A stretch of DNA of 64,000 nt from Streptomyces hygroscopicus (lineage in GTDB: Bacteria > Actinomycetota > Actinomycetes > Streptomycetales > Streptomycetaceae), in assembly GCA_002021875.1 (NCBI GenBank), contig CP018627.1, positions 2,418,001-2,482,000 on the forward strand, given 5' to 3'. The translations under genes were made by a program, and so were the position numbers. The notes below the pieces were generated by a model. It saw nothing but the letters and a program-made list of their open reading frames with translations. It was not told the DNA's origin and ran no database searches. Below, one piece after another: positions 1-64,000 of this stretch; the first letter of the stretch is position 1; each line of letters begins with the position of its first letter.

Positions 1-138
1 AGCCCGGCACGGCGACGCTTGCCAGAGAAATTGACGTCGTGGCCGGCACGGTTTCCGGTCGGGACATCGGTTCCATCGACCAGAACGAGTCGGCCACGGA
101 TGGCCTCTTCGATATCCGGGACATGCAAGCACAGACAG
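1..138 (-). pseudogene. IS5-like (DDE_Tnp_4) transposase fragment
   Basis: Read on the minus strand this piece gives LHVPDIEEAIRGRLVLVDGT and then TGNRAGHDVNFSGKRRRAG, a DDE_4-type transposase core. It is nearly identical to residues of the broken IS copy at 5000-5757, so both come from the same element type. The upstream part of the gene is lost at about position 138, and the window edge cuts the rest. It carries no start or stop of its own and cannot be functional as seen. Confidence 0.8.
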
Positions 139-420
139 GATGGCTTGGACGGTGGAGTGTGGATGGCGCCAGGCGGCGTTGTGACCGGGATTTCTACTTT
201 GCGGATGGCTGGTCGGCTACCGTCACTTGCGCTGCTTCAACGCCGACGTCGCTGCCCGGCTACGGGAGTTCTTCGCGGCCCCGGGACTGCTGATGGACGG
301 CTCCGAGGATGTCGGCGATGCCAGGCTGTCGAGGAGCTCAGGCAGAGCCAGGGCAAGAAGACTCACCGCAGCCCTCTGGCCGTGCGCGGTCACTCCTCAT
401 AGCCGTCCCCCGTGTGGAGA
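139..420. other. unassigned stretch, no convincing gene
   Basis: About 280 bases between the transposase fragment and the hairpin. Short reading frames exist on both strands, but none has a convincing start with a ribosome-binding site or a recognisable domain. It may be debris left by the IS insertion. Confidence 0.4.
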
Positions 421-450
421 AGCCCCGGCAGACCGTGGCCTGCCGGGGCT
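421..450 (-). terminator. terminator-like hairpin after the dapF operon
   Basis: A perfect 11-bp inverted repeat AGCCCCGGCAG / CTGCCGGGGCT encloses an 8-nt loop. It lies 43 nt beyond the stop codon of the leftward gene at 493, so it probably ends the leftward transcript. There is no U-tract, as is common for Streptomyces terminators. Confidence 0.7.
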
Positions 451-492
451 TCTGATGGCCTGCCGCTACGGGGGAGTCGGCAGGCTGCTTTC

Positions 493-945
493 TCAGGCGA
501 CGCCGGTCTGGTCGATGTGCCGTAGTGCGTCGGACAGCTCGCCGGGGTCAACGAATCGGGGCCGGGTGGGGTGCGGGGTGCTGAGCCAGGTGGCGGAGAG
601 GGATCCGCGCTGGCCTATCGGCATGAGCAGCCACGAGCCCGTCGTCAGGGAGCGGGTGCCCTGGGCGGTGCACCGGCGGGCAGTGCCGGCGGGGACATGG
701 ACGATGAGCTCCTGGCGGACGTAGTCCGCCAGGACGGGATAGCCGCGGTCGATCGGGAGACTGAGGCGGGTGAGCGCGGCCATGCCGCGCTCCAGCGGCG
801 CGATGACGATGGCGTCCCACTCCAGGCCGCAGTCCACCAGCCTGGTGACATACGGCGAGGTATCCCACGAGCTCCGCGCGGCTTCCTCCGGCTCGACCAG
901 CGCGGACCACTGAGGCTCGGCCTCAGCCTTGGGCATGTTCGGCAC
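493..945 (-). CDS. conserved hypothetical protein next to dapF
   Basis: A 150-residue soluble protein without signal peptide or membrane segment. It contains phrases such as LEWDAIVIAPLERGMAAL and GYPVLADYVRQELIVHVP, a pattern I associate with uncharacterised Streptomyces proteins, but I can name no domain. It lies 31 nt downstream of the dapF-like gene on the same strand and is followed by a strong hairpin. It is therefore probably the last gene of the GntR-controlled leftward operon. Function unknown. Confidence 0.65.
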   Translation of the reverse strand: MPNMPKAEAEPQWSALVEPEEAARSSWDTSPYVTRLVDCGLEWDAIVIAPLERGMAALTRLSLPIDRGYPVLADYVRQELIVHVPAGTARRCTAQGTRSLTTGSWLLMPIGQRGSLSATWLSTPHPTRPRFVDPGELSDALRHIDQTGVA

Positions 946-976
946 GGCTCCCCCTGAACGGGTCGGTCCCGGATTC

Positions 977-1879
977 TCAAGACCCCCGCTGTGCCCATGT
1001 GCCGGATCCCGCCGGGAGCCCGGAGTTGCTGGGCTGGGTGAGGCGGACGGTGCCCTGGGCGGTGATGACGGCGGGACCGGTGAGGTCTATGGCTCCGCTG
1101 GGACGCACGACGATGTGGAGACGGCCGCCGGGCAGGTCGGCGGTGTAGTCGACGGCCAGGGGCGGGGACGGTTGGTGGGCGCGGGCGGCCGCGACGGCGG
1201 CGCAGGCTCCTGTGCCGCAGGCCCGGGTCTCGCCGACACCGCGTTCATGGACCCGCAGCTCGATGTGGTGGGGGCCGCGCGCGGCGACGAACTCGACGGT
1301 GGCTCCGTGCGGGTATGCGGCAGCGGGCGTCACGGTGGGAGCGGTGCGCAGGTCTCCGGCGAGCGCGGTGTCCTCGAGGAAGACCACAGCGTGGGGGTTG
1401 CCCATGTCGACTTGGACTGCGGGCCAGGTGCGGCCCGCCGCGGTGACCTGTATGCCGTCGGCGCCGGAGAGGCGGGGGCGGCCCATGTCGATGGTGACCG
1501 GACCGGTGTGGTCCGGGACGTGGACCCTGCGGGTGCCGGCACGGGTGGCGAGGAGCAGCGCACCGGGGCGGTGCAGGCCGGCGTCGACCAGGTAGCGGGC
1601 CAGCAGACGCAGGCCGTTGCCGCACATGGCGCCGAGGCTGCCGTCGGCGTTGCGGTCGTCCATGAACCACTCGGCCTCCCTCATCGCGGCCGCCTCGGGG
1701 TCGGCGGCGCAGCGCACGGCGCGTAGCACGCCGTCGGCGCCCAGGCCGGTGCGCCGGTCGCACAGGCGGACCACTTCGGCCGGGGTGAGGGTGAGGCGGC
1801 CGTCGGGGTCGGGGAGGATGACGAAGTCGTTCTCGGCGCCGTGCCCTTTGGCGAAGGCGTGGAGTGCTGGGTCGGTCAT
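977..1879 (-). CDS. dapF: diaminopimelate epimerase-like protein
   Basis: A 300-residue protein of normal DapF length. DapF is a PLP-independent cytoplasmic epimerase that converts LL- to meso-diaminopimelate for lysine and peptidoglycan synthesis. Both catalytic cysteines are visible: Cys86 in AMCGNGLR and Cys221 in RACGTGACAA. The N-terminus has KGHGAENDFVILPD and GADGV, as in the family. Its start overlaps the stop of the upstream small gene by ATGA, so translation is coupled. The setting beside a GntR regulator, and not with lysine genes, suggests a second, accessory copy. It may be a specialised epimerase; only the fold and catalytic pair are certain. Confidence 0.88.
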   Translation of the reverse strand: MTDPALHAFAKGHGAENDFVILPDPDGRLTLTPAEVVRLCDRRTGLGADGVLRAVRCAADPEAAAMREAEWFMDDRNADGSLGAMCGNGLRLLARYLVDAGLHRPGALLLATRAGTRRVHVPDHTGPVTIDMGRPRLSGADGIQVTAAGRTWPAVQVDMGNPHAVVFLEDTALAGDLRTAPTVTPAAAYPHGATVEFVAARGPHHIELRVHERGVGETRACGTGACAAVAAARAHQPSPPLAVDYTADLPGGRLHIVVRPSGAIDLTGPAVITAQGTVRLTQPSNSGLPAGSGTWAQRGS

Positions 1880-2151
1880 GAGCGGGTGCCGGTCTCCCGT
1901 GAGATGCGCAGCCAGGCGACCTGGCCGGTGTCGGTGAGGGTCAAGCCGAAGTCGGTGCCGCGGTTGAGAACTTGCAGGGCTTGGTCCCAGTTGCGGGCCA
2001 GGCGCGGTGTCACGTCGGCCTCGATGCGTATGTCGCCGGGTCCGGGGATGATGCGGGGCCGGGCGCCGCCGAGGGTCTCCAGCTGCGCGGCCGCGTCCTG
2101 GACTGCGTCCGATTGGTGGTCTTCAGCCACGCACTCACCCCCAATCAACAC
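1876..2151 (-). CDS. small hypothetical protein, first gene of the dapF operon
   Basis: A 91-residue protein with a plausible body (ADVTPRLARNWDQALQVLNR, then GTDFGLTLTDTGQVAW) and no recognised family. A GTG seven codons in could be the true start. It precedes the dapF-like gene with a 4-bp ATGA overlap, so the two are co-translated. Its upstream region holds the two CTAGT dyads, so it is the first target of the divergent GntR regulator. The role is unknown; a partner of the epimerase is possible. Confidence 0.6.
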   Translation of the reverse strand: MLIGGECVAEDHQSDAVQDAAAQLETLGGARPRIIPGPGDIRIEADVTPRLARNWDQALQVLNRGTDFGLTLTDTGQVAWLRISRETGTRS

Positions 2152-2161
2152 AGAACGTGAT

Positions 2162-2193
2162 ACTAGTCACTAGCTTTGATCTAGTCCACTAGA
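2162..2193. promoter_or_regulatory. double dyad operator between dapF operon and GntR gene
   Basis: Two adjacent inverted repeats are visible: CTAGT-C-ACTAG at 2163-2173 and TCTAGT-CC-ACTAGA at 2180-2193. They sit in the 83-bp divergent intergenic region. GntR-family dimers bind short dyads of this kind next to their own gene, so this is most likely the operator for the regulator at 2235 and for the leftward operon. The half sites are the same in both dyads. Confidence 0.75.
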
Positions 2194-2234
2194 TTGTCAA
2201 TCAGTACAGGTCAGCGCCGTGGGCGAGGAGAAGC

Positions 2235-2978
2235 ATGGCTGACGGCAGCTCACGAGCCGCTCCGTATCTGGGCGTTGCCGCCGCGTTCCGAGCTCGCATC
2301 GCCGACGGCACCTGGGCCCACGGCGAGCGTCTGCCCTCACGCGGTGAGCTGGGCTCCGAGTTCGGCGTCGGGGAGAACGTCATCCGCCGCGCACAGGAGC
2401 TGCTGATCACCGAAGGGCTGCTCGAGGGCCGCGCGGGCTCGGGCACCTACGTACGGGCCCCCTACCAGCGGCGCACCATGCTGCGCACCCCGGCCACCGG
2501 CCTGGTCGGCCTGGGCGCCGACGGCACCTACGAGGCGGACAGCATCGCCAAGGTCCCAGCCCCGCCGGACATCGCCGAGCGTCTGGGCCTCGAGCCCGGC
2601 GAGCTGTGCGTGCGGACCACTTACGAGATCTTCGCCGACCGGCAGCCGGCAATGTTGTCCACCAGCTGGGAGCCGATGGCCATCACGGGAGGCACCGTCA
2701 TCGTCTTGCCCGAAGGCGGACCGCTGGCCGGCCGGGGCGTGGCCGCCCGCATGGCGCACCTGAGCATCACCGTGGACCGGACCGTGGAGAGACTCCGCCC
2801 GGTCCATGTCGAGCGCGACCAGGCGCAGCTGCTGGGCGTGCCCTCAGGCACCCAGGCGACGCTGATCCAGCGCACCCACTACTCCACCGACGGCAGGCCG
2901 GTGGAGACCGCCGACCTCCTCATCCCCGCGGACCGCTGGGACATCACCTACAACATCCCGGTCCCGCCCGTCACCTGA
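2235..2978 (+). CDS. GntR-family regulator with UTRA domain
   Basis: A 247-residue regulator. Residues about 8-75 form the GntR winged helix (LPSRGELGSEFGVGENVIRR, then AQELLITEGLLEGRAGSGTYV). Residues about 85-240 look like a UTRA ligand-binding domain of the HutC subfamily, with RTTYEIFADRQPAML and TLIQRTHYSTDGRPVETADL. A GAGGAG ribosome site lies 6 nt before ATG 2235. It is divergent from the small gene/dapF pair and shares the dyad-rich intergenic region, so it likely represses both itself and that operon until a small molecule binds UTRA. Confidence 0.9.
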   Translation: MADGSSRAAPYLGVAAAFRARIADGTWAHGERLPSRGELGSEFGVGENVIRRAQELLITEGLLEGRAGSGTYVRAPYQRRTMLRTPATGLVGLGADGTYEADSIAKVPAPPDIAERLGLEPGELCVRTTYEIFADRQPAMLSTSWEPMAITGGTVIVLPEGGPLAGRGVAARMAHLSITVDRTVERLRPVHVERDQAQLLGVPSGTQATLIQRTHYSTDGRPVETADLLIPADRWDITYNIPVPPVT

Positions 2979-3117
2979 CCTTGTGCATACAGCCGCCGAC
3001 GCCACCTTCCGCGTGCCCGCCCGCCGCCGACGGGCCGGCCCATGGCACCGGAGCAGGGAGCGGCCGCGCCGGCACCTGCACGCACAAAGTGCCTTCCACC
3101 TGGACCGACAGAACCCC

Positions 3118-3539
3118 TCAACAAGGAGGGTCAGCGGCATCTCGATCGGGCTGATTTCGATGGTCCCCTTCTTGGACAGCCGCATGGCGTCCCGCAATTT
3201 GGCGGTGGTCGGCTGCACGAGCATTTCGAGCGTCGCGAGCTGCGGGTGTATCCCGTCGGGCGCGGCCACCTCGAACTGATCGGTCGCGTCGATCTCCGCC
3301 GTGAACTTCCACGTCTCCTGAGCGGGGCCCTTGAGGCGGAGGGCTTCGTTTCTGACCCCGCCTCCGCTGCCGCCTCCGCCGCTGTCGGCTTGGCCTCCGG
3401 CGGATTGGAGTGCCAATGGCCGCTCCAGCGTGTCCGGATTGAACTGCAGCACAATGATCCTCTGCGGCGTCCCCCGCTCGGGGTCGACGAGGACGATTCC
3501 GGAGCGGATGGGTTTGGGTATGTCTGCATAGCGGGTCAT
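3118..3539 (-). pseudogene. contractile-tail/injection-system baseplate protein, N-terminal piece
   Basis: The first ~140 residues are conserved: IPKPIRSGIVLVDPERG, then RIIVLQFNPDTLERPLAL, a Gly-rich loop, LRLKGPAQETWKFTAEIDAT and HPQLATLEMLVQP. This is the pattern of the LysM-type tail/baseplate connector found in Streptomyces phage-tail-like contractile injection clusters. After EISPIEMPLTLLV (about 3118) similarity stops and the frame runs on into the antisense of the GntR gene, so the C-terminal half is lost. The start overlaps the preceding gene fragment by ATGA. A second relic of the same gene is at 11515-11719. Confidence 0.6.
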
Positions 3540-3862
3540 AGGCGGGCCTCAAAGCGTTCACGCAACTCCGTGTAGTCATACTGAGGGAACAACTCGGGAA
3601 ACACGTCAACCATCACCTTGAGGCGATTTCTCACATTGCTCCATGAAGTATCACGCAGGGACATTTTAGCGTACAAGTATTGCCAGCCAAATACCCCCTT
3701 GGCAAGCAGCGGTGCTTCAAGATATTGACTATAAGATAGATCAAGTTTGATATATCCTGGAGGGTATGGATCACCTCCGATGTCAGCAATATCGCAATAC
3801 CAAATCTCAAGCGGACTCACATGTGGCCGAATCCGAAGAAACAACATACGACCACTTCCGGC
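3536..3862 (-). pseudogene. hypothetical protein, C-terminal fragment
   Basis: About 100 residues, including IGGDPYPPGYIKLDLSYSQY and FGWQYLYAKMSLRD, ending LFPQYDYTELRERFEARL. The base composition is AT-richer than its neighbours, which suggests separate origin. The final segment resembles the ends of SMI1/KNR4-like immunity proteins, but no domain can be assigned. The 5' end is missing: at about 3862 the sequence changes abruptly into a metallopeptidase N-terminus in another frame. Its stop overlaps the next relic's start. Confidence 0.45.
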
Positions 3863-4077
3863 AGGAGCGTGTTCGGCCCCGAGCGCACGATCCGCTTGTG
3901 CCAGTGCCGGGTCGTGCCGAACATCTCGTTCGCCAGATCCCGGATCCGGCCGCTGACCGCCCGCTCCCCCTCGCCCGGCACCACCAGCCCGCGCCCCTCG
4001 ATCTCCGCGAAGAGCCGTACGGCCTTCGCCTGGGCATCCAGCAACCGTGCCGCACGCGTGGGTTCGTCGCCCGCCAT
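3863..4077 (-). pseudogene. M24-family peptidase, N-terminal fragment
   Basis: Seventy-two residues beginning MAGDEPTRAARLLDAQAKAV and continuing through LFAEIEGRGLVVPGEGERAV to FGTTRHWHKRIVRSGPNTLL. This is the N-terminal lead of Streptomyces M24 (aminopeptidase P-like) proteins. The metal-binding catalytic domain is absent because the gene is cut at about 3862 and joined to unrelated DNA. It is an abandoned fragment. Confidence 0.6.
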
Positions 4078-4130
4078 GGGCCCGACGGTAGGCCGCTAGA
4101 TCGTTTCCCGGCAACCGAATGAGGCAGTCC

Positions 4131-4775
4131 TCAGTCGGCGCGGCCGGTCGCCGCCACCGTCACGCCCAGGCCGATCATCGCGAGGCCGCCCGCCCCGCCG
4201 ACCGTCGAAAGGCGGCGGTCCGAGCGGGCGAACCAGGAGCGGGCCGCCGAAGCGCCCAGGCCCCACAGGGTGTCCGTGACCAGGCTGATGGTGACCGGGA
4301 CCAGGCCCAGCACCATCATCTGGACGGGAACATGACCCACCGAGTGGTCGACGAACTGCGGTAGCACCGCCGCGAAGAAGACGATGCCCTTCGGGTTGGT
4401 GACCCCCACCAAAATGCCGTCCAGAATCGAACGCAGATCACCACGCCGCTCACCGGCCGGAGCGTCCATGTTCGCCACGCGCATCTCCCTGCGGTGCCGG
4501 AACGCCTGCACACCCAGGTAGACGAGATACGCCGCCCCTGCCAGCTTCACGCCCATGAACAGCGCCACCGAGCTCTCCACCAGCGCGCCGAGGCCCCACG
4601 CCACGGCGATCACCAGGGCGTAGCAGCCGATCACATTGCCGAGGACCGTCGCGAGCGCCGTGCGGCGACCGTGTGCGAGGGCCCTGCCGACCACGAACAG
4701 CACACTCGGCCCCGGGATCACGATCACCAAGAGCGACATCGCCGCGAACGTGAGAACACTCTCCGTAGACACCAC
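4131..4775 (-). CDS. LysE-family amino-acid/metabolite exporter
   Basis: An inner-membrane translocator of about 214 residues with six predicted hydrophobic helices. The family signature SLLVIVIPGPSVLFVVGRAL is at the N-terminus, and GVTNPKGIVFFAAVLPQF lies in the middle, both typical of LysE/RhtB proteins that export amino acids or homoserine-like compounds. The GTG at 4775 is preferred over the upstream ATG because AGGAGGT stands 9 nt before it. It appears intact and monocistronic. Substrate cannot be told from the sequence. Confidence 0.88.
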   Translation of the reverse strand: MVSTESVLTFAAMSLLVIVIPGPSVLFVVGRALAHGRRTALATVLGNVIGCYALVIAVAWGLGALVESSVALFMGVKLAGAAYLVYLGVQAFRHRREMRVANMDAPAGERRGDLRSILDGILVGVTNPKGIVFFAAVLPQFVDHSVGHVPVQMMVLGLVPVTISLVTDTLWGLGASAARSWFARSDRRLSTVGGAGGLAMIGLGVTVAATGRAD

Positions 4776-4999
4776 GTGTCCGCCACCTCCTGAATCGCTC
4801 CGTCCAGGGAGCATAACTCAGAACATATCGCGTCTGATGCTTCGCGCCAACCGTCAAAGCAGGAAGTTCAGATACGCGAAAACATCTGAGTCGTGTCGGC
4901 TAAATTACCTCACCGGATCGACTCGGACACAAATATAAAGAAGCGCCCCCCTCCCGTAAGTTCGTCCCCTCTGTCGGGACGTGGCTTACGCTGGGGCTG

Positions 5000-5757
5000 T
5001 TGCGGTATCAATCTACTACGGGGCTTGCTGCCGACCAGATCGAGGAGCTCGTCGCCCGCGTCTGGCAAATCACTTACTGCACCAGGAAACGAGGACGACC
5101 TCCGGTTCTCGGACTGTATCGTGCGGTCGCGCTCACGTTGGTGCACATCCGGCAAAATCTGAATCTGTGGGTGATCTATTCGGGGTTAGTCATCCGACCG
5201 TATCGAGAATTTACCGGAAGATGCTCCCGCTGATCGGCCAGGCTCTGTACTTGCATGTCCCGGATATAGAAAAGGCCATCCGTGGCCAACTCGTGCTGGT
5301 CGATGGAACCGATATCCCGACCGGAAACCGTGCCGGCCACGACGTCAATTTCTCTGGCAAGCGTCGCCGTGCCGGGCTGAATGTCCAGATTGCCGCTGAT
5401 ACCAAGGGCGGTCTGCTGGATATTTCCGTACCTCTGCGTGGATCAATTCATGACCGCAAAGCGTTCACCGAGTGCGGTTGGGAAGCCCACCTGACGGACA
5501 CTCCAGTCATGGCCGATCCTGCGCACCAGGGAACTCACGCGATCACGCCCCACAAGAAACCATAAGGCGGAGAGCTCTCCGTCGGTGACAAGGCCAACAA
5601 CAGGAGCATCTCCTCAACACGATCCGCCGTCGAGCGATGCATCGCCAACCTCAAGAACTGGAAAATGCTCGCCAACGGATATCAAGGACGTCTCGCAGAA
5701 CTTCCCACCGTCATCCGAATCATCACAGCACTCAAGTTCTACCGACTCGGCTGGTAA
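5000..5757 (+). pseudogene. IS5-like (DDE_Tnp_4) transposase, broken
   Basis: The N-terminal part reads IEELVARVWQITYCTRKRGR in one frame. Near 5160 it shifts to GDLFGVSHPTVSRIYRKMLP in another, which continues through LVDGTDIPTGNRAGHDVNFS. A TAA stop at 5563-5565 interrupts it before the final segment RSAVERCIANLKNWKMLANG, which ends at 5757. One frameshift plus one nonsense codon make it inactive. The first 138 bases of the window are a piece of a sister copy. Confidence 0.8.
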
Positions 5758-5884
5758 CCCTTACGAATAACGCTCTCGTTCTGCCACCCGCACAGTCTGG
5801 CGGCACCACACCGCCCGGGCCAGCATTCGAACGGCACTTCATCGTAGGGCAAGCGTTGCCGGCCGCCGCACGATTGGATTCCTC

Positions 5885-6050
5885 CAGGTGGCCGCGGCGG
5901 GACCAGGTGCGGGTGGTCGGCAGCGTCATCGAGAATCCGGCTTCGTCCTCGAAGACGAGCCCGGCGCCGAGCGCCGCCACGATCCTTCCACCTGCGGCCA
6001 GGTCTTCTTCACCCAGCCGGCCACCGCTGCCTGTGGGGCCGAAGCCGGTG
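5885..6050 (-). pseudogene. IS630-family transposase fragment
   Basis: On the minus strand, AAVAGWVKKTWPQVEGS is followed, after a frameshift, by LGAGLVFEDEAGFSMTLPTT. This is the DEAGF catalytic region of IS630 (DDE_3) transposases. Both flanks are lost: the sequence jumps to other DNA near 5885 and to a Mu-type transposase beyond 6100. Confidence 0.7.
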
Positions 6051-6108
6051 TGTGTGTCGTCCGGGTTGGTCAGGACGGTGCGCAGGTCAGTGTCGGTGAT
6101 CGTGGGGG

Positions 6109-7012
6109 TCAGAAGCTGCTAGTCCGCGAGGACACCGTCCTCGATCGCGTCCGCGTGCAGGTAGGTGTGCGGGTAGGTGTGCAGACGCGGGCCGAACCCC
6201 TTCGGGTCGTCCAACGAGGCGACCAGGAACGGGGCTTCCCAGGCAGGGGCGGTGGCCGCGGTGCGCTTGGGCTGGCGGCCGCAGACAGGGCACGAGCCAG
6301 GCGCCGCTTCTCGGCCGCCTTGCGCCGCCGGTGCGCCCTGCGCTGCTCATCGGTGGCGCCGTCGGACGGGTGCGCCGACCCCAGGTGTTTCCCCGTGGCC
6401 GCCTCGAACACCTCGATCTCGTGGTCATGGTGCGGGATGTAGCGCAGGCGGACCTTGCATCCCGCCTCCGCCTCGCCGTGCATCCACTCCCCCACGTAAT
6501 AGCGCTTGTTCCAGCGCACCCCGCTCGCGGTCAGCGTGCGGGTGCGGCCGTCGGCATGCTTGCTACGAGCACCAGGACGCGGCCGCATCGAAGGGGCATG
6601 GGTGTAGTGGGGCAGGGACGCGAAACGCATCCGCTCGGCGCACGGGCTCAGGTTCTCGATCGACCCCTTCAAATCTGGCTGGTAGGCGCAGGTCCTGCAC
6701 CGGTACCGCGAAATGCCCCAGCGCATCGGCGACCGTGGTGGAGAGGAAGTCGGCGCCGCGGTCGATCCGCACCAGCGAGGGCAGGCCGCCAATCGGCCCG
6801 TGCGGGCCCGTCGGATCCTCGTCCCTCGACAGCGCGATCCGCAACGCGGCTAGGATCGCGTCCATCGAGGGCTGATACGGCGTGATCGCCGCGCCCGGAA
6901 TCACCTCGGTCGCCGTGTCGATGAACCATGTCACCCACGGGAACACCAACTCGCCGTCCAGCAGCACCTCGACCGGCACATGCTCGTGATCCCCCTCCCA
7001 GCAGGCATTCCG
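6109..7012 (-). pseudogene. Mu/TniA-type transposase, 5'-truncated and frameshifted
   Basis: Minus-strand reading gives VEVLLDGELVFPWVTWFIDT and SLVRIDRGADFLSTTVADAL, a retroviral-integrase-type DDE core. After a frameshift near 6675 it continues PDLKGSIENL, RWNKRYYVGEWMHGE and a Mu-transposase C-terminal beta-barrel region. The N-terminal domains are missing because an IS5 piece abuts at about 7020. It belongs to the large DDE transposases that work with an ATPase partner, but no partner is visible here. Confidence 0.75.
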
Positions 7013-7029
7013 CCACTGGCGGGGGCGCT

Positions 7030-7392
7030 GCAGGTGCACATCGTGACGCCACCGGGCTTCTGCCCCTGCTGGACGCCGTCCCATCGGTCCGGGGACTGCG
7101 AGGACGCCCCCGCCGCAAGCCCCGGCGCCTGTACACCGACCGGGGCTACGACTTCGACAAGTACCGCCGCCTGCTGTGGAAGCGCGGCATCAAGCCCGTG
7201 ATCGCCCGACGCGGCGTCGCCCACGGCTCCGGACTGGGCAAGGTCCGCCGGGTGGTCGAACGCGCCTTCGCCTGGCTGCACCAGTTCAAACGGCTCCGCA
7301 CCCGCTACGAACGACGCGCCGATCTCCACCAGGGCCTGCTCGAACTGGCTTGCAGCCTCATATGCCTCCGCTTTCTCCGAACCGCATTCTGA
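7030..7392 (+). pseudogene. IS5-family transposase, C-terminal fragment
   Basis: Starting with DATGLLPLLDAVPSVRG, the frame gives RLYTDRGYDFDKYRRLLWKR and VERAFAWLHQFKRLRTRYER and ends at a natural stop. The DDE glutamate region and C-terminus are preserved. The N-terminal half is missing at the junction with the Mu-type pseudogene. Confidence 0.8.
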
Positions 7393-7432
7393 AACGATCA
7401 GTTAGCCCGGTTCTTGGCACAGGCCTGATCGC

Positions 7433-7825
7433 TCAGGGACCGCCGAGGACCTCGCGGCCGATCCGGCCGTCCCGTCCGGTCCGCCCGCCCTCTGGCCCGC
7501 GCTGGCGGTCGGCGCCGACGGCCCGGCCGCGGTCTCTCGGCTGTTGGAGGCGATCGCCGCCCGGGTGCCCCGGCTTCAAGCCGCCGATCGCTGACATCAG
7601 GCGCTCGGGCTGGAGGAACGACCGGTCGTCGAGCCCGGAGCCGGCCTTCTTGCCCCACATCGCCAGCCGCCACAGCCGGGCGTGCATCTGTGAATCGCCG
7701 GACTCGGCAGCCGCGCGGGGGTTTGCTGCCAGTGAAGCGGCCTCTCTGATGCCGAGGGAGGTGGCGGCGATGTCGATCAGGCGGCCGCTCTCGTTGTCCG
7801 TGGGCTGGTCGGGCTCGCCGGTCAC
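7433..7825 (-). CDS. hypothetical protein
   Basis: A 130-residue protein from GTG 7825, chosen because GAAGAGG stands 8 nt upstream. The first 80 residues (SGRLIDIAATSLGIREAASL and RLWRLAMWGKKAGSGLDDRS) look like real protein. The last 50 are a low-complexity RGR/GR-rich tail and may be readthrough into unrelated DNA. No domain recognised. It stands alone between an IS5 fragment and a broken recombinase. Confidence 0.4.
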   Translation of the reverse strand: MTGEPDQPTDNESGRLIDIAATSLGIREAASLAANPRAAAESGDSQMHARLWRLAMWGKKAGSGLDDRSFLQPERLMSAIGGLKPGHPGGDRLQQPRDRGRAVGADRQRGPEGGRTGRDGRIGREVLGGP

Positions 7826-8005
7826 TGCAGGCCCTCTTCGGGCATGCAGTAGGGGTCCCAGTAGTACTCGCCGAGAAAACAACGGAGTAGCCCCTGACCT
7901 GGCCCGTTGCCGTGCGAGGGGCTTGGTATCGGCGTCACCGCCGAGTTCCTCCGGGTGCCGGCGAAGTCGGCTGCGTCGAACCTGTCTGACGGCGATGCGT
8001 GTTCG

Positions 8006-8927
8006 TCAGGATGTCCGCGTGACCGAAGTGATCCGGTCGGCGTGCGTGCGGTATGCCTTGCGTCCGGCCGAGGTGGAGCCGTCACCGGCGAGGGCGGCGC
8101 ACTGCTGAAGCGTGGCCTGGTGGAGGGCGAGCGGGGCGGTGACGCGTACCGAGTGGCCTTGCCCGCGGCGGATGGTCCGGCCGCTGTGCAGTGCCTCGTG
8201 GACAGCGGCGTCCGGGGTGCCGTCAAAGTGGTCGGCGAGCAGGCCGGGCACGTCGATGGCGTGCGGCTGCTCGGGCGCCTGCTCCTGGTCCTCAGCGTCG
8301 GCGGGCACGCCGCCGGGTTCCTTCAGGTCGTCGCCGACGTCGCGGGCGCCGGCCGCGTCGAGCACCCGGCGGATGATCTTGGGCGCGACGTCGTACTGCC
8401 GGGCGAGGGCCTTCACCGCGGCGCCCTTGGCGTACACCTCGACGATGTCGGCCGCCTTATCGCCGTCGAGCGCGGCCGGGCATCCCAGGGTCTTGCCCGC
8501 GGCCTCGGCGGCGTCGACGCCTTCCTTGGTGTTCTCCGAGATCATGCCGCGCTGGAACTCCAGGACTCCCGCGAGCATCGCGACGAACAGCTTGGTCTGC
8601 GGGTCGTCGGCCGCCAGGTCGAAGCCGGACCACTCGCCGGTAGCGATGTGCAGGTGCAGGCCGCGCCGCTGGAGGACCTCCCGGATCTGGATGACGTCCT
8701 TGGTCGAGCGGAACAGCCGCGCGGCGTCCGCGATGCGCGTGGTGTCGCCGATCGCCGCTTCGTCGGGCAGCTGGCGAAACCCGGATCGGTATGATCGCGT
8801 AGACGCGTGACGACGTGGCCGGGTCCTCGTACGTAGGTGCGCCGGACTTGAGCAGGCTATCCAGAGCGTGGAGTTGGCGGGTATTGGTCTGCTTATCGGT
8901 GGAGTGCCGTAGATACAGACCGCTCAC
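8006..8927 (-). pseudogene. serine recombinase (resolvase/invertase), frameshifted
   Basis: The N-terminal frame starts at GTG 8927 behind GAGGGGG and gives LYLRHSTDKQTNTRQLHALD, with the catalytic-serine region in RHSTDKQ. Between about 8780 and 8810 the frame shifts to QLPDEAAIGDTTRIADAARL, FVAMLAGVLEFQRGMISENT and a C-terminal helix-turn-helix region with YDVAPKIIRRVLDAAG. Such enzymes resolve cointegrates or integrate elements. The arginine-rich central core is damaged, so it is probably inactive unless the shift is a sequence error. Confidence 0.75.
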
Positions 8928-9260
8928 GTATCGTCCCCCTCTTCGCTCGTCCGGTGGGGCGCCGGATCGCGATCGTAAGGGGGCTAATTGGGGAGGCGCA
9001 CATGCGGAGCGAACCCGACTGGATCGGCGCGCCGATTTGCCTCGCTGAATCGGGGAGCGGGGGCGCAATCAACCGATTCCGCCCCCGCTCGTCATTCGAC
9101 CGGTGTCAGAGGACACCCGGCGCCACCGCGTGCAGCTCCGTGGCGGGTTGGGGTGGCTTTCCCCGAATCGACTGCACGCCGTGCGGCACATGTGGAAGTC
9201 GCCGTGAACACCGCTACGCCACGGCGTCACCTACTGTTCTGCTGGGCGCACGGGAAAACG
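8928..9260. other. intergenic, nothing recognised
   Basis: 333 bases between the recombinase start and the end of the WD40-like gene. It contains the divergent upstream region of the recombinase. No convincing gene, hairpin or repeat was seen. Confidence 0.4.
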
Positions 9261-10667
9261 TCAGTGGCTCTCGCCTGGCCCCATCTGGAAGACGGCAATC
9301 TCCGTCTTGCCACGATGGGACTGGCCGTCGCGTATGGGCTTCAGGGCGACGGCGAGCCAGCGGCCGTCGTTCGGGGACCAGGCGAGTTCGTCGATGTACG
9401 TGCGGAACTGGTGGCCCAGGATGATCTTCTTGTCGGCCATCCGCCAGATGCACAACTCGTGCGGCCGGTTCTTGCCGAACTCCAGATAGCTCAGCTTCCG
9501 GCTGAAGCCGCCGATCGCCAGGTAACTCCCGTCCGGGTTGGAGGCGAGCTTGAACAACCGCTTCGAGGCGTCTACGACCTTGTCGGCCACCTCGCCCTTC
9601 GCCGGGTCGACCACGTACAGGTTCTTCTGGGCGCCGAGGAACAGCCGCGAGGAGTCGCCGGAGAAGGCGTGGCACTGGATCGGGTCCCAGTCGCCGGCAT
9701 GGGACAGGCGGCGGTAGGGCTCACGCTCCTCCCCGTGCAGGTCGAAGCCGCCCTCGTCCGCGTTGTTCGGGCTGATCCGGTATGCGCCGTCGCCTGAGCG
9801 CCGGTGCCCGCGCTGGAAGGGTGCCTCGACCTCTGTGCCCTGGTCCACGTCATAGGCCCACTGTGATTCCTCCTCGGGCTCGTGCCGGGTGCTGTAGCCC
9901 TTCACCACAAGGACGTGCTCGCCGGGCACCCACATCATCAGCGGCACGATCCAGTCACCTGCGTGGGTGTGCACGGTCTCGCTCCAGTCGGCGGTGTCGT
10001 AAACCCACACCCGTCCCTGGTCGCTGCACACCGCCAGGTACTTGCCGTCATCCGAGAACTCCATGCGCTCGACGTGGTCGTGCTTGACGCTGCCCGTCGT
10101 CGTCTCGAACGGGCGCAGGCTGACCGCCGGTTGGGCCAGGTCGGGTATGTGCGGTGCGTCCTCGGCCGTCCAGCTGTCGCCGTTCAGCGGGTAGGCAGCC
10201 GAGCCCCAGGCCTGCCCCCTGCTCAGGTGCTCCAGCCACTTGCGGTCCGTGACCTGTATCTCGTACTCGCCCTGGACCAGCAGGTCCTCGTCCTGCCAGG
10301 TGCCGCCAATCTCGTCGTAGAAGTCGTGGAATTCTTCCCACTGTTCCTCGGTGGGCGGGTCGTTGAGCGTCTCGGTGCGCCGGACCTCCGAGATGAAACG
10401 GCGCGCGTTGGTGTCGACCCATTCGTAGTTCACGATGTCGTCGGTGCTGAGCACCCTGTCCAAGGGACCCTTGCGTTCGCCGTGGATCAGAAGGCCCGCT
10501 GCACTCTCCCAGAGGAAGTGCAGGAAGACGCCCGGCTCCTCGCCTGGTAGTGGGATGTGCGTGCGCGATTCGGTGTCGTAGAAGACGACGAGCACCTGGA
10601 ATCTGACACGGAGCCGGTCCGGATCGACTTTCAGAACCCGCACGCCGTATACATCGGTCGACATCAT
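9261..10667 (-). CDS. WD40-like beta-propeller protein
   Basis: A 468-residue cytoplasmic protein without signal peptide. The N-terminal 190 residues are an acidic unknown domain. The rest shows propeller-blade strands: VERMEFSDDGKYLAVCSDQG, CHAFSGDSSRLFLGAQKNLY, KLASNPDGSYLAIGG and ELAWSPNDGRWLAVAL, each with the small-residue turn and terminal W/Y-D strand of WD-type repeats. Such proteins are interaction platforms and are often found beside toxin or kinase genes. It is intact. Whether it acts as an immunity protein is only suggested by its setting among SUKH and HEAT genes. Confidence 0.7.
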   Translation of the reverse strand: MMSTDVYGVRVLKVDPDRLRVRFQVLVVFYDTESRTHIPLPGEEPGVFLHFLWESAAGLLIHGERKGPLDRVLSTDDIVNYEWVDTNARRFISEVRRTETLNDPPTEEQWEEFHDFYDEIGGTWQDEDLLVQGEYEIQVTDRKWLEHLSRGQAWGSAAYPLNGDSWTAEDAPHIPDLAQPAVSLRPFETTTGSVKHDHVERMEFSDDGKYLAVCSDQGRVWVYDTADWSETVHTHAGDWIVPLMMWVPGEHVLVVKGYSTRHEPEEESQWAYDVDQGTEVEAPFQRGHRRSGDGAYRISPNNADEGGFDLHGEEREPYRRLSHAGDWDPIQCHAFSGDSSRLFLGAQKNLYVVDPAKGEVADKVVDASKRLFKLASNPDGSYLAIGGFSRKLSYLEFGKNRPHELCIWRMADKKIILGHQFRTYIDELAWSPNDGRWLAVALKPIRDGQSHRGKTEIAVFQMGPGESH

Positions 10668-10810
10668 CGTCCCCTCAAGAAGTGACTCGCAGTGGCAACC
10701 GGCAAAGGAGAGCCGGCTGCCTCCCCTCAGACACGAGCGATGTTTGCAGAGGGGTCTGACATAGATACTCGTAGCCGGGTTCCGGTGGTCGTGGCTCAGA
10801 GTCTCACCAC

Positions 10811-10963
10811 ATGCTCATTACCGCCGACGCGCTCCATGCCCACGACGAGAACGCCCAGCACATTGTGGAGCGTGGCGGCCACTATCTGTCTCGGATCAAA
10901 GGCAACCGCAAGAAGCTCTTCGCCCTCCTGAACGGCCTGAACTGGGAAGACGGCAAGCACCGC
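10811..10963 (+). pseudogene. ISAs1-family transposase fragment
   Basis: The segment MLITADALHAHDENAQHIVE followed by RGGHYLSRIKGNRKKLFALL is the conserved DDE region of ISAs1 transposases. Both ends are missing. It is fused at about 10963 to a fragment of an ABC ATPase. Confidence 0.75.
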
Positions 10964-11237
10964 TCGCGCATTCTACCGCGATGCGGCCGTGCTGATGCTG
11001 GATGAGCCGACGTCTGCGCTCGACCCGTAAACCGAGCACCTGGTCATCAGCCGGTTCAAGGAACTCGCCGCGGGCAAGGCCGCGGTCTTCGTCACCCACA
11101 ACCCCGGGAGCGCCCGCATCGCGGACCGGATCGTCGTCCTCGACGGCGGCCGGATCGTGGAGTCGGGGACGTTCGACTCGCTACTCGAAGCCAGCAGATT
11201 GTTCGCTGATCTGCACACACCTACTCAAGACCGTTGA
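10964..11237 (+). pseudogene. ABC-transporter ATPase, C-terminal fragment
   Basis: The frame has a Walker B/D-loop segment AAVLMLDEPTSALDP, then a TAA stop at 11028-11030. It goes on with AAVFVTHNPGSARIADRIVV (H-loop histidine) and LDGGRIVESGTFDSLL, a normal ABC ATPase end. Walker A and signature motif are absent, so only the last third survives and it is interrupted by a stop. Confidence 0.75.
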
Positions 11238-11316
11238 TCAACTGGCCGCTGTCAGCCCCGGCGATGCCCTTCCCCCGTGGGGCGCCGCCGGGGCCGTCTC
11301 GGCCGCCGCCGCGCCG

Positions 11317-11466
11317 ATGGTCTTGACCGATGCGGCCGGGCTGGAGGTCGCTGTGATCGACGCCTGCTCCAGCCATGTGCCCTGTGTGCAGGCCATCGCG
11401 CGTCACCGAGCTTCACCGCCCGAGGTCCGGTGGTGCGATAGCGGTCAGCGGTTCTCTGCGCGCCGG
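11317..11466 (+). repeat. 150-bp repeated gene remnant, copy 1
   Basis: This block is homologous, in opposite orientation, to 20657-20806. Both can be read as the end of one protein, MVLTDAAGLEVAVIDA, then VPCVQAIAR and SFTARGP-VR, followed by the same TAG and 25 further similar bases. Copy 1 carries a frameshift before the end. The parent gene is not in the window. The two copies form an inverted pair 9.2 kb apart. Confidence 0.7.
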
Positions 11467-11514
11467 GCCTGGGAGGCCTGCTCGCTCAGCGGCGTTCGAC
11501 GCTGAAGCCGGTGT

Positions 11515-11719
11515 CGTTAAAGACGGAGGGCCTTGTTTCGGTCGCCGCTACCGGAGTCCTTCACCGCCTGCGTCGCTGCCGTCGCCGGCGGACCGGGGGG
11601 AGACGCTTTGCTCCAGGGTGTCCGGGTTGAACTGGAGGAAGATGATGCGTTGGGGGGCCGGTGTCGGGGTTGACTATTACGGAGCGGATGGGTTTCGGGA
11701 TGTCTATGTAACGGGTCAG
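11515..11719 (-). pseudogene. contractile-tail baseplate protein, second relic
   Basis: Read leftward from 11719 it gives LTRYIDIPKPIRSVIVNPDT, where CTG has replaced the ATG start. A frameshift follows, then QRIIFLQFNPDTLEQSVSPR and a stop after KALRL. It is the same family as 3118-3539 but a diverged sequence, not a recent copy. It is certainly non-functional. Confidence 0.65.
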
Positions 11720-11752
11720 GTACCTACTCCATTCGCGTTCAGGCTCAACGAG

Positions 11753-12055
11753 CTACACATCCTCGCCGCGCCTCTTCTTCGCTGCCTCGAATCCCAGCAA
11801 GATCTGCTTCCTGATTCCGTCGACATCCTGTGATGACCAGGAACCTATGACTTCTTCGATCGTCGAGCGATAGGCGTCGAAGTAGTAGCTAATGAGGAGG
11901 GAAAGCGCCTCGACCTCCAGTCTCTTGTGCCGGAAGCGAGCGACCCTGGCCAGGGTCTCCCCCACGACGTCATCCTGCACGTGGTTGAAGGCGGAGAGTG
12001 CGTCGACCCGATCCTTCATCCTCCTGGATTCATCGAAGATGACTCCACCAATCAC
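11753..12055 (-). CDS. hypothetical protein coupled to a HEAT-like gene
   Basis: A 100-residue helical protein (DALSAFNHVQDDVVGETLAR and ALSLLISYYFDAYRSTIEEV) with no assigned family. Its ATG overlaps the stop of the 12052-12546 gene by ATGA, so the two are translated together. Base composition is lower in GC than Streptomyces core genes. In this setting it may be a second immunity-type protein or the split tail of the first. Confidence 0.6.
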   Translation of the reverse strand: MIGGVIFDESRRMKDRVDALSAFNHVQDDVVGETLARVARFRHKRLEVEALSLLISYYFDAYRSTIEEVIGSWSSQDVDGIRKQILLGFEAAKKRRGEDV

Positions 12056-12546
12056 ATCGACCAGTTGGGCATCGGGGGGAATGCATCGTCCGAATCAAGC
12101 AATGCTGCACCGGCCGCCCAAAGGGCGGAACTGAACACCTCAGAAGAATTGTCGGCTCTCAGAATCGCAGAGATGACGCTTGCGTCACTGGAATCCCCAA
12201 GGTCCCCCAACACGCGCAAAGCACTGGCGTGATTCAGCCCAACATCGCCACCGTCGGCATCCTCGGACGAATAAGGTGGCATGACCAGCACCCGGCGGGC
12301 AACTTCCAGGACATTCGACTCGTATTCCGCGTATGGATGGGTCCTGCCAAACCGGGTCAGCGACTGCTCATACCGGTAGTGATCAAGCGCGACCCCGACG
12401 GCGACGACCGAGTCACTCTGCAGCAACTCCAGGAATCCGTCTACCCCAACCGTCCCGGAGGCGAGTCGAGTACGAACCTCGTCGAGATGGGCATCCTGGG
12501 TGGCGTATTCAGCCCAATAGAACGAATCAAATGTCATTTCAATCAT
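12052..12546 (-). CDS. HEAT-like putative immunity protein
   Basis: A 164-residue helical protein. It includes LNHASALRVLGDLGDSSDAS and EVFSSALWAAGAALLDSD, paired helices of HEAT/armadillo type. Its start overlaps, by ATGA, the stop of a frame that reads like the end of a secreted toxin, and it overlaps the following gene in the same way. A toxin tail followed by a small coupled gene is the usual order of polymorphic toxin and immunity genes, so an immunity role is inferred, not shown. Confidence 0.6.
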   Translation of the reverse strand: MIEMTFDSFYWAEYATQDAHLDEVRTRLASGTVGVDGFLELLQSDSVVAVGVALDHYRYEQSLTRFGRTHPYAEYESNVLEVARRVLVMPPYSSEDADGGDVGLNHASALRVLGDLGDSSDASVISAILRADNSSEVFSSALWAAGAALLDSDDAFPPMPNWSM

Positions 12547-12689
12547 ACTGGCCCTCTCGCCTCCACGATGACATCCTTCGGTATGCTCCCACGAATCAAA
12601 ATCTCCTGAGTTCGCACGACATCTTGCCAGGGCGATTTCAAAGTTACCTGTCTGGGCTCATCGCCGCCTGGTGTCCGAATTAGGAGCTG
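12543..12689 (-). pseudogene. toxin-like C-terminal fragment
   Basis: An open frame ending at 12543 reads PRQVTLKSPWQDVVRTQEIL, then IRGSIPKDVIVEARGPV and stop. A -EILIRGSIPKD- strand shortly before the C-terminus is common in ADP-ribosyltransferase-like and related polymorphic-toxin domains. All upstream sequence is gone; the frame opens only after a TAA at about 12690. The stop overlaps the start of the downstream HEAT-like gene. The assignment is by pattern only. Confidence 0.35.
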
Positions 12690-12837
12690 TTACTTAGCGT
12701 GACGCCGAGACGAGGATGACCTTCTGCCGGATGGGGCGATGCACAGCTCATTGCGACGGTGGAGGTGCCGCTGATGACAGGGCCGCACTTCACGTCGGGC
12801 GCCTGGCCGGCGGGCGGAGCAGGTCGTCCCATGTGGT

Positions 12838-13449
12838 CTACTCGTCCGTTGGCACCACCGCACCATAGGTATCGGCGTCGTAGCGCGCCACACCGCGTGC
12901 GAGGAGGTCTGCGTACCGGCTCAGGAAGTCCGCGAAGTGCGGGCCCGCCACCGAGAACGAACATTCGTCTCTGGTGTAGATGACCTGACCAAGGTCGTCC
13001 GCCGGGCCAGGAACCAGGTCGAGGTACATATAGGAGATCCCCTCAAGTTGGGCGATCGGCAGCCGACCGGCCGCGGCCACAGTCGGAAAGTCACGAACAC
13101 GGTCGGACTCGTCGGTGTCTTCCTCCATCACCTGGAAGTCCCCCTCGTTGTCAAACCGGGTCTCAGCAGCCCGCTCCTCCCGCCAGAGCGCCACGGTCTC
13201 TCGCAACGTGAGCAGGTACATCCCGTTCGGCAGCCACTGATGCGGCACGTAGCCCGTCTCGATCTGGCCATCGTGCACGAGCAACGAAGCCCGGTACGAC
13301 ACCGGGAACGAATGGCCAAGCGCCCGTTCCGCTGCATCGATCTCCGCCACCGCCACAGGCGGGTTGAACATCTCCTCAACCGGGGGCAGCGCGCGCTCGG
13401 ACGCCACCCAGCGCTCAATGCGCCGCCACGACTCCCGCACCTCGTCCAC
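12838..13449 (-). CDS. SMI1/KNR4 (SUKH-1) family protein
   Basis: A 203-residue protein from GTG 13449, chosen because GGAGG stands 6 nt upstream; longer starts lack a ribosome site. The SUKH core is visible: IDAAERALGHSFPVSYRASL near residue 45, LRETVALWREERA, then ISYMYLDLVPGPADDLGQVI and a final PHFADFLSRYADLLARGVA. SUKH proteins are cytoplasmic immunity proteins for nuclease and other toxins. No cognate toxin is adjacent. It is intact and adds to the immunity-type genes in this stretch. Confidence 0.8.
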   Translation of the reverse strand: MDEVRESWRRIERWVASERALPPVEEMFNPPVAVAEIDAAERALGHSFPVSYRASLLVHDGQIETGYVPHQWLPNGMYLLTLRETVALWREERAAETRFDNEGDFQVMEEDTDESDRVRDFPTVAAAGRLPIAQLEGISYMYLDLVPGPADDLGQVIYTRDECSFSVAGPHFADFLSRYADLLARGVARYDADTYGAVVPTDE

Positions 13450-13682
13450 CCCTCGCCTCCACGATCCGATAACGGAGGATGACCTTCCGTCCATGATCGT
13501 GGAGTTCCACGCTGCCACGACCAGGACAAGAAGGTCACCGGTGCCAGTCTCGCATGCCCAAGCACACGGTCTCGGGCGGATGTTCCTCGCGCCCCGTATC
13601 GACGTGTGGAGCGACAAGTTGGCGACAGCGACGCATCGTGTCCTCGCGAGCTTCCGTCCCGGCGTCCGCGAGAGCCTCACTA

Positions 13683-14598
13683 GGGTCCGTCTTCAAAGAT
13701 CATCCGGGTGGTGGATCATGGTGTCGTGGTACGTCGTCATGAACTCACTGACCAGGAGTGGGAGTTACTCGCTCCGTTGATACCCCGGGCCGCGATGGGG
13801 CGGCCTCGGGTGGAGGACCGGCAGGTCATCAACGGGATGGTCTATAAGATCCGCACCGGGATCTCCTGGCGTGACCTGCCGGAACGCTACGGGCCGTGGA
13901 AGACCGTGTACACCCGCTTCCGCCGCTACGCCCCCGACGGGGTGTTTACCCAAGCCCTGCAGCAGATCCAAGCTCACGCCGACGCGGCCGGCGACATCGG
14001 CTGGCTGGTCCAGATCGACTCCACCATCGTCCGCGCCCACCAGCATGCCGCCGCCACCGGCCGAAAAGGGGGCGCCATCGGCAGGACGAACCGGACGATC
14101 ACGCCCTCGGTCGATCCCGAGGCGGGCTGACCACCAAGATCCACCTCGCCTGCGACAGCAAGGGCCGCCCACTTGCGATCCTCGTGACGCCCGGCCAACG
14201 CCACGACAGTGTCTGCGCACGCCCTCTGCTGGAACGGATCCGTGTTCCCCGCACCGGCCTGGGCCGACCTCGGTGCAGGCCCGACCAGGTCATCGCAGAC
14301 AAGGCTTACAGCTCCCGCGGCTTCCGCGCCAACCTGCGAAAACGCGGCATCGCACACACCATCCCGGAGAAGACCGATCAGCAGCGCCACCGGCTGAACC
14401 GGGGCCGCCGAGGCGGCAGACCACCCGGGTTCGACCAAGAGGCCTACCGTCGACGCAACATCGTCGAGCGCTGCTTCAACCGGCTCAAGGGCTTCCGCGG
14501 GATCGCCACCAGACACGAGAAGACCGCCACTTCCTACGAAGCGGCGGTCATCCTCGCATCGTTCCTACTCTGGGCAAGATCCGTTTGAAGACGGACCC
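13683..14598 (+). mobile_element. IS5-family (IS427-group-like) insertion sequence
   Basis: A complete 916-bp element with perfect 15-bp terminal inverted repeats GGGTCCGTCTTCAAA / TTTGAAGACGGACCC and a TA dinucleotide on both sides as target duplication. It contains one transposase in two overlapping frames. The right TA is part of the CTAG into which the neighbouring IS701-like element inserted. Confidence 0.9.
13708..14588 (+). CDS. IS5-family transposase made by frameshift (orfA/orfB)
   Basis: The first frame (13708-14130, 140 residues) contains LTDQEWELLAPLIPRAAMGR, GISWRDLPERYGPWKTVYTR and the catalytic aspartate in VQIDSTIVRAHQH. At about 14065 the run CGAAAAGGGGGC allows a shift into the frame that continues [39 protein letters not shown] and NIVERCFNRLKGFRGIATRH, ending at 14588. 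A-run/G-run slippage is the known expression mode of the IS427 group, so the enzyme is likely functional. Confidence 0.85.
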
Positions 14599-14601
14599 TA
14601 G

Positions 14602-16132
14602 TACTCCAGTCGCAGATCGCTATTCCCGCTGGTCAGGAGCGTGTCTGTGAGTATACTCGCCTGACGTGCTGTCAGACGCTGTGAGTTCGTGACGTCGGGT
14701 ACGGCGGGCCGTTGTGCTTGTCATGCAAGACGATGTGCAGCTCGATGTCTGGGCGGCGGAACTGGAAGAACTGCTCGTGCGTATTGGCCACCGGTTCGGG
14801 CGGGTGGACTTAAGGCGGCGGATGCGAGCCTACGTTCACGGCCTGCTCGGCTCGGTGGGCCGGAAGAACAGCTGGCAGCTGGCAGCTGGCCGAGCATGCC
14901 GGTCACCGCACTCCCGCCGGGTTGCAGCATCTGCTGAGCCGGGCCTGCTGGAACCCCGATGAGATACGCGATGACCTGCAAGAATACGTCGCCGAGAAGC
15001 TCGGGGACCCGGCGGGCGTACTCATCGTCGATGACACCGGGTTCCTCAAGAAAGGCACCGTCTCGGCCGGGGTCCAGCGGCAGTATTCCGGCACCGCCGG
15101 ACGCACCGAGAACTGCCAGATAGGCGTCTTCGCCGCCTATGCCTCGCCCAAGGGCCGGGCTCTGGTGGACCGGGAGCTGTACCTTCCGAAGTCCTGGACG
15201 TCCGATCCAGACCGCTGCCGGGCGGCGAAGATCCCCGACGAGCGGGGGTTCGCCACCAAAGGCGAACTGGCCAAGGCGATGGTCGCCCGCGCCCTGGCCT
15301 CCCCGCTGCCGATCGCCTGGGTGACCGCGGATTCCGCCTACGGCCAGGAATGGCGCTTCCGCCGCACGCTGGAACAAGCCGGCGTCGGCTACGTCCTGGC
15401 CGTGCCGAAGTCCCAGCACGTACACGCCCTGGGACGCATTGACTTCGCCATCACCCAGGCACCCGAAGAAGCCTGGGAACGCCACTCCTGCGGCAACGGC
15501 GCGAAGGGGCCGCGCGTCTATGACTGGGCAGCCGCCCAACTGCCCGCCATCGACGACTTCGACGGCGACCAGCCCACCCATCAACGATGGGCACTGGCTC
15601 GCCGCAGCCTGGCCCGCCCGGAGGAGATCGCGTACTACCTCGCCTACGCACCGGATGGAACCGCCATCTCTGAGCTGGTACGCGTCGCCGGAACCCGCTG
15701 GGCGATCGAGGAAGCCTTCCAGGCCGCGAAGAACGAGTGCGGACTGGACCAATACGAGGTCCGCCGGTATCCCGGCTGGTACCGGCACATCACCCTGGCC
15801 ATGCTCGCCCACGCCTTCCTCGCCGCCATGGCCCCCGCTGCGGGGCCGGAAAAGGGGGCAGCAGAAACGCTTCCGGCGTCCTCGCACCGCTCACCGTGGC
15901 AGAAATCCGGCGACTCCCGGCAGCTGGCAGTCCCCCGTCGGCGCACCTTCAGCACACCGGCCACGCGATGAGCTGGTCCTGCTGGCGACGCCGGCACCAG
16001 GCCATCGCCCGCCGCTGCCACTACCGCCGCCGCACCCGACGTCACGAACTCACAACGTCTGACAGCACGTCAGGCAAGTACACTCACAGACACGCTCCTG
16101 ACCAGCGGAAATAGCGATCTGCGACTGGAGTA
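14602..16132 (+). mobile_element. IS701-family element with 106-bp terminal inverted repeats
   Basis: A 1531-bp element bounded by TACTCCAGTCGCAGATCG and its complement, and flanked by the 4-bp target duplication CTAG (14598-14601 and 16133-16136), typical for IS701. The two ends match as inverted repeats for about 106 bp (14602-14707 and 16027-16132) with some five mismatches, far longer than the family norm. It inserted exactly at the right end of the IS5-family element. Confidence 0.88.
14714..16050 (+). pseudogene. IS701 transposase, frameshifted by 7-bp repeat expansion
   Basis: The frame opens with LDVWAAELEELLVRIGHRFG and VHGLLGSVGRKNSWQLA. A third copy of the 7-bp unit AGCTGGC at 14870-14890 throws it out of frame. 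The rest, LQHLLSRACWNPDEIRDDLQ through LIVDDTGFLKKGTVSAGVQR and TRWAIEEAFQAAKNECGLDQ, is intact in the next frame. Near 15860 another A4G5 run separates the last segment, APLTVAEIRRL to the C-terminal SWRRRHQ-type tail. Without repair of the 7-bp expansion no full transposase is made. Confidence 0.85.
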
Positions 16133-16136
16133 CTAG

Positions 16137-16781
16137 CCGTCGTCGCGGATGGTGGTGCGGATCTTCTTCCCGCGTCGGGCGCCCTGGAGGTCGAGATCGC
16201 GCATCAGCCGGGCGGCGGTGTAGTGAGCCGCTGGTATGCCTTCGCGGTGAAGCCGCCGCCAGATTTTCCGCACTCCGTAGACGCTGAAGTTGTCCGTGTG
16301 GACGTGGCTGAACTTCGTCTTCAGCTCCGCGTCGCGGACCGACCGGGCGCCGGGGGTGCGGTTCTTCGCCGCCTAATAGGTGCTCGTCGCGACCTCCAGT
16401 CTGTGGTGACACGGCGGGTCGGGTCGACTCCGAACACCTGATGGTGTGCGTCGGTGAACGTTACGAGCGTCTCGACGGCTGGTCGAGCTCGGCCCCGCAG
16501 AAAGCCGAGGCCGCCTTGAGGATCTCGTTCGCCCGCCTCAGCTCGGCGTTCTCGGCCCGCAGCCGCTTGATCTCCGTGGCCTCCTTGGACGTGACGCCGG
16601 GCCGCAGGCCAGCGTCGACCTCGGCCTTGTGAACCCAGGTCCGCACCCGCTCGGCCGTGCCGATCCCCAGCTTCGCCGCGACCGCCTCCGTCGCAGCCCA
16701 CTCGGTTGGGTAGTTCGGGCGTATCTCCGCAACCATGCGAAGCGCACGCTCGCGAAACTCAGCAGGGAGGGGGACGGACAT
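16137..16781 (-). pseudogene. IS3-family orfA and truncated orfB
   Basis: OrfA (16461-16781, 106 residues) is complete. It has a helix-turn-helix region (PNYPTEWAATEAVAAKLGIG) and a leucine-zipper-like EIKRLRAENAELRRANEILK, ending at the usual overlap with orfB. OrfB carries frameshifts and reads RTPGARSVRDAEL, YGVRKIWRRLHREGIPAAHY and LMRDLDLQGARRGKKIRTTI. It is cut at 16137 by the flanking IS701/IS5 pair. The catalytic DDE part is missing, so it is dead. Confidence 0.85.
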
Positions 16782-16962
16782 GCCATGATTCGATCCTCTC
16801 AGGGAATCGAGCCTCCATCAGACCCGGAACAGTTCAGAGCCGTGCGTGAAGCTACCCCTCTGGCCAACTTCTCAATGAACGGCAAACTGTGGGCCAGCCT
16901 TGATGGCCTTGCCTGCCTGAAATGTTGACACGCCCCGACCCACGTGGCACCCAGTCTGGTCA

Positions 16963-16968
16963 TACAAT
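16963..16968 (+). promoter_or_regulatory. -10 box placing lsr2 on a leaderless transcript
   Basis: TACAAT ends 6 nt before the lsr2 start ATG at 16975. A -10 box at this distance places the transcription start at or next to the A of ATG, and no ribosome site precedes the gene, so translation should be leaderless, as is common in actinomycetes. A TTGACA at 16924 is too far upstream to pair with it. Confidence 0.55.
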
Positions 16969-16974
16969 CCAGCC

Positions 16975-17310
16975 ATGGCACAGAAGATCGTCACCATCTA
17001 CACAGATGACCTAACGGGCGAAGAAAACCCGGAGGCCGCCACCCACATCCTCGCGCTCGATGGTGTGACATACGAGCTGGACTTGGGCCCGGACAGCTAC
17101 GACCAACTACTGGAAGCCATGGCGCCGTTTACACGGGTCGGCCGCAAGACCGGAAGGGGAAGGAAGGATGTTCGCAAGGGCGCTCTCGGCGAGACCACCG
17201 CGAGAATCAGGGCCTGGGCGAAGGAAAATGGCTTCGCTGTCAGCGAGCGTGGCCGCGTTCCTGCCGACGTCCACGAAGCGTTCGCCAAGGCCAGCAACCG
17301 CCCGGGGTGA
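16975..17310 (+). CDS. lsr2: Lsr2 nucleoid-associated silencer
   Basis: A 111-residue Lsr2 protein, the actinobacterial H-NS analogue that bridges and silences AT-rich and horizontally acquired DNA. The N-terminal dimerisation domain shows MAQKIVTIYTDDLTGE and DGVTYELDLGPDSYDQLLEA. A basic linker with GRKTGRGRKDVRKG follows. The C-terminal DNA-binding domain contains IRAWAKENGFAVSERGRVPA, with the minor-groove RGR motif. Length and motifs are complete. On an accessory region such a copy may silence the element itself or modulate the chromosomal Lsr2. Confidence 0.95.
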   Translation: MAQKIVTIYTDDLTGEENPEAATHILALDGVTYELDLGPDSYDQLLEAMAPFTRVGRKTGRGRKDVRKGALGETTARIRAWAKENGFAVSERGRVPADVHEAFAKASNRPG

Positions 17311-17831
17311 CCGTCGGTGGCAGGCGTAAGCTTCAACGACAGGCTTCCTGCGTCATACGACTGGATGCGCATCCTTGCTCTCATTTTGGCCTGCACCTCT
17401 CCGAGTTGAAAGACTCTGCTGAATAGTGGTAAAGGATCGCAGTCGACGGAACGTTGGTCTGTTGGCGACACGCGATAGGAGCGCGACCGAAGGCCTGACG
17501 CTGAGCCTTTTCCAACCTCATGCTGACGCGCGAGGCCGGAAAAGGCTCACTGGCAAACTCGGAACGGTTCTTGCACACAGCCCAGTCCATCGGCACTCAA
17601 TCTGTGCGGCGATGGAACTGACGCAGCGCAACTCACAGGCGTACCTGGGATGCAAGTATGGAGGTAAGCGACACCCGTCAGCGACACAGCGTGCGAAGCC
17701 GATGCCTGATTTCAGATGGCCGAAAAGCGGAAAGGCGCCGACCTGCCCTGATGGAAGAGTGGAGATCAGAGAAGCGGGCCCGTTCCCCCTTTCCAACTGT
17801 ACTCACACTCATTCCTATGCGGAGTCAAGTC
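17311..17831. other. intergenic region before the AMIN-like gene
   Basis: 520 bases between lsr2 and the secreted-protein gene. Small frames on both strands lack ribosome sites and domains. The lower GC content just before 17832 suits a promoter, but no clear -35/-10 pair stands out. Confidence 0.4.
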
Positions 17832-18407
17832 ATGCGAAAGTTAGAAAAATCTGCCGTAGCGCTCGTTCTGGCGGGTGCCGGTCTGGCGGGCACGGCCGGT
17901 ATCGCTGGTGCCGCGACCGGTCAGCTGGACAAGGACGTCTCAGCCGCGGCTTGCTCGACTGCCTGGGGCAGCAGCACCAAGTCGGCGGCGGATTCCGAGT
18001 CCAAGCCACTGAAAAACATCACGGCCAGCCAGAACACCTGTTTCGACCGTATGGTGTTCGACATCAACGGTGTAAAGGGCAAGCTCGGCTACCATGTTGG
18101 ATACGTGAAGACGTTCCATCAGGACGGTTCCGGCGAGAAGATCCCGGTCAAGGGCGGCGCGATCCTGCAGATTCACGTGTCCGCGCCGAGTTACAACCCG
18201 GCGACGGGTAAGGATACGTACGCTGGGCAGCCCGGGAAGTCTCTGCCGGGCGTGAAGATCACCGGATACAGGACGTTCCGGGACACCAAGTTCGGGGCGA
18301 GCTTGGAGGGGCAGACCCAGGTCGGCCTGGGCATACGAGCCAAGCTGCCATTCCGGGTTCTTCAGTCCAGGGACAAGCTGATTGTGGACGTCGCGCACAC
18401 CAAGTGA
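17832..18407 (+). CDS. secreted AMIN-like domain protein
   Basis: A 191-residue exported protein. ATG 17832 with GGAG 8 nt upstream gives a standard signal peptide (KLEKSAVALVLAGAGLAGTA, cleavage near AGAATG). The mature part contains NTCFDRMVFDINGVKGKLGY, VKGGAILQIHVSAPSYNPAT and GQTQVGLGIRAKLPFRVLQS. The CFDRxVFD motif and alternating strands match the AMIN-like domain of Streptomyces secreted proteins, thought to bind cell-wall material. It is followed at once by a very strong terminator, so it is monocistronic. Confidence 0.8.
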   Translation: MRKLEKSAVALVLAGAGLAGTAGIAGAATGQLDKDVSAAACSTAWGSSTKSAADSESKPLKNITASQNTCFDRMVFDINGVKGKLGYHVGYVKTFHQDGSGEKIPVKGGAILQIHVSAPSYNPATGKDTYAGQPGKSLPGVKITGYRTFRDTKFGASLEGQTQVGLGIRAKLPFRVLQSRDKLIVDVAHTK

Positions 18408-18420
18408 CCCCACGCAATGC

Positions 18421-18459
18421 GGGTGTCCCGGCCGCACCTTAGGTGCGGCCGGGACACCC
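18421..18459 (+). terminator. strong hairpin terminator
   Basis: A perfect 18-bp stem, GGGTGTCCCGGCCGCACC paired with its complement around a TTA loop, begins 13 nt after the stop of the AMIN-like gene. It is a clear rho-independent-type terminator for that gene. Confidence 0.9.
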
Positions 18460-18744
18460 GGGCCATGCGGGGGTTCACGAGTGCCTATGACCTGCGACGC
18501 AAACGGCATCTGGTGATCGTTTCCCGTGTGTGGTGATCCGGTCGGCACGCAGGCGGGTCGCCGAGGCTGCCCTCGTCCTTCACCACGCCTCAACGCAAGG
18601 CCAAAAACGGCTCATTCAGAGCGCACCGGGCGTAGCTCCATGCCTCATCCGGAACACATCACGGTGCCGCCTCGCCGACCCGAGTCAGGTCGATGAACCT
18701 GCCGGGACCGTGATCGGTGCCTGAACGTGCAGTCTAGACAACTG

Positions 18745-18993
18745 CTACATGCCAGAGTCATTCGGCGATCTCCACGGTGTCGCCTCGCGGACGTCGACGT
18801 AGCTGGCGACGGTCATCCCGTTGGCAGCAACCCAAATGTCGCCACGGGACGGATGGTCACGGAGTTCTGTGAGAACAATGCCGATCTCCTGGTTGTCGGG
18901 AACGTGCCAGCGTAGCCGCCAGCGCCCTCCCACAGTGCTGGGCCACAGATTTCGCTCGTCTCCTCGACCGCTTGCCTTCGGCGACTGCGTCAC
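18745..18993 (-). CDS. possible small gene or fragment
   Basis: An 82-residue frame. The inner part, HVPDNQEIGIVLTELRDHPS followed by GDIWVAANGMTVASYVDVRE, has the texture of a real protein. There is no ribosome site at the start and no known domain. It may be a fragment of a larger hypothetical protein. Low confidence. Confidence 0.25.
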   Translation of the reverse strand: MTQSPKASGRGDERNLWPSTVGGRWRLRWHVPDNQEIGIVLTELRDHPSRGDIWVAANGMTVASYVDVREATPWRSPNDSGM

Positions 18994-19026
18994 ATCAGGT
19001 TTCGTCTTCGGTGTGAGAACAACGCG

Positions 19027-19282
19027 CTAGGTACAGATTTGGCTGACCGTGTACGTGCCGCTGTCGAGGACCAGCTCCTGTCCGGGCTTCCAGAGTCCAG
19101 GACCTTCCGTCCTGCGCCTCGGCCTCTGATTCGCCCTCGGCAAGCACCGCGTTTCGCTCTGCGCCGTCCGCATGGGCGTCCCTGAACATCACTGCACCGC
19201 CGCTGGGTAGCCGGGACGCCCTGCCGCGGAGTACGTGTACCCCCACCGCGTTCTTTTCCTTCACATGCCGGGCCTTTGTCAT
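19027..19282 (-). pseudogene. small hypothetical gene, frameshifted
   Basis: From ATG 19282 the frame reads MTKARHVKEKNAVGVHVLRG. A different frame ends with LWKPGQELVLDSGTYTVSQI and a stop at 19027. Both pieces look like coding sequence of one ~85-residue protein, so a single-base shift between them is likely. No function recognised. Confidence 0.35.
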
Positions 19283-19329
19283 GCACGAGGGCCGGCCTTC
19301 TGACCGTGGACGAGGAAGGCAAACGACCC

Positions 19330-19536
19330 GCCTGCTCGGCCAGCTGCCAGCTGCCAGCAGTTTTTCCGTTCGACACTCGACAGCAGCCCGAGCACGTAAG
19401 CCCGGGCCGCAGTCCGGGGCTCAACTCGCCTGAATCTGACCGCGATCCGGGCCATGACCTGCTCGAACATCGCCCGCCAACGAGCAGGGTCTACGCTATG
19501 GCCTGCGGCCACCGCACGATCTTCAGGAGTCCACAC
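19330..19536 (-). pseudogene. IS701 transposase, N-terminal fragment with 7-bp expansion
   Basis: From ATG 19536: RWRAMFEQVMARIAVRFRRV and ARAYVLGLLSSVERKNCWQLA, the N-terminus of an IS701 transposase that is diverged from the 14714 copy. At 19339-19359 the same 7-bp unit (GCCAGCT on the + strand) is present in one extra copy and shifts the frame at the same codon as in the other element. After EQAG the similarity stops, so the gene is also truncated. Confidence 0.75.
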
Positions 19537-19749
19537 AACCCCCGATGATCACGCAGTGGCCGTTTCTGTAATCATCCAGCCCCAGCCCAAGAGCGCAAAG
19601 AGGGCTTCTCGGCGACGTGACGGCTGCGGTGCGTGACGACGCGTGAGCCGGGTCGGTGCGAGACCAGGTGACCCGGTGTCAGATGTGGGCGAAGCCCCTG
19701 GTAGGAACAGGTCTGCGAAGATCACTTTCCCGGCCAGAGGCTTCACGTA

Positions 19750-20574
19750 ATGACCAATATCACCTACACCGCTGTGCTCGATGTGGGCAGGGAGACCGCT
19801 GAGACCCTGGCCCGACTGCTCCACGAGCACCGCCAACGGCTCGGCACCCGCAAGAACACCCGGGCCCTCGGGGTCTTCAAGCAAGGCGTCCTCGTGCTGC
19901 GGTGGTTCGTCGACGGCGCCCGCCTCGCCCAACTCGCCCGGGACAATGGGATCTCGCTGCCCACTGCCTACCGCTACCTGCACGAAGGACCGACCGTGCT
20001 CGCCGTCCATGCCCCAGACCTGTCGACCGCGCTGGAGCGGGCGGCGGCCGCCGGGTACACCCACCTCAACCTGGACGGCACCGTCATCCGCACGGACCGC
20101 GTCTCAGCCCAGGGCCCGAACGGGGCAGACCTGTGGTGGTCCGCCAAGCACCGCCATCACGGCGGGAACGTACAGGTCGTCTCGGCTCCGGACGGCTGGC
20201 CGCTGTGGGTCTCCCCGGTCCGACCAGGCCGTGAGCACGACACCTCCTGCGCCCGCACCCATGGCCTGGTCGACGTCCTCAACCGCCTCGCCGTCACCCT
20301 GGGCATCCCGACCCTGACCGATCTCGGCTACGAGAACGCCGGCGACGGCTTCCGCCACCCGGCCAAGAAGCCAAAGGGCAGCGAACTCACCCAAGCACAA
20401 CAGGCGTTCAACAAGGTGATCCGGGGCATCCACGGAGTCGCCGAGCGAGCGAACGCCCTGCTCAAGGTCACCTTCAAAGCCCTGCGCCGAGTCAGTGTCG
20501 ACCCCGCAGCGATCACCCGGATCGCCCGCGCCTCCCTCGTCCTGCTCCAGCTCGAACACGGCCGAACCACCTGA
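19750..20574 (+). CDS. IS5-like (DDE_Tnp_4/HARBI1-type) transposase, intact
   Basis: A 274-residue transposase. An N-terminal helix-turn-helix (LAQLARDNGISLPTAYRYLH) is followed by a DDE_4 core: YTHLNLDGTVIRTDRVSAQG with the first Asp, SAKHRHHGGNVQVVSAPDGW, LTDLGYENAGDGFRHPAKKP with the second, and VIRGIHGVAERANALLKVTF with the Glu. All catalytic positions appear present and the frame is open, so it may be active. Terminal inverted repeats were not identified. Confidence 0.85.
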   Translation: MTNITYTAVLDVGRETAETLARLLHEHRQRLGTRKNTRALGVFKQGVLVLRWFVDGARLAQLARDNGISLPTAYRYLHEGPTVLAVHAPDLSTALERAAAAGYTHLNLDGTVIRTDRVSAQGPNGADLWWSAKHRHHGGNVQVVSAPDGWPLWVSPVRPGREHDTSCARTHGLVDVLNRLAVTLGIPTLTDLGYENAGDGFRHPAKKPKGSELTQAQQAFNKVIRGIHGVAERANALLKVTFKALRRVSVDPAAITRIARASLVLLQLEHGRTT

Positions 20575-20656
20575 ATGAAGATCACGAGCCGTTTCCGAGA
20601 AGGGTTCAATGTTCCAGACTCCCCAGACCCACGAGCAGCAACAACATCGCGAGCTG

Positions 20657-20806
20657 CCGGCGCGCAGAGGACCGCTGACCGCTATCGCACCGCCGGACCT
20701 CGGGCGGTGAAGCTCCCGCGACGCGCGATGGCCTGCACACAGGGCACACGGCTGAGCCAGGCGTCGATCACAGCGCCCCCAGCCCGGCCGCATCGGTCAG
20801 GACCAT
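20657..20806 (-). repeat. 150-bp repeated gene remnant, copy 2
   Basis: Inverted copy of the block at 11317-11466. Here the last codons are preserved better: WLSRVPCVQAIARRGSFTAR, then GPAVR and the stop at 20692-20694. A short frame disruption lies after DAAGLG. Both copies keep the same ~25 bases after the stop, so a DNA segment and not just a coding domain was duplicated. Confidence 0.7.
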
Positions 20807-21242
20807 TTACCCCAGCTCACGAACCATCCACACTCAAGATCATTTCTTAGCGCGCAATCCATCAGCATTAGCGGCGTGACCCCGTCCTGCACCTTCATGG
20901 CCCGCCCGGCACCCGCCAAGAGCACGAGCATCCGCTCCCGCGCCGTTTCCAGGTCCACCGGGCCGGGTGTCTGCGGTGCCTCCGCCGTCTGGATCCCCTC
21001 ACCAGCAGCCCTTTCCCCAGCGCTGGCACTCTGGCGGGCTGCAGAACCTCGGCAGCACACGACTTTGGTGTTTGGGGTTCGTCACCACGAGAGCTTTCAC
21101 TCATCAGTGAGAGCACCGTCTCACGCGTAATCGCCAGGCGAGCCAGCCAATGTTCCGTCGCGGCGACCTTCTCGCGCAGAGCAGCTAACTCGCTACGGGT
21201 GACGGCTACTTCCTCGTCCAACCGCTTGAAGAGTGGCGTCAT
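20797..21242 (-). pseudogene. IS5 passenger-type protein, frameshifted
   Basis: From ATG 21242 the frame reads MTPLFKRLDEEVAVTRSELA, then LREKVAATEHWLARLAITRE. After a shift near 21040 it continues LETARERMLVLLAGAGRAMK. This is the same family as the intact passenger at 28309-28707 (compare EMHLEHLAITRKTITGL), a coiled-coil plus winged-helix protein that travels with an IS5 transposase. The C-terminal winged helix is lost at 20797. Confidence 0.6.
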
Positions 21243-21460
21243 CGTCAGCTTTGCCTCCCACCCCGAAGTGCAGGCTCCGACGCAAGGACCGCCAGAGCCA
21301 TGACCCACCGTAGAAGAGCCGCCACAAAATCGCAGAAGGTGATCGCCAATGATCCCTAACGACAACTACCGTATGACCGCCGTGCGTTAGGTGCCGAGAC
21401 CGGACTGGCAAGGATCGACGCCCGTGCGTCACGTCGCCTGTCGCTCGCTGTCCACCACAA

Positions 21461-21610
21461 GTGGATAAATCCCACACTTCGAAGGCACGGTTGCGGCTTG
21501 AGCTATGTCGCTGGCTCGCCTACTACAACCGGTGCCGACGGCACTCCGCCCTCGGCTATCTCACACCGATCGAGTTCGAACAGCAGTTCATTGCGGCTCC
21601 TCGTCCGGCT
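21461..21610 (+). pseudogene. IS3-family orfB, C-terminal fragment
   Basis: A short in-frame piece SHTSKARLRLELCRWLAYYN followed by RCRRHSALGYLTPIEFEQQF. It is the terminal block of IS3 transposases, after the catalytic glutamate. Everything upstream is missing. Confidence 0.8.
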
Positions 21611-22822
21611 GTTGCTTCACGGCCACGACCGATATTGCATTGCCGTCATGCCGACGTTTCTTGGGCGACAGCAGGTCGGTCGCGAGTGGCAGCGGAGCGT
21701 GGGCTGTCTCGGGGAATTCGCTACGGACTTCGGTGAGCAGATCATGCCATCTGGTGCCGTGGGTGCCGACGGCGGCGTGGGTGCGTGGAGCACGGCTTTG
21801 AGTGGGTCGGGGTCCGCCCCGATGAGCAGGGCGATAAGCGCCACTTCCTGTTGGGAGGCGTTGGTGCCGTCCGGCAGTGTGATGACAGTGCTGGGAATCT
21901 GCGGCTCGGAGGAGAGGAACTTCCGCGCTGTCTTCGGGTCATCGAGTGGTGGAGAGAAGGCCAGGCCCCGGTCCAGTTGGGCCAGGCTGCGGGCGATCCA
22001 GTCCATGCTGCTGAGACCGGCCACGTCGCAAGAACGGTGCGCGGCCCAACGGGTGATCGCACGCTGGATCTTTGGCCCGGCCTCGTCGACCGCGTGCACG
22101 AGGGCGACATCGAGTCTCCGCGTCTCTGCCGCAACCTTGCCAACGCTGCGCAGTCGGTCGCTGGGCAGCCGCCCGCCCCATTCCCTCTTCTCGGCGTGCT
22201 CCCGCCGCTCCCGCAACTCTCATTCTTCCTGCTCTTCCTTTTCACGGGTGATGCGTTCGGCCTCGGACCGTTCATCGGGGGTGGGCAGCGGAGACAGTTC
22301 GCTCACGACCTGGTGCCAGTACGCGGCAGATTCGCTGGTCTGCTTCACGATGCGGTCGTGTTCATACGGGGCCGGCCAGAACTGGAGCAGATACTCATCC
22401 AGCACCGGCTCGTCCTCCCACCGTGTGCCGACGGCCTGGTCCATGCCACGGCAGTGGTAGCGGGCGCGGTACGTTCCTGCGGGCAGGCCGAGGTCCCGCT
22501 GTTCACCGATCCAAAAATCGATCAGTGTTGTGTCATTCGAGGCCGCCCGGAAAGGCGTCTCCACGATGTCCTCCCAGCCGTTGTAGTCCAAAGACGGCTC
22601 CTCCTCGTGCAGTTCGACGGTGAGGGGGACAGCGCCGCTGCTGATGCCGGTCAGCAGGATCAGGTGTCCAGGCACGGCCGCCCCGCACAGTGCCGCCCGC
22701 TGTCCCATGAAGCACGCGTCGAGGTCGTCCTCCGGGCCTTCGTGGATGTCGGCCTCGGTGCGGCCGTCGATGTACATCTGGCCGTAGTCCACGCTGAACT
22801 CGCCCTTGAAGAGTGTTCGCAT
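21588..22822 (-). pseudogene. large hypothetical protein broken by stop and frameshift
   Basis: The first 200 residues (22220-22822) form a good protein: GEFSVDYGQMYIDGRTEADI, CGAAVPGHLILLTGISSGAV and YLLQFWPAPYEHDRIVKQTS. They end at a TGA. In the same frame the sequence continues as coding, with LPSDRLRSVGKVAAETRRLD and WIARSLAQLDRGLAFSPPLD, until a shift near 21775. It finishes in another frame with RWHDLLTEVRSEFPETAHAP and a stop at 21588. So an original protein of about 410 residues has decayed. Family not recognised. The 200-residue part might still be made. Confidence 0.55.
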
Positions 22823-23105
22823 GGCCGCGAGTTTGCCTCAGGGATCTGACAACACCTGCGACGCCGCCAGCTGGCGTGGTGGCAGGGAAGGCCCGTTGGT
22901 CAGCCCGACCCTCAAGGCTCGACTGCACCGACAGTCTAGCTGGAGCAACGTCCTGCGTTCCAAAGCCCAGGAGGTACCGGCACGTCATAGATGAAAAGAC
23001 CTCTCGATTCCCTCTCGTCCTCATCAACAAGCAGGTCGACCGGCTGACTACCGCCCAGCGTCCTGACTGGCCGCACCCCTCGACGGCCGGTTTTGTGGAA
23101 AACGA

Positions 23106-23801
23106 TCAGTTGGCGGATGGGAAGCGATCTTCAAGTGCAGAGGGCACTCGTGAACACCTCGGGTCGCGTTGGACGACTTCGAGGTCGATGCCGAGGTGGG
23201 CGCCGTGGTCGATGACCTTCGTGCGGTAGCCGGTGTCGGCCCATGCCTTGGCCACGTGAGGGCTTGTGGCGGCGATCTGGGAGAGCAAGGTGGATACCGC
23301 CGGCGTTGTCGGAGACGCTGGCCGCGGTCACCCAGACGGCCAGCAGCAACCCGAGGGCGTCGACGCCGAGGTGGCGCTTACGGCCTGCGATCTTCTTGCC
23401 CGCGTCGATACCCTGGCCGGCTGCGGGCACGTTGGCGGAGGTTTTGATGCTCTGCGCGTCCGGCACGCAGGCGTCGGCTCGGCATCCCGGCCCTCGGCCT
23501 CACGCGCCAGGCGCCGGAGCAGGCCGTTGAGCTGGCCGAAGACGCCTTCCTTCTGCCATGCGGCGAAGTAGCCGTAGACCGTCTCCCACGGAGCGAAGTC
23601 GTGCGGCAGGTACCGCCAGGGGATGCCGGTGCGGTCGACGTAGAGGATGGCGTCCATGATGCGGCGCAGGTCGTGCTCGGGCGGGCGGCCGATGCCCAGG
23701 CTCCTGCCTCTCCGCTCGGCCCGCCGGGCGGAGAGCGTGGGTCCGATCAGTTCCCAGCGCGCATCGGACAGGGCGCCGGGATACGGGCGCTGTCGCGTCA
23801 T
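23106..23801 (-). pseudogene. IS5-family transposase, frameshifted and 3'-truncated
   Basis: From ATG 23801: MTRQRPYPGALSDARWELIG, GIPWRYLPHDFAPWETVYGY, then a frameshift to AQSIKTSANVPAAGQGIDAG with the catalytic Asp region, KRHLGVDALGLLLAVWVTAA, and a second shift to VAKAWADTGYRTKVIDHGAH. The C-terminal RRWVVERTFGW block is absent because the gene is cut at about 23150. Dead element. Confidence 0.85.
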
Positions 23802-24048
23802 GTTTCGGTAGTAGCGTCAGGCGCGGCACCGCCCCAGGGCGCAAACGGCGGCAACCGGGGGCGCCTTGGGATCAGACAGGAGCGAATGCATTGAAACAGG
23901 TCGAGGTCCGGCGTCTTCAGCCACACAGCTCCCGTTGGGCACCACCGCCTCGTAAGTCTCAGAGCCACTCACCATCGAAGCGCCACCAAATAACCCCACC
24001 AGAACAAAACACTCTTTCCGAGGATGTTCCAGTTAAAGACCGGATAGT
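23802..24048. other. short intergenic stretch between two IS5 relics
   Basis: A 180-base minus-strand frame here contains GSETYEAVVPNGSCVAEDAG, which could be the start of a lost protein, but no ribosome site or domain supports it. Nothing else seen. Confidence 0.3.
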
Positions 24049-24898
24049 TCATAGGTTGTGCCGAGTTATGGGCGTTTCGCCGGTTGCTCGTTTCGTGAGG
24101 TTGGAGATCATCGCGAGGCGGATCATGCTCTCGGAGTGGGCGGGTTTGGTCTCATAGTCCCGGGCGAGGCGGCCATGCATCATGATCCACCCGAAACTTC
24201 GCTCTACCACCCAGCGCTTCGCGATCACCGAGAATCCCTTGACCTGCGCGTTCCTTGGGACGACGTCGACATCGATGCCGAGGGCGGCGCCGTGCTCGAT
24301 GGCCTGGTTCTTGTAGCCGGTGTCGACCCATGCCTCGGTGATCGTGGGGTGGTCGGCGGCGATCTGGGCAAGGAGTTCCTTGCCGGCCTCGTTGTAGGAG
24401 ACGCTGGCTGCCGTCACTATGACCAGCAGTGACAGGCCGAGGGTGTCGGCCACGATGCTGCGTTTGCGGCCCACGGTCTTCTTACCGGCGTCGGTGCCCC
24501 GGGTGTCGATGGGCACGCTGGTAGCGGTCTTGACGCTCTGGGCATCGATGACGCAGGCAGTGGGTTCGGCGGTGCATCCTGCCTCCTCACGGACCACCAT
24601 GCGGTGCAGATGGAGGCCGAGTTTCTCGATGGTGCCGTCGGCGGTCCAGGCGCTGAAGTAGCCGAACACGGTGGTGTGCGGCGGGAAGTCGTGGGGCAGG
24701 TAGCGCCAGGGACGCCACTCCAGTTGAGGAAGAGGATCGCGCTCATGACTTCTCGCAGGTCAGTGACCTTCCCGCCGAGTTGGAGCGAGATCTTCTGCCG
24801 CTCGGCCCGCCAGGCCGTCAAGGCCGGTTCCATCAACACCCAGCGGGCATCGGAGAGATCACTCGGGTAGGGCTCGCGCTGCTGCAAAGAGGTCATGG
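24049..24898 (-). pseudogene. IS5-family transposase with one frameshift
   Basis: The first frame, MTSLQQREPYPSDLSDARWV to LFLNWSGVP, loses one base where the family has PWRYLPHDF (near 24710). The second frame continues to a natural stop with VIDAQSVKTATSVPIDTRGT, KRSIVADTLGLSLLVIVTAA, VDTGYKNQAIEHGAALGIDV and AKRWVVERSFGWIMMHGRLA. All DDE residues are still present; only the single deletion separates it from a working enzyme. Confidence 0.85.
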
Positions 24899-25145
24899 GA
24901 CCACTCATGCACGAGGTCCCCAACCGGGCGCGCTCGATCGAGCGAGGCCAAAGCCAGCTTCAGGGTCGCATTCGAACTGGACAGAAGGTACCGGTAGTAA
25001 CCCGGGTAAAACCCAGGTCCCAGCGTGCTCCAACTGAAGAGGCATACCGCTTGTTCTGCCCGTACGCGACGAATCCGGTGCGACCCAACTACCCCAAAAC
25101 AGCGCATAGATGACATGAACGTCCTCTCAGCGTCCGGCGCCCATC

Positions 25146-25724
25146 TCAGCGAGCAGTCGCAGTGGGACTCGGTGGAGTCGACGGGCCGAACGTGCGCAGG
25201 ATCCGGCGACGGCGCAGGGTGAGTACCACGGTGCCCGCCAGGAAGAGCGGAGCCATACCCAGAAGGCCGAGCGCGGGAAGCGAGAAGGTGGGGGGATCAT
25301 CGACCCAGCTCCGCATGAGCACCCGCGACGAGTCCTCTCGGTCGTAGGTGACGTCCAGTTGGTCCCCGACTTTCACGTCCGGATACACGCCGCCCCAGTC
25401 GTATAGATCAGTGCGGACCGTTCCGCTGGGCCCGTCGAATTCGACCTGCACAGAGCGGGGGTTGTTGTCTCTACCCGTGACCTCGGCCACGGTGGTCACC
25501 CCGCGTGAGCGCAGATCGTCCACTAGCGATTTCGACGGAAGCCAGTAGGCAAGGAACATCCCTGTCGTGACGAGGGCGAACGCAAGACCCATCGCGATGT
25601 GACTGCGTTGAGGCAACGGCGGGCACTGTCTCCAGTCGCGGACCATGGCCTCGACGGCCTGGCGGTGGGCCGAAAGGGGTGGCCGCTGCCATTGGTCGGG
25701 CGGTCGCTTCTTCCTCTTGGCCAT
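25146..25724 (-). CDS. DUF3592-type membrane protein
   Basis: A 192-residue protein. One helix near residues 43-64 (IAMGLAFALVTTGMFLAYWL) and another near 150-172 flank an extracytoplasmic loop with LRSRGVTTVAEVTGRDNNPR and GVYPDVKVGDQLDVTYDRED, the arrangement and motifs of DUF3592. The N-terminus is basic (MAKRKKRPP). Function of the family is unknown. It precedes nothing obvious in the same direction; the gene upstream (25738) ends 13 bp before its start, so they may be co-transcribed. Confidence 0.7.
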   Translation of the reverse strand: MAKRKKRPPDQWQRPPLSAHRQAVEAMVRDWRQCPPLPQRSHIAMGLAFALVTTGMFLAYWLPSKSLVDDLRSRGVTTVAEVTGRDNNPRSVQVEFDGPSGTVRTDLYDWGGVYPDVKVGDQLDVTYDREDSSRVLMRSWVDDPPTFSLPALGLLGMAPLFLAGTVVLTLRRRRILRTFGPSTPPSPTATAR

Positions 25725-25737
25725 GGCTATCCGCTCC

Positions 25738-26028
25738 TCATCGTTCCGTGCGCAGGCCTTCTTCTCTGCAGTTCACGATGCCCTTCCCCACGCTCTTGGC
25801 AGCCTTGCTGATCGCATTGACGAATGTCTTGCCGGCTATGGCCTCTCTGAAGAAGAGGAGACCTCGTAGCCGACGAAAGGCCCGCTGCGGCTCCGGCAGC
25901 AATTCTCCCAACCCATGGCCCCTGTCAGCCTCCGCGACGGCCATGACATCCCAGATGGTGCCCATTCCGCCGGACACACCGTCGAGGTTGGCGATGGCCA
26001 TGACTTCAATACCGGGACTCCGCCTCAT
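25738..26028 (-). CDS. hypothetical protein overlapping the IclR gene
   Basis: A 96-residue protein from ATG 26028, chosen for AGGAG 4 nt upstream; this start lies inside the end of the IclR gene (overlap 23 bp). The frame reads IEVMAIANLDGVSGGMGTIW, then DVMAVAEADRGHGLGELLPE and a helical basic C-terminus, AGKTFVNAISKAAKSVGKGI. No family recognised. The tight overlap with the regulator upstream and the DUF3592 gene downstream suggests one operon. Confidence 0.5.
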   Translation of the reverse strand: MRRSPGIEVMAIANLDGVSGGMGTIWDVMAVAEADRGHGLGELLPEPQRAFRRLRGLLFFREAIAGKTFVNAISKAAKSVGKGIVNCREEGLRTER

Positions 26029-26875
26029 CGTTCTCCTGCTGGCGGCCACTCCCAGGACCATTATTCGGCCCCTCTGGTGAGATTTTCCGGGCGCGAAGGA
26101 GGTCGCTAGCCAACGCGGCAACCTCCTGAACCTGTCTCACCAGTGCCGCGGCGCGGGCAGCGTGGAATCGGGCCCTCGGGACGGACACAGAGAAGGAGCC
26201 TCGCGGTATCCTGGATTGATCGAAGAAGGCTGCCGAGATACAGCACGTTCCCCAGCTGAACTCTTCGAGGTCAAGGGCGTACCCTCGCCGACGTACTCTC
26301 GCGAATTCACCGAGCAGCTCGTCGTAGTCCGTGATCGTGTTCCGAGTTCGGGCTTTCAGCGTTACACCTGGGAACATGTCAGCAATCTGCTCTTTGTGGA
26401 GAAAAGCAAGCACTGCCTTTGAGGAGGCACGCGCGTGGAGATCATCGGCATAGCCGATTTCCAGATTTCTGATTCTAAGGCCACGCGGGCCAGGCACTGA
26501 GCGCTGCAACACGAACCTGCCATTGACCCAGCCCGACAGGCTGGACGTTTCGTGCGTCCTGGCATTGAGGCGGTCGAGGAGGGCCGAGAGGTACGGAGAG
26601 GGGCCGGGGTAGAAGCCCGGTCGCTCTTGCAGGCGGCGACTCAGTGAGTTCACGCGGTGCCCGATTCCGTAACGTCCACTCGAGAGACGTGATACGTAGC
26701 CATTGGTCACCAGGGTCCGCAGCAGATGATAGCACGTGCCGAGCTTGATGTCGAGGGTAGAGCTCAGCTCCTTTGCGGTTGCTCCGCCCTCGTAGTCAGC
26801 TATCGCTTCAAGCATTTTCAGGCCGCGCTCCAGCGTGCGCAGCAATGTTTTCCCGTCCACGCCTGAATCGCTCAT
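26006..26875 (-). CDS. IclR-family transcriptional regulator
   Basis: A 289-residue regulator. The N-terminal winged helix covers residues about 10-70 (KMLEAIADYEGGATAKELSS, then TLDIKLGTCYHLLRTLVTNG). The effector-binding domain contains LNARTHETSSLSGWVNGRFV, VLAFLHKEQIADMFPGV and GYALDLEEFSWGTCCISAAF; the last replaces the usual E-xx-G-xx-CxA pocket motif. The family senses small metabolites and controls degradation or secondary-metabolism genes. It heads a leftward set with the genes at 25738 and 25146. No catabolic gene is nearby, so its target is unknown. Confidence 0.88.
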   Translation of the reverse strand: MSDSGVDGKTLLRTLERGLKMLEAIADYEGGATAKELSSTLDIKLGTCYHLLRTLVTNGYVSRLSSGRYGIGHRVNSLSRRLQERPGFYPGPSPYLSALLDRLNARTHETSSLSGWVNGRFVLQRSVPGPRGLRIRNLEIGYADDLHARASSKAVLAFLHKEQIADMFPGVTLKARTRNTITDYDELLGEFARVRRRGYALDLEEFSWGTCCISAAFFDQSRIPRGSFSVSVPRARFHAARAAALVRQVQEVAALASDLLRARKISPEGPNNGPGSGRQQENDEAESRY

Positions 26876-27464
26876 ATTTGTACAGCCTTCGCTCTGTCTG
26901 CGTGAAGCAGCCCTTCATATACTCGCGGCGATCCACCCAACTTCCCGCTCACTGGAACTTAGGGCGGGTGGCACTCGCCTCCCGTTGCCAGCCGAAACGA
27001 ACACCCGCCATCAGGCAAGGCCGGAGACCCCACACCTCGAGCGGTGATACGAGCGGCATGCTCGAGTGCGGCTCCTCTGGGCTCCCGGCTCCTCGCAGCA
27101 TCGGTCGTTTCGGCTGGCAGCGACCACAACTATCTGCTACGAGGTGACTTCTTGGCACCACATTGAACTCGACTTTTGACTATCTGAACATAACTCCAGG
27201 TAGCTACCTCTTCGGTTCGACTCACAGCCGACCACAATTCTGAACGCTCGCACGGCGTCTGCAGACCCAGCGATCTTTCAAATAGTAGAAATCTGGGGGC
27301 GGTATCTCTCAGGACCTGGTTCCGGGTGCATGCGCGAAACAGGAAGTCCGCCCACTCCTCGAAGCGCACGGCCACCCCATCACCACCTCAACCACCCGCC
27401 TCCGGTCTTGCAGCGCATGCCGCGTGAGGCATGGCGGTCTGTTCGCCAGGGGCCGGTTCGACGT
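26876..27464. other. intergenic region holding a MITE-like inverted repeat
   Basis: About 590 bases upstream of the IclR gene. Apart from the 134-bp structure at 26986-27119 it has no recognisable gene. The part next to 26876 likely carries the IclR promoter. Confidence 0.45.
26986..27119. repeat. 134-bp element with perfect 15-bp inverted ends
   Basis: TGCCAGCCGAAACGA at 26986-27000 and its exact complement at 27105-27119 enclose 104 bp of non-coding DNA. This is the form of a miniature inverted-repeat element or a solo pair of IS ends. No target duplication is obvious. Confidence 0.45.
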
Positions 27465-28212
27465 ACTGTTGATTGCCGTCGCGTCCAGCGGAGGCTGAAG
27501 GTGAAGGGTGTAGTTCCAGTCGCCGTGGAAGCGGTGCCGGGTGATCGGCAGGGCGGCGATCTCGTCGTCGCTGACCTGGATGCCCGTGGGGTACGGATCG
27601 GTGTCGAGTTCGGCGTACCCCGTCAGGCCGGTCTTGGCAGCCGATGCTCGATCCGGTTCCCCTTCGAAGTGCCGGGAGGCAGGTGGCAGACGGTGATCGT
27701 CAGACCCGGACTCGGCTGCGAACTGGGCGAGCTCGGTCTTCCAAGTGCGGGTGCGATACCCGTTGGAGCCGCCCGCGTCGGCGGTGATCAGCAGTCAGCC
27801 GGCCGTCGGGTAGGCGGTCCGCCCGGCGCCGTTCCACCAGCGGCGGATGGATCCGATGGCGAACGCGGCGGTGTCGTGGTCGGTGCCCACGTTGACCCAG
27901 CCGGTGTTCGCGACGACGTCGTAGATGCCGTAGGGCACTGCTCTGCCCAGCTCGCGGTCAGGGAAGTCGTGGGTGTCGACCCGCACCGGCTCGCCTCTCG
28001 GCTCCCATTCACGGCCGTTGCTCTTGAAGGGTCCGACGAACACCGGCTGCACGGGCGACCGCTCTGATCCCGACGTGGCCGAGGGGCTCGGCCTCCGCCC
28101 CAATCAAGAGACGGCGCTGCCGTTCTTCGAGGTGCGGCAGAATCGCCACGAACTTGGCTGCCAACACTAACCTGCTCATGCCAGACCAACGAACCACCGC
28201 GCAGAAAGCCAC
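27465..28212 (-). pseudogene. ISAzo13-family transposase, internally deleted
   Basis: The N-terminus (28212 down) reads SRLVLAAKFVAILPHLEERQ and GHVGIRAVARAAGV. It then jumps, after a large deletion, to EPVRVDTHDFPDRELGRAVP and NTGWVNVGTDHDTAAFAIGS. A stop follows near 27796, then LLITADAGGSNGYRTRTWKT, a second deletion and the C-terminal EIAALPITRHRFHGDWNYTL. This is the ISAzo13 pattern with much of the middle lost. Confidence 0.8.
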
Positions 28213-28308
28213 GAGTTAAAGATCTGCACGCCCTAAGTGGGCGGTTCGTAAGGTGATGCCCGTTTCCGGCTGAGGTTGGGGCAAGGCCGCTGGTGGCGGT
28301 TCCGTCGG

Positions 28309-28707
28309 CTATTGCTTCCTGGTGAAGTTGCCGGTGTCGGCCTCGGTGAGGATCCCAAGTTTGACCAGGCGTTTCAGCTTGGCGCGGGTGCCTTCGACGT
28401 TCTTCGGCAGCAGCTCGTGGCCGAGGGCTCCGCAGACGTCCTTGGCCCGTAGCGGCCCGGTCGCGTGGTTGAAGACGGCGAGGATGCGGGGGTAGTCCGG
28501 GTGCTCTGGCAGATCCGGCGGGCCGGCCGGGAGCCGGTCGGCGAGGCCGGTGATGGTCTTGCGGGTGATCGCGAGGTGCTCCAGGTGCATCTCGGCCTCC
28601 CGCAACCGGGCTTGCAGGCCGTCGATCTGTGCGCGGAGGTCGTCGGCCAGGGCCCGGGCGGCGTCTTCCTGGAGGTCCAGGGCGTCGAGCAGAGGCTGGA
28701 TGTTCAC
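28309..28707 (-). CDS. IS passenger protein, coiled coil plus winged helix
   Basis: A 132-residue protein from GTG 28707, whose start overlaps the transposase stop (GTGA), so it is made by translational coupling. Residues 1-55 form a coiled coil (ALADDLRAQIDGLQARLREA). Residues 75-130 resemble a winged helix (PLRAKDVCGALGHELLPKNV, then EGTRAKLKRLVKLGILTEAD). A degenerate homologue is at 20797-21242. The family appears tied to IS5 elements; I infer a regulator or accessory factor of transposition. Confidence 0.65.
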   Translation of the reverse strand: MNIQPLLDALDLQEDAARALADDLRAQIDGLQARLREAEMHLEHLAITRKTITGLADRLPAGPPDLPEHPDYPRILAVFNHATGPLRAKDVCGALGHELLPKNVEGTRAKLKRLVKLGILTEADTGNFTRKQ

Positions 28708-29552
28708 GCTGCCGCCGCCTGCGTCTCGCGCCAGGTGGGGGCGTTCGCGCCGGTGAGGCGTCGGGTCATGACGTGGGTCATCGCCCAGTAGACGCGGGAA
28801 GCGGAGGAGGAGGGGCGGTGCTCGTAGTCGCGGACCAGGCGCCGGTGCAGTATCAGGATCCCGTAGGTCTGCTCGACCCTCCACCGCTTCGGCTGCGGCA
28901 CGAACCCCTTGACCTGCGGGTTGCGTTCGACGATCTCGACGTCGATGCCCAGGTCGGCGCCGTGCATGACGACCTGGTTCTTGAAGCCCTGGTCGACCAG
29001 GGCTTTGCGGACAGTCCCGCCGGCGTGCTCGACGACCTGGTCCAGCAGGACGATGCCCGCGGCGTTGTCGTGGGTGTTCGCAGCGAGGACGACGACCGCG
29101 ATGACCAGGCCGAGGACGTCCACAGCAAGGCCCCGCTTGCGGCCGGGCACCCGCTTGGCCGGATCGTGACCACTCGTGGCGGCGGGGACCCCGGCGGCCA
29201 CATGGACACTCTGGGTGTCCAGCACCACCAGGGTCGGGTCCTCTAATCGTCGGGCCCTCTCCCGGACCTGGCAGCGCAGGAGTTCATGGATGACCTGGTC
29301 GGTCCCGTCGTCCCGCCAGGCGGCGAAGTAGTAGTACGTCGCACTCTTCTGCGGCAGGTCGTGCGGGAGATAGGCCCACTGGCAACCGGTCCGCCCCTGG
29401 TAGAGGATCGCGTTCACGATCTCCCGCATGTCGTAGACGCCCTGATGACCACTGACCGAGCGGTGCCGGTCCTTCCACGCGGTGATCACCGGCTCGATCA
29501 AAGCCCATTGCTCGTCCGATAAGTCACTCGGGTACGACTTGCGTTCACTCAC
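28704..29552 (-). CDS. IS5-family transposase, intact
   Basis: A 282-residue enzyme with full family layout: SERKSYPSDLSDEQWALIEP at the start, WAYLPHDLPQKSATYYYFAA, the first catalytic Asp in LVVLDTQSVHVAAGV, the second in KALVDQGFKNQVVMHGADLG and the Glu in PKRWRVEQTYGILILHRRLV. It is complete and flanked by good inverted repeats, so the element may be mobile. Confidence 0.9.
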   Translation of the reverse strand: MSERKSYPSDLSDEQWALIEPVITAWKDRHRSVSGHQGVYDMREIVNAILYQGRTGCQWAYLPHDLPQKSATYYYFAAWRDDGTDQVIHELLRCQVRERARRLEDPTLVVLDTQSVHVAAGVPAATSGHDPAKRVPGRKRGLAVDVLGLVIAVVVLAANTHDNAAGIVLLDQVVEHAGGTVRKALVDQGFKNQVVMHGADLGIDVEIVERNPQVKGFVPQPKRWRVEQTYGILILHRRLVRDYEHRPSSSASRVYWAMTHVMTRRLTGANAPTWRETQAAAA

Positions 29553-29659
29553 CCGGTCACATCACCAGATCACCAACCGCGGACCGGCAGATTCCGCCCC
29601 GCCGCCACACCATCAGGCGACAGCAGATCCACTCAAAGACTCACGAACCGCCCACTCAG

Positions 29660-30210
29660 GCCGGATCCGCCGTGAGATGGGCAAAGGCCCCCGGGCGGTC
29701 GCGACCGTGATCGACTCCCAAAGCGTCAGGGCCGCCGAAACCGTTGGCAAGGACTCGCGCGGCTACGACGCGGGCAAAAAGATCAATGGCCGCAAACGGC
29801 ACATGGTGGTCGACACCCGCGGCCTGCCCCTGCTGGTCATGGTCACCCCGGCCTCGCTCACCGACCGCGACGCCGCCAAGGAACTCCTCTTCCGCCTTCG
29901 CCTGATGCATCCCGAGATCACCATCGTCTGGGCGGACTCCGCCTATGCCGGAAAGCTCGCGACCTGGGCGAAGAAGTACCTCAGCCTCACGATCAAGACC
30001 GTGAGCCGCCCCAAGGACGCCTCCGGGTTCATCGTGCTGCCCCGCCGCTGGGTCGTCGAACGAACATGGGCCTGGATGATGCACGCCCGTCGGCACGCCC
30101 GCGACTACGAACGCCTCGTCCAACACTCCGAAACCTTGATCACTTGGGCGGCCATCACTCTCATGACCAGGCGCCTCACCCGGAAAAACTCCGCAGCAAC
30201 CTGCTCGTGA
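29660..30210 (+). pseudogene. IS5-family transposase, 5'-truncated
   Basis: From about 29660 the frame gives RAVATVIDSQSVRAAETVGK, GRKRHMVVDTRGLPLLVMVT, IVWADSAYAGKLATWAKKYL and LPRRWVVERTWAWMMHARRH and ends at a natural stop. The catalytic residues are all present, but the N-terminal ~90 residues are replaced at the boundary of the neighbouring element (29655). Confidence 0.85.
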
Positions 30211-30288
30211 CCTCCGGGCGCTTTCCGGCAGGTGGATGAAGTGGTCACCGTTCAGATTGAGATAGGTAAGGGCGGGCAGGTCGCCCAG

Positions 30289-31269
30289 TCACGAGGGCAG
30301 CTCCGTGAACTCGCTGTCGTCCAGGTGAAGCCCGGTGAGGGCGGTGAGTTGCCTCAAGGACGCCGGCAGGTCAGTCAGCCGGTTACCACGGAGCACCAGC
30401 CTTTTGAGTGCGGCGAGGTTTCCCAGCGAGGCGGGCAACTCGGTCAGCCGGTTACTGTTGATGTCGAAATGGGCGAGGGCGGACAGGTTACCCAGCGATT
30501 CAGGCAACACCGTGAGCCGGTTGCCGCCGAGATTGAGTCCGGTGAGGGCGGTGAGATCACCTACCCAAGCGGGCAGAACGGCAAGGTCATTGCGGTCGAG
30601 GTTCAGCCAAGTGAGGGCACCGAGGCCGCCCACCGATGCGGGCAACCGGCTGAGCCGGTTGCTGCCTAGGAGAAGGTGGGTGAGGGCACCGAGGCCGCCC
30701 ACCGATGCGGGCAGCTGGGCAAGATGATTGAAGTCCAGGTTGAGTTCGGTGAGGGCGGTGAGATTGCCCAGTGAGGCGGGCAACTCGGTCAACTGATTAC
30801 CGCTGAGGTTGAGTTCGGTGAGGGCGGTGAGCTCACCGACCCATGCGGGGAGCTCGGTGAGCTGGTTGCCCTCTAGGTTCAGTTCGGTGAGCTCTGAGAG
30901 ATCAGCCATCCATCCCGGTAGCTGAGCGAGATGATTGCCGCTGAGGTTGAGTTCGGTGAGGCTGGTGAGATTGCGCATCGACTCCGGCAACTCAGTGAGC
31001 TGAAGATCAACCAGGTCGAGACGCGTGAGCTCGGTGAGATTCCCTAGGAAGTCGGGCAGCTCGAAAAAGTTGCCACTGAGGTCGAGTTCCGTGAGCGCCG
31101 TGAGCTCGCCCAGCGACGAAGGTATGACGTTCAGATCAAGGAAGCCGAGGTCCAATGATGCGACGCCGCCGAGAAGTGCCTCGCTGATACGTTCCTCGGC
31201 CTCCTCCAGCGCATCCATCTCTGCCATCTCCTCCAGCTCATCCTCGAGCAGTTCGTCATACTCAGACAT
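30289..31269 (-). CDS. leucine-rich-repeat protein with premature stop
   Basis: A 326-residue cytoplasmic protein from ATG 31269 (GAGG 7 nt upstream). An acidic N-terminus (MSEYDELLEDELEEMAEMDA) is followed by about twelve 23-residue repeats of the form LTALTELNLSGNQLTELPAS. Bacterial LRR proteins of this kind bind other proteins and occur as immunity or effector-like genes. The TGA at 30289-30291 falls inside a repeat: the same frame continues LGDLPALTYLNLNGDHFIHL beyond it until the IS5 fragment at 30210. The gene has therefore lost its end by a nonsense change and an insertion. Confidence 0.8.
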   Translation of the reverse strand: MSEYDELLEDELEEMAEMDALEEAEERISEALLGGVASLDLGFLDLNVIPSSLGELTALTELDLSGNFFELPDFLGNLTELTRLDLVDLQLTELPESMRNLTSLTELNLSGNHLAQLPGWMADLSELTELNLEGNQLTELPAWVGELTALTELNLSGNQLTELPASLGNLTALTELNLDFNHLAQLPASVGGLGALTHLLLGSNRLSRLPASVGGLGALTWLNLDRNDLAVLPAWVGDLTALTGLNLGGNRLTVLPESLGNLSALAHFDINSNRLTELPASLGNLAALKRLVLRGNRLTDLPASLRQLTALTGLHLDDSEFTELPS

Positions 31270-31555
31270 AGCGATCCTCAGGAAGCAGCCCACGGGACAG
31301 TGAAGATCCGATTCTGTCACGAGGCGGCACCCTTTGCACGTTTGTTCGCACGAGGGCATCGCAGAGAAGGGGCGGCGCGTAGATGGCGTCATCGACGTCG
31401 AGTCTCAGATTCTTGACTTAACCGCTATATCGGACGCAGTTGCCAGCGCCTCGCCGTGACGCCTACGAAACGACGCCGCCAACCTCACGAGTTCCAAATG
31501 GTTCCTGTCCTGACGGCATCGACCTTCGAAAACAGGTCCTCAGTACGCGGCGGAC

Positions 31556-31765
31556 GTGCTGGAAACGGTGCAGCACATCGTCGTCGAGCTTGTGCCTCGC
31601 TGCCGTGAGCTGATCACTGCCCGTCTTCCCCGTACCGACGTGGAAACCTGGACCCTCGCCGTCCAGATGCTGGCAGGGGGGTACTCCGGCACCCTCATGG
31701 ACCTGCTCACCGACGCTGCCGCGGCCGGAACTCCGGTCGACGATGAAGAGGAACCAACCACATAG
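31556..31765 (+). CDS. small acidic hypothetical protein
   Basis: A 69-residue protein from GTG 31556. It reads LETVQHIVVELVPRCRELIT, LPRTDVETWTLAVQMLAGGY and SGTLMDLLTDAAAAGTPVDD, ending EEEPTT. The coding texture is good and the frame opens a little upstream (QYAAD), so it might also be the end of a longer lost gene. No family recognised. Confidence 0.45.
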   Translation: MLETVQHIVVELVPRCRELITARLPRTDVETWTLAVQMLAGGYSGTLMDLLTDAAAAGTPVDDEEEPTT

Positions 31766-31839
31766 CAGAGGCCATCACCGGAAGGTCGTGCAGGTAGGCG
31801 TGATGGTGACACCCCGGGAGCGAGGCAGGCACAGACCCT

Positions 31840-31872
31840 GGTGATCATGGAATTGCGAATTCCGTGATCACC
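31840..31872. promoter_or_regulatory. 15-bp palindromic hairpin
   Basis: GGTGATCATGGAATT and AATTCCGTGATCACC pair with one mismatch around a GCG loop. It stands between the small gene ending at 31765 and the IS5 relic starting at 31960. It could be an operator, a terminator or an IS end. Confidence 0.45.
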
Positions 31873-31959
31873 GGGAAAATCTGTACTTGCACTGCCATCA
31901 TGGCTGACAGAACCGCTCTGGGCTTAGTTCGCGGTAACGCTGCCCGAGAGGCCGGCTTA

Positions 31960-32375
31960 CCACCCGGATCACCCCTTGCACTCCCACCGTCGGCGTATCG
32001 ACGACCGGACCGTGGTCGACAAGCTCCTTCAGCTGCTGCGCTTCGGCTGCTCCTACCAGGCGATTGCCGACACCTCATGCTCAGCCACCACGATCCGCGG
32101 CCGCTGCGACGAGTGGATTCGGCTTGGCTTCTTCGTCAAACCCAAGCAGATCGTGCTGGAGTCCTGCGCCCGGATCGTCGCCCTCGTCCTCGACCAGATC
32201 GCCATCGATGACTCCATCACCAAGGCCCCTGGTGGCGGTGAGGTCGCGGGACGCTCACCCGTCGACCGCGGCAAACAGGGTTTGAAACAATCTGGCATGG
32301 CGGATGGATACGGAATCCCGCTGGGCCGCGTGCCAGCCGGGCTAACCGCCACGACTCCCCGCTGCTCGCGCCGAC
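31960..32375 (+). pseudogene. IS5-family transposase, N-terminal half
   Basis: RIDDRTVVDKLLQLLRFGCS and YQAIADTSCSATTIRGRCDE are followed by LDQIAIDDSITKAPGGGEVA (first catalytic Asp), RSPVDRGKQGLKQSGMADGY and, after a shift near 32340, ANRHDSPLLAPT. The second half is missing; the sequence changes at about 32375 into an oppositely oriented gene fragment. Confidence 0.75.
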
Positions 32376-32511
32376 CGCCGTGCGGGGAGAACGGACTCGG
32401 CCGCACCCACGGTTCCGGTGCCTTGGAGGTCACATCGATGACCTCCGCGCCAGGGAACGCGGCGGTCAGCGACGCCATCGCACGGCGACGGCTGGCAACA
32501 CGGATCGACAT
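32376..32511 (-). pseudogene. DUF6939-like protein, N-terminal fragment
   Basis: Forty-five residues from ATG 32511: MSIRVASRRRAMASLTAAFP followed by GAEVIDVTSKAPEPWVRPSP. This opening resembles DUF6939 proteins of Streptomyces. The rest is lost at the junction with the IS5 relic. Confidence 0.5.
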
Positions 32512-32716
32512 CTGAAGGCTCCCTGCCTCGGTGACATGAGCCACCAAGCATCCCCGATGCCACTGACATCTCTCCCCTGGAACAAGACACCACCGACGAG
32601 CCCACACGCTTGTTCCAGGGACCTTCGTCAGCGGGAATGCAGTGACAACCACATCGGACTTACTCGTCTGGGGCGTGTATCAAAAGTCGATCTTGAACGT
32701 GGAATGATCTCGGGTT

Positions 32717-33591
32717 GTGGCACGTGGTGATCTGACGGATGCGCAATGGGCGGTGCTGGAACCGCTGTTACCGAAGGGAAAGAAGCCCGGACGGCCGCCG
32801 ACGTGGGCCAGGCGGCAGCTGATCAACGGCATACGGTTCCGGGTTCGCGCCGGTATCCCATGGCGGGACCTGCCCGTCGTGTACGGGCCGTGGGGCCGGG
32901 TCTACGACCTGTTCCGCCGGTGGCAACGGGACGGCACCTGGCATCGAATCTTCACCGCGCTGCAGGCCCGGGCCGACGCGAAACAGCTGATCACCTGGGA
33001 CATCAACATCGACTCCACGGTGTGCCGGGCCCACCAGCACGCCGCCGGGGCGAGGAAAAAGGGGAGCTGCAGAAGGAGCCACCTGGCGGCGTCAGCATCG
33101 AACCGGACGACCATGGCCTCGGGCGCTCACGCGGCGGCCTGACCACCAAACTGCACCTGACCGTCGAACAGGGCCAGAAGCCCATGTCCATCGTGATCAT
33201 GGCCGGGCAGCGGGGCGACTCCCCGCAATTCGAGCCCGTCCTGAACAAGATCCGTGTCTCGCGTCTCGGGCCGGGCAGGCCGCGCACCCGACCCGATCGG
33301 GTGCGCGCCGACAAAGCGTATGCATCCCGGAAGAACCGTGCCTACCTGCGGCGGCGCAAGATCCGCTGCACCATCCCGGACAAGGTTGACCAGGCGCGCA
33401 ACCGCAAGAAACTCGGCTCGCGCGGCGGCCGGCCGCCGAAGTTCGACTCAGAAGACTACAAAGCCCGGCACGCGGTCGAATGCGGAATCAACCGCCTCAA
33501 AAGACACCGAGCCGTGGCCACCCGGTACGACAAGCTCGCGGTCCGCTACGAGGCGACCGTGCTCGTAGCGGCCATCAACGAGTGGCTGTGA
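32717..33591 (+). CDS. IS5-family transposase made by frameshift
   Basis: The first frame (32717-33142) contains [40 protein letters not shown] and [20 protein letters not shown]. At about 33055 the run AGGAAAAAGGGGAGC allows slippage to the frame with [40 protein letters not shown] and [20 protein letters not shown], ending 33591. It is a paralogue of the 13708 transposase. No matching inverted repeats are seen around it, so its right end may be lost. Confidence 0.8.
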
Positions 33592-33623
33592 CCAGCACGA
33601 ATGCCCAGGCCGCGGTGGCGGCG

Positions 33624-34736
33624 TCAGGAGAGCAGATCGCCATCTACGCGACGGAGCCCGTAGCGCCGACCGGCGCCAGATCGACTTGTCGAAGCTGGTG
33701 AGCCAGCCGCCGGCGCTGCCGCGGCGACGCCGGTTGACCCACTGGTTCCCGGGCTCGGGCATCCTCCCCTCGCCGTGGCCACGGCGAGGCGGACGAGGTC
33801 GGGGCCGGTACTGTTTGACCCGCCGTTGACTGCCTGCTCCCAGCGCGGGGGGATCCCCGAGCGCCCCCAGCGGGCGCCCAGGAGCGCTCCGGCGATCGCG
33901 GCGACCGTGCCGGCGTCGTTTCCAGCACATAAGGCTGCTTCGATCGCGTACTGGAAGTGCTGGGCGGGGAAGGTGCCGTCGCCGGGACGATGCTCCGGGA
34001 CCGGGGTCCGGGTGACCGCCGACCATGCCGCCTGCAGTGCGGCAACTACCCCTTCGGACTGGAAGTAGTGCGGGGGATTGGCCTCAGCCTCGTCGAGTCG
34101 TTTCCCCCACACCGCGCGCCGGTTCTCGGGAAGGAGCGCGAGCCCGTCGCGGACGCCGTCGAAAGTCCCGCTGAGGACGGCTGTGCGGATGCCGGAGCAC
34201 CACAGCACGCAGGCCTCGGCGCATTCGGGGTCTGCGTGGGTGAGGGAGCTGACAAGGGTGGCGGCCTCAGCCATAGCGGATGCGTCCTCGAGGTACGCGA
34301 GAGCGACAATGCCGGTTCGCCTCAGTGACCCGTTTCCTGCACTGCGGTCTGTGTCGGCAGCAAAGACTCGAGAAGCCCTGTCCATCGCCTCAGAGACTGC
34401 GGAGCGGGCCATTTGGAGGACCCACCCTGCCCGTTTGCCCGCATCCGCCCCGCTGCCGATCCGTCCGAGGAAGTTCATTGCGATCGCTTCCAGGGCAGCA
34501 CGACTACGCAAGTCCGCTCCGGTCGCCGCCACTTCAGCCACCCAGACCTGCATCTGCGTGTCGTCGGAGTACTGCAGCCGGGGTTCGATCTCGTACGGTA
34601 CGCCCAGGGCGTCGCCGACTCCCGCGCCAAGCAGGACTCCGGCTGCGCGATCGATGTGCTGCTCGTCGAAGTCAAAGGGCGTCAACCCCTTGACTGAGGG
34701 GGTGTGCGAACGCTGAGGCGAGAATGGCGGAGCCAT
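33624..34736 (-). CDS. ADP-ribosylglycohydrolase (DraG/ARH family)
   Basis: About 370 residues from ATG 34736. Such enzymes hydrolyse the bond between ADP-ribose and a modified protein or base. Metal-binding motifs are present: FDEQHIDRAAGVLLGAGVGD at the start, SDDTQ near residues 57-61, NGSLRRTGIVALAYLE in the middle, and NDAGTVAAIAGALLGARWGR near the end, which replaces the usual GGDTDT motif. The last ~50 residues after AVATARGG look like out-of-frame sequence, so the extreme C-terminus is probably damaged. In a toxin-rich region it could reverse ADP-ribosylation toxins. Confidence 0.85.
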   Translation of the reverse strand: MAPPFSPQRSHTPSVKGLTPFDFDEQHIDRAAGVLLGAGVGDALGVPYEIEPRLQYSDDTQMQVWVAEVAATGADLRSRAALEAIAMNFLGRIGSGADAGKRAGWVLQMARSAVSEAMDRASRVFAADTDRSAGNGSLRRTGIVALAYLEDASAMAEAATLVSSLTHADPECAEACVLWCSGIRTAVLSGTFDGVRDGLALLPENRRAVWGKRLDEAEANPPHYFQSEGVVAALQAAWSAVTRTPVPEHRPGDGTFPAQHFQYAIEAALCAGNDAGTVAAIAGALLGARWGRSGIPPRWEQAVNGGSNSTGPDLVRLAVATARGGCPSPGTSGSTGVAAAAPAAGSPASTSRSGAGRRYGLRRVDGDLLS

Positions 34737-35670
34737 GAGGACATCCTGGGTCGAGGGGATGGGCGAACATCCGGCCGAGCGGCCGGACTGTGAACAGGAG
34801 GCGGGCGGAGCAGAGAAGCGTGCGGACGCAGGCGCCTCGTTCATCCAGGGAAGTTGAGGCTGCGGTACTGAGACGAGGGGTGCTCGCCGATAGTGCGACT
34901 GGTGTCATGTGGACGACTCGAAGTCTGAATCGATGGGTAGCCAGAGCGCCGATTAGGAAATTCGTGGCGCGTCTGGCGTGAGGCGTCCTCGTCCAAAGGT
35001 CCCGCCGGTGTGCTGTCGAACGCCAAATGGGAGATGCTGCAGTCGCAGGTACATTGCCGACTGTCCGCTCGGTGGCTCTCGTCGAGTCCGCGGGTCATGC
35101 GGAGATTGCGCCGAATATGCTATGCGGTGTAGGCGGATCATGACGAACACGGTGCGCCCCCCGCGACAGTGGTTGAGCGCGTAGCAGTCGACAACCCTCA
35201 GCTACGTCAACGTTCCAGTGGACGGTAGGCGCCGGCGAGGATACATGGAGAGGTAGCGAGAATTCAGTGAGTGCCGCATGCGGCGCATGAGCTGCTTCAG
35301 CATATGCATAGTCAAATTCTTGAGCAAGTCATACAGTGGCGCCTCGTCAGTAACAACCTTCGCCGTAACGAGCTGCATCACTATGCCTTTAGCCTTGGTC
35401 CGTTGACGCCTCATCACCTAGAACATATGGAGATCACCTCCCCAGGGTCCAATCGAAAGTACGCGCTTTTCACTATCTGAACTGCCGCGCCCACATTCCC
35501 TTGGAAAGTTGAGGCGTTGAGGTTCTTGCGGCTGGATGCGGTGGCGCTGGAGCGGACGGCGCCCAAGGGCGTGCGCACTGTCGCGCGGCTTGGGCGGCGA
35601 TCAGTTGTGAACCGTGGACCACCGGCACCGGGGCCCCTGAGGTGCCTGTCCGGTCCCTAGTGCGGCACCG
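34737..35670. other. long intergenic region of lower GC
   Basis: About 930 bases between the glycohydrolase and an IS630 element, with local AT-rich stretches. Only one frame (35271-35480) looks faintly coding. No repeat or RNA gene recognised. Confidence 0.45.
35271..35480 (+). CDS. possible small gene
   Basis: A 69-residue frame, MPHAAHELLQHMHSQILEQV and RRNELHHYAFSLGPLTPHHL, lower in GC than the surroundings. There is no good ribosome site or domain. It may be a fragment of an acquired gene. Low confidence. Confidence 0.25.
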   Translation: MPHAAHELLQHMHSQILEQVIQWRLVSNNLRRNELHHYAFSLGPLTPHHLEHMEITSPGSNRKYALFTI

Positions 35671-36779
35671 CGTTGATCCTTCGGGGGTTCAGGTGGCCTT
35701 GAGTGGGGTGCCGTCGTAGGTCCAGCGGTAGGGCTTGGCGTCGGTTTCGTCGTAGCCGAGGACGAACTCGTCGATGCGGTCGGCGAGTTCGTCCCGGGAG
35801 GCGAACTGTCCCCGACGCAGCAGCCGACGGGTCAGCGTGGAGAAGAAGATCTCCACTTGGTTGAGCCAGGAGGCGTGTTTGGGGGTGTGGTGCACGTGGA
35901 AGCGGGGGTGGGCCGCCAGCCAAGCGCGGGTCTTCTTCGACGTATGCGAGGAGCCGTTGTCTATGACCAGGTGAAGCTCCTGGCCTGTGGCAATGGCGGA
36001 GTCGAGGAGCCGCAGGAACCTGATGAAGGTGGTGGAGTCGTTGCGGGCGATCGTCTCGGTCAGGACCTGGCCGGTGTGGACATTGAGCGCGGCAATGATC
36101 GAGGCGGTGCCGTGGCGGACGTACTCGAACTCCCGGCGGGCCCGTCGCCCGGGGCGGGCAGGTGTGTCGGGGTGCTTACGGGAGCGGGCGGTGATCCCGG
36201 TCTTCTCGTCGACCGACAGCACGACCGCGTTGGGCGGGCAGGCCCTGTACAGCGCGCAGACCTCGGCGGCCTTGCCGAAGAACTCTGGGTCGGCCGGGCG
36301 GGTCAGCCAGCCGCGCACCAGATGCGGTTTGAGATCGGCCCCGCGCAGAATCCGGCCGATCTGCGAGTCGGAGACAGTCATGTCGGCCAGGTACTCGGCG
36401 AGCAGTCGGTGGGTCCACACGGTGTCAGTGCCCGGTGGCGTCGAGGTGGCCGCCGCGATGATCCGCAGCCGGTCGGCGGGACTGAGCCTGGGGCGTCCCA
36501 GTGGCCGGGGTCGGTCGGTCAGAGCGTCGAGCCGCTCGGTGGCGAAGCGTCTCCGCCAGGCGCGGATCGTGTCGACATGCCGGTGAAGCTGCCGGCCTAT
36601 CGCAGCGTTCGACAGCCCGTCGGCAGCGGCCAGCAGGGCTGTCGCCCGCTGGACCTGCCCGCACGGGGCAGTTCGGGAGGCCGCCAGATGTTCCAGCCGT
36701 TCCCGTTCGGTCGGCTCCAGCGCGATCACGAAGGGACTCGCCATCGACATTGCCCCACCCCAGGCGCTGAAGGATCAAC
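35671..36779 (-). mobile_element. IS630-family element
   Basis: An intact transposase is bracketed by 11-bp inverted repeats GTTGATCCTTC (35671-35681) and GAAGGATCAAC (36769-36779). IS630 elements insert at TA; the exact ends and target duplication could not be fixed. Confidence 0.7.
35689..36750 (-). CDS. IS630-family transposase, intact
   Basis: A 353-residue enzyme. An N-terminal helix-turn-helix (GLSNAAIGRQLHRHVDTIRA) is followed by the DDE_3 domain with VVLSVDEKTGITARSRKHPD (first Asp), LHLVIDNGSSHTSKKTRAWL (second) and HASWLNQVEIFFSTLTRRLL (Glu). All three acidic residues are present and the frame is open, so it is probably active. Confidence 0.92.
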   Translation of the reverse strand: MSMASPFVIALEPTERERLEHLAASRTAPCGQVQRATALLAAADGLSNAAIGRQLHRHVDTIRAWRRRFATERLDALTDRPRPLGRPRLSPADRLRIIAAATSTPPGTDTVWTHRLLAEYLADMTVSDSQIGRILRGADLKPHLVRGWLTRPADPEFFGKAAEVCALYRACPPNAVVLSVDEKTGITARSRKHPDTPARPGRRARREFEYVRHGTASIIAALNVHTGQVLTETIARNDSTTFIRFLRLLDSAIATGQELHLVIDNGSSHTSKKTRAWLAAHPRFHVHHTPKHASWLNQVEIFFSTLTRRLLRRGQFASRDELADRIDEFVLGYDETDAKPYRWTYDGTPLKAT

Positions 36780-36862
36780 AGGTTGATCCAATGATCTTCC
36801 AGGACGTGAGCGGCGGGGCACGCCACCAACCCGCCCGGGCATGCGCAGTAGACTGGCCTTCC

Positions 36863-37627
36863 ATGCAACCAGTGGTTCTCCTTCATGGACTCATCGGCCC
36901 TTTCGCTGATGAGCGCGCTGTCATCCATCTACATCCGGCTGTTGTCCTGAGTCCTGATCTCCTGGGCTACGGACGGGAAACCGACGTCAATCCACACGGC
37001 ATCACGATCGATGCCCAGGTGGAGTACGTGCGCACGACTCTCAACAATGGGGCGCCGAACACTCGTGTCCACCTCGTCGGCCACTCCGTGGGCGGTGTGA
37101 TCGCTGCGTCGTTCGCCCATCGGTACCCCGACCGCGTCGATTCCCTCGTCAACGTCGAGGGGAACTTCACACTCGCCGACGCCTTCTGGTCCGCGCAGGT
37201 CTCCACCAAAACACCCGACCAGGTGAACGCAATGCTCGAAGCAGATCGCGCCGACCCGGCTCGCTGGCTGCGCGAGAGCGGCGTCGAGCCGACCGGCGAT
37301 CGCATCCGATCCGCTGCGGAAGCCCTCGTGTATCAACCCGCCAGCACTATCCAGGCGACGGCCCGTGCCGTGGTCGAGTACACCGGGGTGCCGAGTTATG
37401 AGCAACTGCTGCACGAAGTCTTCGAGCGCACTCCAGTCCACCTCGTCGCCGGAGCGCGCTCCCGTGCTGGATGGCATGTGCCCGAATGGGCGCTCACCGA
37501 AGCAGCCAGTTACACCGAGGTCCCCGACGCCGGTCACATGGTGATGCTCGAAGCACCTGATTCATTCGGCAAGGTCCTAGCAGAGCTCGTCGCAGACCCC
37601 CGAAGGAACAACGCGGCGCTGCACTAG
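36863..37627 (+). CDS. alpha/beta-fold hydrolase
   Basis: A 254-residue cytoplasmic hydrolase from ATG 36863. Family features: HGLIGPF oxyanion loop at residues 8-14, nucleophile Ser75 in LVGHSVGGVI, and catalytic His near residue 225 in PDAGHMVMLEAPD. VNVEGNFTLADAFWS belongs to the cap. A longer frame starting at 36791 has no better ribosome site. Substrate unknown; esterase or lactonase-type activity is likely. The gene faces a metallo-hydrolase, and the two may form a convergent pair acting on related lactones. Confidence 0.85.
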   Translation: MQPVVLLHGLIGPFADERAVIHLHPAVVLSPDLLGYGRETDVNPHGITIDAQVEYVRTTLNNGAPNTRVHLVGHSVGGVIAASFAHRYPDRVDSLVNVEGNFTLADAFWSAQVSTKTPDQVNAMLEADRADPARWLRESGVEPTGDRIRSAAEALVYQPASTIQATARAVVEYTGVPSYEQLLHEVFERTPVHLVAGARSRAGWHVPEWALTEAASYTEVPDAGHMVMLEAPDSFGKVLAELVADPRRNNAALH

Positions 37628-37644
37628 GGATCCCGTGGCGGGGG

Positions 37645-38595
37645 TTACCGCGAAAGTGCACTTGTTGCTACATAGTCGTGACTTGCGACGATGTCTATTC
37701 CGTCAGGCAGCTTGTGGAGCCGGTGTATAGCGGCGAACGCACCGTCGTGGTCGGCGTCGGTGAGTCGACCGGGGAAAGGCGCTGTCCCGCGGAGCAGCGA
37801 GGCCTGAAGTCCGTTCCAGATGGCGTCGCCGGCGAGGAGTATTCGGCGGCCGCCGTCGACGGCGAGGAGGATTCCGATACTGCCGGGGGTGTGACCGGCG
37901 AGGTCGACAAGGATCACCGAGCCGTCGCCGAGCAGGTCGTGGCTGCGCTCGAAGGTCAACACCGGCGGTCCGTCCAGTTCGTAGGCATCGAAGTGGCGAT
38001 TGAGCAGCGGTCCGCGGGCGACACCGAAAGGCGCCACTCGACCACCCATTGCCCAGTCGCGCTCGTGGGCACTGGTACGCACTGGGATGTCGAGGGGCAG
38101 TTCGAGCAAGCCGGAGACATGATCCCAGTGCAGGTGGGTGGGCAGTGTGAAGTCGATATCGGTGGGGGCGAGATGTACTCGGTCGAGGATCTCAGCCAGA
38201 CCAATGACGGGCTTGTCGGGCGCCACGAACACCCGCAGTGGTGCGGGGAGCTGCGCCAGCACTGTGCGGTGCACGTCGCTACACATCGCAGGGTCGACGA
38301 GGAACCGAGTGCGTGGGTGCTCGATCAGGAAGGTGGTCATACCGAGCTGCATACGTGCCGGGCGTCGAGCACCTTCGGCGATCACCGCGGCCACGGCGCT
38401 TTGCCGTGCCTGGGTCAACGCGGTCACTTGGACTACCGCTTGTGCGGCCCGGACTCCGACATTGTCGATGCTCGCCAGCAGCCGCTGGTCGGGGCGACGG
38501 GGCCACAGCATGCGAGTTGGGGTAGCGGCCAGCGCACCGCAGCAAGCGGCGAGCGTCGTGGTTGTCTTCGCAGTGCCGAATTCGCGGACGGTCAT
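37645..38595 (-). CDS. metallo-beta-lactamase-fold hydrolase
   Basis: A 316-residue protein with the zinc motif THLHWDHVSG (His154, His156, Asp158, His159), a later AGHTPGSIGILL histidine and ILLAGDAIWN aspartate. The layout is like N-acyl-homoserine or gamma-butyrolactone lactonases. The N-terminal 80 residues carry a hydrophobic stretch (TLAACCGALAATPTRML) that could be an anchor. It converges with the alpha/beta hydrolase, with 17 bp between the stops. Quenching of a lactone signal is an inference only. Confidence 0.85.
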   Translation of the reverse strand: MTVREFGTAKTTTTLAACCGALAATPTRMLWPRRPDQRLLASIDNVGVRAAQAVVQVTALTQARQSAVAAVIAEGARRPARMQLGMTTFLIEHPRTRFLVDPAMCSDVHRTVLAQLPAPLRVFVAPDKPVIGLAEILDRVHLAPTDIDFTLPTHLHWDHVSGLLELPLDIPVRTSAHERDWAMGGRVAPFGVARGPLLNRHFDAYELDGPPVLTFERSHDLLGDGSVILVDLAGHTPGSIGILLAVDGGRRILLAGDAIWNGLQASLLRGTAPFPGRLTDADHDGAFAAIHRLHKLPDGIDIVASHDYVATSALSR

Positions 38596-38619
38596 ATCCT
38601 CAAGTCCTTAAGTGAGTTT

Positions 38620-39500
38620 GCCCTTGGGGCTGCCTGCGCGCCGGTTCACGGCGCGAGTTGTCGAGCGGGGCTTGCCGGTCCAGTTGCCAGGGGCGCATGT
38701 CAAGGCGTACGGCTGCGTATGGGGACCTGAAAGTTGTGGGTCAGTCGGGAACGGGTCGGTGCCGACGACTACGAGCGCTTCGGCATCCAGCCTCGCCCAC
38801 AGGCTGCCTCCAGCTCACATGCCGAACGCAGCGACAGGAGCGGAGGCATGGCTTTGAGGTGCACACACCCGGATCCTTGGCCACGGCGGCGAGCAGCTTG
38901 GCCGGGGCGGAGTGTCTTCGTGAGGAAGCAGTACTGCCCGCCGATGGTGTCATTGAGCTGGGATGCGTGGGCGATGAACAGGGCTGCGTAGTCGACTACG
39001 GCCAGCGGTATCCAGTGACGGCGACCACCGGGCACGGTCGACAGTCGACCGCAGCACAGGGCGCGCACAAGGCCGGGCCAGCCGCAGAACTGGGTAATTT
39101 CGCCAGATCGGGAATCGTCGACGGCCGGGCCCACATCGAGGCCGACTCCGAGGCAGCGAGATCACCGCAAGAACGCCTGGACGAGGTTGCCGCGGCCCCT
39201 GTGGCCGTCGACCCGGGCCCACGTCCGGCGGATCTGCTGCCTCCTCGGCGCAAGAGCACGGCGACGCGTTGCCCGTCGCCAGTCGGATCGGACAGCAACC
39301 AGGGGTCATTAAATCCGGTTTCACCGGCGACAAGGGTGTCGATATCAGTCATGCGGGAATCTCTTGGGTGATCAGAACCGCGACGGAGTCGGCTGCGCGA
39401 CGCAACACCGTGGTGTCGCGGCGGGTGCGGGCTAGAAGCAATGCCAGCGGTTCCGCAACGACCAAACGGTCGCAGCGTAGAAGAAGAGTGTCCAGGATCA
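38620..39500 (-). other. degenerate coding region
   Basis: Traces of two small coupled genes on the minus strand. A 50-residue frame from GTG 39500 (VILDTLLLRCDRLVVAEPLA) ends by ATGA overlap at 39352, where MTDIDTLVAGETGFNDPWLL starts and soon loses its frame. Nearer 38900, another frame shows PLAVVDYAALFIAHASQLND. These are probably decayed genes; no function can be given. Confidence 0.35.
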
Positions 39501-40036
39501 CGAGGGAACTTCACGCCAGGGACTCCCCCATCTCATGGACACTCATGCCGCCCATTCAAGCAGCCGACGGGGAGACCCCGCACAGCGCCCCGCTCCCAAC
39601 ATGGGCCACACACTCCCAGCACTGTCCTGGTCGATGCCATCGACCGTTGTTCGAACAACCAAGTAATCCCGCAATTACCTCATGAGGGTTGGAAAACGTA
39701 AAGCGATCACCAAGACACGCTCAGATCCACTCTAAATAGCCCATTTCTCTTCTCCATGCGTCGGCATGAGCCGTCATTCTTCGGCTATCTGAAGAGCATC
39801 AACTCTTGTACCAACGCTGGGCGGCAGGATGTGTACTCTCGACTGACACCCGCGGGGCACAGTGAGTCACAGCAGACGGCTGTGACCAGAGTGACTTCGA
39901 CAAGGGCCACAGATGGAGATCAGTCAGCCACTCCGAACCGAATCGGGCTGCGCCGAGCATCTTGAGTCGCGCTTCGTGGGACGCGATCTGCCGGAGTGGT
40001 GGCGGGAGGTGTGCAGTCCACAAACAGGACCTCTAA
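39501..40036. other. intergenic, AT-rich centre
   Basis: About 530 bases. The section near 39650-39760 is distinctly AT-rich and may hold promoters, but no gene or clear repeat is seen. Confidence 0.4.
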
Positions 40037-40278
40037 GTGATCTACGATTTTCTCACTGTTCACAAGCTGGCCCCCGCGACAATCGCTACAGCAGTCGCCG
40101 CAGCAGTGCAGGTCGACGCGAGAGCTGTCGACGTTTCAGACACCGACGGCGCAGTGGCGAACCGCAACTGGGGTCGCCGGTGCTGTGCGACTACAGCACC
40201 GTGCCCGGTGACGTGTCGCAGATCCTGACCGTCCAGATCCAAGACCCGGGTGCGCACCAACCCACCGAGGCTTAGGTG
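40037..40278 (+). pseudogene. small hypothetical gene interrupted by IS4, left part
   Basis: From GTG 40037 (AGGAC upstream): IYDFLTVHKLAPATIATAVA and VQVDARAVDVSDTDGAVANR, then a one-base shift near 40170 to APVLCDYSTVPGDVSQILTV and HQPTEA, with a TAG in the target site. The right part continues after the IS4 at 41728. The gene had already decayed before the insertion, since the TAG lies in both copies of the target duplication. Confidence 0.6.
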
Positions 40279-41727
40279 CAATGCCGTTGCATTACGGGCC
40301 TGCGCGTTGGGGTCTTGTGATGAGGATGGCTTGCGTGCCGGTGCGGGTCGGTTGCGGCCAGAGACGGTGTTCAGCTCGCTTGAGCTGGTAACTGGACATC
40401 TTGCGTTTCACGGCTCGGGGCCGGCTGCGCAGGCGTCTGGCGGGCAGGAGTCGTTCCAAGAGGTCCTGCTCGAGCATCACCAAGGCCCTGACCAGCAGGT
40501 CAGGGGGAAAAGCTGCCCGGTGTAACGGTCACGCTGCGCCGGGCAGAGCGCAGGGTCTCGGTGAAGGAGACCCGATCGGGGTCCAGACCACGGGTGGCGG
40601 CCGTTCTCAGCATGAGCTCACGCAGGGCGTGGTGGACCAGCAGGTGTGCCCAGATCTGCTGACGGACACCATCAGGGGTCTTGCTGCTCAGTACGACGCG
40701 GGCGCCGCGCTGATGGGTCTTGATCTCGGCGAAGACGGACTCGGCCTCCCAGCGTTCGCAGTAGAGCGCGGCCAGCTGCCGGGCCGGATGGCGTCGGGCG
40801 TCCAGCAGGGTGGTGACCAGCCGGTAACCGTCAGCGGCACCCTCACCGCCCTGGCCCTTGAGCTGGTAGGCCAGAACCCGGACGGTGACCGGCTCATGCC
40901 GGGCAGGGCCGCTGCTTGCCCGGATCTGTGAGAGCCATGACCCGTCCCGGAACTGCTTGAGGACCGGCAGGACGCGGTTGGCGGGCACTCGCCACAGCAG
41001 ATCGGCGCCAGTGGCGGTGAAGGCCTGCCACAACGGGACACCGAGGAACTCACGGTCGGCCAGGACGAGCTGGCCCGGGCCGAGCGACCGTGGCAGGCGG
41101 CCGGCCAGAGTGACTTCCCCGGTGCGGCAGCCGGCGAGTTCCGCGTCCAGCACCGCATGGCTGCCCACCTCCACCAACGCAGCCATCCGCACCTGCGGGA
41201 ACGCGCTCTTGCCCGGCCCGCGGCCGTTGCCCGGACGCCCGAACGCGGCCTCGTTGGCTTCGCTGTCCGCCACGTCCCAGCAGGTCCCGTCCACCGCCAG
41301 CAGCCGTAAGCCCCGCCAGAACGCGCCGGGTGTCGCCTCGGTGGCCATCGGCTTGGCGGTCGAGGCGAACAGCACCCGCAACGGCTCACAGCCCAGCCGC
41401 TGCCGGGCCCGAAACAGCGAGGACTTCGCCGGTACATGCCAGCCGCCCAGCAGCCCCTCCACCAGGTGCCGCATCACTTCCAGATACGGAGCCGGAGAGA
41501 ACAACGCCAGCCCCAGCACGAAGTACACCACCAGCCGCGCGGGAAGCAGCCGTCTACGTTGCTCCGCACACCCGCAAGCCGCGACCACCCGATCCACCAA
41601 CCCCGGTGGATACACCCAGGTCAACAACCCCAGGCCCGATAACTCAGACACACGCGCAGACACCCGAACCACCCCCTGGGTCCACTACCCAGGAACCCAC
41701 GCCCAAGGCCTTAAAACAACGGCATTG
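40279..41727 (-). mobile_element. IS4-family element with 10-bp target duplication
   Basis: A 1449-bp element with inverted ends CAATGCCGTTG / CAACGGCATTG, flanked on both sides by the identical 10-bp sequence GGCTTAGGTG (40269-40278 and 41728-41737). A perfect long duplication indicates a fairly recent insertion. Confidence 0.9.
40500..41672 (-). CDS. IS4-family transposase, C-terminus frameshifted
   Basis: A 390-residue frame with DDE residues in LLAVDGTCWDVADSEANEAA, LVLADREFLGVPLWQAFTAT and LYCERWEAESVFAEIKTHQR (the YREK-like signature of IS4). Near 40505 an extra T in a TTTT run causes a stop after TVTPGSFSP. The next frame continues PPDLLVRALVMLEQDLLERL and about 60 more residues. The core is complete, so activity is possible. 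Confidence 0.88.
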   Translation of the reverse strand: MVRVSARVSELSGLGLLTWVYPPGLVDRVVAACGCAEQRRRLLPARLVVYFVLGLALFSPAPYLEVMRHLVEGLLGGWHVPAKSSLFRARQRLGCEPLRVLFASTAKPMATEATPGAFWRGLRLLAVDGTCWDVADSEANEAAFGRPGNGRGPGKSAFPQVRMAALVEVGSHAVLDAELAGCRTGEVTLAGRLPRSLGPGQLVLADREFLGVPLWQAFTATGADLLWRVPANRVLPVLKQFRDGSWLSQIRASSGPARHEPVTVRVLAYQLKGQGGEGAADGYRLVTTLLDARRHPARQLAALYCERWEAESVFAEIKTHQRGARVVLSSKTPDGVRQQIWAHLLVHHALRELMLRTAATRGLDPDRVSFTETLRSARRSVTVTPGSFSP

Positions 41728-41941
41728 GGCTTAGGTGGCGCTGCTTCTCGCTGCGGCTACCGGGACTACATTTCTCTACCCCACGGAGGACGGTACTCCC
41801 AGCGCATACTGGGGCGGCGACGCCGGACGGCTTGATAAACCGCGCCCGCGTCGTGGAGTCGGGAGGCATGGAGCCGTCGTACGCGGTGGAGGCATAGCCA
41901 AGATTGCAGAGACACACCCCTGCCTCGGGCCGGACCTCTGA
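41728..41941 (+). pseudogene. small hypothetical gene interrupted by IS4, right part
   Basis: Continues the frame broken at 40278: VALLLAAATGTTFLYPTEDG followed by TPSAYWGGDAGRLDKPRPRR. Excising the IS4 and one target copy joins it to HQPTEA with only the TAG between. The rejoined protein would be about 115-140 residues, of a type often found among small immunity-like genes, but no domain is recognised. Confidence 0.5.
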
Positions 41942-41982
41942 AGACTCAAGCGACTACCGGGACGAATGGAGAGTCAGCAGCG

Positions 41983-42732
41983 ATGCTGGTACATCGAGGT
42001 ACGGTGACATGCGCCATGCTAACTGTGGCTGCGCTGTCGGCAGCGGGCTGCGGTCCCGACACGGACGACCGGGACGTAACCGCTCCGCATGTCAGTGGGG
42101 TCGACGGGTCCGGCGACCTCACGCTGCTGTTCACCGAGACACAATTGGAGAAGGCGCTGTTGGACGCCAACGAACTTCCCGGAGGGGGACGCCAGGTATC
42201 GAAAGATCGGGGTACCTTCAACCAGGTGGCCGGGCAGAGCCTGGAAGAGGGCGACCGGTGGGCGGACTGCCCGACCGGAGCCAAGAACGACCTTCTAGAG
42301 CTCTCGACCTTCCGTGCGCGGAGCGTGGTGCAGCAACTGCTCCCCAGCTATCGTGAACAGGCTGCAGGCCGCGGGACCCTGACCGAAACGGTGCTGTCGA
42401 TGACAGAGGTGCGCGCCAACCGCTATTTCGAGCTCAAGCGGGCCATTTACAAGGGCTGCCCGAAGACGGCGGTCGACTCCGAGGCAGGCCCTCCACAAAC
42501 GTACCGCTACACGGCCGAAGACGTGGAGCTGGGCGACGACGCCTTCGTCGAGAAGTCGGAGTCGCGGGACACTGACGCGGATCCAGCGGACCGCGGGCCT
42601 TCGTACGAGATCTACGTCCGCATAGGCGGCGTCATTGTAACGTCCGGCGGCTGGAAGGACCGCGACGCCGCACTCGCCGCAACCGCCACGGCCGCAAAGA
42701 AGGCCCGCACCATGCTGTACCCCGACTCCTGA
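41983..42732 (+). CDS. predicted lipoprotein
   Basis: A 249-residue exported protein. ATG 41983 has GGAGAG 8 nt upstream. The signal peptide ends in a lipobox, LSAAGC, with the lipidated Cys near residue 23. The mature part includes LLFTETQLEKALLDANELPG, ADCPTGAKNDLLELSTFRAR and YEIYVRIGGVIVTSGGWKDR, a sensor/PknH-like alpha-beta arrangement seen in actinobacterial lipoproteins. It is monocistronic. Function unknown. Confidence 0.75.
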   Translation: MLVHRGTVTCAMLTVAALSAAGCGPDTDDRDVTAPHVSGVDGSGDLTLLFTETQLEKALLDANELPGGGRQVSKDRGTFNQVAGQSLEEGDRWADCPTGAKNDLLELSTFRARSVVQQLLPSYREQAAGRGTLTETVLSMTEVRANRYFELKRAIYKGCPKTAVDSEAGPPQTYRYTAEDVELGDDAFVEKSESRDTDADPADRGPSYEIYVRIGGVIVTSGGWKDRDAALAATATAAKKARTMLYPDS

Positions 42733-43103
42733 ACAATCCCGGCGAGGTCTCTGTCCCTGCGCTATTCGAAAGCCCATGCCTCGATGACTTTTCGTGACGG
42801 CTCGCCAGGTCAACTGACGGGCCGCTCAGTCGTTTGGACCGAGCGCAGGCAGGACTTAGGGCCGAACGATGCTCCTATGGATGTCAACTGGATGTGCCAA
42901 CCGGCTGGTTGCTGGTGTCACCGGCGGTTCGCGGTGATCGTCTGTTGAAGTGCTCTCCCGGCCGACGCCGGGAGATTCTCACCTAGTGTTCCGTGATTCT
43001 GTTTGATTTTTGCGGGTTGCTGTGAAAATCGACGGTGTTGGTAAGTTCCGGGCGGTAGGGGCGGATAACCTCTGTAGGCCCGGCGAGCTGCACCCGGGTG
43101 ATA
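42733..43103. other. intergenic with hairpin and solo IS630 end
   Basis: TCTCCCGGC (42954-42962) and GCCGGGAGA (42967-42975) form a 9-bp hairpin with a CGAC loop, a terminator candidate. Right after it, 42983-43003 matches 19 of 21 bases of the IS630 right end at 46229-46249 (a TA followed by GTGTTCCGTGATTCTG), so an end of a lost IS630 copy remains. Confidence 0.55.
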
Positions 43104-43237
43104 AGAAGTCATCTCAATTGGTAAGTGTGCCTTCGCACGTGAGAGTCAGACTGCCCGGCCCAAGCACCTTGGCTTGACCGTGATGTGAGACTTGCAGCAT
43201 GGACATGGGCCGTGAGTCGCGGTGGGAAAAGGATGCA

Positions 43238-43453
43238 ATGACAGTAGAGATCGTTTTTGCCCTGGTGACTGCTGTCGCGCTGGCCGCGGCGGTCTTCGCC
43301 GTCCCTCTGACTCTCGTACTAGCCTTTGACGTCTCCGGTTCAGCGAGGAAGGGCGTGTTGGTGGGGGGTGCACTGCTCGGAGCGACGGCCGGAATATGGC
43401 GTCTGGTACGGGTGTTGTGTCGGTTCGACGAGCAGCGCCGAATGGGCAGCTGA
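43238..43453 (+). CDS. small two-helix membrane protein inside an IS
   Basis: A 71-residue protein from ATG 43238 (AAAAGGA upstream). Two hydrophobic helices, IVFALVTAVALAAAVFAVPL and GVLVGGALLGATAGIWRLVR, are joined by a short loop, with a charged tail RFDEQRRMGS. It lies between the element's left end and the transposase, so it is carried as cargo. Function unknown. Confidence 0.5.
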   Translation: MTVEIVFALVTAVALAAAVFAVPLTLVLAFDVSGSARKGVLVGGALLGATAGIWRLVRVLCRFDEQRRMGS

Positions 43454-43490
43454 CTGCGGAGCTTCTCCTTGAGGTCGGTAGCCTGCCGAC

Positions 43491-44296
43491 GTGGGGATCG
43501 TTGAGCGGCTGGTGCCGGATGAGTTGTGGGAGTTGTTCCAGCGGGTGGTGCCGGAGGCGCCGAGCCGGCCTCAGGGAGGCGGTCGGCGTCGGCACGGTGA
43601 CCGGGAGGTGCTGGCCGCGATCGTGTTCGTAGCCACGTCGGGCTGCACGTGGCAGCAGCTGCCGTCCGTGTCGTTCGGACCGTCGGGGCCCACGGCTCAC
43701 CGGCGTTTCACCGAATGGTCGAAGGCCCGGGTGTGGGCGAAGCTCCACCGTCTGGTCCTCGACGAGCTCGGCTCCCGCGGAGACCTGGACTGGTCCCGCT
43801 GCGCGATCGACTCGGTGAACATGCGGGCCCTGAAAAAGGGGATCTGACAGGTCCGAATCCTGTGGATCGCGGCAAGTACGGGTCAAAAATCCACTTGATC
43901 AGCGAGCGGACCGGGCTGCCCCTGTCGGTGGGCATCTCGGGTGCGAACATGCACGACAGCCAGGGCCTGGAGCCGCTCGTGCGGGGCATCCCGCCGATCC
44001 GCTCGCGACGCGGTCCGCGCCGCCGCAAACCCGGCAAGCTGCACGGCGACAAGGGCTACGACTACCGCCACCTGCGGCAATGGCTCCGCAGCCGGGGCAT
44101 CACGCACCGCTTGGCCCGACGCGGCATCGAATCCTCCACCCGCCTGGGCCGCCACCGCTGGGTCGTAGAGCGGTCCATGTCCTGGCTCGCGGGCTGCCGC
44201 AGACTCCACCGCCGCTACGAGCGTAAAGCCGAACACTTCCTTGCCTTCGCCGCCATCGCCTGCACCCTCATCTGCTACCGCCGACTCACCAAATGA
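43491..44296 (+). CDS. IS5-family transposase made by frameshift
   Basis: Frame one, from GTG 43491: VERLVPDELWELFQRVVPEA, GCTWQQLPSVSFGPSGPTAH and WSRCAIDSVNMRALKKGI. The run CTGAAAAAGGGGATC near 43840 allows slippage to LTGPNPVDRGKYGSKIHLIS, LHGDKGYDYRHLRQWLRSRG and HRWVVERSMSWLAGCRRLHR, ending 44296. Catalytic Asp, Asp and Glu are all present. Likely functional. Confidence 0.85.
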
Positions 44297-44418
44297 GATG
44301 ACTTCTAAGCGTGCGTGACCAGCCTTCTTCTGGGTGATTAGGTACTGGCAGCGTGGTAGTTGGGATCGAGGTCGGGGCGCGGTGCGACCGCTGCGCGGGA
44401 TCCAGACAGGATGAACCC

Positions 44419-45075
44419 GTGAGTACCGACAAGCACGGAGCCAAAGAGGCTCCCGTACACCAAACGCGCCGCTACGTTCTGCGGCCGGACACCACAGCGG
44501 ACGACGTCGACGAGTACGCGCAAGTGTATGGGTGGCCGGTGGTCCACCAGAACGATCGCGACCGAGAGAACCAGGTCGACGGCCAGATCATCTGGGCGAC
44601 CGAAGGACATCCCTTGCGGGAAAGGCACTTGGGAGCTCTTGCACTGCATTATATAGTCGACGCCACTTCTGGCATCGGCTACATTGTCGTCACAGGAGAG
44701 GATCAAGGATTTGCCGATTCACTCGCCCTGGCGGCAGCAAGGTACCTGAATACCTGGACGGTAAAGGAGCTCTACCGAGAATACGACGAAGCCGACGCCG
44801 TGCGCGCAGTCGGGCAATCGGTACTCCGCCTCGGATTGGCAGCGCCGCCAGATTTCGACGAAGGTGTCTTCGGCCGTATCGCGGATGCTATGTCCAGAAG
44901 AGATCCTGCGATTCGCTACTCCGCCCTCTGGGGGGCCAGCTATACGGGGTACTGGCAATTCGTCGAGCCCATACGTGAACTCGCCGAAGGTGAACCGGAG
45001 GACTGGATCCGCGACCGGGCTCGGTCGGTTATCGATGCATTCGAGTCGGCAAGGGAGGAAGGCTCAATTCGGTGA
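44419..45075 (+). CDS. HEAT-like putative immunity protein
   Basis: A 218-residue cytoplasmic protein from GTG 44419 (AGGA upstream). The N-terminal half is alpha-beta (YVLRPDTTADDVDEYAQVYG). The C-terminal half has paired helices typical of HEAT repeats: FGRIADAMSRRDPAIRYSAL and VEPIRELAEGEPEDWIRDRA, ending SVIDAFESAREEG. The same repeat type occurs in the fragment at 46457-46676 and in 12052-12546. Such proteins are common immunity genes of polymorphic toxins, but no toxin is adjacent. Confidence 0.65.
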   Translation: MSTDKHGAKEAPVHQTRRYVLRPDTTADDVDEYAQVYGWPVVHQNDRDRENQVDGQIIWATEGHPLRERHLGALALHYIVDATSGIGYIVVTGEDQGFADSLALAAARYLNTWTVKELYREYDEADAVRAVGQSVLRLGLAAPPDFDEGVFGRIADAMSRRDPAIRYSALWGASYTGYWQFVEPIRELAEGEPEDWIRDRARSVIDAFESAREEGSIR

Positions 45076-45082
45076 CAACGTC

Positions 45083-46240
45083 CGTGGTTCTGATGTCTTT
45101 ACTTTCCGTTGTTGTCGACGAGTTTCTTGACGTTGCTCTGGACGAGGCGGACCTTCGCGAGGACTTCGTCAGTGGTTGCGGTCCAGGTGAACGGTTTCGC
45201 GTTCTGGTACCAGGAGCTGATGTAGTCGCGGATCTGCTTGATCAGGACACGGAGGCTGGCGAACGTGCCGCGACGGATCGACTGCCGGGTGAGGATGCCG
45301 AACCAGATTTCGACCTGGTTCAGCCATGAGGAGCCCACGGGGGTGAAGTGAAAGCGAACATGCGGATTGTTTGCCAGCCACATCTTCACCTCCCGGGTGG
45401 TGTGCGTAGACAGGTTGTCCAGGACGACGTGGATCTCCTTGCCGCTGTGTGGTTTCACGGCCTTCTTGATGAAGGCCAGGAAGTTCGCGGCGTTCCGGTT
45501 CGGCTTGCACTCGCCCAGGACTTCGCCGGTGGTGACGTTCAGCGCGGCGAACAGATTCGTGGTGCCGTGCCGGATGTAGTCATGGGTGCGTTTCTCCGTG
45601 GCTGCGAAGGTGACGGGCAGCACCGGCTGGGTCCGATCCAGCGCCTGAATTTGCGTCTTTTCGTCGACGGACAACACTACTGCACCGCCGGGTGGAGCCA
45701 GATAGAGGCCAATCACGTCGGCGACCTTCTCCGCGAACGCGGGATCTTTGGAGATCTTGAAGGTGCCGTTGCGTTGCGGCTTCAGGTGTTCGTCGCGCCA
45801 GATGCGCGCAATGTAATGCCAGGACACCGCGATGCCCTCGCGACGCTTGAGATAGTCGGCCAGCGTGCGTGTCGACCAGTGCGACAGGCCCGAATCGGCA
45901 GGCGGCGACATCCCCGTCAACGCGATCACCCGCCCGCGCGTATGCGGGGGCACCTGATCACGGCCGCCACCGGGCTTCTTCCTGGTCAGACCCGCAAGCC
46001 CCGATTCGGCATACCGCCCTTTCCACCGGTCCACGGTCGGCAGCGACACCTTGGCCAACTCCACGATGTCCATGCGGCGTCGCCCCTCACTGGCCCACAG
46101 CACGATGCGGGCTCGTGTGGCCACATCGGCGGACACCGCCGAACTGTTGACCAACTCCCGCAGTTCAGCGGCCTGTTCCAAAGTCAGATCCACAGCCATC
46201 TAACGAACATACACGACTAAGTAACGACAACAGAATCACG
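45083..46240 (-). mobile_element. IS630-family element
   Basis: About 1.16 kb around an intact transposase. Imperfect inverted ends of about 21 bp at 45084-45104 and 46219-46239 differ at three positions. The right end is followed by GAGACAC and TA, the usual IS630 target dinucleotide. A solo copy of the right end lies at 42983-43003. Confidence 0.75.
45099..46199 (-). CDS. IS630-family transposase, intact
   Basis: A 366-residue enzyme with helix-turn-helix (MDIVELAKVSLPTVDRWKGR) and DDE_3 core: GGAVVLSVDEKTQIQALDRT, EIHVVLDNLSTHTTREVKMW and GSSWLNQVEIWFGILTRQSI. It is only distantly related to the 35689 copy. Complete, likely functional. Confidence 0.92.
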   Translation of the reverse strand: MAVDLTLEQAAELRELVNSSAVSADVATRARIVLWASEGRRRMDIVELAKVSLPTVDRWKGRYAESGLAGLTRKKPGGGRDQVPPHTRGRVIALTGMSPPADSGLSHWSTRTLADYLKRREGIAVSWHYIARIWRDEHLKPQRNGTFKISKDPAFAEKVADVIGLYLAPPGGAVVLSVDEKTQIQALDRTQPVLPVTFAATEKRTHDYIRHGTTNLFAALNVTTGEVLGECKPNRNAANFLAFIKKAVKPHSGKEIHVVLDNLSTHTTREVKMWLANNPHVRFHFTPVGSSWLNQVEIWFGILTRQSIRRGTFASLRVLIKQIRDYISSWYQNAKPFTWTATTDEVLAKVRLVQSNVKKLVDNNGK

Positions 46241-46261
46241 AGACACTAGCTTGCGGCGGAG

Positions 46262-46440
46262 GGTTTGACACAACGCGTGCGCCTGACAACTGCTCTTCCG
46301 GCAGCCGGGATGAGCGCGTGGCCCATCCGCTACAGGTGAAGGACGTTCCGGGCTGCGTTGTGGTCTGCGTTGCATCCTGAAACAGTTCAACGGCGAAGAC
46401 GACCACGTGCACCTGCTCACGCACTACCCGCCCAAGGTCC
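46262..46440. pseudogene. IS200/IS605 remnant (tnpB tail and tnpA piece)
   Basis: On the minus strand, 46262-46366 begins DHNAARNVLHL, the C-terminal motif of IS605 TnpB. On the plus strand, 46366-46440 reads ILKQFNGEDDHVHLLTHYPP, which holds the HUH (His-x-His) motif of the TnpA Y1 transposase. The two were divergent or back to back, and nearly everything between and around is deleted. Confidence 0.65.
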
Positions 46441-46456
46441 AGCTCTCTAGCTGGTG

Positions 46457-46676
46457 AATTCTCCGGCTCGAATTCGATGCCGAGCTCTTTGAGGTCCTGA
46501 CCGAGGTGGGTCAAGATCCCAACCCCTTTGTCAGGAACGCCGCCGCCTGGTCGACGGCCTATCTGGGATGGCCTCAGTCGCTCAACCTGCTGCGAGAGCT
46601 GGCGTCCCGGGACCCAGGGCCCCGGAGTTCTCCGGACTCGTCCGGGTTTGAGCTGCGTCCAGGGCCTGCTGCGTGA
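46457..46676 (+). pseudogene. HEAT-repeat protein, C-terminal fragment
   Basis: EFDAELFEVLTEVGQDPNPF and VRNAAAWSTAYLGWPQSLNL, followed by LRELASRDPGPR and a stop at 46676. Paired helices with an Arg-Asn at the second helix start are typical HEAT repeats. The N-terminus is missing. Confidence 0.5.
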
Positions 46677-46745
46677 TCAAACTGGGCGAACGCGACTCTC
46701 CCCGGGGCCTTGGTCGGTGGCGTGCATGGATTCAGAGCCGCCGGA

Positions 46746-47165
46746 TCACCATGGACACCAGTTGTCCGACTCCTTCAGAGAGCCGGGGTCAAGGGTGGCG
46801 AGATACGCGGTGAGTAAATCCTTGTAATCGGCTTGCTGACTGTCGTCCGCTGCCTCGCTGAAGGCCTTGTACCTCCCGATGCGATACAGGAATTCGATAA
46901 AGTTTCCGAGCGACTCGTTGACGATCTCTATCTCGATGTTCTCAGCAACCAGGCATGCGAGCAGGATCTGCCCGTCCAACGGGTTGAGGTAGTAACGGAA
47001 ATCGGAATCGCTGTGCGGTGCCCCCAGCGTCACAAACGTTTCCGGAGTGACAGGGACGGCCGCGCCGGAGTACTCACCGGTACGCTGTGCATTTCCGAAT
47101 GGCGTGATCATGCCGCAGAATCTACACGCCGCGCAAGAGAACCACAGCGGCGGATCAAAGCTCAT
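46746..47165 (-). CDS. SUKH-4-like putative immunity protein
   Basis: A 139-residue protein from ATG 47165. The order is a glycine-rich opening, VPVTPETFVTLGAPHSDSDF, YYLNPLDGQILLACLVAENI and VNESLGNFIEFLYRIGRY. The NxSLxxFxxFL element after two strands is the mark of the SUKH-4 immunity family. It ends KESDNWCPW. No toxin lies next to it. The gene is complete but isolated between IS remnants. Confidence 0.65.
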   Translation of the reverse strand: MSFDPPLWFSCAACRFCGMITPFGNAQRTGEYSGAAVPVTPETFVTLGAPHSDSDFRYYLNPLDGQILLACLVAENIEIEIVNESLGNFIEFLYRIGRYKAFSEAADDSQQADYKDLLTAYLATLDPGSLKESDNWCPW

Positions 47166-47263
47166 TGACGGAAAACTCCCTCGTCTTCGCGCGGGCTCAA
47201 AGAACGCAGCGTCCCGTGCCGGAGCTCGCGCGTCTCGTCCACGGTCCTTAGCTTGTTCTTTAT

Positions 47264-47647
47264 CTACCAGGATCTTCCGGGCTTGCCGATGGCCTTGAGG
47301 GTCTCGGGGCGTTTGACGGTCTTGCCGACGTCGTAACGGGGTGCCCGGTGTTTGTTCTTGGCGCCGGGTGGCCGTCCGGGGCCTGCACCTCGGGGTTTGG
47401 GAACACGGGTCGGGCAGGCGAGGTAAGCGCGGATGTTCCTGAACCCTCGGCGGACCCGGGCCGGGGTGAGCCGGTCGGAGGCGGTGGGTTTCTCCCACGG
47501 CCGGCGGAGGTCCGCGGCGAGCGGCCGGGCGAGGCGGAGCTGGGTGTGGGCGACGATCAGGACCCAGGTCCAGCGGTCCGCGGCCTCGGGAGTACGGAGT
47601 TTCGGTGCGGTCCAGCCGAGAGTCTGCTTCGCGAAACGGAAGGTGTG
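47264..47647 (-). pseudogene. NF041680-type transposase, C-terminal fragment
   Basis: Starting with HTFRFAKQTLGWTAPKLRTP, it continues EAADRWTWVLIVAHTQLRLA, ARVRRGFRNIRAYLACPTRV and YDVGKTVKRPETLKAIGKPG, the C-terminal block of the NF041680 transposase group common in Streptomyces. It is cut at about 47648, exactly where the coupling-ATPase sequence begins on the other strand. Confidence 0.75.
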
Positions 47648-49450
47648 AGGTCGGCTCGGGACGCCCTGCCGGTGTTGCCACCGGTGGGTTTTCCCGAGCC
47701 GCCTCCCGAACCCGGCGTGCCCGTCTCCGGGCACCGGGCTCTCCACAAACTCCAGTGGACGGTGATTCTCAGGGACTCGGCCACGGTCGGCGCGCTCCTA
47801 CTGCACCGGCCGCAGCCAGTACTGGCCCGGCGGCAGGATGTCGAGCACGGTGCCGCGGTCCGCCAGTCCGCCGCCAAACTCACCGGCCCCCAATGGCACA
47901 CGTCCATCACCTACGCCGCCACCTGCACACGTCACGAGGAGCGTGCGCGGGATGTGGTGCGGGGGCGTGCGCATGCGCTGGCCTCCGCGTTCGGCCTGTA
48001 CGCGGAACTCAACTGGCTCGCCCGCACCCGACTCGCCCACCCCGAACGGTGGCTGGAAGGGCGGGTCTTCCCGCAGCGTGCGGCGCTGCTGTCGGTCCCG
48101 GAACTGGCGGCCCTGGCCCATCTGCCCCTCGACGCGGACGCCCCCGGCGTGCGGCGTGCGGGAGCCCGTTCGGTCCTCCCACCACCCACGGTCCCCGAGC
48201 CGACCCCCGCGTCCGGGGTCAAGCCGCTGGGCCACTCCGACACCGGCGCCCGCCGCCCGGTCGGTCTCGCGGTCGCGGACGCCCGCCACCACATCCATCT
48301 GATGGGCGCCACCGGCTCCGGCAAATCCACCCTGGTCGCCCACCTCGTTCTCGACGATGTCCGCAATCACCGGGGCGCGATCGTCATCGATCCCAAGGGC
48401 GACCTCGTCACCGACCTCCTGCACCGCCTGCCCGACACCTGCGCCGACCGCCTGGTCCTCATCGACCCGGACGACTCCCACGCCCCGCCATGCCTGAACG
48501 TACTGGACGGGGCCGACATCGACGTGGTCGTCGACAACCTCACCGGCATCTTCCGCCGCATCTTCACCGCCTTCTGGGGCCCCAGGACCGACGACGTCAT
48601 GCGCGCCGCCTGCCTGACCCTGCTCAAACACCGCGCCCACACAGGTCAGCTCGTCACCCTCGCCGACGTCCCCCGGCTCCTGGGCGAACCCGCCTACCGC
48701 CTGCGCCTGATCCCCACCATCAAAGACCCCGTCCTCCGCGGCTTCTGGGCCTGGTACGAGTCCATGTCCGAACCCTCCCGCGCCGCCGTGGTCGGCCCGG
48801 TGATGAACAAGCTGCGCGCCTTCCTGCTGCGCGACTTCGCCCGCCGCGCCATCTCCGCCGGCCCGTCCACCTTCGACCTCGCCCAGGTCCTCGACGGCGG
48901 CATCCTCCTCGCACGCCTCCCCAAAGGCGCGCTCGGCGAGGAGACCGCACGGCTGCTGGGCTCCTTCATCGTCGCCGGAACCTGGCAAGCGGCCTCCGCG
49001 CGCGCCCGCACCCCCGAACACCAGCGCATCGACGCGTCCCTGTACGTGGACGAGGCGCACAACTTCCTCACCCTGCCCTACCCGCTGGAGGACATGCTCG
49101 CCGAAGCCCGCGGCTACCGGCTATCCATGGCACTGGCCCACCAGCACCTCGCCCAGCTCCCCCGCGACCTGCGCGAAGGCATCTCCGCCAACGCCCGCAA
49201 CAAGATCTTCTTCAACGCATCCCCCGAAGACGCTTCGGCCCTGGAACGCCACACCCTCCCCACCCTCACCGCCCACGACCTCGCCCACCTCGACCCCTAC
49301 CAAGCCGCCGCCCACCTGCTCACCACCGGCGCCGAATCCCCGGCCTTCACCCTCACCACCCGCCCCCTCCCACCCCCCGTCCCCGGCCGCGCCACCGACC
49401 TCCGCGCCGCCGCAGCGGCCCGCACTCACACCCGGGCCACTCGCCCCTGA
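47645..49450 (+). CDS. VirD4/TraG-like coupling ATPase (5' end rearranged)
   Basis: About 600 residues. Such membrane-linked hexameric ATPases pump or recruit DNA to a conjugation apparatus. Walker A GATGSGKST is at about residues 221-229, Walker B SLYVDEAHN near 465. Between them are DPKGDLVTDLLHRLPD, ISAGPSTFDLAQVLDGGILL and ARLPKGALGEETARLLGSFI. The C-terminus has MALAHQHLAQLPRDLREGIS and the ARNKIFFNASPEDA sensor segment. A transposase tail ends at 47648, and no membrane helices precede residue 1, so the original N-terminus was probably lost; GTG 47645 could serve as the new start. It heads the + strand transfer module. Confidence 0.85.
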   Translation: MRSARDALPVLPPVGFPEPPPEPGVPVSGHRALHKLQWTVILRDSATVGALLLHRPQPVLARRQDVEHGAAVRQSAAKLTGPQWHTSITYAATCTRHEERARDVVRGRAHALASAFGLYAELNWLARTRLAHPERWLEGRVFPQRAALLSVPELAALAHLPLDADAPGVRRAGARSVLPPPTVPEPTPASGVKPLGHSDTGARRPVGLAVADARHHIHLMGATGSGKSTLVAHLVLDDVRNHRGAIVIDPKGDLVTDLLHRLPDTCADRLVLIDPDDSHAPPCLNVLDGADIDVVVDNLTGIFRRIFTAFWGPRTDDVMRAACLTLLKHRAHTGQLVTLADVPRLLGEPAYRLRLIPTIKDPVLRGFWAWYESMSEPSRAAVVGPVMNKLRAFLLRDFARRAISAGPSTFDLAQVLDGGILLARLPKGALGEETARLLGSFIVAGTWQAASARARTPEHQRIDASLYVDEAHNFLTLPYPLEDMLAEARGYRLSMALAHQHLAQLPRDLREGISANARNKIFFNASPEDASALERHTLPTLTAHDLAHLDPYQAAAHLLTTGAESPAFTLTTRPLPPPVPGRATDLRAAAAARTHTRATRP

Positions 49451-49524
49451 CCACCGAATCCGCCATGCGCCCCTCTTCAGCTCACCCGGCCTTCTCCCGG
49501 CCGATGCCCTGGTGGTGATCCGCT

Positions 49525-50538
49525 ATGCCCGCTCTGCCCCGCCCCGCCTCCGGACCCGGCTCGCGTTACACCGCGCGCGCCGCACTCACCCGGCCCCGGC
49601 CCACACCCCCACGGCACCGCGCAGACCCTGCTGCCCTCACCCGCAGCCTCACCGCACGCGACCTGTGGATCACCGCCATGGTTCACGAACACCGCGTCCT
49701 GACCACCACGCAGATCGCCCGCATCGCCTTCACCAGCCAACGCTCCGCCCAGCGCCGCCTGCGCGTCCTCCACCACCACGCCGTCCTGGACTCCTTCCGC
49801 CCCCTGACCCAGCACGGCTCCGCACCCGAGCACTACACCCTCGGCCCCACCGGCGTCAGCCTCATCGCCGCCCACGCCGGATGCGAACCCGCCACCCTCG
49901 GCTGGCGCCCCACCACCACCGGCCGCATCGCCTACTCCCCATCCCTCGGCCACGACATCGGCGTCAACGAACTCCTCACCCACCTCGCCGCCCCCACCCA
50001 AAACGCCACCCACGGCCACCTGACGCTGTGGCTGTCCGAACGCTCCTGCGCCAGACGCTGGGACGACATGATCCGCCCCGACGCCTACGCCCACTGGCAC
50101 CACCCCACCACAACCGACGCGAATAACCCGGTCCTGCTGCCGTTCTTCCTCGAATACGACACCGGCTCCCAGACCCTGCCCCGCGTCGAAACCAAACTCG
50201 CCGGCTACGCCGCCTTCATCACCTCCACCAACACCCGCCCCGCCCTCCTCATCCACACCCGCACCGCCTCCCGCGACCGCGCCCTCCGCCACCGCCTCAC
50301 CCAACCCGCCCGCGACCTCGGCCTGTACGTCGCGACCTCCTCCGCGGACTTCACCACCCACACCCCCTGGGGCCCCTGGTGGACACCCCTCCACCCCGCA
50401 GCCCGCCGCACCACCCTCACCGGCCTCACCACCCACTGGCCCCACCTCACCCCGGCCAGCATCGACCCCACCGACGCCGACACCACCCTCACCCTCCCCA
50501 TCCCACCCCGGCCACCCACGACGCCAAACGGCCGATGA
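49525..50538 (+). CDS. Replic_Relax-family protein (plasmid relaxation/replication)
   Basis: A 337-residue protein of the actinobacterial replication-relaxation family, thought to act on plasmid DNA during replication or transfer. A winged helix lies at residues about 50-100 (HEHRVLTTTQIARIAFTSQR, then SAQRRLRVLHHHAVLD). The later alpha-beta domain has LGHDIGVNELLTHLAA, PDAYAHWHH and LPFFLEYDTGSQTLPRVETK, the acidic EYDTG and E-x-K set that suggests a nuclease-like centre. The N-terminal 45 residues are a basic, proline-rich tail. It lies 74 bp after the ATPase and overlaps the next gene by ATGA. Confidence 0.88.
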   Translation: MPALPRPASGPGSRYTARAALTRPRPTPPRHRADPAALTRSLTARDLWITAMVHEHRVLTTTQIARIAFTSQRSAQRRLRVLHHHAVLDSFRPLTQHGSAPEHYTLGPTGVSLIAAHAGCEPATLGWRPTTTGRIAYSPSLGHDIGVNELLTHLAAPTQNATHGHLTLWLSERSCARRWDDMIRPDAYAHWHHPTTTDANNPVLLPFFLEYDTGSQTLPRVETKLAGYAAFITSTNTRPALLIHTRTASRDRALRHRLTQPARDLGLYVATSSADFTTHTPWGPWWTPLHPAARRTTLTGLTTHWPHLTPASIDPTDADTTLTLPIPPRPPTTPNGR

Positions 50539-51467
50539 GCCTGCTCGCCAAGACCACCACCGGGATCGGCTGCGCGCTCATCGCCCTTCCCCTGCTCGCC
50601 GCCCTCGCTATCGCCGCACTCCTCAGCTCCCTCATCCCCGGCTCCAGCGGCACCACCACCGCCCCCGGCAGGAACGCGCTGCAGGACATCCCTCCGAGCA
50701 TGCTGGCGCTGTATCAGCGGGCCGCCCCCGAGTGCCCGGGCCTGCCCTGGACAATCCTCGCCGCCATCGGCAAGGCCGAGACCGACCACGGACGCCACCC
50801 CACCATGCGATCCTCCGCAGGAGCCGTGGGCCCCATGCAATTCCTGCCGTCCACCTTCAAGCTCTACGCACACCCGGTACCGGCAGGTGGACGCAGACCC
50901 CCGACGCCGTGGGACCCGGTGGACGCGGTGTTCGCGGCAGCCCGCCTGCTGTGCACACACGGTGCCCGACACAACAAGAACATCGAGCGGGCGATCTACG
51001 CCTACAACCCCTCCCACACCTACGTCGCAAACGTTCTACGCATCGCACGCCGCTACGCCGCCACCCTCCCCACAACCTCCGCTGCCGGCCGGGAGGTGGT
51101 GGCCTTCGCCCGCCGCCAGCTCGGCACCCCCTACGTCTGGGGCGGCGACGGCCCCGCCGAAGGCGGCTTCGACTGCTCCGGCCTCGCCAAAGCCGCCTAC
51201 GCCACCATCCACATCAGCCTCCCCCGCGTGGCACAGGCCCAGTACAACACCGGCCCCCGCCTCCCCGCCGGAACACCCCTCCTCCCAGGCGACCTGCTGT
51301 TCTTCGGCACCAGTCCGCGGGCTGTCACGCACGTCGGCATCTACAGCGGCCACCACCACATGATCGACGCACCCCACCCCGGCGCCGTGGTCAGAGAAAC
51401 CCGCATCCAGCTGACCGGCCCCACCTACCAGGGAGCAACCCGCCCGAGCCCGCGCGGTACACGATGA
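50535..51467 (+). CDS. transglycosylase-NlpC/P60 cell-wall hydrolase
   Basis: A 310-residue protein. One N-terminal helix (residues 11-33) anchors or exports it. Residues about 55-165 form an SLT-type lytic transglycosylase fold with Glu82 in IGKAETDHGR and AGAVGPMQFLPSTFKLYA. Residues about 185-300 form an NlpC/P60 peptidase with Cys214 in GGFDCSGLAKAAYA and His266 in AVTHVGIYSG. Two-domain hydrolases of this type open peptidoglycan for DNA-transfer channels in Gram-positive conjugation. Start overlaps the Replic_Relax stop (ATGA), and its own stop overlaps the next start likewise. Confidence 0.9.
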   Translation: MSLLAKTTTGIGCALIALPLLAALAIAALLSSLIPGSSGTTTAPGRNALQDIPPSMLALYQRAAPECPGLPWTILAAIGKAETDHGRHPTMRSSAGAVGPMQFLPSTFKLYAHPVPAGGRRPPTPWDPVDAVFAAARLLCTHGARHNKNIERAIYAYNPSHTYVANVLRIARRYAATLPTTSAAGREVVAFARRQLGTPYVWGGDGPAEGGFDCSGLAKAAYATIHISLPRVAQAQYNTGPRLPAGTPLLPGDLLFFGTSPRAVTHVGIYSGHHHMIDAPHPGAVVRETRIQLTGPTYQGATRPSPRGTR

Positions 51468-52351
51468 GCACGCACCCCACCCCGGCCGAGATCGACACCT
51501 TGATGCGCACGCTCGTCCGCATCCTGGCCGGCGTCGCCGCCCTCGCCCTCATCTTCACCGCCGTCAACGTCACCCTCTTCGCGGTCGATCACCACATCCC
51601 CTGGCCGATCGCCGTCCTCCTCGACCCGATGGTCGCCCTCACCCTCACCACCGTCCTCTACGCCGACGCACGACTCGCCGCCTGGAACATCCCCCCACCA
51701 CGCTGGTCCACCACCCTGCGCTGGTCCACCGGCCTGGCCGCCACCGTGATGAACACCTGGACCTCCCTCTGGCCCGATGACCACATCGGCTGGCCCCGTC
51801 ATGCCGACCCCGCCGGAGTGCTCCTCCACGCAGTACCACCCCTGCTCCTCATCGGCCTGACCGAAACCGTCGCCGCCTACCGCCGCTGCACCTCCCAGAC
51901 ACACCCGCACCCCACCACCGCACCCCACGACAACCACCATGAGGAGCACCCCAGGAACACGCCGGGAGCACCCACACCCCCCGCTCCACCACCGTCCGAG
52001 CGCACCGATGAGGAAGACGGGGACCCGACAGCGGCCACCACACACCACGACAGCCACGAACCCACCCCCGATGGGCCCGTGGACCAGCCCGATGGACACA
52101 GCCGCGCAGACGCCGATATGTACGCGCGGGCTCTCGCACTGGATCTCGCGGCCCGCCAGCACACCGGTCAGCCGGTCAGCATCCGCCAGCTCCGCCGCCA
52201 CTTGCACCTGGGCCAACACCGCGCCCGAGAGCTCCGCTCCCGGCTCGACACCGAGCGCACCCCGGGAGCACCCGCACCTCACCCCGCACCCCAAACCGCA
52301 CCCGACCAACCACGCCAAGAAGCACCCGCCCGGGGGACGGGAGCGGCTTGA
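51464..52351 (+). CDS. DUF2637-type membrane protein
   Basis: A 295-residue protein. Four hydrophobic segments lie between residues about 17 and 135 (ILAGVAALALIFTAVNVTLF, WPIAVLLDPMVALTLTTVLY, WSTGLAATVMNTWTSLWPDD, LLHAVPPLLLIGLTETVAAY), the DUF2637 pattern of Streptomyces plasmid spread or transfer proteins. A long acidic, His/Pro-rich linker leads to a C-terminal helix-turn-helix-like segment (PVSIRQLRRHLHLGQHRARE). It is translationally coupled to the wall hydrolase by ATGA. A role in intramycelial plasmid spread is plausible. Confidence 0.82.
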   Translation: MSTHPTPAEIDTLMRTLVRILAGVAALALIFTAVNVTLFAVDHHIPWPIAVLLDPMVALTLTTVLYADARLAAWNIPPPRWSTTLRWSTGLAATVMNTWTSLWPDDHIGWPRHADPAGVLLHAVPPLLLIGLTETVAAYRRCTSQTHPHPTTAPHDNHHEEHPRNTPGAPTPPAPPPSERTDEEDGDPTAATTHHDSHEPTPDGPVDQPDGHSRADADMYARALALDLAARQHTGQPVSIRQLRRHLHLGQHRARELRSRLDTERTPGAPAPHPAPQTAPDQPRQEAPARGTGAA

Positions 52352-52471
52352 CTAGTCGGCCGCCACAGAGCGTTCATAGTCGTCGCCGCGGACCACCGCG
52401 TAGGCCACGCGCCGCGAGCACCCCGGCCGGGGCTCTCTCCACAACCACCACCCCACGCGGGAGACCCCACC

Positions 52472-53296
52472 ATGCCAACCACCACCAAAACCGACAACAC
52501 CACACCCACCCCCCACCAACCCGACCTCGCTCAGCTATCCGGCGCCACCGCCGCCGTATGGGCCGCACTGCACAACCAGCCCGGCACCACCAGCACCACC
52601 CTCGCCCAAGCCGCCGGTACCGGCCAGTCCACCACGACCAAAGCCCTCCGCCACCTCGAACAGACCGGCCTCGCCCACCGAGAGAGCGCCGCCCCCGACG
52701 GCAGCGGCCGCCCCGCCAACTACTGGTACCCCACACCCACACCCACACCCGACCCTGACACCAGCACCTCACCGGACACGACGGACGAGCCGCCGACCGC
52801 TGACAACGACAGCCACGAGCAACCCACCGAGCACCACGACCACCCCGCGCCCACTGCAGAGTCCCCCGCATCCGAGGACGACGCATCAGAACACGGTGAC
52901 GCTGATGAAGACGGGGAGCGGGGTTCTGCGAGCGAACCCTCGCAGGGAGTAGAAAACGACGATGCGCCGGCGCCGACGCCCGCGTCCGAGCCTCCGACAA
53001 GCGAGGCGACCCCCGAGGACGCAAAAACGGAGGAGACCCAGCCAACCGTCAACCAGAGCGGCTACCGGACCCGCCTCGCCCCTGGTGCCCTGCGCCAGAT
53101 GGTCATCGGCCACCTCACCGCTCACCCCGACGAAGCGTTCACGGCCACACGCATCAGCCGGATCATTGAGAAAAGTTCCGGCGCCATCGCCAACGCCCTG
53201 GTCACCCTGACCAAGCAGGGCATCGCCGAACAGGTCACCGAACGCCCACGCACCTACCGCATCACCGCCGCAGCAACCAGGAACGGCGAGGCGTAG
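52472..53296 (+). CDS. protein with two winged helices and acidic linker
   Basis: A 274-residue protein with GGGAGAC before ATG 52472. Residues about 18-75 form a MarR/GntR-like winged helix (TTSTTLAQAAGTGQSTTTKA, LRHLEQTGLAHRESAAPDGS). Residues 85-195 are a low-complexity acidic Asp/Glu/Pro linker. Residues about 200-268 form a second winged helix: LAPGALRQMVIGHLTAHPDE, TRISRIIEKSSGAIANALVT and ERPRTYRITA. The second domain is matched by the N-terminus of the AAA+ protein at 62463-63671. Probably a DNA-binding regulator or a partition or transfer factor. Confidence 0.75.
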   Translation: MPTTTKTDNTTPTPHQPDLAQLSGATAAVWAALHNQPGTTSTTLAQAAGTGQSTTTKALRHLEQTGLAHRESAAPDGSGRPANYWYPTPTPTPDPDTSTSPDTTDEPPTADNDSHEQPTEHHDHPAPTAESPASEDDASEHGDADEDGERGSASEPSQGVENDDAPAPTPASEPPTSEATPEDAKTEETQPTVNQSGYRTRLAPGALRQMVIGHLTAHPDEAFTATRISRIIEKSSGAIANALVTLTKQGIAEQVTERPRTYRITAAATRNGEA

Positions 53297-53429
53297 ACCG
53301 GCACGAACGGACCAGCGGCCGGGTACCGCCATTCAGTTGGGGGTACCCGGCACCTACCGTCCATCCGTGTCGTGTCCGATGGTTCGCTGGTGGCTTTGAG
53401 GTGATGGTGCGTTCAGCTTGGAGTTCATC

Positions 53430-53587
53430 ATGAGCCAGCTCGGCACGCGTCGCGATAAACCCGGCGACGTCGACGGTCATCCCGGGATACTGGCCACCGT
53501 GGATGAGGTCAAGGTCGTCGTCTCCCATTCCGAGCGCGCGACCCTGCGCGTCGGCGAGGTGTTCTTGAAGGTGGACGCCGCCCCCGG
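53430..53587 (+). pseudogene. APH-family phosphotransferase, 5' fragment
   Basis: From ATG 53430: DVDGHPGILATVDEVKVVVS and HSERATLRVGEVFLKVDA. It is the opening and first kinase strand (Lys of the nucleotide pocket in FLKVD) of an aminoglycoside-phosphotransferase-fold protein. The next codons are replaced by unrelated DNA. The remaining part appears at 55047-55679 in the same orientation. Confidence 0.75.
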
Positions 53588-54216
53588 CCTCCTTCTGGCA
53601 GGCCGCACACGACCGCCTCACCAACCCCGACAGCCTCGCCAAACTCGCCGAGGCCGCCGCCAACCGCCGCCGCGACCGCTGGGCTTACCACCTCTGACAG
53701 AAGGCCGCAGATGCCGGCAGCACCAGTGCCCTGATCAGTCTCGCCCTGGTACGGGAGAAGGCTGGGGACCGGGACGGGGCCGAACAGCTCGTCCGACAAG
53801 CCGCCGACGCCGGCGACGCCTCGGCCCCGAACTCTCTCGCCCGCTGGCGACAGTTAGTCGAGGACCAAGACAGGCTCGAACAGTTCGTCCGGCGACAGGA
53901 CGAGGTCGAACAGCTTGCCCGGCAAGCCGCCGACACCGACGCCCCGAACGTTCTCGCCGACTACGCCGACGCCCTGAACGATCTCGCCATCTACATCGAC
54001 GCCCAGAACCTTCTCGACCTGATACGGGAGGAGACCAGGGCCTGGCCCGAGACCGAGCAGTTCGCCCGGCGAAACGCCGACGCCGGCTACGCCGCCTCCA
54101 TGATCGATCTCGACGCGAGGCGGGAGAACGGAGACCTGTGGCCGTACGGACTGGACCCCGATGGCACGCCATCCGCGCCCTGGGACCTCTTCACACAGCC
54201 ACCTGCGGATATGTAG
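53588..54216 (+). pseudogene. Sel1/TPR-like repeat protein, C-terminal fragment
   Basis: ASFWQAAHDRLTNPDSLAKL and AEAAANRRRDRWAYHL end at a TGA. The same frame resumes QKAADAGSTSALISLALVRE, KAGDRDGAEQLVRQAADAGD and further repeats, to a stop at 54216. The GD-D-GAEQLVRQAADAG units are Sel1-like/TPR repeats. The N-terminus is missing. This fragment forms the left part of the DNA that splits the phosphotransferase gene. Confidence 0.7.
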
Positions 54217-54422
54217 CAGCGGGTCACGGCAAATATCACCAACAGGCTGTGAGCGAATCTTTCCCTTGCCGAGCTCGACGCGCTCAGCTGCTCAATGTTC
54301 AGTGAGAACGCTCAACTTTGAGTGCGACAGAACAATCGACGTCGAGGGGCCAACCGACGAAATTAGCTGACCTGGAGCTTCGCCGACAGTCGGGTGTGCG
54401 GATCCCATGCTTACCCAGCCCC

Positions 54423-54902
54423 TCACCTGCCAGAAATAGCTCGCCGCCCGCGGTAGCCACGAAAGCCGCGGCGCAGCGCAAGGGCGCACCATATGAACGC
54501 TGCCGTCAGTGCGGCTGCGGCCGAGGCACCAAGCACCGGTGGCTCCGGCCGAAAGCCCAGTGAGAGCCGGGTGCCCATGAACGTGGGTATGACTGCGAGC
54601 ACATCCGGGCCGTGGAGCGGAACCCTGGCGGCGACAGCCCGCAGCGCGGCTGCCGCCGTCAGACCGGTCGCGGTCCAGGCCACCAGGTACGGCCGCACCT
54701 GCCCCGGAGCGGCGAGCGGCATCCCGTACTCATCGGAGCCGAGACGGAACGACGCGTCGGCCCAGCCCAGGCCGACCCCGAGGATGGTGACGCCCGCCGC
54801 CCACAAGGCATGGCGCCATAGTGGACCAGGCCGCAGGGACTCTTCGTCGCTGTCAGAGCTCGCGCAGTTGTCAGGGCTGGAGAGGCCGGGCGATTCGGTC
54901 AC
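54423..54902 (-). CDS. hypothetical membrane protein, possibly truncated
   Basis: A 159-residue frame from GTG 54902. Three or four helices: HALWAAGVTILGVGLGWADA, LVAWTATGLTAAAALRAVAA, a short one near AVIPTFMGTRLSL, and GASAAAALTAAFIWCALALR. The frame is open further upstream (DETSDGLNTESSALLLGRRE) up to the phosphotransferase junction at 55047, so the real start may be lost. It lies inside the insert that splits that gene. Confidence 0.45.
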   Translation of the reverse strand: MTESPGLSSPDNCASSDSDEESLRPGPLWRHALWAAGVTILGVGLGWADASFRLGSDEYGMPLAAPGQVRPYLVAWTATGLTAAAALRAVAARVPLHGPDVLAVIPTFMGTRLSLGFRPEPPVLGASAAAALTAAFIWCALALRRGFRGYRGRRAISGR

Positions 54903-55046
54903 GCCCAGAAAACGCAGCCCGAATGCCGCAGGTTCCCACCCGAATCGCCGACCGATGCTTTCACGTCGGCCGAGAAGCAGCGCCGAGCTCTCGGTGTTGA
55001 GCCCGTCGCTCGTTTCGTCACCCCACCCTCCGCATTTCGTCGGTTC

Positions 55047-55679
55047 CCCTGAGGTCGTGGCGATGGCCCTGGCGCCGGTCCCGACCCCGGAGGTCATGTG
55101 GCGCAAGCCGCCCGTGCTCGCGATCGCCGCGGTCCCGGGGACGGCGCTCGGCCGCCTCGGCAAGCCGTCGACCGCGTCGCCGGCGGCGTGGGCCACGGCA
55201 GGTGCCGCCATCCGGAAGTTGCACGACGCGCCGTTGCCACCGTGGCCCGGCCGGAGCCTTGACGAGTTGGCGGCGGATCTCGAGGGCGAGTGCGAGTGGC
55301 TCGTGACGAACGGTGTCCTGCCTGCCGACCTGGTCACTCGCAACCGGCCAGGTCGCCGAGGCCGCGCTCCGGCCGTGGACTCCGGCGTCCACGCACGGCG
55401 ACCTGAAGATCACTCACGTGTTCATCGACGGGGACGAGATCACTGGCATCATCGACTGGTCCGAGAGGGGCCGGGGTGATGCTCTGTTCGACCTCGCCAC
55501 CTTGACGCTCGGGAGACCTCGGCGACGTCGTCGCCGGCTATGGCACCGACGTCGACCTCGACGTGACCCGCGCGTGGTGGTCGTTGCGAAGCCTGCTGGC
55601 GGTGCGCTGGCTGGTCGAGCACACGGCTTCGACCCGTCCGCGCCGGGCTGCTGTCGACGTGTTGAGCTCCCGGCTGTGA
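55047..55679 (+). pseudogene. APH-family phosphotransferase, 3' part
   Basis: Reads ALAPVPTPEVMWRKPPVLAI, SPAAWATAGAAIRKLHDAPL, LVTNGVLPADLVTRNR, then after a small indel AEAALRPWTPASTHGDLKIT (catalytic HGDL) and IDGDEITGIIDWSERGRGDA (metal-binding IIDW). Beyond LATLTLGR several further shifts occur, to GYGTDVDLDVTRAWWSLRSL, WLVEH and a stop at 55679. Kinase motifs remain, but the gene is split and frameshifted. Confidence 0.8.
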
Positions 55680-55857
55680 GGCTGCGCGGGCCCGACTGCT
55701 ACGAGTCCGTTCTGACGCATCGAGCAGGCCATCTCCTGGGGCGCATCGCCTGCCCTTACTCACTCTGCTGCGCATGTCGCTGGGGTGTGCGGGGTGACCG
55801 TGTCGGGGGCCGGCAGTTGCGAGGTGACGTTGGGGTGTCAGGTCTCCCGGTGCCCGC

Positions 55858-57201
55858 TCAGAACAGTGCCAGGCCCTCGCCGCTGGTGTCCGCGATGACT
55901 GGTCGGAACTGGGCGGGGAGTCCGTCCAGGCGGTCAGGACCGGCCGCGGCGGCCACGGCAGGGGCCGTCTCGGCCAACCAGAGACGAAACCGCTCGGCGG
56001 CTTCGCGGTAGGGGACTTGCGCCAGGACACGGTGCTCGCCGGAGGGGCAGAAATCGACGGCGACAGTGAGCATGCACGAACGGGGCGCGTTCTGACTGCC
56101 AGTCCAGGACACGCGCAGGACACCGCAGGGCTCGCGTCCGCGGGGGGCGCGGTGGGTCGGGCGCAGCGATCGGCAGGCTATGTGGGCGGTCCATGCGGCG
56201 AGGTGCGGCAGGGGCAGGGTGGTGCGTGCGCGGCAGCCGGGGCAGCGGTGCCAGTGGCGAAGCCAGTCATCGGCGTCGGTGTGGAAGAGGCGCGTGTAGC
56301 GGTTCGCCACGCGGATGTCGTTGCTGTACAGGTAGTCGGGGCGTTCCTGTGTATTGCAGGACTGGCAGACAGGGGCGCGGACGTAGCCGTGTTCGTGACA
56401 GTGATCGAGCACGGTGGCGGGCGCGGTGCGGCAGACGGCGCACACCCACCCGGCCACCCTGCGGGAGGTACCGGGCTTCCTGCTGAGCACTGAGTACAGC
56501 TGGCCATCCAGCTCTCCGTCGTACGAGCGTGGTGAGGCAGTGGGGCCCTCGGAGCTCGTCGCCTGCCGACCGCCAAAGTCTCGGGCATGCCGGGGATGGG
56601 AGGGCGGCTCGGTGACGGCCGCGCTTGCCATGCGGGTCCGCGCCGCGTGCGCCCACTGTGTTTCGGTGTGCTCGGCCGCGTCGAGCAGCCTGACCACAGC
56701 GCGCGGCAGCCACCACGTCCGCTGCGTCCCGTCGCGGGTCCGCTCCACGAGTATCTGTCGCCAGTCGATCCCCGCCAGATGGGACGGCCGGCCGACTTCA
56801 CCTCGTGCTGCCCGCTCGGGGGCGCCCAGCTCCTGCAGTTCCCCCGTGATGCGCTGGCGCCAACGGAGCGGCGTTTCCTCGTCGCACTCCTGCCTCGGCG
56901 CCCCACGAAACGGACCGATGCGGACCAGGTCCTGCCGATCCATCCCCACCGCGCTCAGTTCCGCGGCCGCCCGGCGCACCTCAACCTCCGGAACATTCCA
57001 CTGACCGCCGCTCGCCCTCACCGTCGCCACCACATGGCCGCCGAGCAGGACGTACCCCACCCGGGCATGGGCAGGACAGCAGGTGAATGCCCCAGAAGCC
57101 GTCGGCACAGCACTGTCAGCCGTCAAATCGACCCACAGAGCGTCCGCGGCACCCAAGGTGATCAGGCCGTCCGTGTGACCGGGCATGACACGCTCTGACA
57201 T
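55858..57201 (-). CDS. endonuclease VII-like HNH protein
   Basis: A 447-residue protein from ATG 57201. The middle holds a zinc-bound HNH module: Cys254-Cys257 in GWVCAVC, the LDHCHEHGYVRAPVCQSCN block at residues 265-283 with catalytic Asp266/His267, and Cys279/Cys282. This is the hallmark of T4 recombination endonuclease VII proteins, which resolve branched DNA. The N-terminal 200 residues and the C-terminal region, with a second CPGC pair, are plasmid-type sequence without known domain. It ends the leftward operon; a role in processing transfer or replication intermediates is plausible. Confidence 0.85.
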   Translation of the reverse strand: MSERVMPGHTDGLITLGAADALWVDLTADSAVPTASGAFTCCPAHARVGYVLLGGHVVATVRASGGQWNVPEVEVRRAAAELSAVGMDRQDLVRIGPFRGAPRQECDEETPLRWRQRITGELQELGAPERAARGEVGRPSHLAGIDWRQILVERTRDGTQRTWWLPRAVVRLLDAAEHTETQWAHAARTRMASAAVTEPPSHPRHARDFGGRQATSSEGPTASPRSYDGELDGQLYSVLSRKPGTSRRVAGWVCAVCRTAPATVLDHCHEHGYVRAPVCQSCNTQERPDYLYSNDIRVANRYTRLFHTDADDWLRHWHRCPGCRARTTLPLPHLAAWTAHIACRSLRPTHRAPRGREPCGVLRVSWTGSQNAPRSCMLTVAVDFCPSGEHRVLAQVPYREAAERFRLWLAETAPAVAAAAGPDRLDGLPAQFRPVIADTSGEGLALF

Positions 57202-57449
57202 ACCGACAGGCTAACGGCTTGCAACCCGGCAACGGGTTCCAAACGCCTCGGTCAGCCGGGCCGCCGCCCACGCCGCATCTGCCGTGGAAGACCCCGAGAC
57301 CGCTGGACGCGCCGCAGAAATCCTGGAACAGCTCGTCGAGATCATCCACGGCAAGACCAGACCCGTTGACTCTCCCAATGGCATGCATGGAAAAGGCCCT
57401 GTCAGCGGCCGTCGTGCAAGCCGCTGACAGAGCTCCTCGAGTGATCGCG

Positions 57450-57944
57450 TTACCGGCCACCGCATCCTGCGTGTCCGCAGCCGCCGCAGGAGCCGCCGCT
57501 GTTGCACGCGCACGGGCAGGGGTTTACCCGTCGGCGGCTTGCCGTGAGGGCGTCGGTGCGCTGCTGGGGCAGGGAGACGGTGGGCGGTGTGGTGGGACGG
57601 TCGGGGTTGGCGCGGTGGGCTGCGGTGTCCAGCAGGCGCAGCCGTGCCGGGTAGGGGCGTTGGTCGAGGCGGGATAGGTAGTGCGGGAGGGTGGGATCGG
57701 TTAGGCCGGTGAGCTGCCATCCGGCGGCGTTGATCAGGTGGCAGGCGGCCTCTGCTTCGAGCCACGCGGCGTGGTGGGGTGAGACGCGGGTGGCGTGCTT
57801 GTTGCAGACGCTTTCGGTCGCGGTGTTCAGCAGGCTCGCGAGCGCGGATCGTGCGCTGACGGCGTCGCGCATGAGGAGGCGTTGACTTTGGGTGAGGATC
57901 TTGTGGACCAGGGCGCGGTGGTGGTGGAGGTCAGGCGTCGTCAT
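57450..57944 (-). CDS. small protein with cysteine-rich C-terminus
   Basis: A 164-residue protein from ATG 57944 (AAAGGAA upstream). The body is helical (LVHKILTQSQRLLMRDAVSA, RSALASLLNTATESVCNKHA, AAWLEAEAACHLINAAGWQL). The last 20 residues are striking: CPCACNSGGSCGGCGHAGCG, with six Cys and one His, a probable metal site. No known family. It lies 249 bp upstream of the endonuclease VII-like gene in the same direction and may be part of that operon. Confidence 0.65.
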   Translation of the reverse strand: MTTPDLHHHRALVHKILTQSQRLLMRDAVSARSALASLLNTATESVCNKHATRVSPHHAAWLEAEAACHLINAAGWQLTGLTDPTLPHYLSRLDQRPYPARLRLLDTAAHRANPDRPTTPPTVSLPQQRTDALTASRRRVNPCPCACNSGGSCGGCGHAGCGGR

Positions 57945-57972
57945 GGGGGCGGTTCCTTTCACCTGCTATCTG

Positions 57973-58002
57973 GTGCTGTCCCGCGCGTGCGCGCGGCAGC
58001 AC
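57973..58002 (-). terminator. intergenic hairpin
   Basis: GTGCTG-tc-CCGCGC and GCGCGGCAGCAC pair with a 2-nt bulge around a short loop. It stands between two leftward genes (58157 and 57944), so it may be an attenuator or partial terminator within the operon. Confidence 0.45.
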
Positions 58003-58156
58003 ATGGGGATGGTGAGGGGATGCGAGCTGCGGATTGCCACTGATGGCCCCGGCAGCCGCGTCGGGGCGCAGGTGCCCGGCGGACTGTTCATAGGCCGTGG
58101 CGGCTCGGGGTACAGCGGTGCCCTGCGGGAGGCGGCGAGTGCCGGGTAGATGCCTG

Positions 58157-58558
58157 CTATGCAGCGAGGAGGGCGAGTTTGTAGGCCTCGATGACCAGGT
58201 TGAGCTGGTTCATCTGTTGTACGTAGCGGGTGGCGTTCACATCGATGGCGCGGCTGGTGTGCTGCAGGGATCCGAGCGGGACGGCCTCGGCCTGGTTCGC
58301 GTGGGCTGGGACGTGGCGTACGTGGTCGCAGGTGTTCCTTGCGTAGTAGCGCAGTTCGGCGTGGAGGCGGTCGGTCTCTTGTGCGGTGGTCCAGAGCAGT
58401 TCGGCCAGGGGCCCCAGCGCGGTGTCGGTGAGGCGGCGGTGGCGGCGTAGCGTTGCGTAGCCGTCGTTGCCCAGGGCGGTGCGCAGGGTGGTTTCGCCGG
58501 GACCGGTGTAGGTGGATGGGCTGGTGTGGGACCGTGGGCTGCTGAGGGGACTGTCCAT
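58157..58558 (-). CDS. hypothetical plasmid protein
   Basis: A 133-residue soluble protein from ATG 58558 (AAAGGGCG upstream). It is mostly helical: TDTALGPLAELLWTTAQETD, RLHAELRYYARNTCDHVRHV, NATRYVQQMNQLNLVIEAYK. No family recognised. It lies 25 bp after the stop of the next gene upstream, so the two are co-transcribed. Confidence 0.65.
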   Translation of the reverse strand: MDSPLSSPRSHTSPSTYTGPGETTLRTALGNDGYATLRRHRRLTDTALGPLAELLWTTAQETDRLHAELRYYARNTCDHVRHVPAHANQAEAVPLGSLQHTSRAIDVNATRYVQQMNQLNLVIEAYKLALLAA

Positions 58559-58583
58559 GGGGGCGCCCTTTCGCTTGGGGGGC

Positions 58584-59054
58584 TTACGCCGCGCCGTAGC
58601 GGCAGGTCGGGGCGTGTCCCTCGTCGGTGTCGAAGGTGTCGGGGTAGGTGGCCGGGGTCGGGCCGTTGCTGAGTGGGGCTGGTCCGGTGGCCAGGTGAGT
58701 GCCGAGGTCGGCGAGGTGGCGGACGGCGGCCAGCGGTACGGGCGCGGCGCACACGGGACAGGGGCCGAGGAGTTCGAAGGCCTCGTCCTCGTAGAGGGGG
58801 TAGCGGGCGAGGAAGGTGTATTGGGTATTGGTGGTCGGGCAGGTGGCGATGGCCAGGAGGGGTTCGCCGGGTGTGGTGCGGCGCTTGCTGTCCGGGGTGA
58901 TGGTGATGTGCTGGAGGCTGAGGCCGAGGGTGCTGGCGAGGCGCACGGCGGTGCGGGCGTGGTCGGCACCGCGGTGGGGTCCGTATTCGCTGGCGGCGGC
59001 GGTCTGCTGGATGAAGGCGGAGGCTGCCTGGGCTTGTTCGGCGATGGAGGTCAT
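58584..59054 (-). CDS. hypothetical plasmid protein with CxxC motif
   Basis: A 156-residue protein with a strong AAGGAG site before ATG 59054. Helical start (AEQAQAASAFIQQTAAASEY), then strands (LSLQHITITPDSKRRTTPGE, YTFLARYPLYEDEAFELLGP) and a zinc-ribbon-like GPCPVCAAPVPLAAVRHLAD. The ending is acidic, with a final Cys. No family known. It lies between the DUF317 gene and the 58157 gene in the leftward operon. Confidence 0.68.
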   Translation of the reverse strand: MTSIAEQAQAASAFIQQTAAASEYGPHRGADHARTAVRLASTLGLSLQHITITPDSKRRTTPGEPLLAIATCPTTNTQYTFLARYPLYEDEAFELLGPCPVCAAPVPLAAVRHLADLGTHLATGPAPLSNGPTPATYPDTFDTDEGHAPTCRYGAA

Positions 59055-59156
59055 GGGCGGTGTTCTCCTTGTGACCCGGTGCTGGCGGTGGCGGCTTGGT
59101 GTGGTGCCGGGAGGTGGCTCGGGTGGGTGGCGGTCAGGTTGGGCGGATGGAGGTGT

Positions 59157-59876
59157 TCAGGGGCACCGGGTGACGGTCAGTGCGCCGACCTCAGGGTCGG
59201 GGAGGGAGTGGCGCGGGACTGGTGTCGGGTCGGTGAGGGCGCGGCATAGGGCGGCCATCAGGTGGGTTGGGGTGGCCGGGGAGGCTACGGCGACCCACAG
59301 CACCATGGCGTCGGCGGCGCGGCGGGCGGCGCACAGCCAGTTCGCTCCGCCCTTCCCGGTGGTGCTGGGGACGGTGGCGGTGATGACAACGGCCTGCTCG
59401 TTGGGGGTGTACCAGGAGTCGTCTTGGCGGCCGATGTCGCGGATCCATCCGGCTGTGGCGAGTGCCTCGGTGGCCTTGTGGGCGGATTGGGACAACAGCA
59501 GGTAGCGCGGACCGTCTTCGGGGGTGGGCCCGGGGGTGTCGTCGGCCACGGCGGCGGCGAATGCGGCGGTGATTTCGGGTGGGGTGTCGTGGGAGAACCA
59601 CGCAGTCCAGGTCACACGTGCGGCGGAGTAGGCACTGGCCGTGAACTCCCAGGCCATCAAAGGCTTCCCGGGGTGCACGGCACGGCTGTGGAGATGGCGC
59701 GCGTGGCGCTGTCCGCTGGGGTCGCGGTAGTCGGTGTGGCACGGCTCGCGGGTGGCCTTCCATCCGGCTGCCAGGAGCACGTCGTCAGCTGTGGTCACAG
59801 CGGCGGGGTCGGGCCCTGCGAGGTAACGGGGCGAGATCAGATAGCGCGGTGCGCTGGGGCGATTCCGGTTCTGCAT
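59157..59876 (-). CDS. DUF317 (SPDY-type) plasmid protein
   Basis: A 239-residue protein from ATG 59876 (GGAG 7 nt upstream). Two related halves: YLISPRYLAGPDPAAVTTAD, LMAWEFTASAYSAARVTWTA and WFSHDTPPEITAAFAAAVAD, then a second weaker unit with LATAGWIRDIGRQDDSWYTP and AMVLWVAVASPATPTHLMAA. This is the DUF317 repeat common on Streptomyces plasmids and integrative elements, function unknown. It follows one of the two shared promoter modules. Confidence 0.85.
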   Translation of the reverse strand: MQNRNRPSAPRYLISPRYLAGPDPAAVTTADDVLLAAGWKATREPCHTDYRDPSGQRHARHLHSRAVHPGKPLMAWEFTASAYSAARVTWTAWFSHDTPPEITAAFAAAVADDTPGPTPEDGPRYLLLSQSAHKATEALATAGWIRDIGRQDDSWYTPNEQAVVITATVPSTTGKGGANWLCAARRAADAMVLWVAVASPATPTHLMAALCRALTDPTPVPRHSLPDPEVGALTVTRCP

Positions 59877-60052
59877 GATGAACTCCTGCCGGGGTATCGG
59901 GTGGGGGATCTGTGCTGTCGGCGTCGTTTCGGGCTGTGAGGTATTCGGGGTCCCGCCGCTCCGGTCACCGGAATGGCACTGTTCTGCGCCGATCGCTGCT
60001 GGCGTCGACTTGGGAATGCGTCGCGGCATGTGGCGTGATGGTGATGTGACAT
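59837..60052 (-). CDS. possible small basic protein
   Basis: A 71-residue frame from ATG 60052 with a strong AAGGAG site 9 nt upstream, starting MSHHHHATCRDAFPSRRQQR. It is rich in Arg, Ser and Pro, and its end overlaps the DUF317 start in another frame. The ribosome site is better than many nearby, but the composition is that of a shadow frame. It could be a leader peptide. Confidence 0.35.
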   Translation of the reverse strand: MSHHHHATCRDAFPSRRQQRSAQNSAIPVTGAAGPRIPHSPKRRRQHRSPTRYPGRSSSCRTGIAPAHRAI

Positions 60053-60325
60053 GAGCTGTCGCTCCTTGTGAATGGAATAGGGAAATCGGGGGCGGCGTGT
60101 TGTCATCCGGTCGTCGGGGCGGACCAGCAGGCCTTCGGCTGGGACCTCTGCCAAGGCTGCTGGGCACGTCAGGTGACACTTAGCTTGCGGCTTCCTTTGA
60201 GACCGCCCCTGAATCCGCATTCGGCCGCACCTCCCACCGCCCAGCCTCATGGGCACATGTCACCCATAGCGGCTTCTTCGCGTTAATTCTCTGCAGATTT
60301 CCGATTCCGGCCATTGCTGGGAATG

Positions 60326-60404
60326 CGACCAATGTAGCTCGATATTGGAAATGGGTCGACATTGATGGCGGCTGCGAATTGCTGGAATTATCGCGAATTC
60401 ACGA
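60326..60404 (-). promoter_or_regulatory. shared promoter/operator module, copy 1
   Basis: CGACCAATGTAGCTCGA at 60326-60342 (on the minus strand it contains a TACATT -10-like box), then 33 nt, then three AATT boxes at 60377, 60386 and 60396 with Gs before them, ending TCACGAC. The same module with identical spacing lies at 63783-63861. It precedes the DUF317 gene set. Confidence 0.7.
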
Positions 60405-60584
60405 CCGTATCCGAGGGGCATTCCACGGCTGGGTGACGCATAGTGTCGTCGGGTGTGCGGCGTCCGGCGGGTGCCAGGTTCGACCGGTCATGCAACGGGC
60501 GCGAGGTTCCGGGTGGGGTCGGCGCCCCGGCCCGGTGGGGCCGGGGGCGTGTGCGGTCCGGTGCGGGTGGTGCGGTGGGGGTGG

Positions 60585-62393
60585 CTATCGGGTGGTGGTG
60601 AGGGCGGTGGTCGCGGCTTTGGCGATCGCGGTGATGGCCTGGGCGGGGTGGGTCAGTTCCAGCGGCGTGGCGCCCGGCAGCGGGCACGGATCGGGGGCGA
60701 AGGCGAGCCATAGCACCGCGCATCCGGCGTCCTTCAGGGTGGTGATGCGTTGGGCGGCGCGGGCGGCTTCGTCGGGGTGGTAGTAGCCGTCGGAGGCGAT
60801 GACCAGCAGGCGGCCCGTTCCGGGCTGGGTGAGGGCGAGCCCGGCACAGAGGGCGTCGATAGCCTCGGCGAGGCTGTGTCCCAGCCCCCTGGCCTCGAAG
60901 CGGGTGACCCTGGTGGGGGCGCGGCCGGGGGCGGTGATGGCGGTCAGGGCCCGGTCGTAAGCCACGGTGGCGGTGCGTGAGTCGGGGTCGGTCAGTGCGG
61001 TGGCTTTGGCCAGGATCCAGGCGGCCGAGGCGATCGGGTCTGCTGCGGCGTTCATGGATCCGGACACGTCGACCGCGATCCCCACGCGCAGTGGCGGTGT
61101 GGGATTGGGGCGGCGCAGGGTCCGGGTCCAGGGTGTGGCCGTGGGGGTGGCTCCGGCCGCCTTCTGGGCCTCCCGGGCGAGAGCCTGGCGCATGTTGAGG
61201 CGACCGGGCGGGGCGGCCGAGGCGGTGTGGGTGGTGGTGCGTTCGCGGTAGGCGGCGGCCCGCAGAGCCTTGGCGAGCTGTCCGGCGGCGGCCTTCTCAC
61301 TTGCGGTCGGCAGCCGGGTGCCGGTCACCGGGGATGGGGTGTTGCCCTTACGGGGTTTGCCGGGTGTGAACGGTCGCGCTCCGGGCGAGAAGACCCGTTC
61401 CGCCGTTTTGGCCGCTTGCCGTTCGTGGGTGGCCTGGGCGGCTTTCGCCTCGGCCCGGGCGGTTCGGGCGGCGGCGACCCGTGCCTGCGCGGCGGCCTGC
61501 GTGGCCTCGTTCGCCTGCACCCGTACCGTCACTTTCCCGATGGCCTCGGCGAGTTCACCCCGTGGGCCGCCGCCGGTGGGTTCGGGTGCGGTGGCTGGCG
61601 TGCCCAGTGCTTGGCACCAGGCATGCGCGTGATCCAGCATGCCGGGCGCGTCGTCGTCGGCGGTGGCGTGGGCCGCCGTCCAGATCTGGGTGAGGGTGTC
61701 CAGCAGGTCGGGACCGAGGATGCTGGTGACGGCCTGTTCGAGGGGTTCGGTTTCGTCCGGGTCGAGGATTCCGGCATCCCTGCGGGCGAGGATCAGACCG
61801 GCGGCCCGGGCGGCCTGCCAGCGGTTGCTAGGGGTCTGGGCGGTGATGTCGGCGAGGATGAGGGTGTGGGCGGCCGATCGCAGGAACGGGCGGTCGGCGG
61901 GGCGGCGGGTGAGATGAGCGCGTTCGGCGCGGGACTCCTCCAACAGCTGTGCCGCCCTGTCCAGCGCGGTCCCGCGCAGGTTGGGCGGGGTGGTCCAGAT
62001 ACTGTGCGCGGCATGCGCGGCCTCGTGGACCAGGACTCCCCAGGCGGCCGGGTAGCGTTCCTCATCACCGCGTCGTTCGGGGTTGATGGTGGCCGGTGGC
62101 AGCGGGGCGAAGAGGGCGGCATCGATCTCCAGCTCGGCCGTGGTGGGGTAGAAGGCCCCCGGGGCGCCGGAGCGGGTGCCGTGCTGGCAAGTGACGATCA
62201 CGTCCTTCCGGTCCGCGAGTTCGGGGAGCCGTCCGGTCAGGGCTGCGGCGATCCGGATCCATTGCCCGGCCTGCGCGGCCGGACCGGGTTCGAACGGCGG
62301 GCCGCCATCGTCCTCCCACCTCGCCTGGGCCCATTCGGCCTCGGACAGTGCGGGCGGCTGGTGCTGTACGTGGGCTGTGGTCTGCGCGGGCAT
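60585..62393 (-). CDS. VWA-domain protein with HExxH metallopeptidase-like N-terminus
   Basis: A 602-residue soluble protein from ATG 62393. Near residue 120 is VLVHEAAHAAHSIW (HEAAH at 123-127), with a later LLEESRAERAH glutamate as likely third zinc ligand, so the N-terminal part resembles a zinc metallopeptidase. A central Ala/Arg-rich coiled coil (residues 290-340) follows. Residues about 436-595 form a von Willebrand A domain with the MIDAS motif DVSGSMN at 442-448 and IASDGYYHPDE. It lies 70 bp after the AAA+ gene on the same strand. MoxR/CobS ATPases typically act with such VWA partners to remodel a target. Confidence 0.85.
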   Translation of the reverse strand: MPAQTTAHVQHQPPALSEAEWAQARWEDDGGPPFEPGPAAQAGQWIRIAAALTGRLPELADRKDVIVTCQHGTRSGAPGAFYPTTAELEIDAALFAPLPPATINPERRGDEERYPAAWGVLVHEAAHAAHSIWTTPPNLRGTALDRAAQLLEESRAERAHLTRRPADRPFLRSAAHTLILADITAQTPSNRWQAARAAGLILARRDAGILDPDETEPLEQAVTSILGPDLLDTLTQIWTAAHATADDDAPGMLDHAHAWCQALGTPATAPEPTGGGPRGELAEAIGKVTVRVQANEATQAAAQARVAAARTARAEAKAAQATHERQAAKTAERVFSPGARPFTPGKPRKGNTPSPVTGTRLPTASEKAAAGQLAKALRAAAYRERTTTHTASAAPPGRLNMRQALAREAQKAAGATPTATPWTRTLRRPNPTPPLRVGIAVDVSGSMNAAADPIASAAWILAKATALTDPDSRTATVAYDRALTAITAPGRAPTRVTRFEARGLGHSLAEAIDALCAGLALTQPGTGRLLVIASDGYYHPDEAARAAQRITTLKDAGCAVLWLAFAPDPCPLPGATPLELTHPAQAITAIAKAATTALTTTR

Positions 62394-62462
62394 GGCGGAT
62401 CGGTCCCTTTCCGTAGGCGTCGGGGGTGCGTGGGGTGGTGGCCGATGGGCCGCAGGTGCGGG

Positions 62463-63671
62463 TCAGAGTTGGCGGCCCAGGGACAGGGCGGTCACCGGCT
62501 TGCCCAGGGCTTTGGTGACGATTTCGGCGACGGTGTCGCGGTCTTCGAGCGGGGCGATGCCGACCAGATTGGCGAAGGCCGCCTCGGCGCCCAGGACATC
62601 GGCGATCTTCTGAAACGAAATCAACTCGCGTAGTTGCGGCGCCCAGCCGACCTCCCCGGCCTGCTGACAGGTGGCCAGGTTCCTCGCGATCCGTACCGCT
62701 GTCCTGTTGATCTTCAAGGCGGTCGCCAGGTCGTAGTCCGACCCCACCTGGATCTGTACCGAGAACCGGCTGGCGAGGGCCTCGGTCAGCACCGCTCCGT
62801 GGACCCCGGGGTTGTGGCCCGCGATGACGTAGAAGCCCTCGGCGGCGGTGATCGTCTCGCCCTTGTGCGCCTTGACCTGGATCTGGCGCCGCCCGTCCAT
62901 CGCCGGATACAGCGCTGCCAGCACCTTCGGGGAGATCAGGGTCGCATCGTCCAGTAGCAGGGCCCGCCCCTCCTGCATGGCCGTCACCAACGGCCCGTAG
63001 ATGAACTCATAACCACCGTGCTGATCCTGGGTGTATTCCCCGATCAGGTCACCGACTGTTGTGTCACCGTCCCCGGCAACCGTGATCAGGTCCGGAAAGG
63101 CGGCCTCGATCAGCGAGGTCTTGCCCGTCCCCGGCGGACCGTAGAGCAACACCGGCACACCTGCCTCGCGCAGCCGCCGCAGCGCCTCGACATCGGGAAG
63201 GTTGGCCAGCGCCCGGGGGTGATACTGCTGCCCGTTCGGGCGGGTCACCGGCCCGGGCCGCCCACCCGGCGGACCAACGGCAGGCGTCGGCCGAGTGGTA
63301 GATGGCGGGGCCGGGGGCGTATGGGCCGGGTCGGGCGGCCTGGGTACTGTGGCCTGTGCGGCGGCTGCGGCAGTGGTCGCTGTTGCCCGGTACATACGGG
63401 GGTTGAAGCCGACTCGTACCGCTTCTCCTCGGCGCACGAGGGTTTCACACGCGTTACCGATCGCACCGCCGGAATGCCCCAGCATGTTGACCAGCTCCGT
63501 GACACTGAATTGCGCCCCCGGCGGGCCTCCGGCCAGGGCCTTCGCGATACGGGCCCGCAACTCGCCCGGGCGGGCCTTCCCGTTCACGGAGGCTGTGGAG
63601 GCCGACGGGCCTGCCGGAGGGTTCGGTGTGGCCGAGTTGGACGTCGGAGACAACTGAGCAGCACTGGTCAT
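62463..63671 (-). CDS. MoxR/CobS-like AAA+ ATPase with N-terminal winged helix
   Basis: A 402-residue protein from ATG 63671, chosen because AAAAGGA stands 9 nt upstream. Residues about 35-97 form a winged helix (ARPGELRARIAKALAGGPPG, HSGGAIGNACETLVRRGEAV) matching the C-terminal domain of the 52472 protein. Residues about 165-330 are the AAA+ module: Walker A LLYGPPGTGKTSL near 178, Walker B as ALLLDDAT with Asp in place of the usual Glu, VIAGHNPGVHGAVLTEALAS and SRF arginine finger. The C-terminal part is CobS/MoxR-like. It is followed by the VWA gene, its likely partner. Other roles for the fold exist. Confidence 0.9.
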   Translation of the reverse strand: MTSAAQLSPTSNSATPNPPAGPSASTASVNGKARPGELRARIAKALAGGPPGAQFSVTELVNMLGHSGGAIGNACETLVRRGEAVRVGFNPRMYRATATTAAAAAQATVPRPPDPAHTPPAPPSTTRPTPAVGPPGGRPGPVTRPNGQQYHPRALANLPDVEALRRLREAGVPVLLYGPPGTGKTSLIEAAFPDLITVAGDGDTTVGDLIGEYTQDQHGGYEFIYGPLVTAMQEGRALLLDDATLISPKVLAALYPAMDGRRQIQVKAHKGETITAAEGFYVIAGHNPGVHGAVLTEALASRFSVQIQVGSDYDLATALKINRTAVRIARNLATCQQAGEVGWAPQLRELISFQKIADVLGAEAAFANLVGIAPLEDRDTVAEIVTKALGKPVTALSLGRQL

Positions 63672-63782
63672 CGCGGTCATTCCTTTTCGCAGTTCCCGAG
63701 CCTTTTGGGCATACTCCACCTGTAATCCGTATTCAGGCGGACCCTGTTGGCCTGGATTTCTTTCCCGGAATTCCCGGGAACA

Positions 63783-63880
63783 CGACCAATATAGCTCGAC
63801 GCGCGGCCCTCTTCGATATCAATCCGGGCTGGGAATTGCTGGAATTCTCGCGAATTCACGACGGGAATTCATGGCAATTC
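63783..63880 (-). promoter_or_regulatory. shared promoter/operator module, copy 2
   Basis: CGACCAATATAGCTCGA at 63783-63799 (minus strand: TATATT -10-like box), then 33 nt, then AATT boxes at 63834, 63843 and 63853 exactly as in copy 1. Two further boxes follow at 63866 and 63876. Most boxes are GAATTC. It precedes the AAA+ gene by 112 bp. Confidence 0.72.
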
Positions 63881-63884
63881 GCGG

Positions 63885-63909
63885 GTGCACGATGCTTTGC
63901 GTCGTGCAC
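63885..63909. other. hairpin beside tandem repeats
   Basis: GTGCACGATGC and GCGTCGTGCAC pair over 11 bp (one G-T) around a TTT loop. It lies between the promoter module and the 13-bp repeats and may end a transcript entering from the right or belong to an origin-like region. Confidence 0.5.
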
Positions 63910-63935
63910 GGCGGAATGGACGACGCTTCCCCAGG

Positions 63936-64000
63936 CCACCCGGCGCGGCCACCCGGCGCGGCCACCCGGCGCGGCCACCCGGCGCGGCCACCCGGCGCGG
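63936..64000. repeat. five exact 13-bp tandem repeats
   Basis: CCACCCGGCGCGG occurs five times without gap or mismatch up to the last base of the window, so the array continues beyond it. It is non-coding. Iteron, partition or telomere-proxim al repeat are possibilities; an assembly edge is another. Confidence 0.85.

Follow-up and report, generated by a model that had tools for sequence, protein, structure and literature searches.

Two copies of a short sequence module lie ahead of neighbouring gene sets in a locus of Streptomyces hygroscopicus, which raises the question of whether they are promoters under common control and, if so, which protein might exercise it. In the window (the whole stretch of DNA analysed, 64,000 nucleotides), the 17-mer CGACCAATRTAGCTCGA is present at 60326–60342 and at 63783–63799 with zero mismatches. 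As a preliminary description had claimed, 33 nt separate the 17-mer from the first AATT in both copies (counted to the base preceding the box), the AATT boxes start at 60377, 60386 and 60396 and at 63834, 63843 and 63853, i.e. 9 and 10 nt apart, and copy 2 has two additional boxes, at 63866 and 63876. The 33-nt spacers had also been said to be unrelated in sequence, which does not hold for their whole length. Their identity is 60% beside the array, 57% in the −35 region and 10% beside the core, and a repeat of 84% identity between copy 1 and copy 2 spans part of the spacer.

Both modules are on the minus strand, as direct copies 3.46 kb apart, copy 1 pointing to the gene at 59157–60179 and copy 2 to that at 62463–63719. 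With up to three mismatches, the 17-mer was found in the window at these two places only; the mean for shuffled sequences was 0.19, and 2 of 100 shuffles also gave two. In the genome of 12,012,215 bp, the 17-mer occurs at seven places at the same tolerance, and its exact form at these two only. The 26-nt array block (up to three mismatches) and the exact triple array AATT-N4–6-AATT-N4–6-AATT are each restricted to the same two places in the whole genome. At least one triple AATT array, mostly in other sequence, is carried somewhere by 41 of 121 genus genomes, so an array of this type is not specific by itself. The features of the two copies are listed in Table 1. It is apparent that the module is promoter-like, conserved and larger than first described. 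We regard the two places as paralogous copies of one regulated promoter, a view that forms part of the explanation set out below and shares the rating given there to the whole.

Table 1. Features of the two module copies and their adjoining genes, with positions in the window
Feature	Position	Strand	Remarks
Copy 2, outermost GTCG box (−125)	63921–63924	−	GTCG within 1 bp in 24 of 27 non-redundant modules
Copy 2, palindrome ACGACGC-N3-GCATCGT (−106 to −90)	63889–63905	−	Position-matrix scan, 82 kb
Copy 2, extra AATT boxes −70 (63866) and −80 (63876)	63866–63879	−	
Copy 2, array block CGTCGTGAATTCGCGAGAATTCCAGCAA	63836–63863	−	−63 GTCG box and −57/−47 AATT boxes; third box from 63834
Copy 2, core TCGAGC and −10 hexamer TATATT	63788–63799	−	Predicted +1, a purine, at 63781
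Copy 2, inverted repeat TTCCCGG-GAATT-CCGGGAA	63762–63780	−	Would form a hairpin at the transcript's 5′ end
AAA+ gene (AAA_5, MoxR-like)	62463–63719	−	Pfam AAA_5, 3.5e–18
VWA (CoxE-like) partner gene	60585–62393	−	Pfam VWA_CoxE, 5.5e–9
Copy 1, degenerate palindrome ACGACACTATGCGTCAC	60433–60449	−	Position-matrix scan
Copy 1, array block GGTCGTGAATTCGCGATAATTCCAGCAA	60379–60406	−	Third AATT from 60377
Copy 1, core TCGAGC and −10 hexamer TACATT	60331–60342	−	Predicted +1 at 60324
Copy 1, imperfect inverted repeat ATTCC...GGAAT	60304–60324	−	
DUF317 (SPDY) gene, downstream of copy 1	59157–60179	−	Pfam SPDY, 1.2e–13

Conservation and distribution of the module

Among relatives, the array, the core and their spacing are kept while the spacer diverges, in agreement with the earlier proposal of selection on a promoter-like module. 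In a set of 18 modules, 17 from 13 genus genomes and one from a named record, mean pairwise identity was 0.84 in the array block, 0.89 in the core plus −10 hexamer and 0.90 in the six bases from the predicted start, while values of 0.37–0.55 were obtained for the spacers (0.37 for the inner spacer) and of 0.32–0.35 for the far flanks. The win1/win2 identity of 0.06 at the palindrome is an artefact caused by a 1-nt shift in register. In all 18 modules, 41–43 nt separate CAGCA, or the sequence corresponding to it, from TCGAGC; TCGAGC was exact at the core place in 28 of 39. Functional selection on the module is well supported by these data.

When 82 kb were scored, the array block gave two high places (52.5 and 49.8; next 3.5), and the palindrome was detected on both strands at copy 2 (24.9 and 21.8) and in its degenerate version at copy 1 (21.4), the next score being 12.5. 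No other array or core in the 82 kb reached a training-level score, the best other core scoring 14.0 against a training minimum of 14.5.

A search for the motif pair at fixed spacing (up to three mismatches) located it 11 times, in 9 of the 392 genus genomes, the present one included; a reversed control pattern matched none of the 392. A sequence-only profile, R1, covering −75 to +40 and built from 14 modules (A2, R1), matched 14 of the 392 genomes at 19 places. Thirteen genomes and 18 places were judged credible, again with the present genome counted, and the partial match in G357 (8.9e–4) was left out. In the family, R1 matched 23 of 297 genomes in 8 of 17 genera (present genome included). 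The plasmid collection yielded one match, in a 2.8-Mb linear record of Streptomyces sp. BHT-5-2, and the phage collection no module match. A scan of genome contigs for AAA+ loci gave at least 12 loci, five of which entered the analysis, L030 as module-bearing and L031 as module-free. In L030, from Nocardia thailandica, the core and inverted repeat are retained and the R1 match is weak (17.4 bits, E 0.0005); an R1 scan of L034, L036 and L041 gave no match. The Nocardia module was excluded from the conservation counts and included in the 38-module count of gene context; L152b was left out of the 27-, 38- and 39-module counts and is part of the 28-module set. Rfam returned nothing at the gathering threshold for 50000–64000, and a literature search found nothing joining Streptomyces, DUF317, von Willebrand and AAA.

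GTCG boxes upstream of the core

GTCG repeated every 31 bp is a more regular element of the module than the AATT boxes. Allowing 1 bp either way, 24, 24 and 26 of 27 non-redundant modules have the tetranucleotide at −125, −94 and −63, respectively, and all three boxes are at exact 31-bp spacing in 21 of them; the background frequency of GTCG is 210 of 9838 places (2.1% per place). In an earlier set, the three-box chain at a lag of 31 (1 bp slack) was observed in 8 of 11 modules, and the count in 300 shuffled sets never rose above 1 at any lag. CGAC is found at −105 in 25 of the 27 modules, and the palindrome reads ACGAC-N7-GTCGT. In copy 2, the right half of the palindrome contains the −94 grid box, which reads ATCG here and GTCG in 24 of 27. 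As the −125, −105 and −94 boxes are outside the R1 profile, their conservation was not selected by the search. Two steps further along the grid, GTCG is present at −1, within the TCGAGC core, in 14 of 27 modules, with none at −32. A second TCGAGC at −93/−94, i.e. three grid steps from the core, is present in 6 of 39 modules, which suggests that the core and the grid boxes are related sites.

The AATT boxes had been taken for an operator on one face of the helix. Their frequencies in the 27 non-redundant modules are 13 at −80, 4 at −70, 20 at −57, 22 at −47 and 7 at −38, the third box being that at −38, and the claim is supported only in part. The main operator is likely to be the predicted 31-bp GTCG grid with its palindrome, and this arrangement predicts one regulator that would be retrievable with a single fragment. 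In copy 1, only the −63 GTCG box of the grid remains, together with the degenerate palindrome; the two copies therefore need not be regulated identically.

Promoter and start region

The −10 hexamer (TATATT or TACATT) is fused to TCGAGC and is the only one of the sigma-70 hexamers near consensus, the −35 being weak. A sigma-70 consensus scan of 60100–64000, for which both hexamers had to be near consensus, found no promoter; this result is expected from the weak −35, yet it is not supportive.

In 14 of 19 modules (the Nocardia one counted), an inverted repeat starts with its left arm 6–8 nt past the −10 hexamer, and all 14 have an uninterrupted stem of 5–8 pairs; the exceptions are L025 and the four DUF317-side copies. 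The stem score of copy 2 was equalled by 7 of 1000 shuffles and by 3 of 573 flanking positions. For copy 1, no uninterrupted stem of at least 4 pairs with a loop of up to 9 was found. A 5′ hairpin appeared in the RNA folds of 8 of 10 leaders, copy 1 and L025 being the two without it. In other genera the arms are TGCCCGG/CCGGGCG, a two-sided change at pair 2, and of 27 modules, 11 have T-A and 5 have G-C at this pair. With a fixed span, pairing in the inverted repeat was Watson–Crick in 101 of 162 cases, which does not exceed the shuffles (mean 97.1; 188 of 2000 gave at least as many), and RNAalifold predicted no pairs on a MAFFT alignment of the leader. The element of the start region is here called an inverted repeat; it may be a DNA palindrome but is probably a 5′ hairpin.

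Genes adjoining the module

Of the 38 modules for which 3.5 kb or more of downstream sequence was fetched (Nocardia included, and with four loci that have two modules entered twice), 35 are followed by an AAA+/VWA pair or a DUF317 gene. The AAA+/VWA pair is downstream in 26 and DUF317 in 23 of the 38; neither gene set was found in the fetched downstream flank of three (L146, L148 and L150). A second copy is situated ahead of DUF317 in L022, L023 and G055 (L027), as well as in the window. In L140, L147, L149, L151 and L153, the module precedes DUF317, with no full AAA+ gene in the fetched flank. The claim that the gene sets share control is thus supported, since in different genera the module is followed by AAA+/VWA, by DUF317 or by each of them in turn. 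This exchange of partners behind the module is the best support for shared control. The module suggests that the AAA+/VWA and DUF317 genes are coupled, and its regularly spaced sites suggest that one regulator controls the neighbouring gene sets.

The AAA+ gene encodes an N-terminal winged-helix stretch, and its probable start, from an alignment of nine sequences, is the ATG at 63671. Upstream of copy 2 are a 13-bp tandem repeat and then a Tad-pilus operon with a BTAD/LysM gene as its end. A Tad-operon BTAD gene is upstream of 21 of 34 modules for which at least 2.5 kb upstream were available. It is not upstream of win1, L022b, L023b, L027b and L148, all of which come after an AAA+ gene, nor of L020, L021, L026, L138, L139, L146, L150 and L152a. 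A Replic_Relax gene and, at 52472, a winged-helix gene lie on the plus strand of the locus, as does the gene for a TraG/TrwB-like coupling protein. For this Tad-pilus/conjugation-like locus, which is poorly described and was found here in eight genera of the family, the module provides a conserved regulatory handle that can be tested.

Proposed mechanism and alternative explanations

The explanation that we favour, and consider probable, is that of a regulated promoter pair with a multi-site operator and one regulator for both gene sets, with protein binding and transcription starts predicted from the sequence. The weak −35, the −10 hexamer fused to TCGAGC and a start 6 nt further on would constitute a housekeeping-type sigma promoter that needs help. 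GTCGT boxes at 31-bp intervals, equal to three turns of the helix, together with ACGAC-N7-GTCGT, would form the multi-site operator for a probably dimeric regulator. The adjoining block GTGAATTC-GAATTCCAGCA, from −63 to −37, may be a further protein-binding site, at which contact between an upstream activator and RNA polymerase would take place. Acting through the module, by activation rather than repression, a single regulator would switch both sets of the Tad-pilus/conjugation-like locus, AAA+/VWA and DUF317, in concert. An operator-controlled promoter is of a known kind; this form of it is new.

The conserved spacing might be a functionless relic of a recent duplication, as two direct copies only 3.46 kb apart could suggest. 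However, the spacing is the same within 1 bp in 18 modules whose flanks are down to 0.32–0.35 identity, and such a relic is extremely improbable. The repeated boxes and the palindrome, in a locus that also has coupling-protein-like and Replic_Relax genes, would also suit a site for DNA handling (a transfer origin, partition or replication) in place of a promoter. That 35 of 38 modules face the same gene sets, that a −10-like hexamer is at constant distance and that four loci have a second copy before the other gene set all argue against a DNA-handling site, which we consider quite unlikely.

If the regulated promoter pair is accepted, its regulator could be a winged-helix protein of the locus, either of the type encoded at 52472 or the AAA+ protein itself, by autoregulation through its N-terminal winged helix. 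We advance this assignment only tentatively. The C-terminal winged helix of the 52472 protein (204–263) matches residues 51–111 of the AAA+ protein at 39% over 61 aa (E 2e–8), and 12 of 13 module genomes (present one included) have a match to the 52472 protein, although some are partial and off-locus, e.g. in G069. R1 found no module at any of the seven AAA+ loci matched without that N-terminus (L031 and L121–L126), but these loci are also more distant, so that the effect of having the winged helix is confounded with that of relatedness. In the Nocardia locus, where the AAA+ match starts from residue 47, the core and inverted repeat are present. On the other side, G055 has both modules and no 52472 homologue at E≤1e–10 (150 of 173 candidates scored), and the five modules noted above (L140, L147, L149, L151 and L153) lack a complete AAA+ gene in the downstream flank that was fetched. 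The more specific proposal that the MoxR-like AAA+ ATPase binds its own promoter on the 31-bp grid, via a winged helix akin to that of the 52472 protein, appears unlikely; if true, the machine would control its own supply along with the DUF317 genes.

The AATT array may instead be a site for BldC, a small MerR-like protein that polymerises head to tail on 9–10 bp repeats. This would place the locus under developmental control and leave the GTCG boxes to another factor. Excerpts of two papers on BldC (PMC5859096, PMC6428758) describe a repeat AATT(N3–4)(C/G) in 9-bp units of variable number, bound head to tail; excerpts of the 2019 paper (PMC6428758) also state that BldC sites are not predictable by computer. 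At least two such direct repeats, 9–10 bp apart, would be expected of a BldC operator, and each copy here has three. BldC is encoded at 7.003 Mb (NF033787, 107.5 bits vs a cut-off of 77), in a frame that, on visual reading and numbering of the DNA, has K26, R30, K36, H46, R47 and R48, and a conserved G at −50, −40 and −30 trails the AT boxes in a phase consistent with BldC. The base-specific conservation (GTCG, CCAGCA) nevertheless goes beyond the needs of a shape reader, the GTCG grid is left unexplained, and the third AATT box is present in only 7 of 27 modules. A role for BldC at the array is therefore somewhat doubtful.

Comparison with known systems

SARP activator promoters have direct repeats of a heptamer related to TCGAGC, at intervals of 11 or 22 bp, ahead of the −10 hexamer. 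The module resembles them in having TCGAGC beside the −10 and a second TCGAGC at −93/−94 in some members, but its TCGAGC abuts the −10, and its period is 31 bp vs about 11 bp. Regulation of the SARP kind was rejected, as a scan for exact TCGAGC found a second one within −40 to −6 in 0 of 39 modules, the one at −93/−94 being the sole additional copy. Among the eight papers listed by a literature search, TCGAGC had no occurrence.

In the BldC operators of Streptomyces described in excerpts of PMC5859096 and PMC6428758 (whiI, smeA-sffA), there are likewise AATT-type repeats 9–10 bp apart in variable number, and these operators and the module alike have C/G 4–5 nt downstream of the repeat. Unlike them, the module adds strongly conserved flanking bases, the GTCG grid and a palindrome, and a BldC site here is a candidate. 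The gene pair finds its counterpart in the MoxR-vWA systems (eLife 2020, PMC7159879), in which, according to excerpts of that paper, a vWA gene follows an AAA+ MoxR-like gene and third components (VMAP, iSTAND and others) occur. Unlike the systems in those excerpts, the setting here is that of a Tad pilus.

Sequences flanking the module and other genes in the window

A conserved stretch, GGATTACAGGTGGAGTATGCCC, is situated in the leader of the AAA+ gene, between the predicted transcription start site and the gene itself; in several relatives it reads GGATGACGGGTGGAGTGYGCCC instead. Immediately upstream of the module is a Tad-pilus operon. A 13-bp tandem repeat, GGCCACCCGGCGC, lies between the module and the BTAD gene, and some relatives (loci L141, L143 and L145) likewise have GC-rich repetitive runs on the upstream side of the module.

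Among the genus genomes scanned for triple AATT arrays, a palindrome of the type AATTGCRAAATTTYGCAATT recurs in a number of Streptomyces genomes; it is unrelated to the module.

The endonuclease VII-domain protein encoded in the window has a 91% identical relative in L023, a related locus, where its orientation with respect to the AAA+ gene is reversed. The SUKH-4-like ORF overlaps the beginning of the ORF for the coupling protein, which is encoded on the opposite strand.

Positions of the features (L008, the record continuing past the window end)
Feature	Position	Strand	Content
Leader stretch (example)	63707-63728
13-bp tandem repeat	63935-64000, on to ~L008:2375
Tad-pilus operon	L008:2723-11773		BTAD/LysM, Tad, two TadE, T2SSF, T2SSE, SAF
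Endonuclease VII-domain protein	55858-57201	-	Recombination endonuclease VII domain
SUKH-4-like ORF	46746-47681		SUKH-4 immunity-like domain
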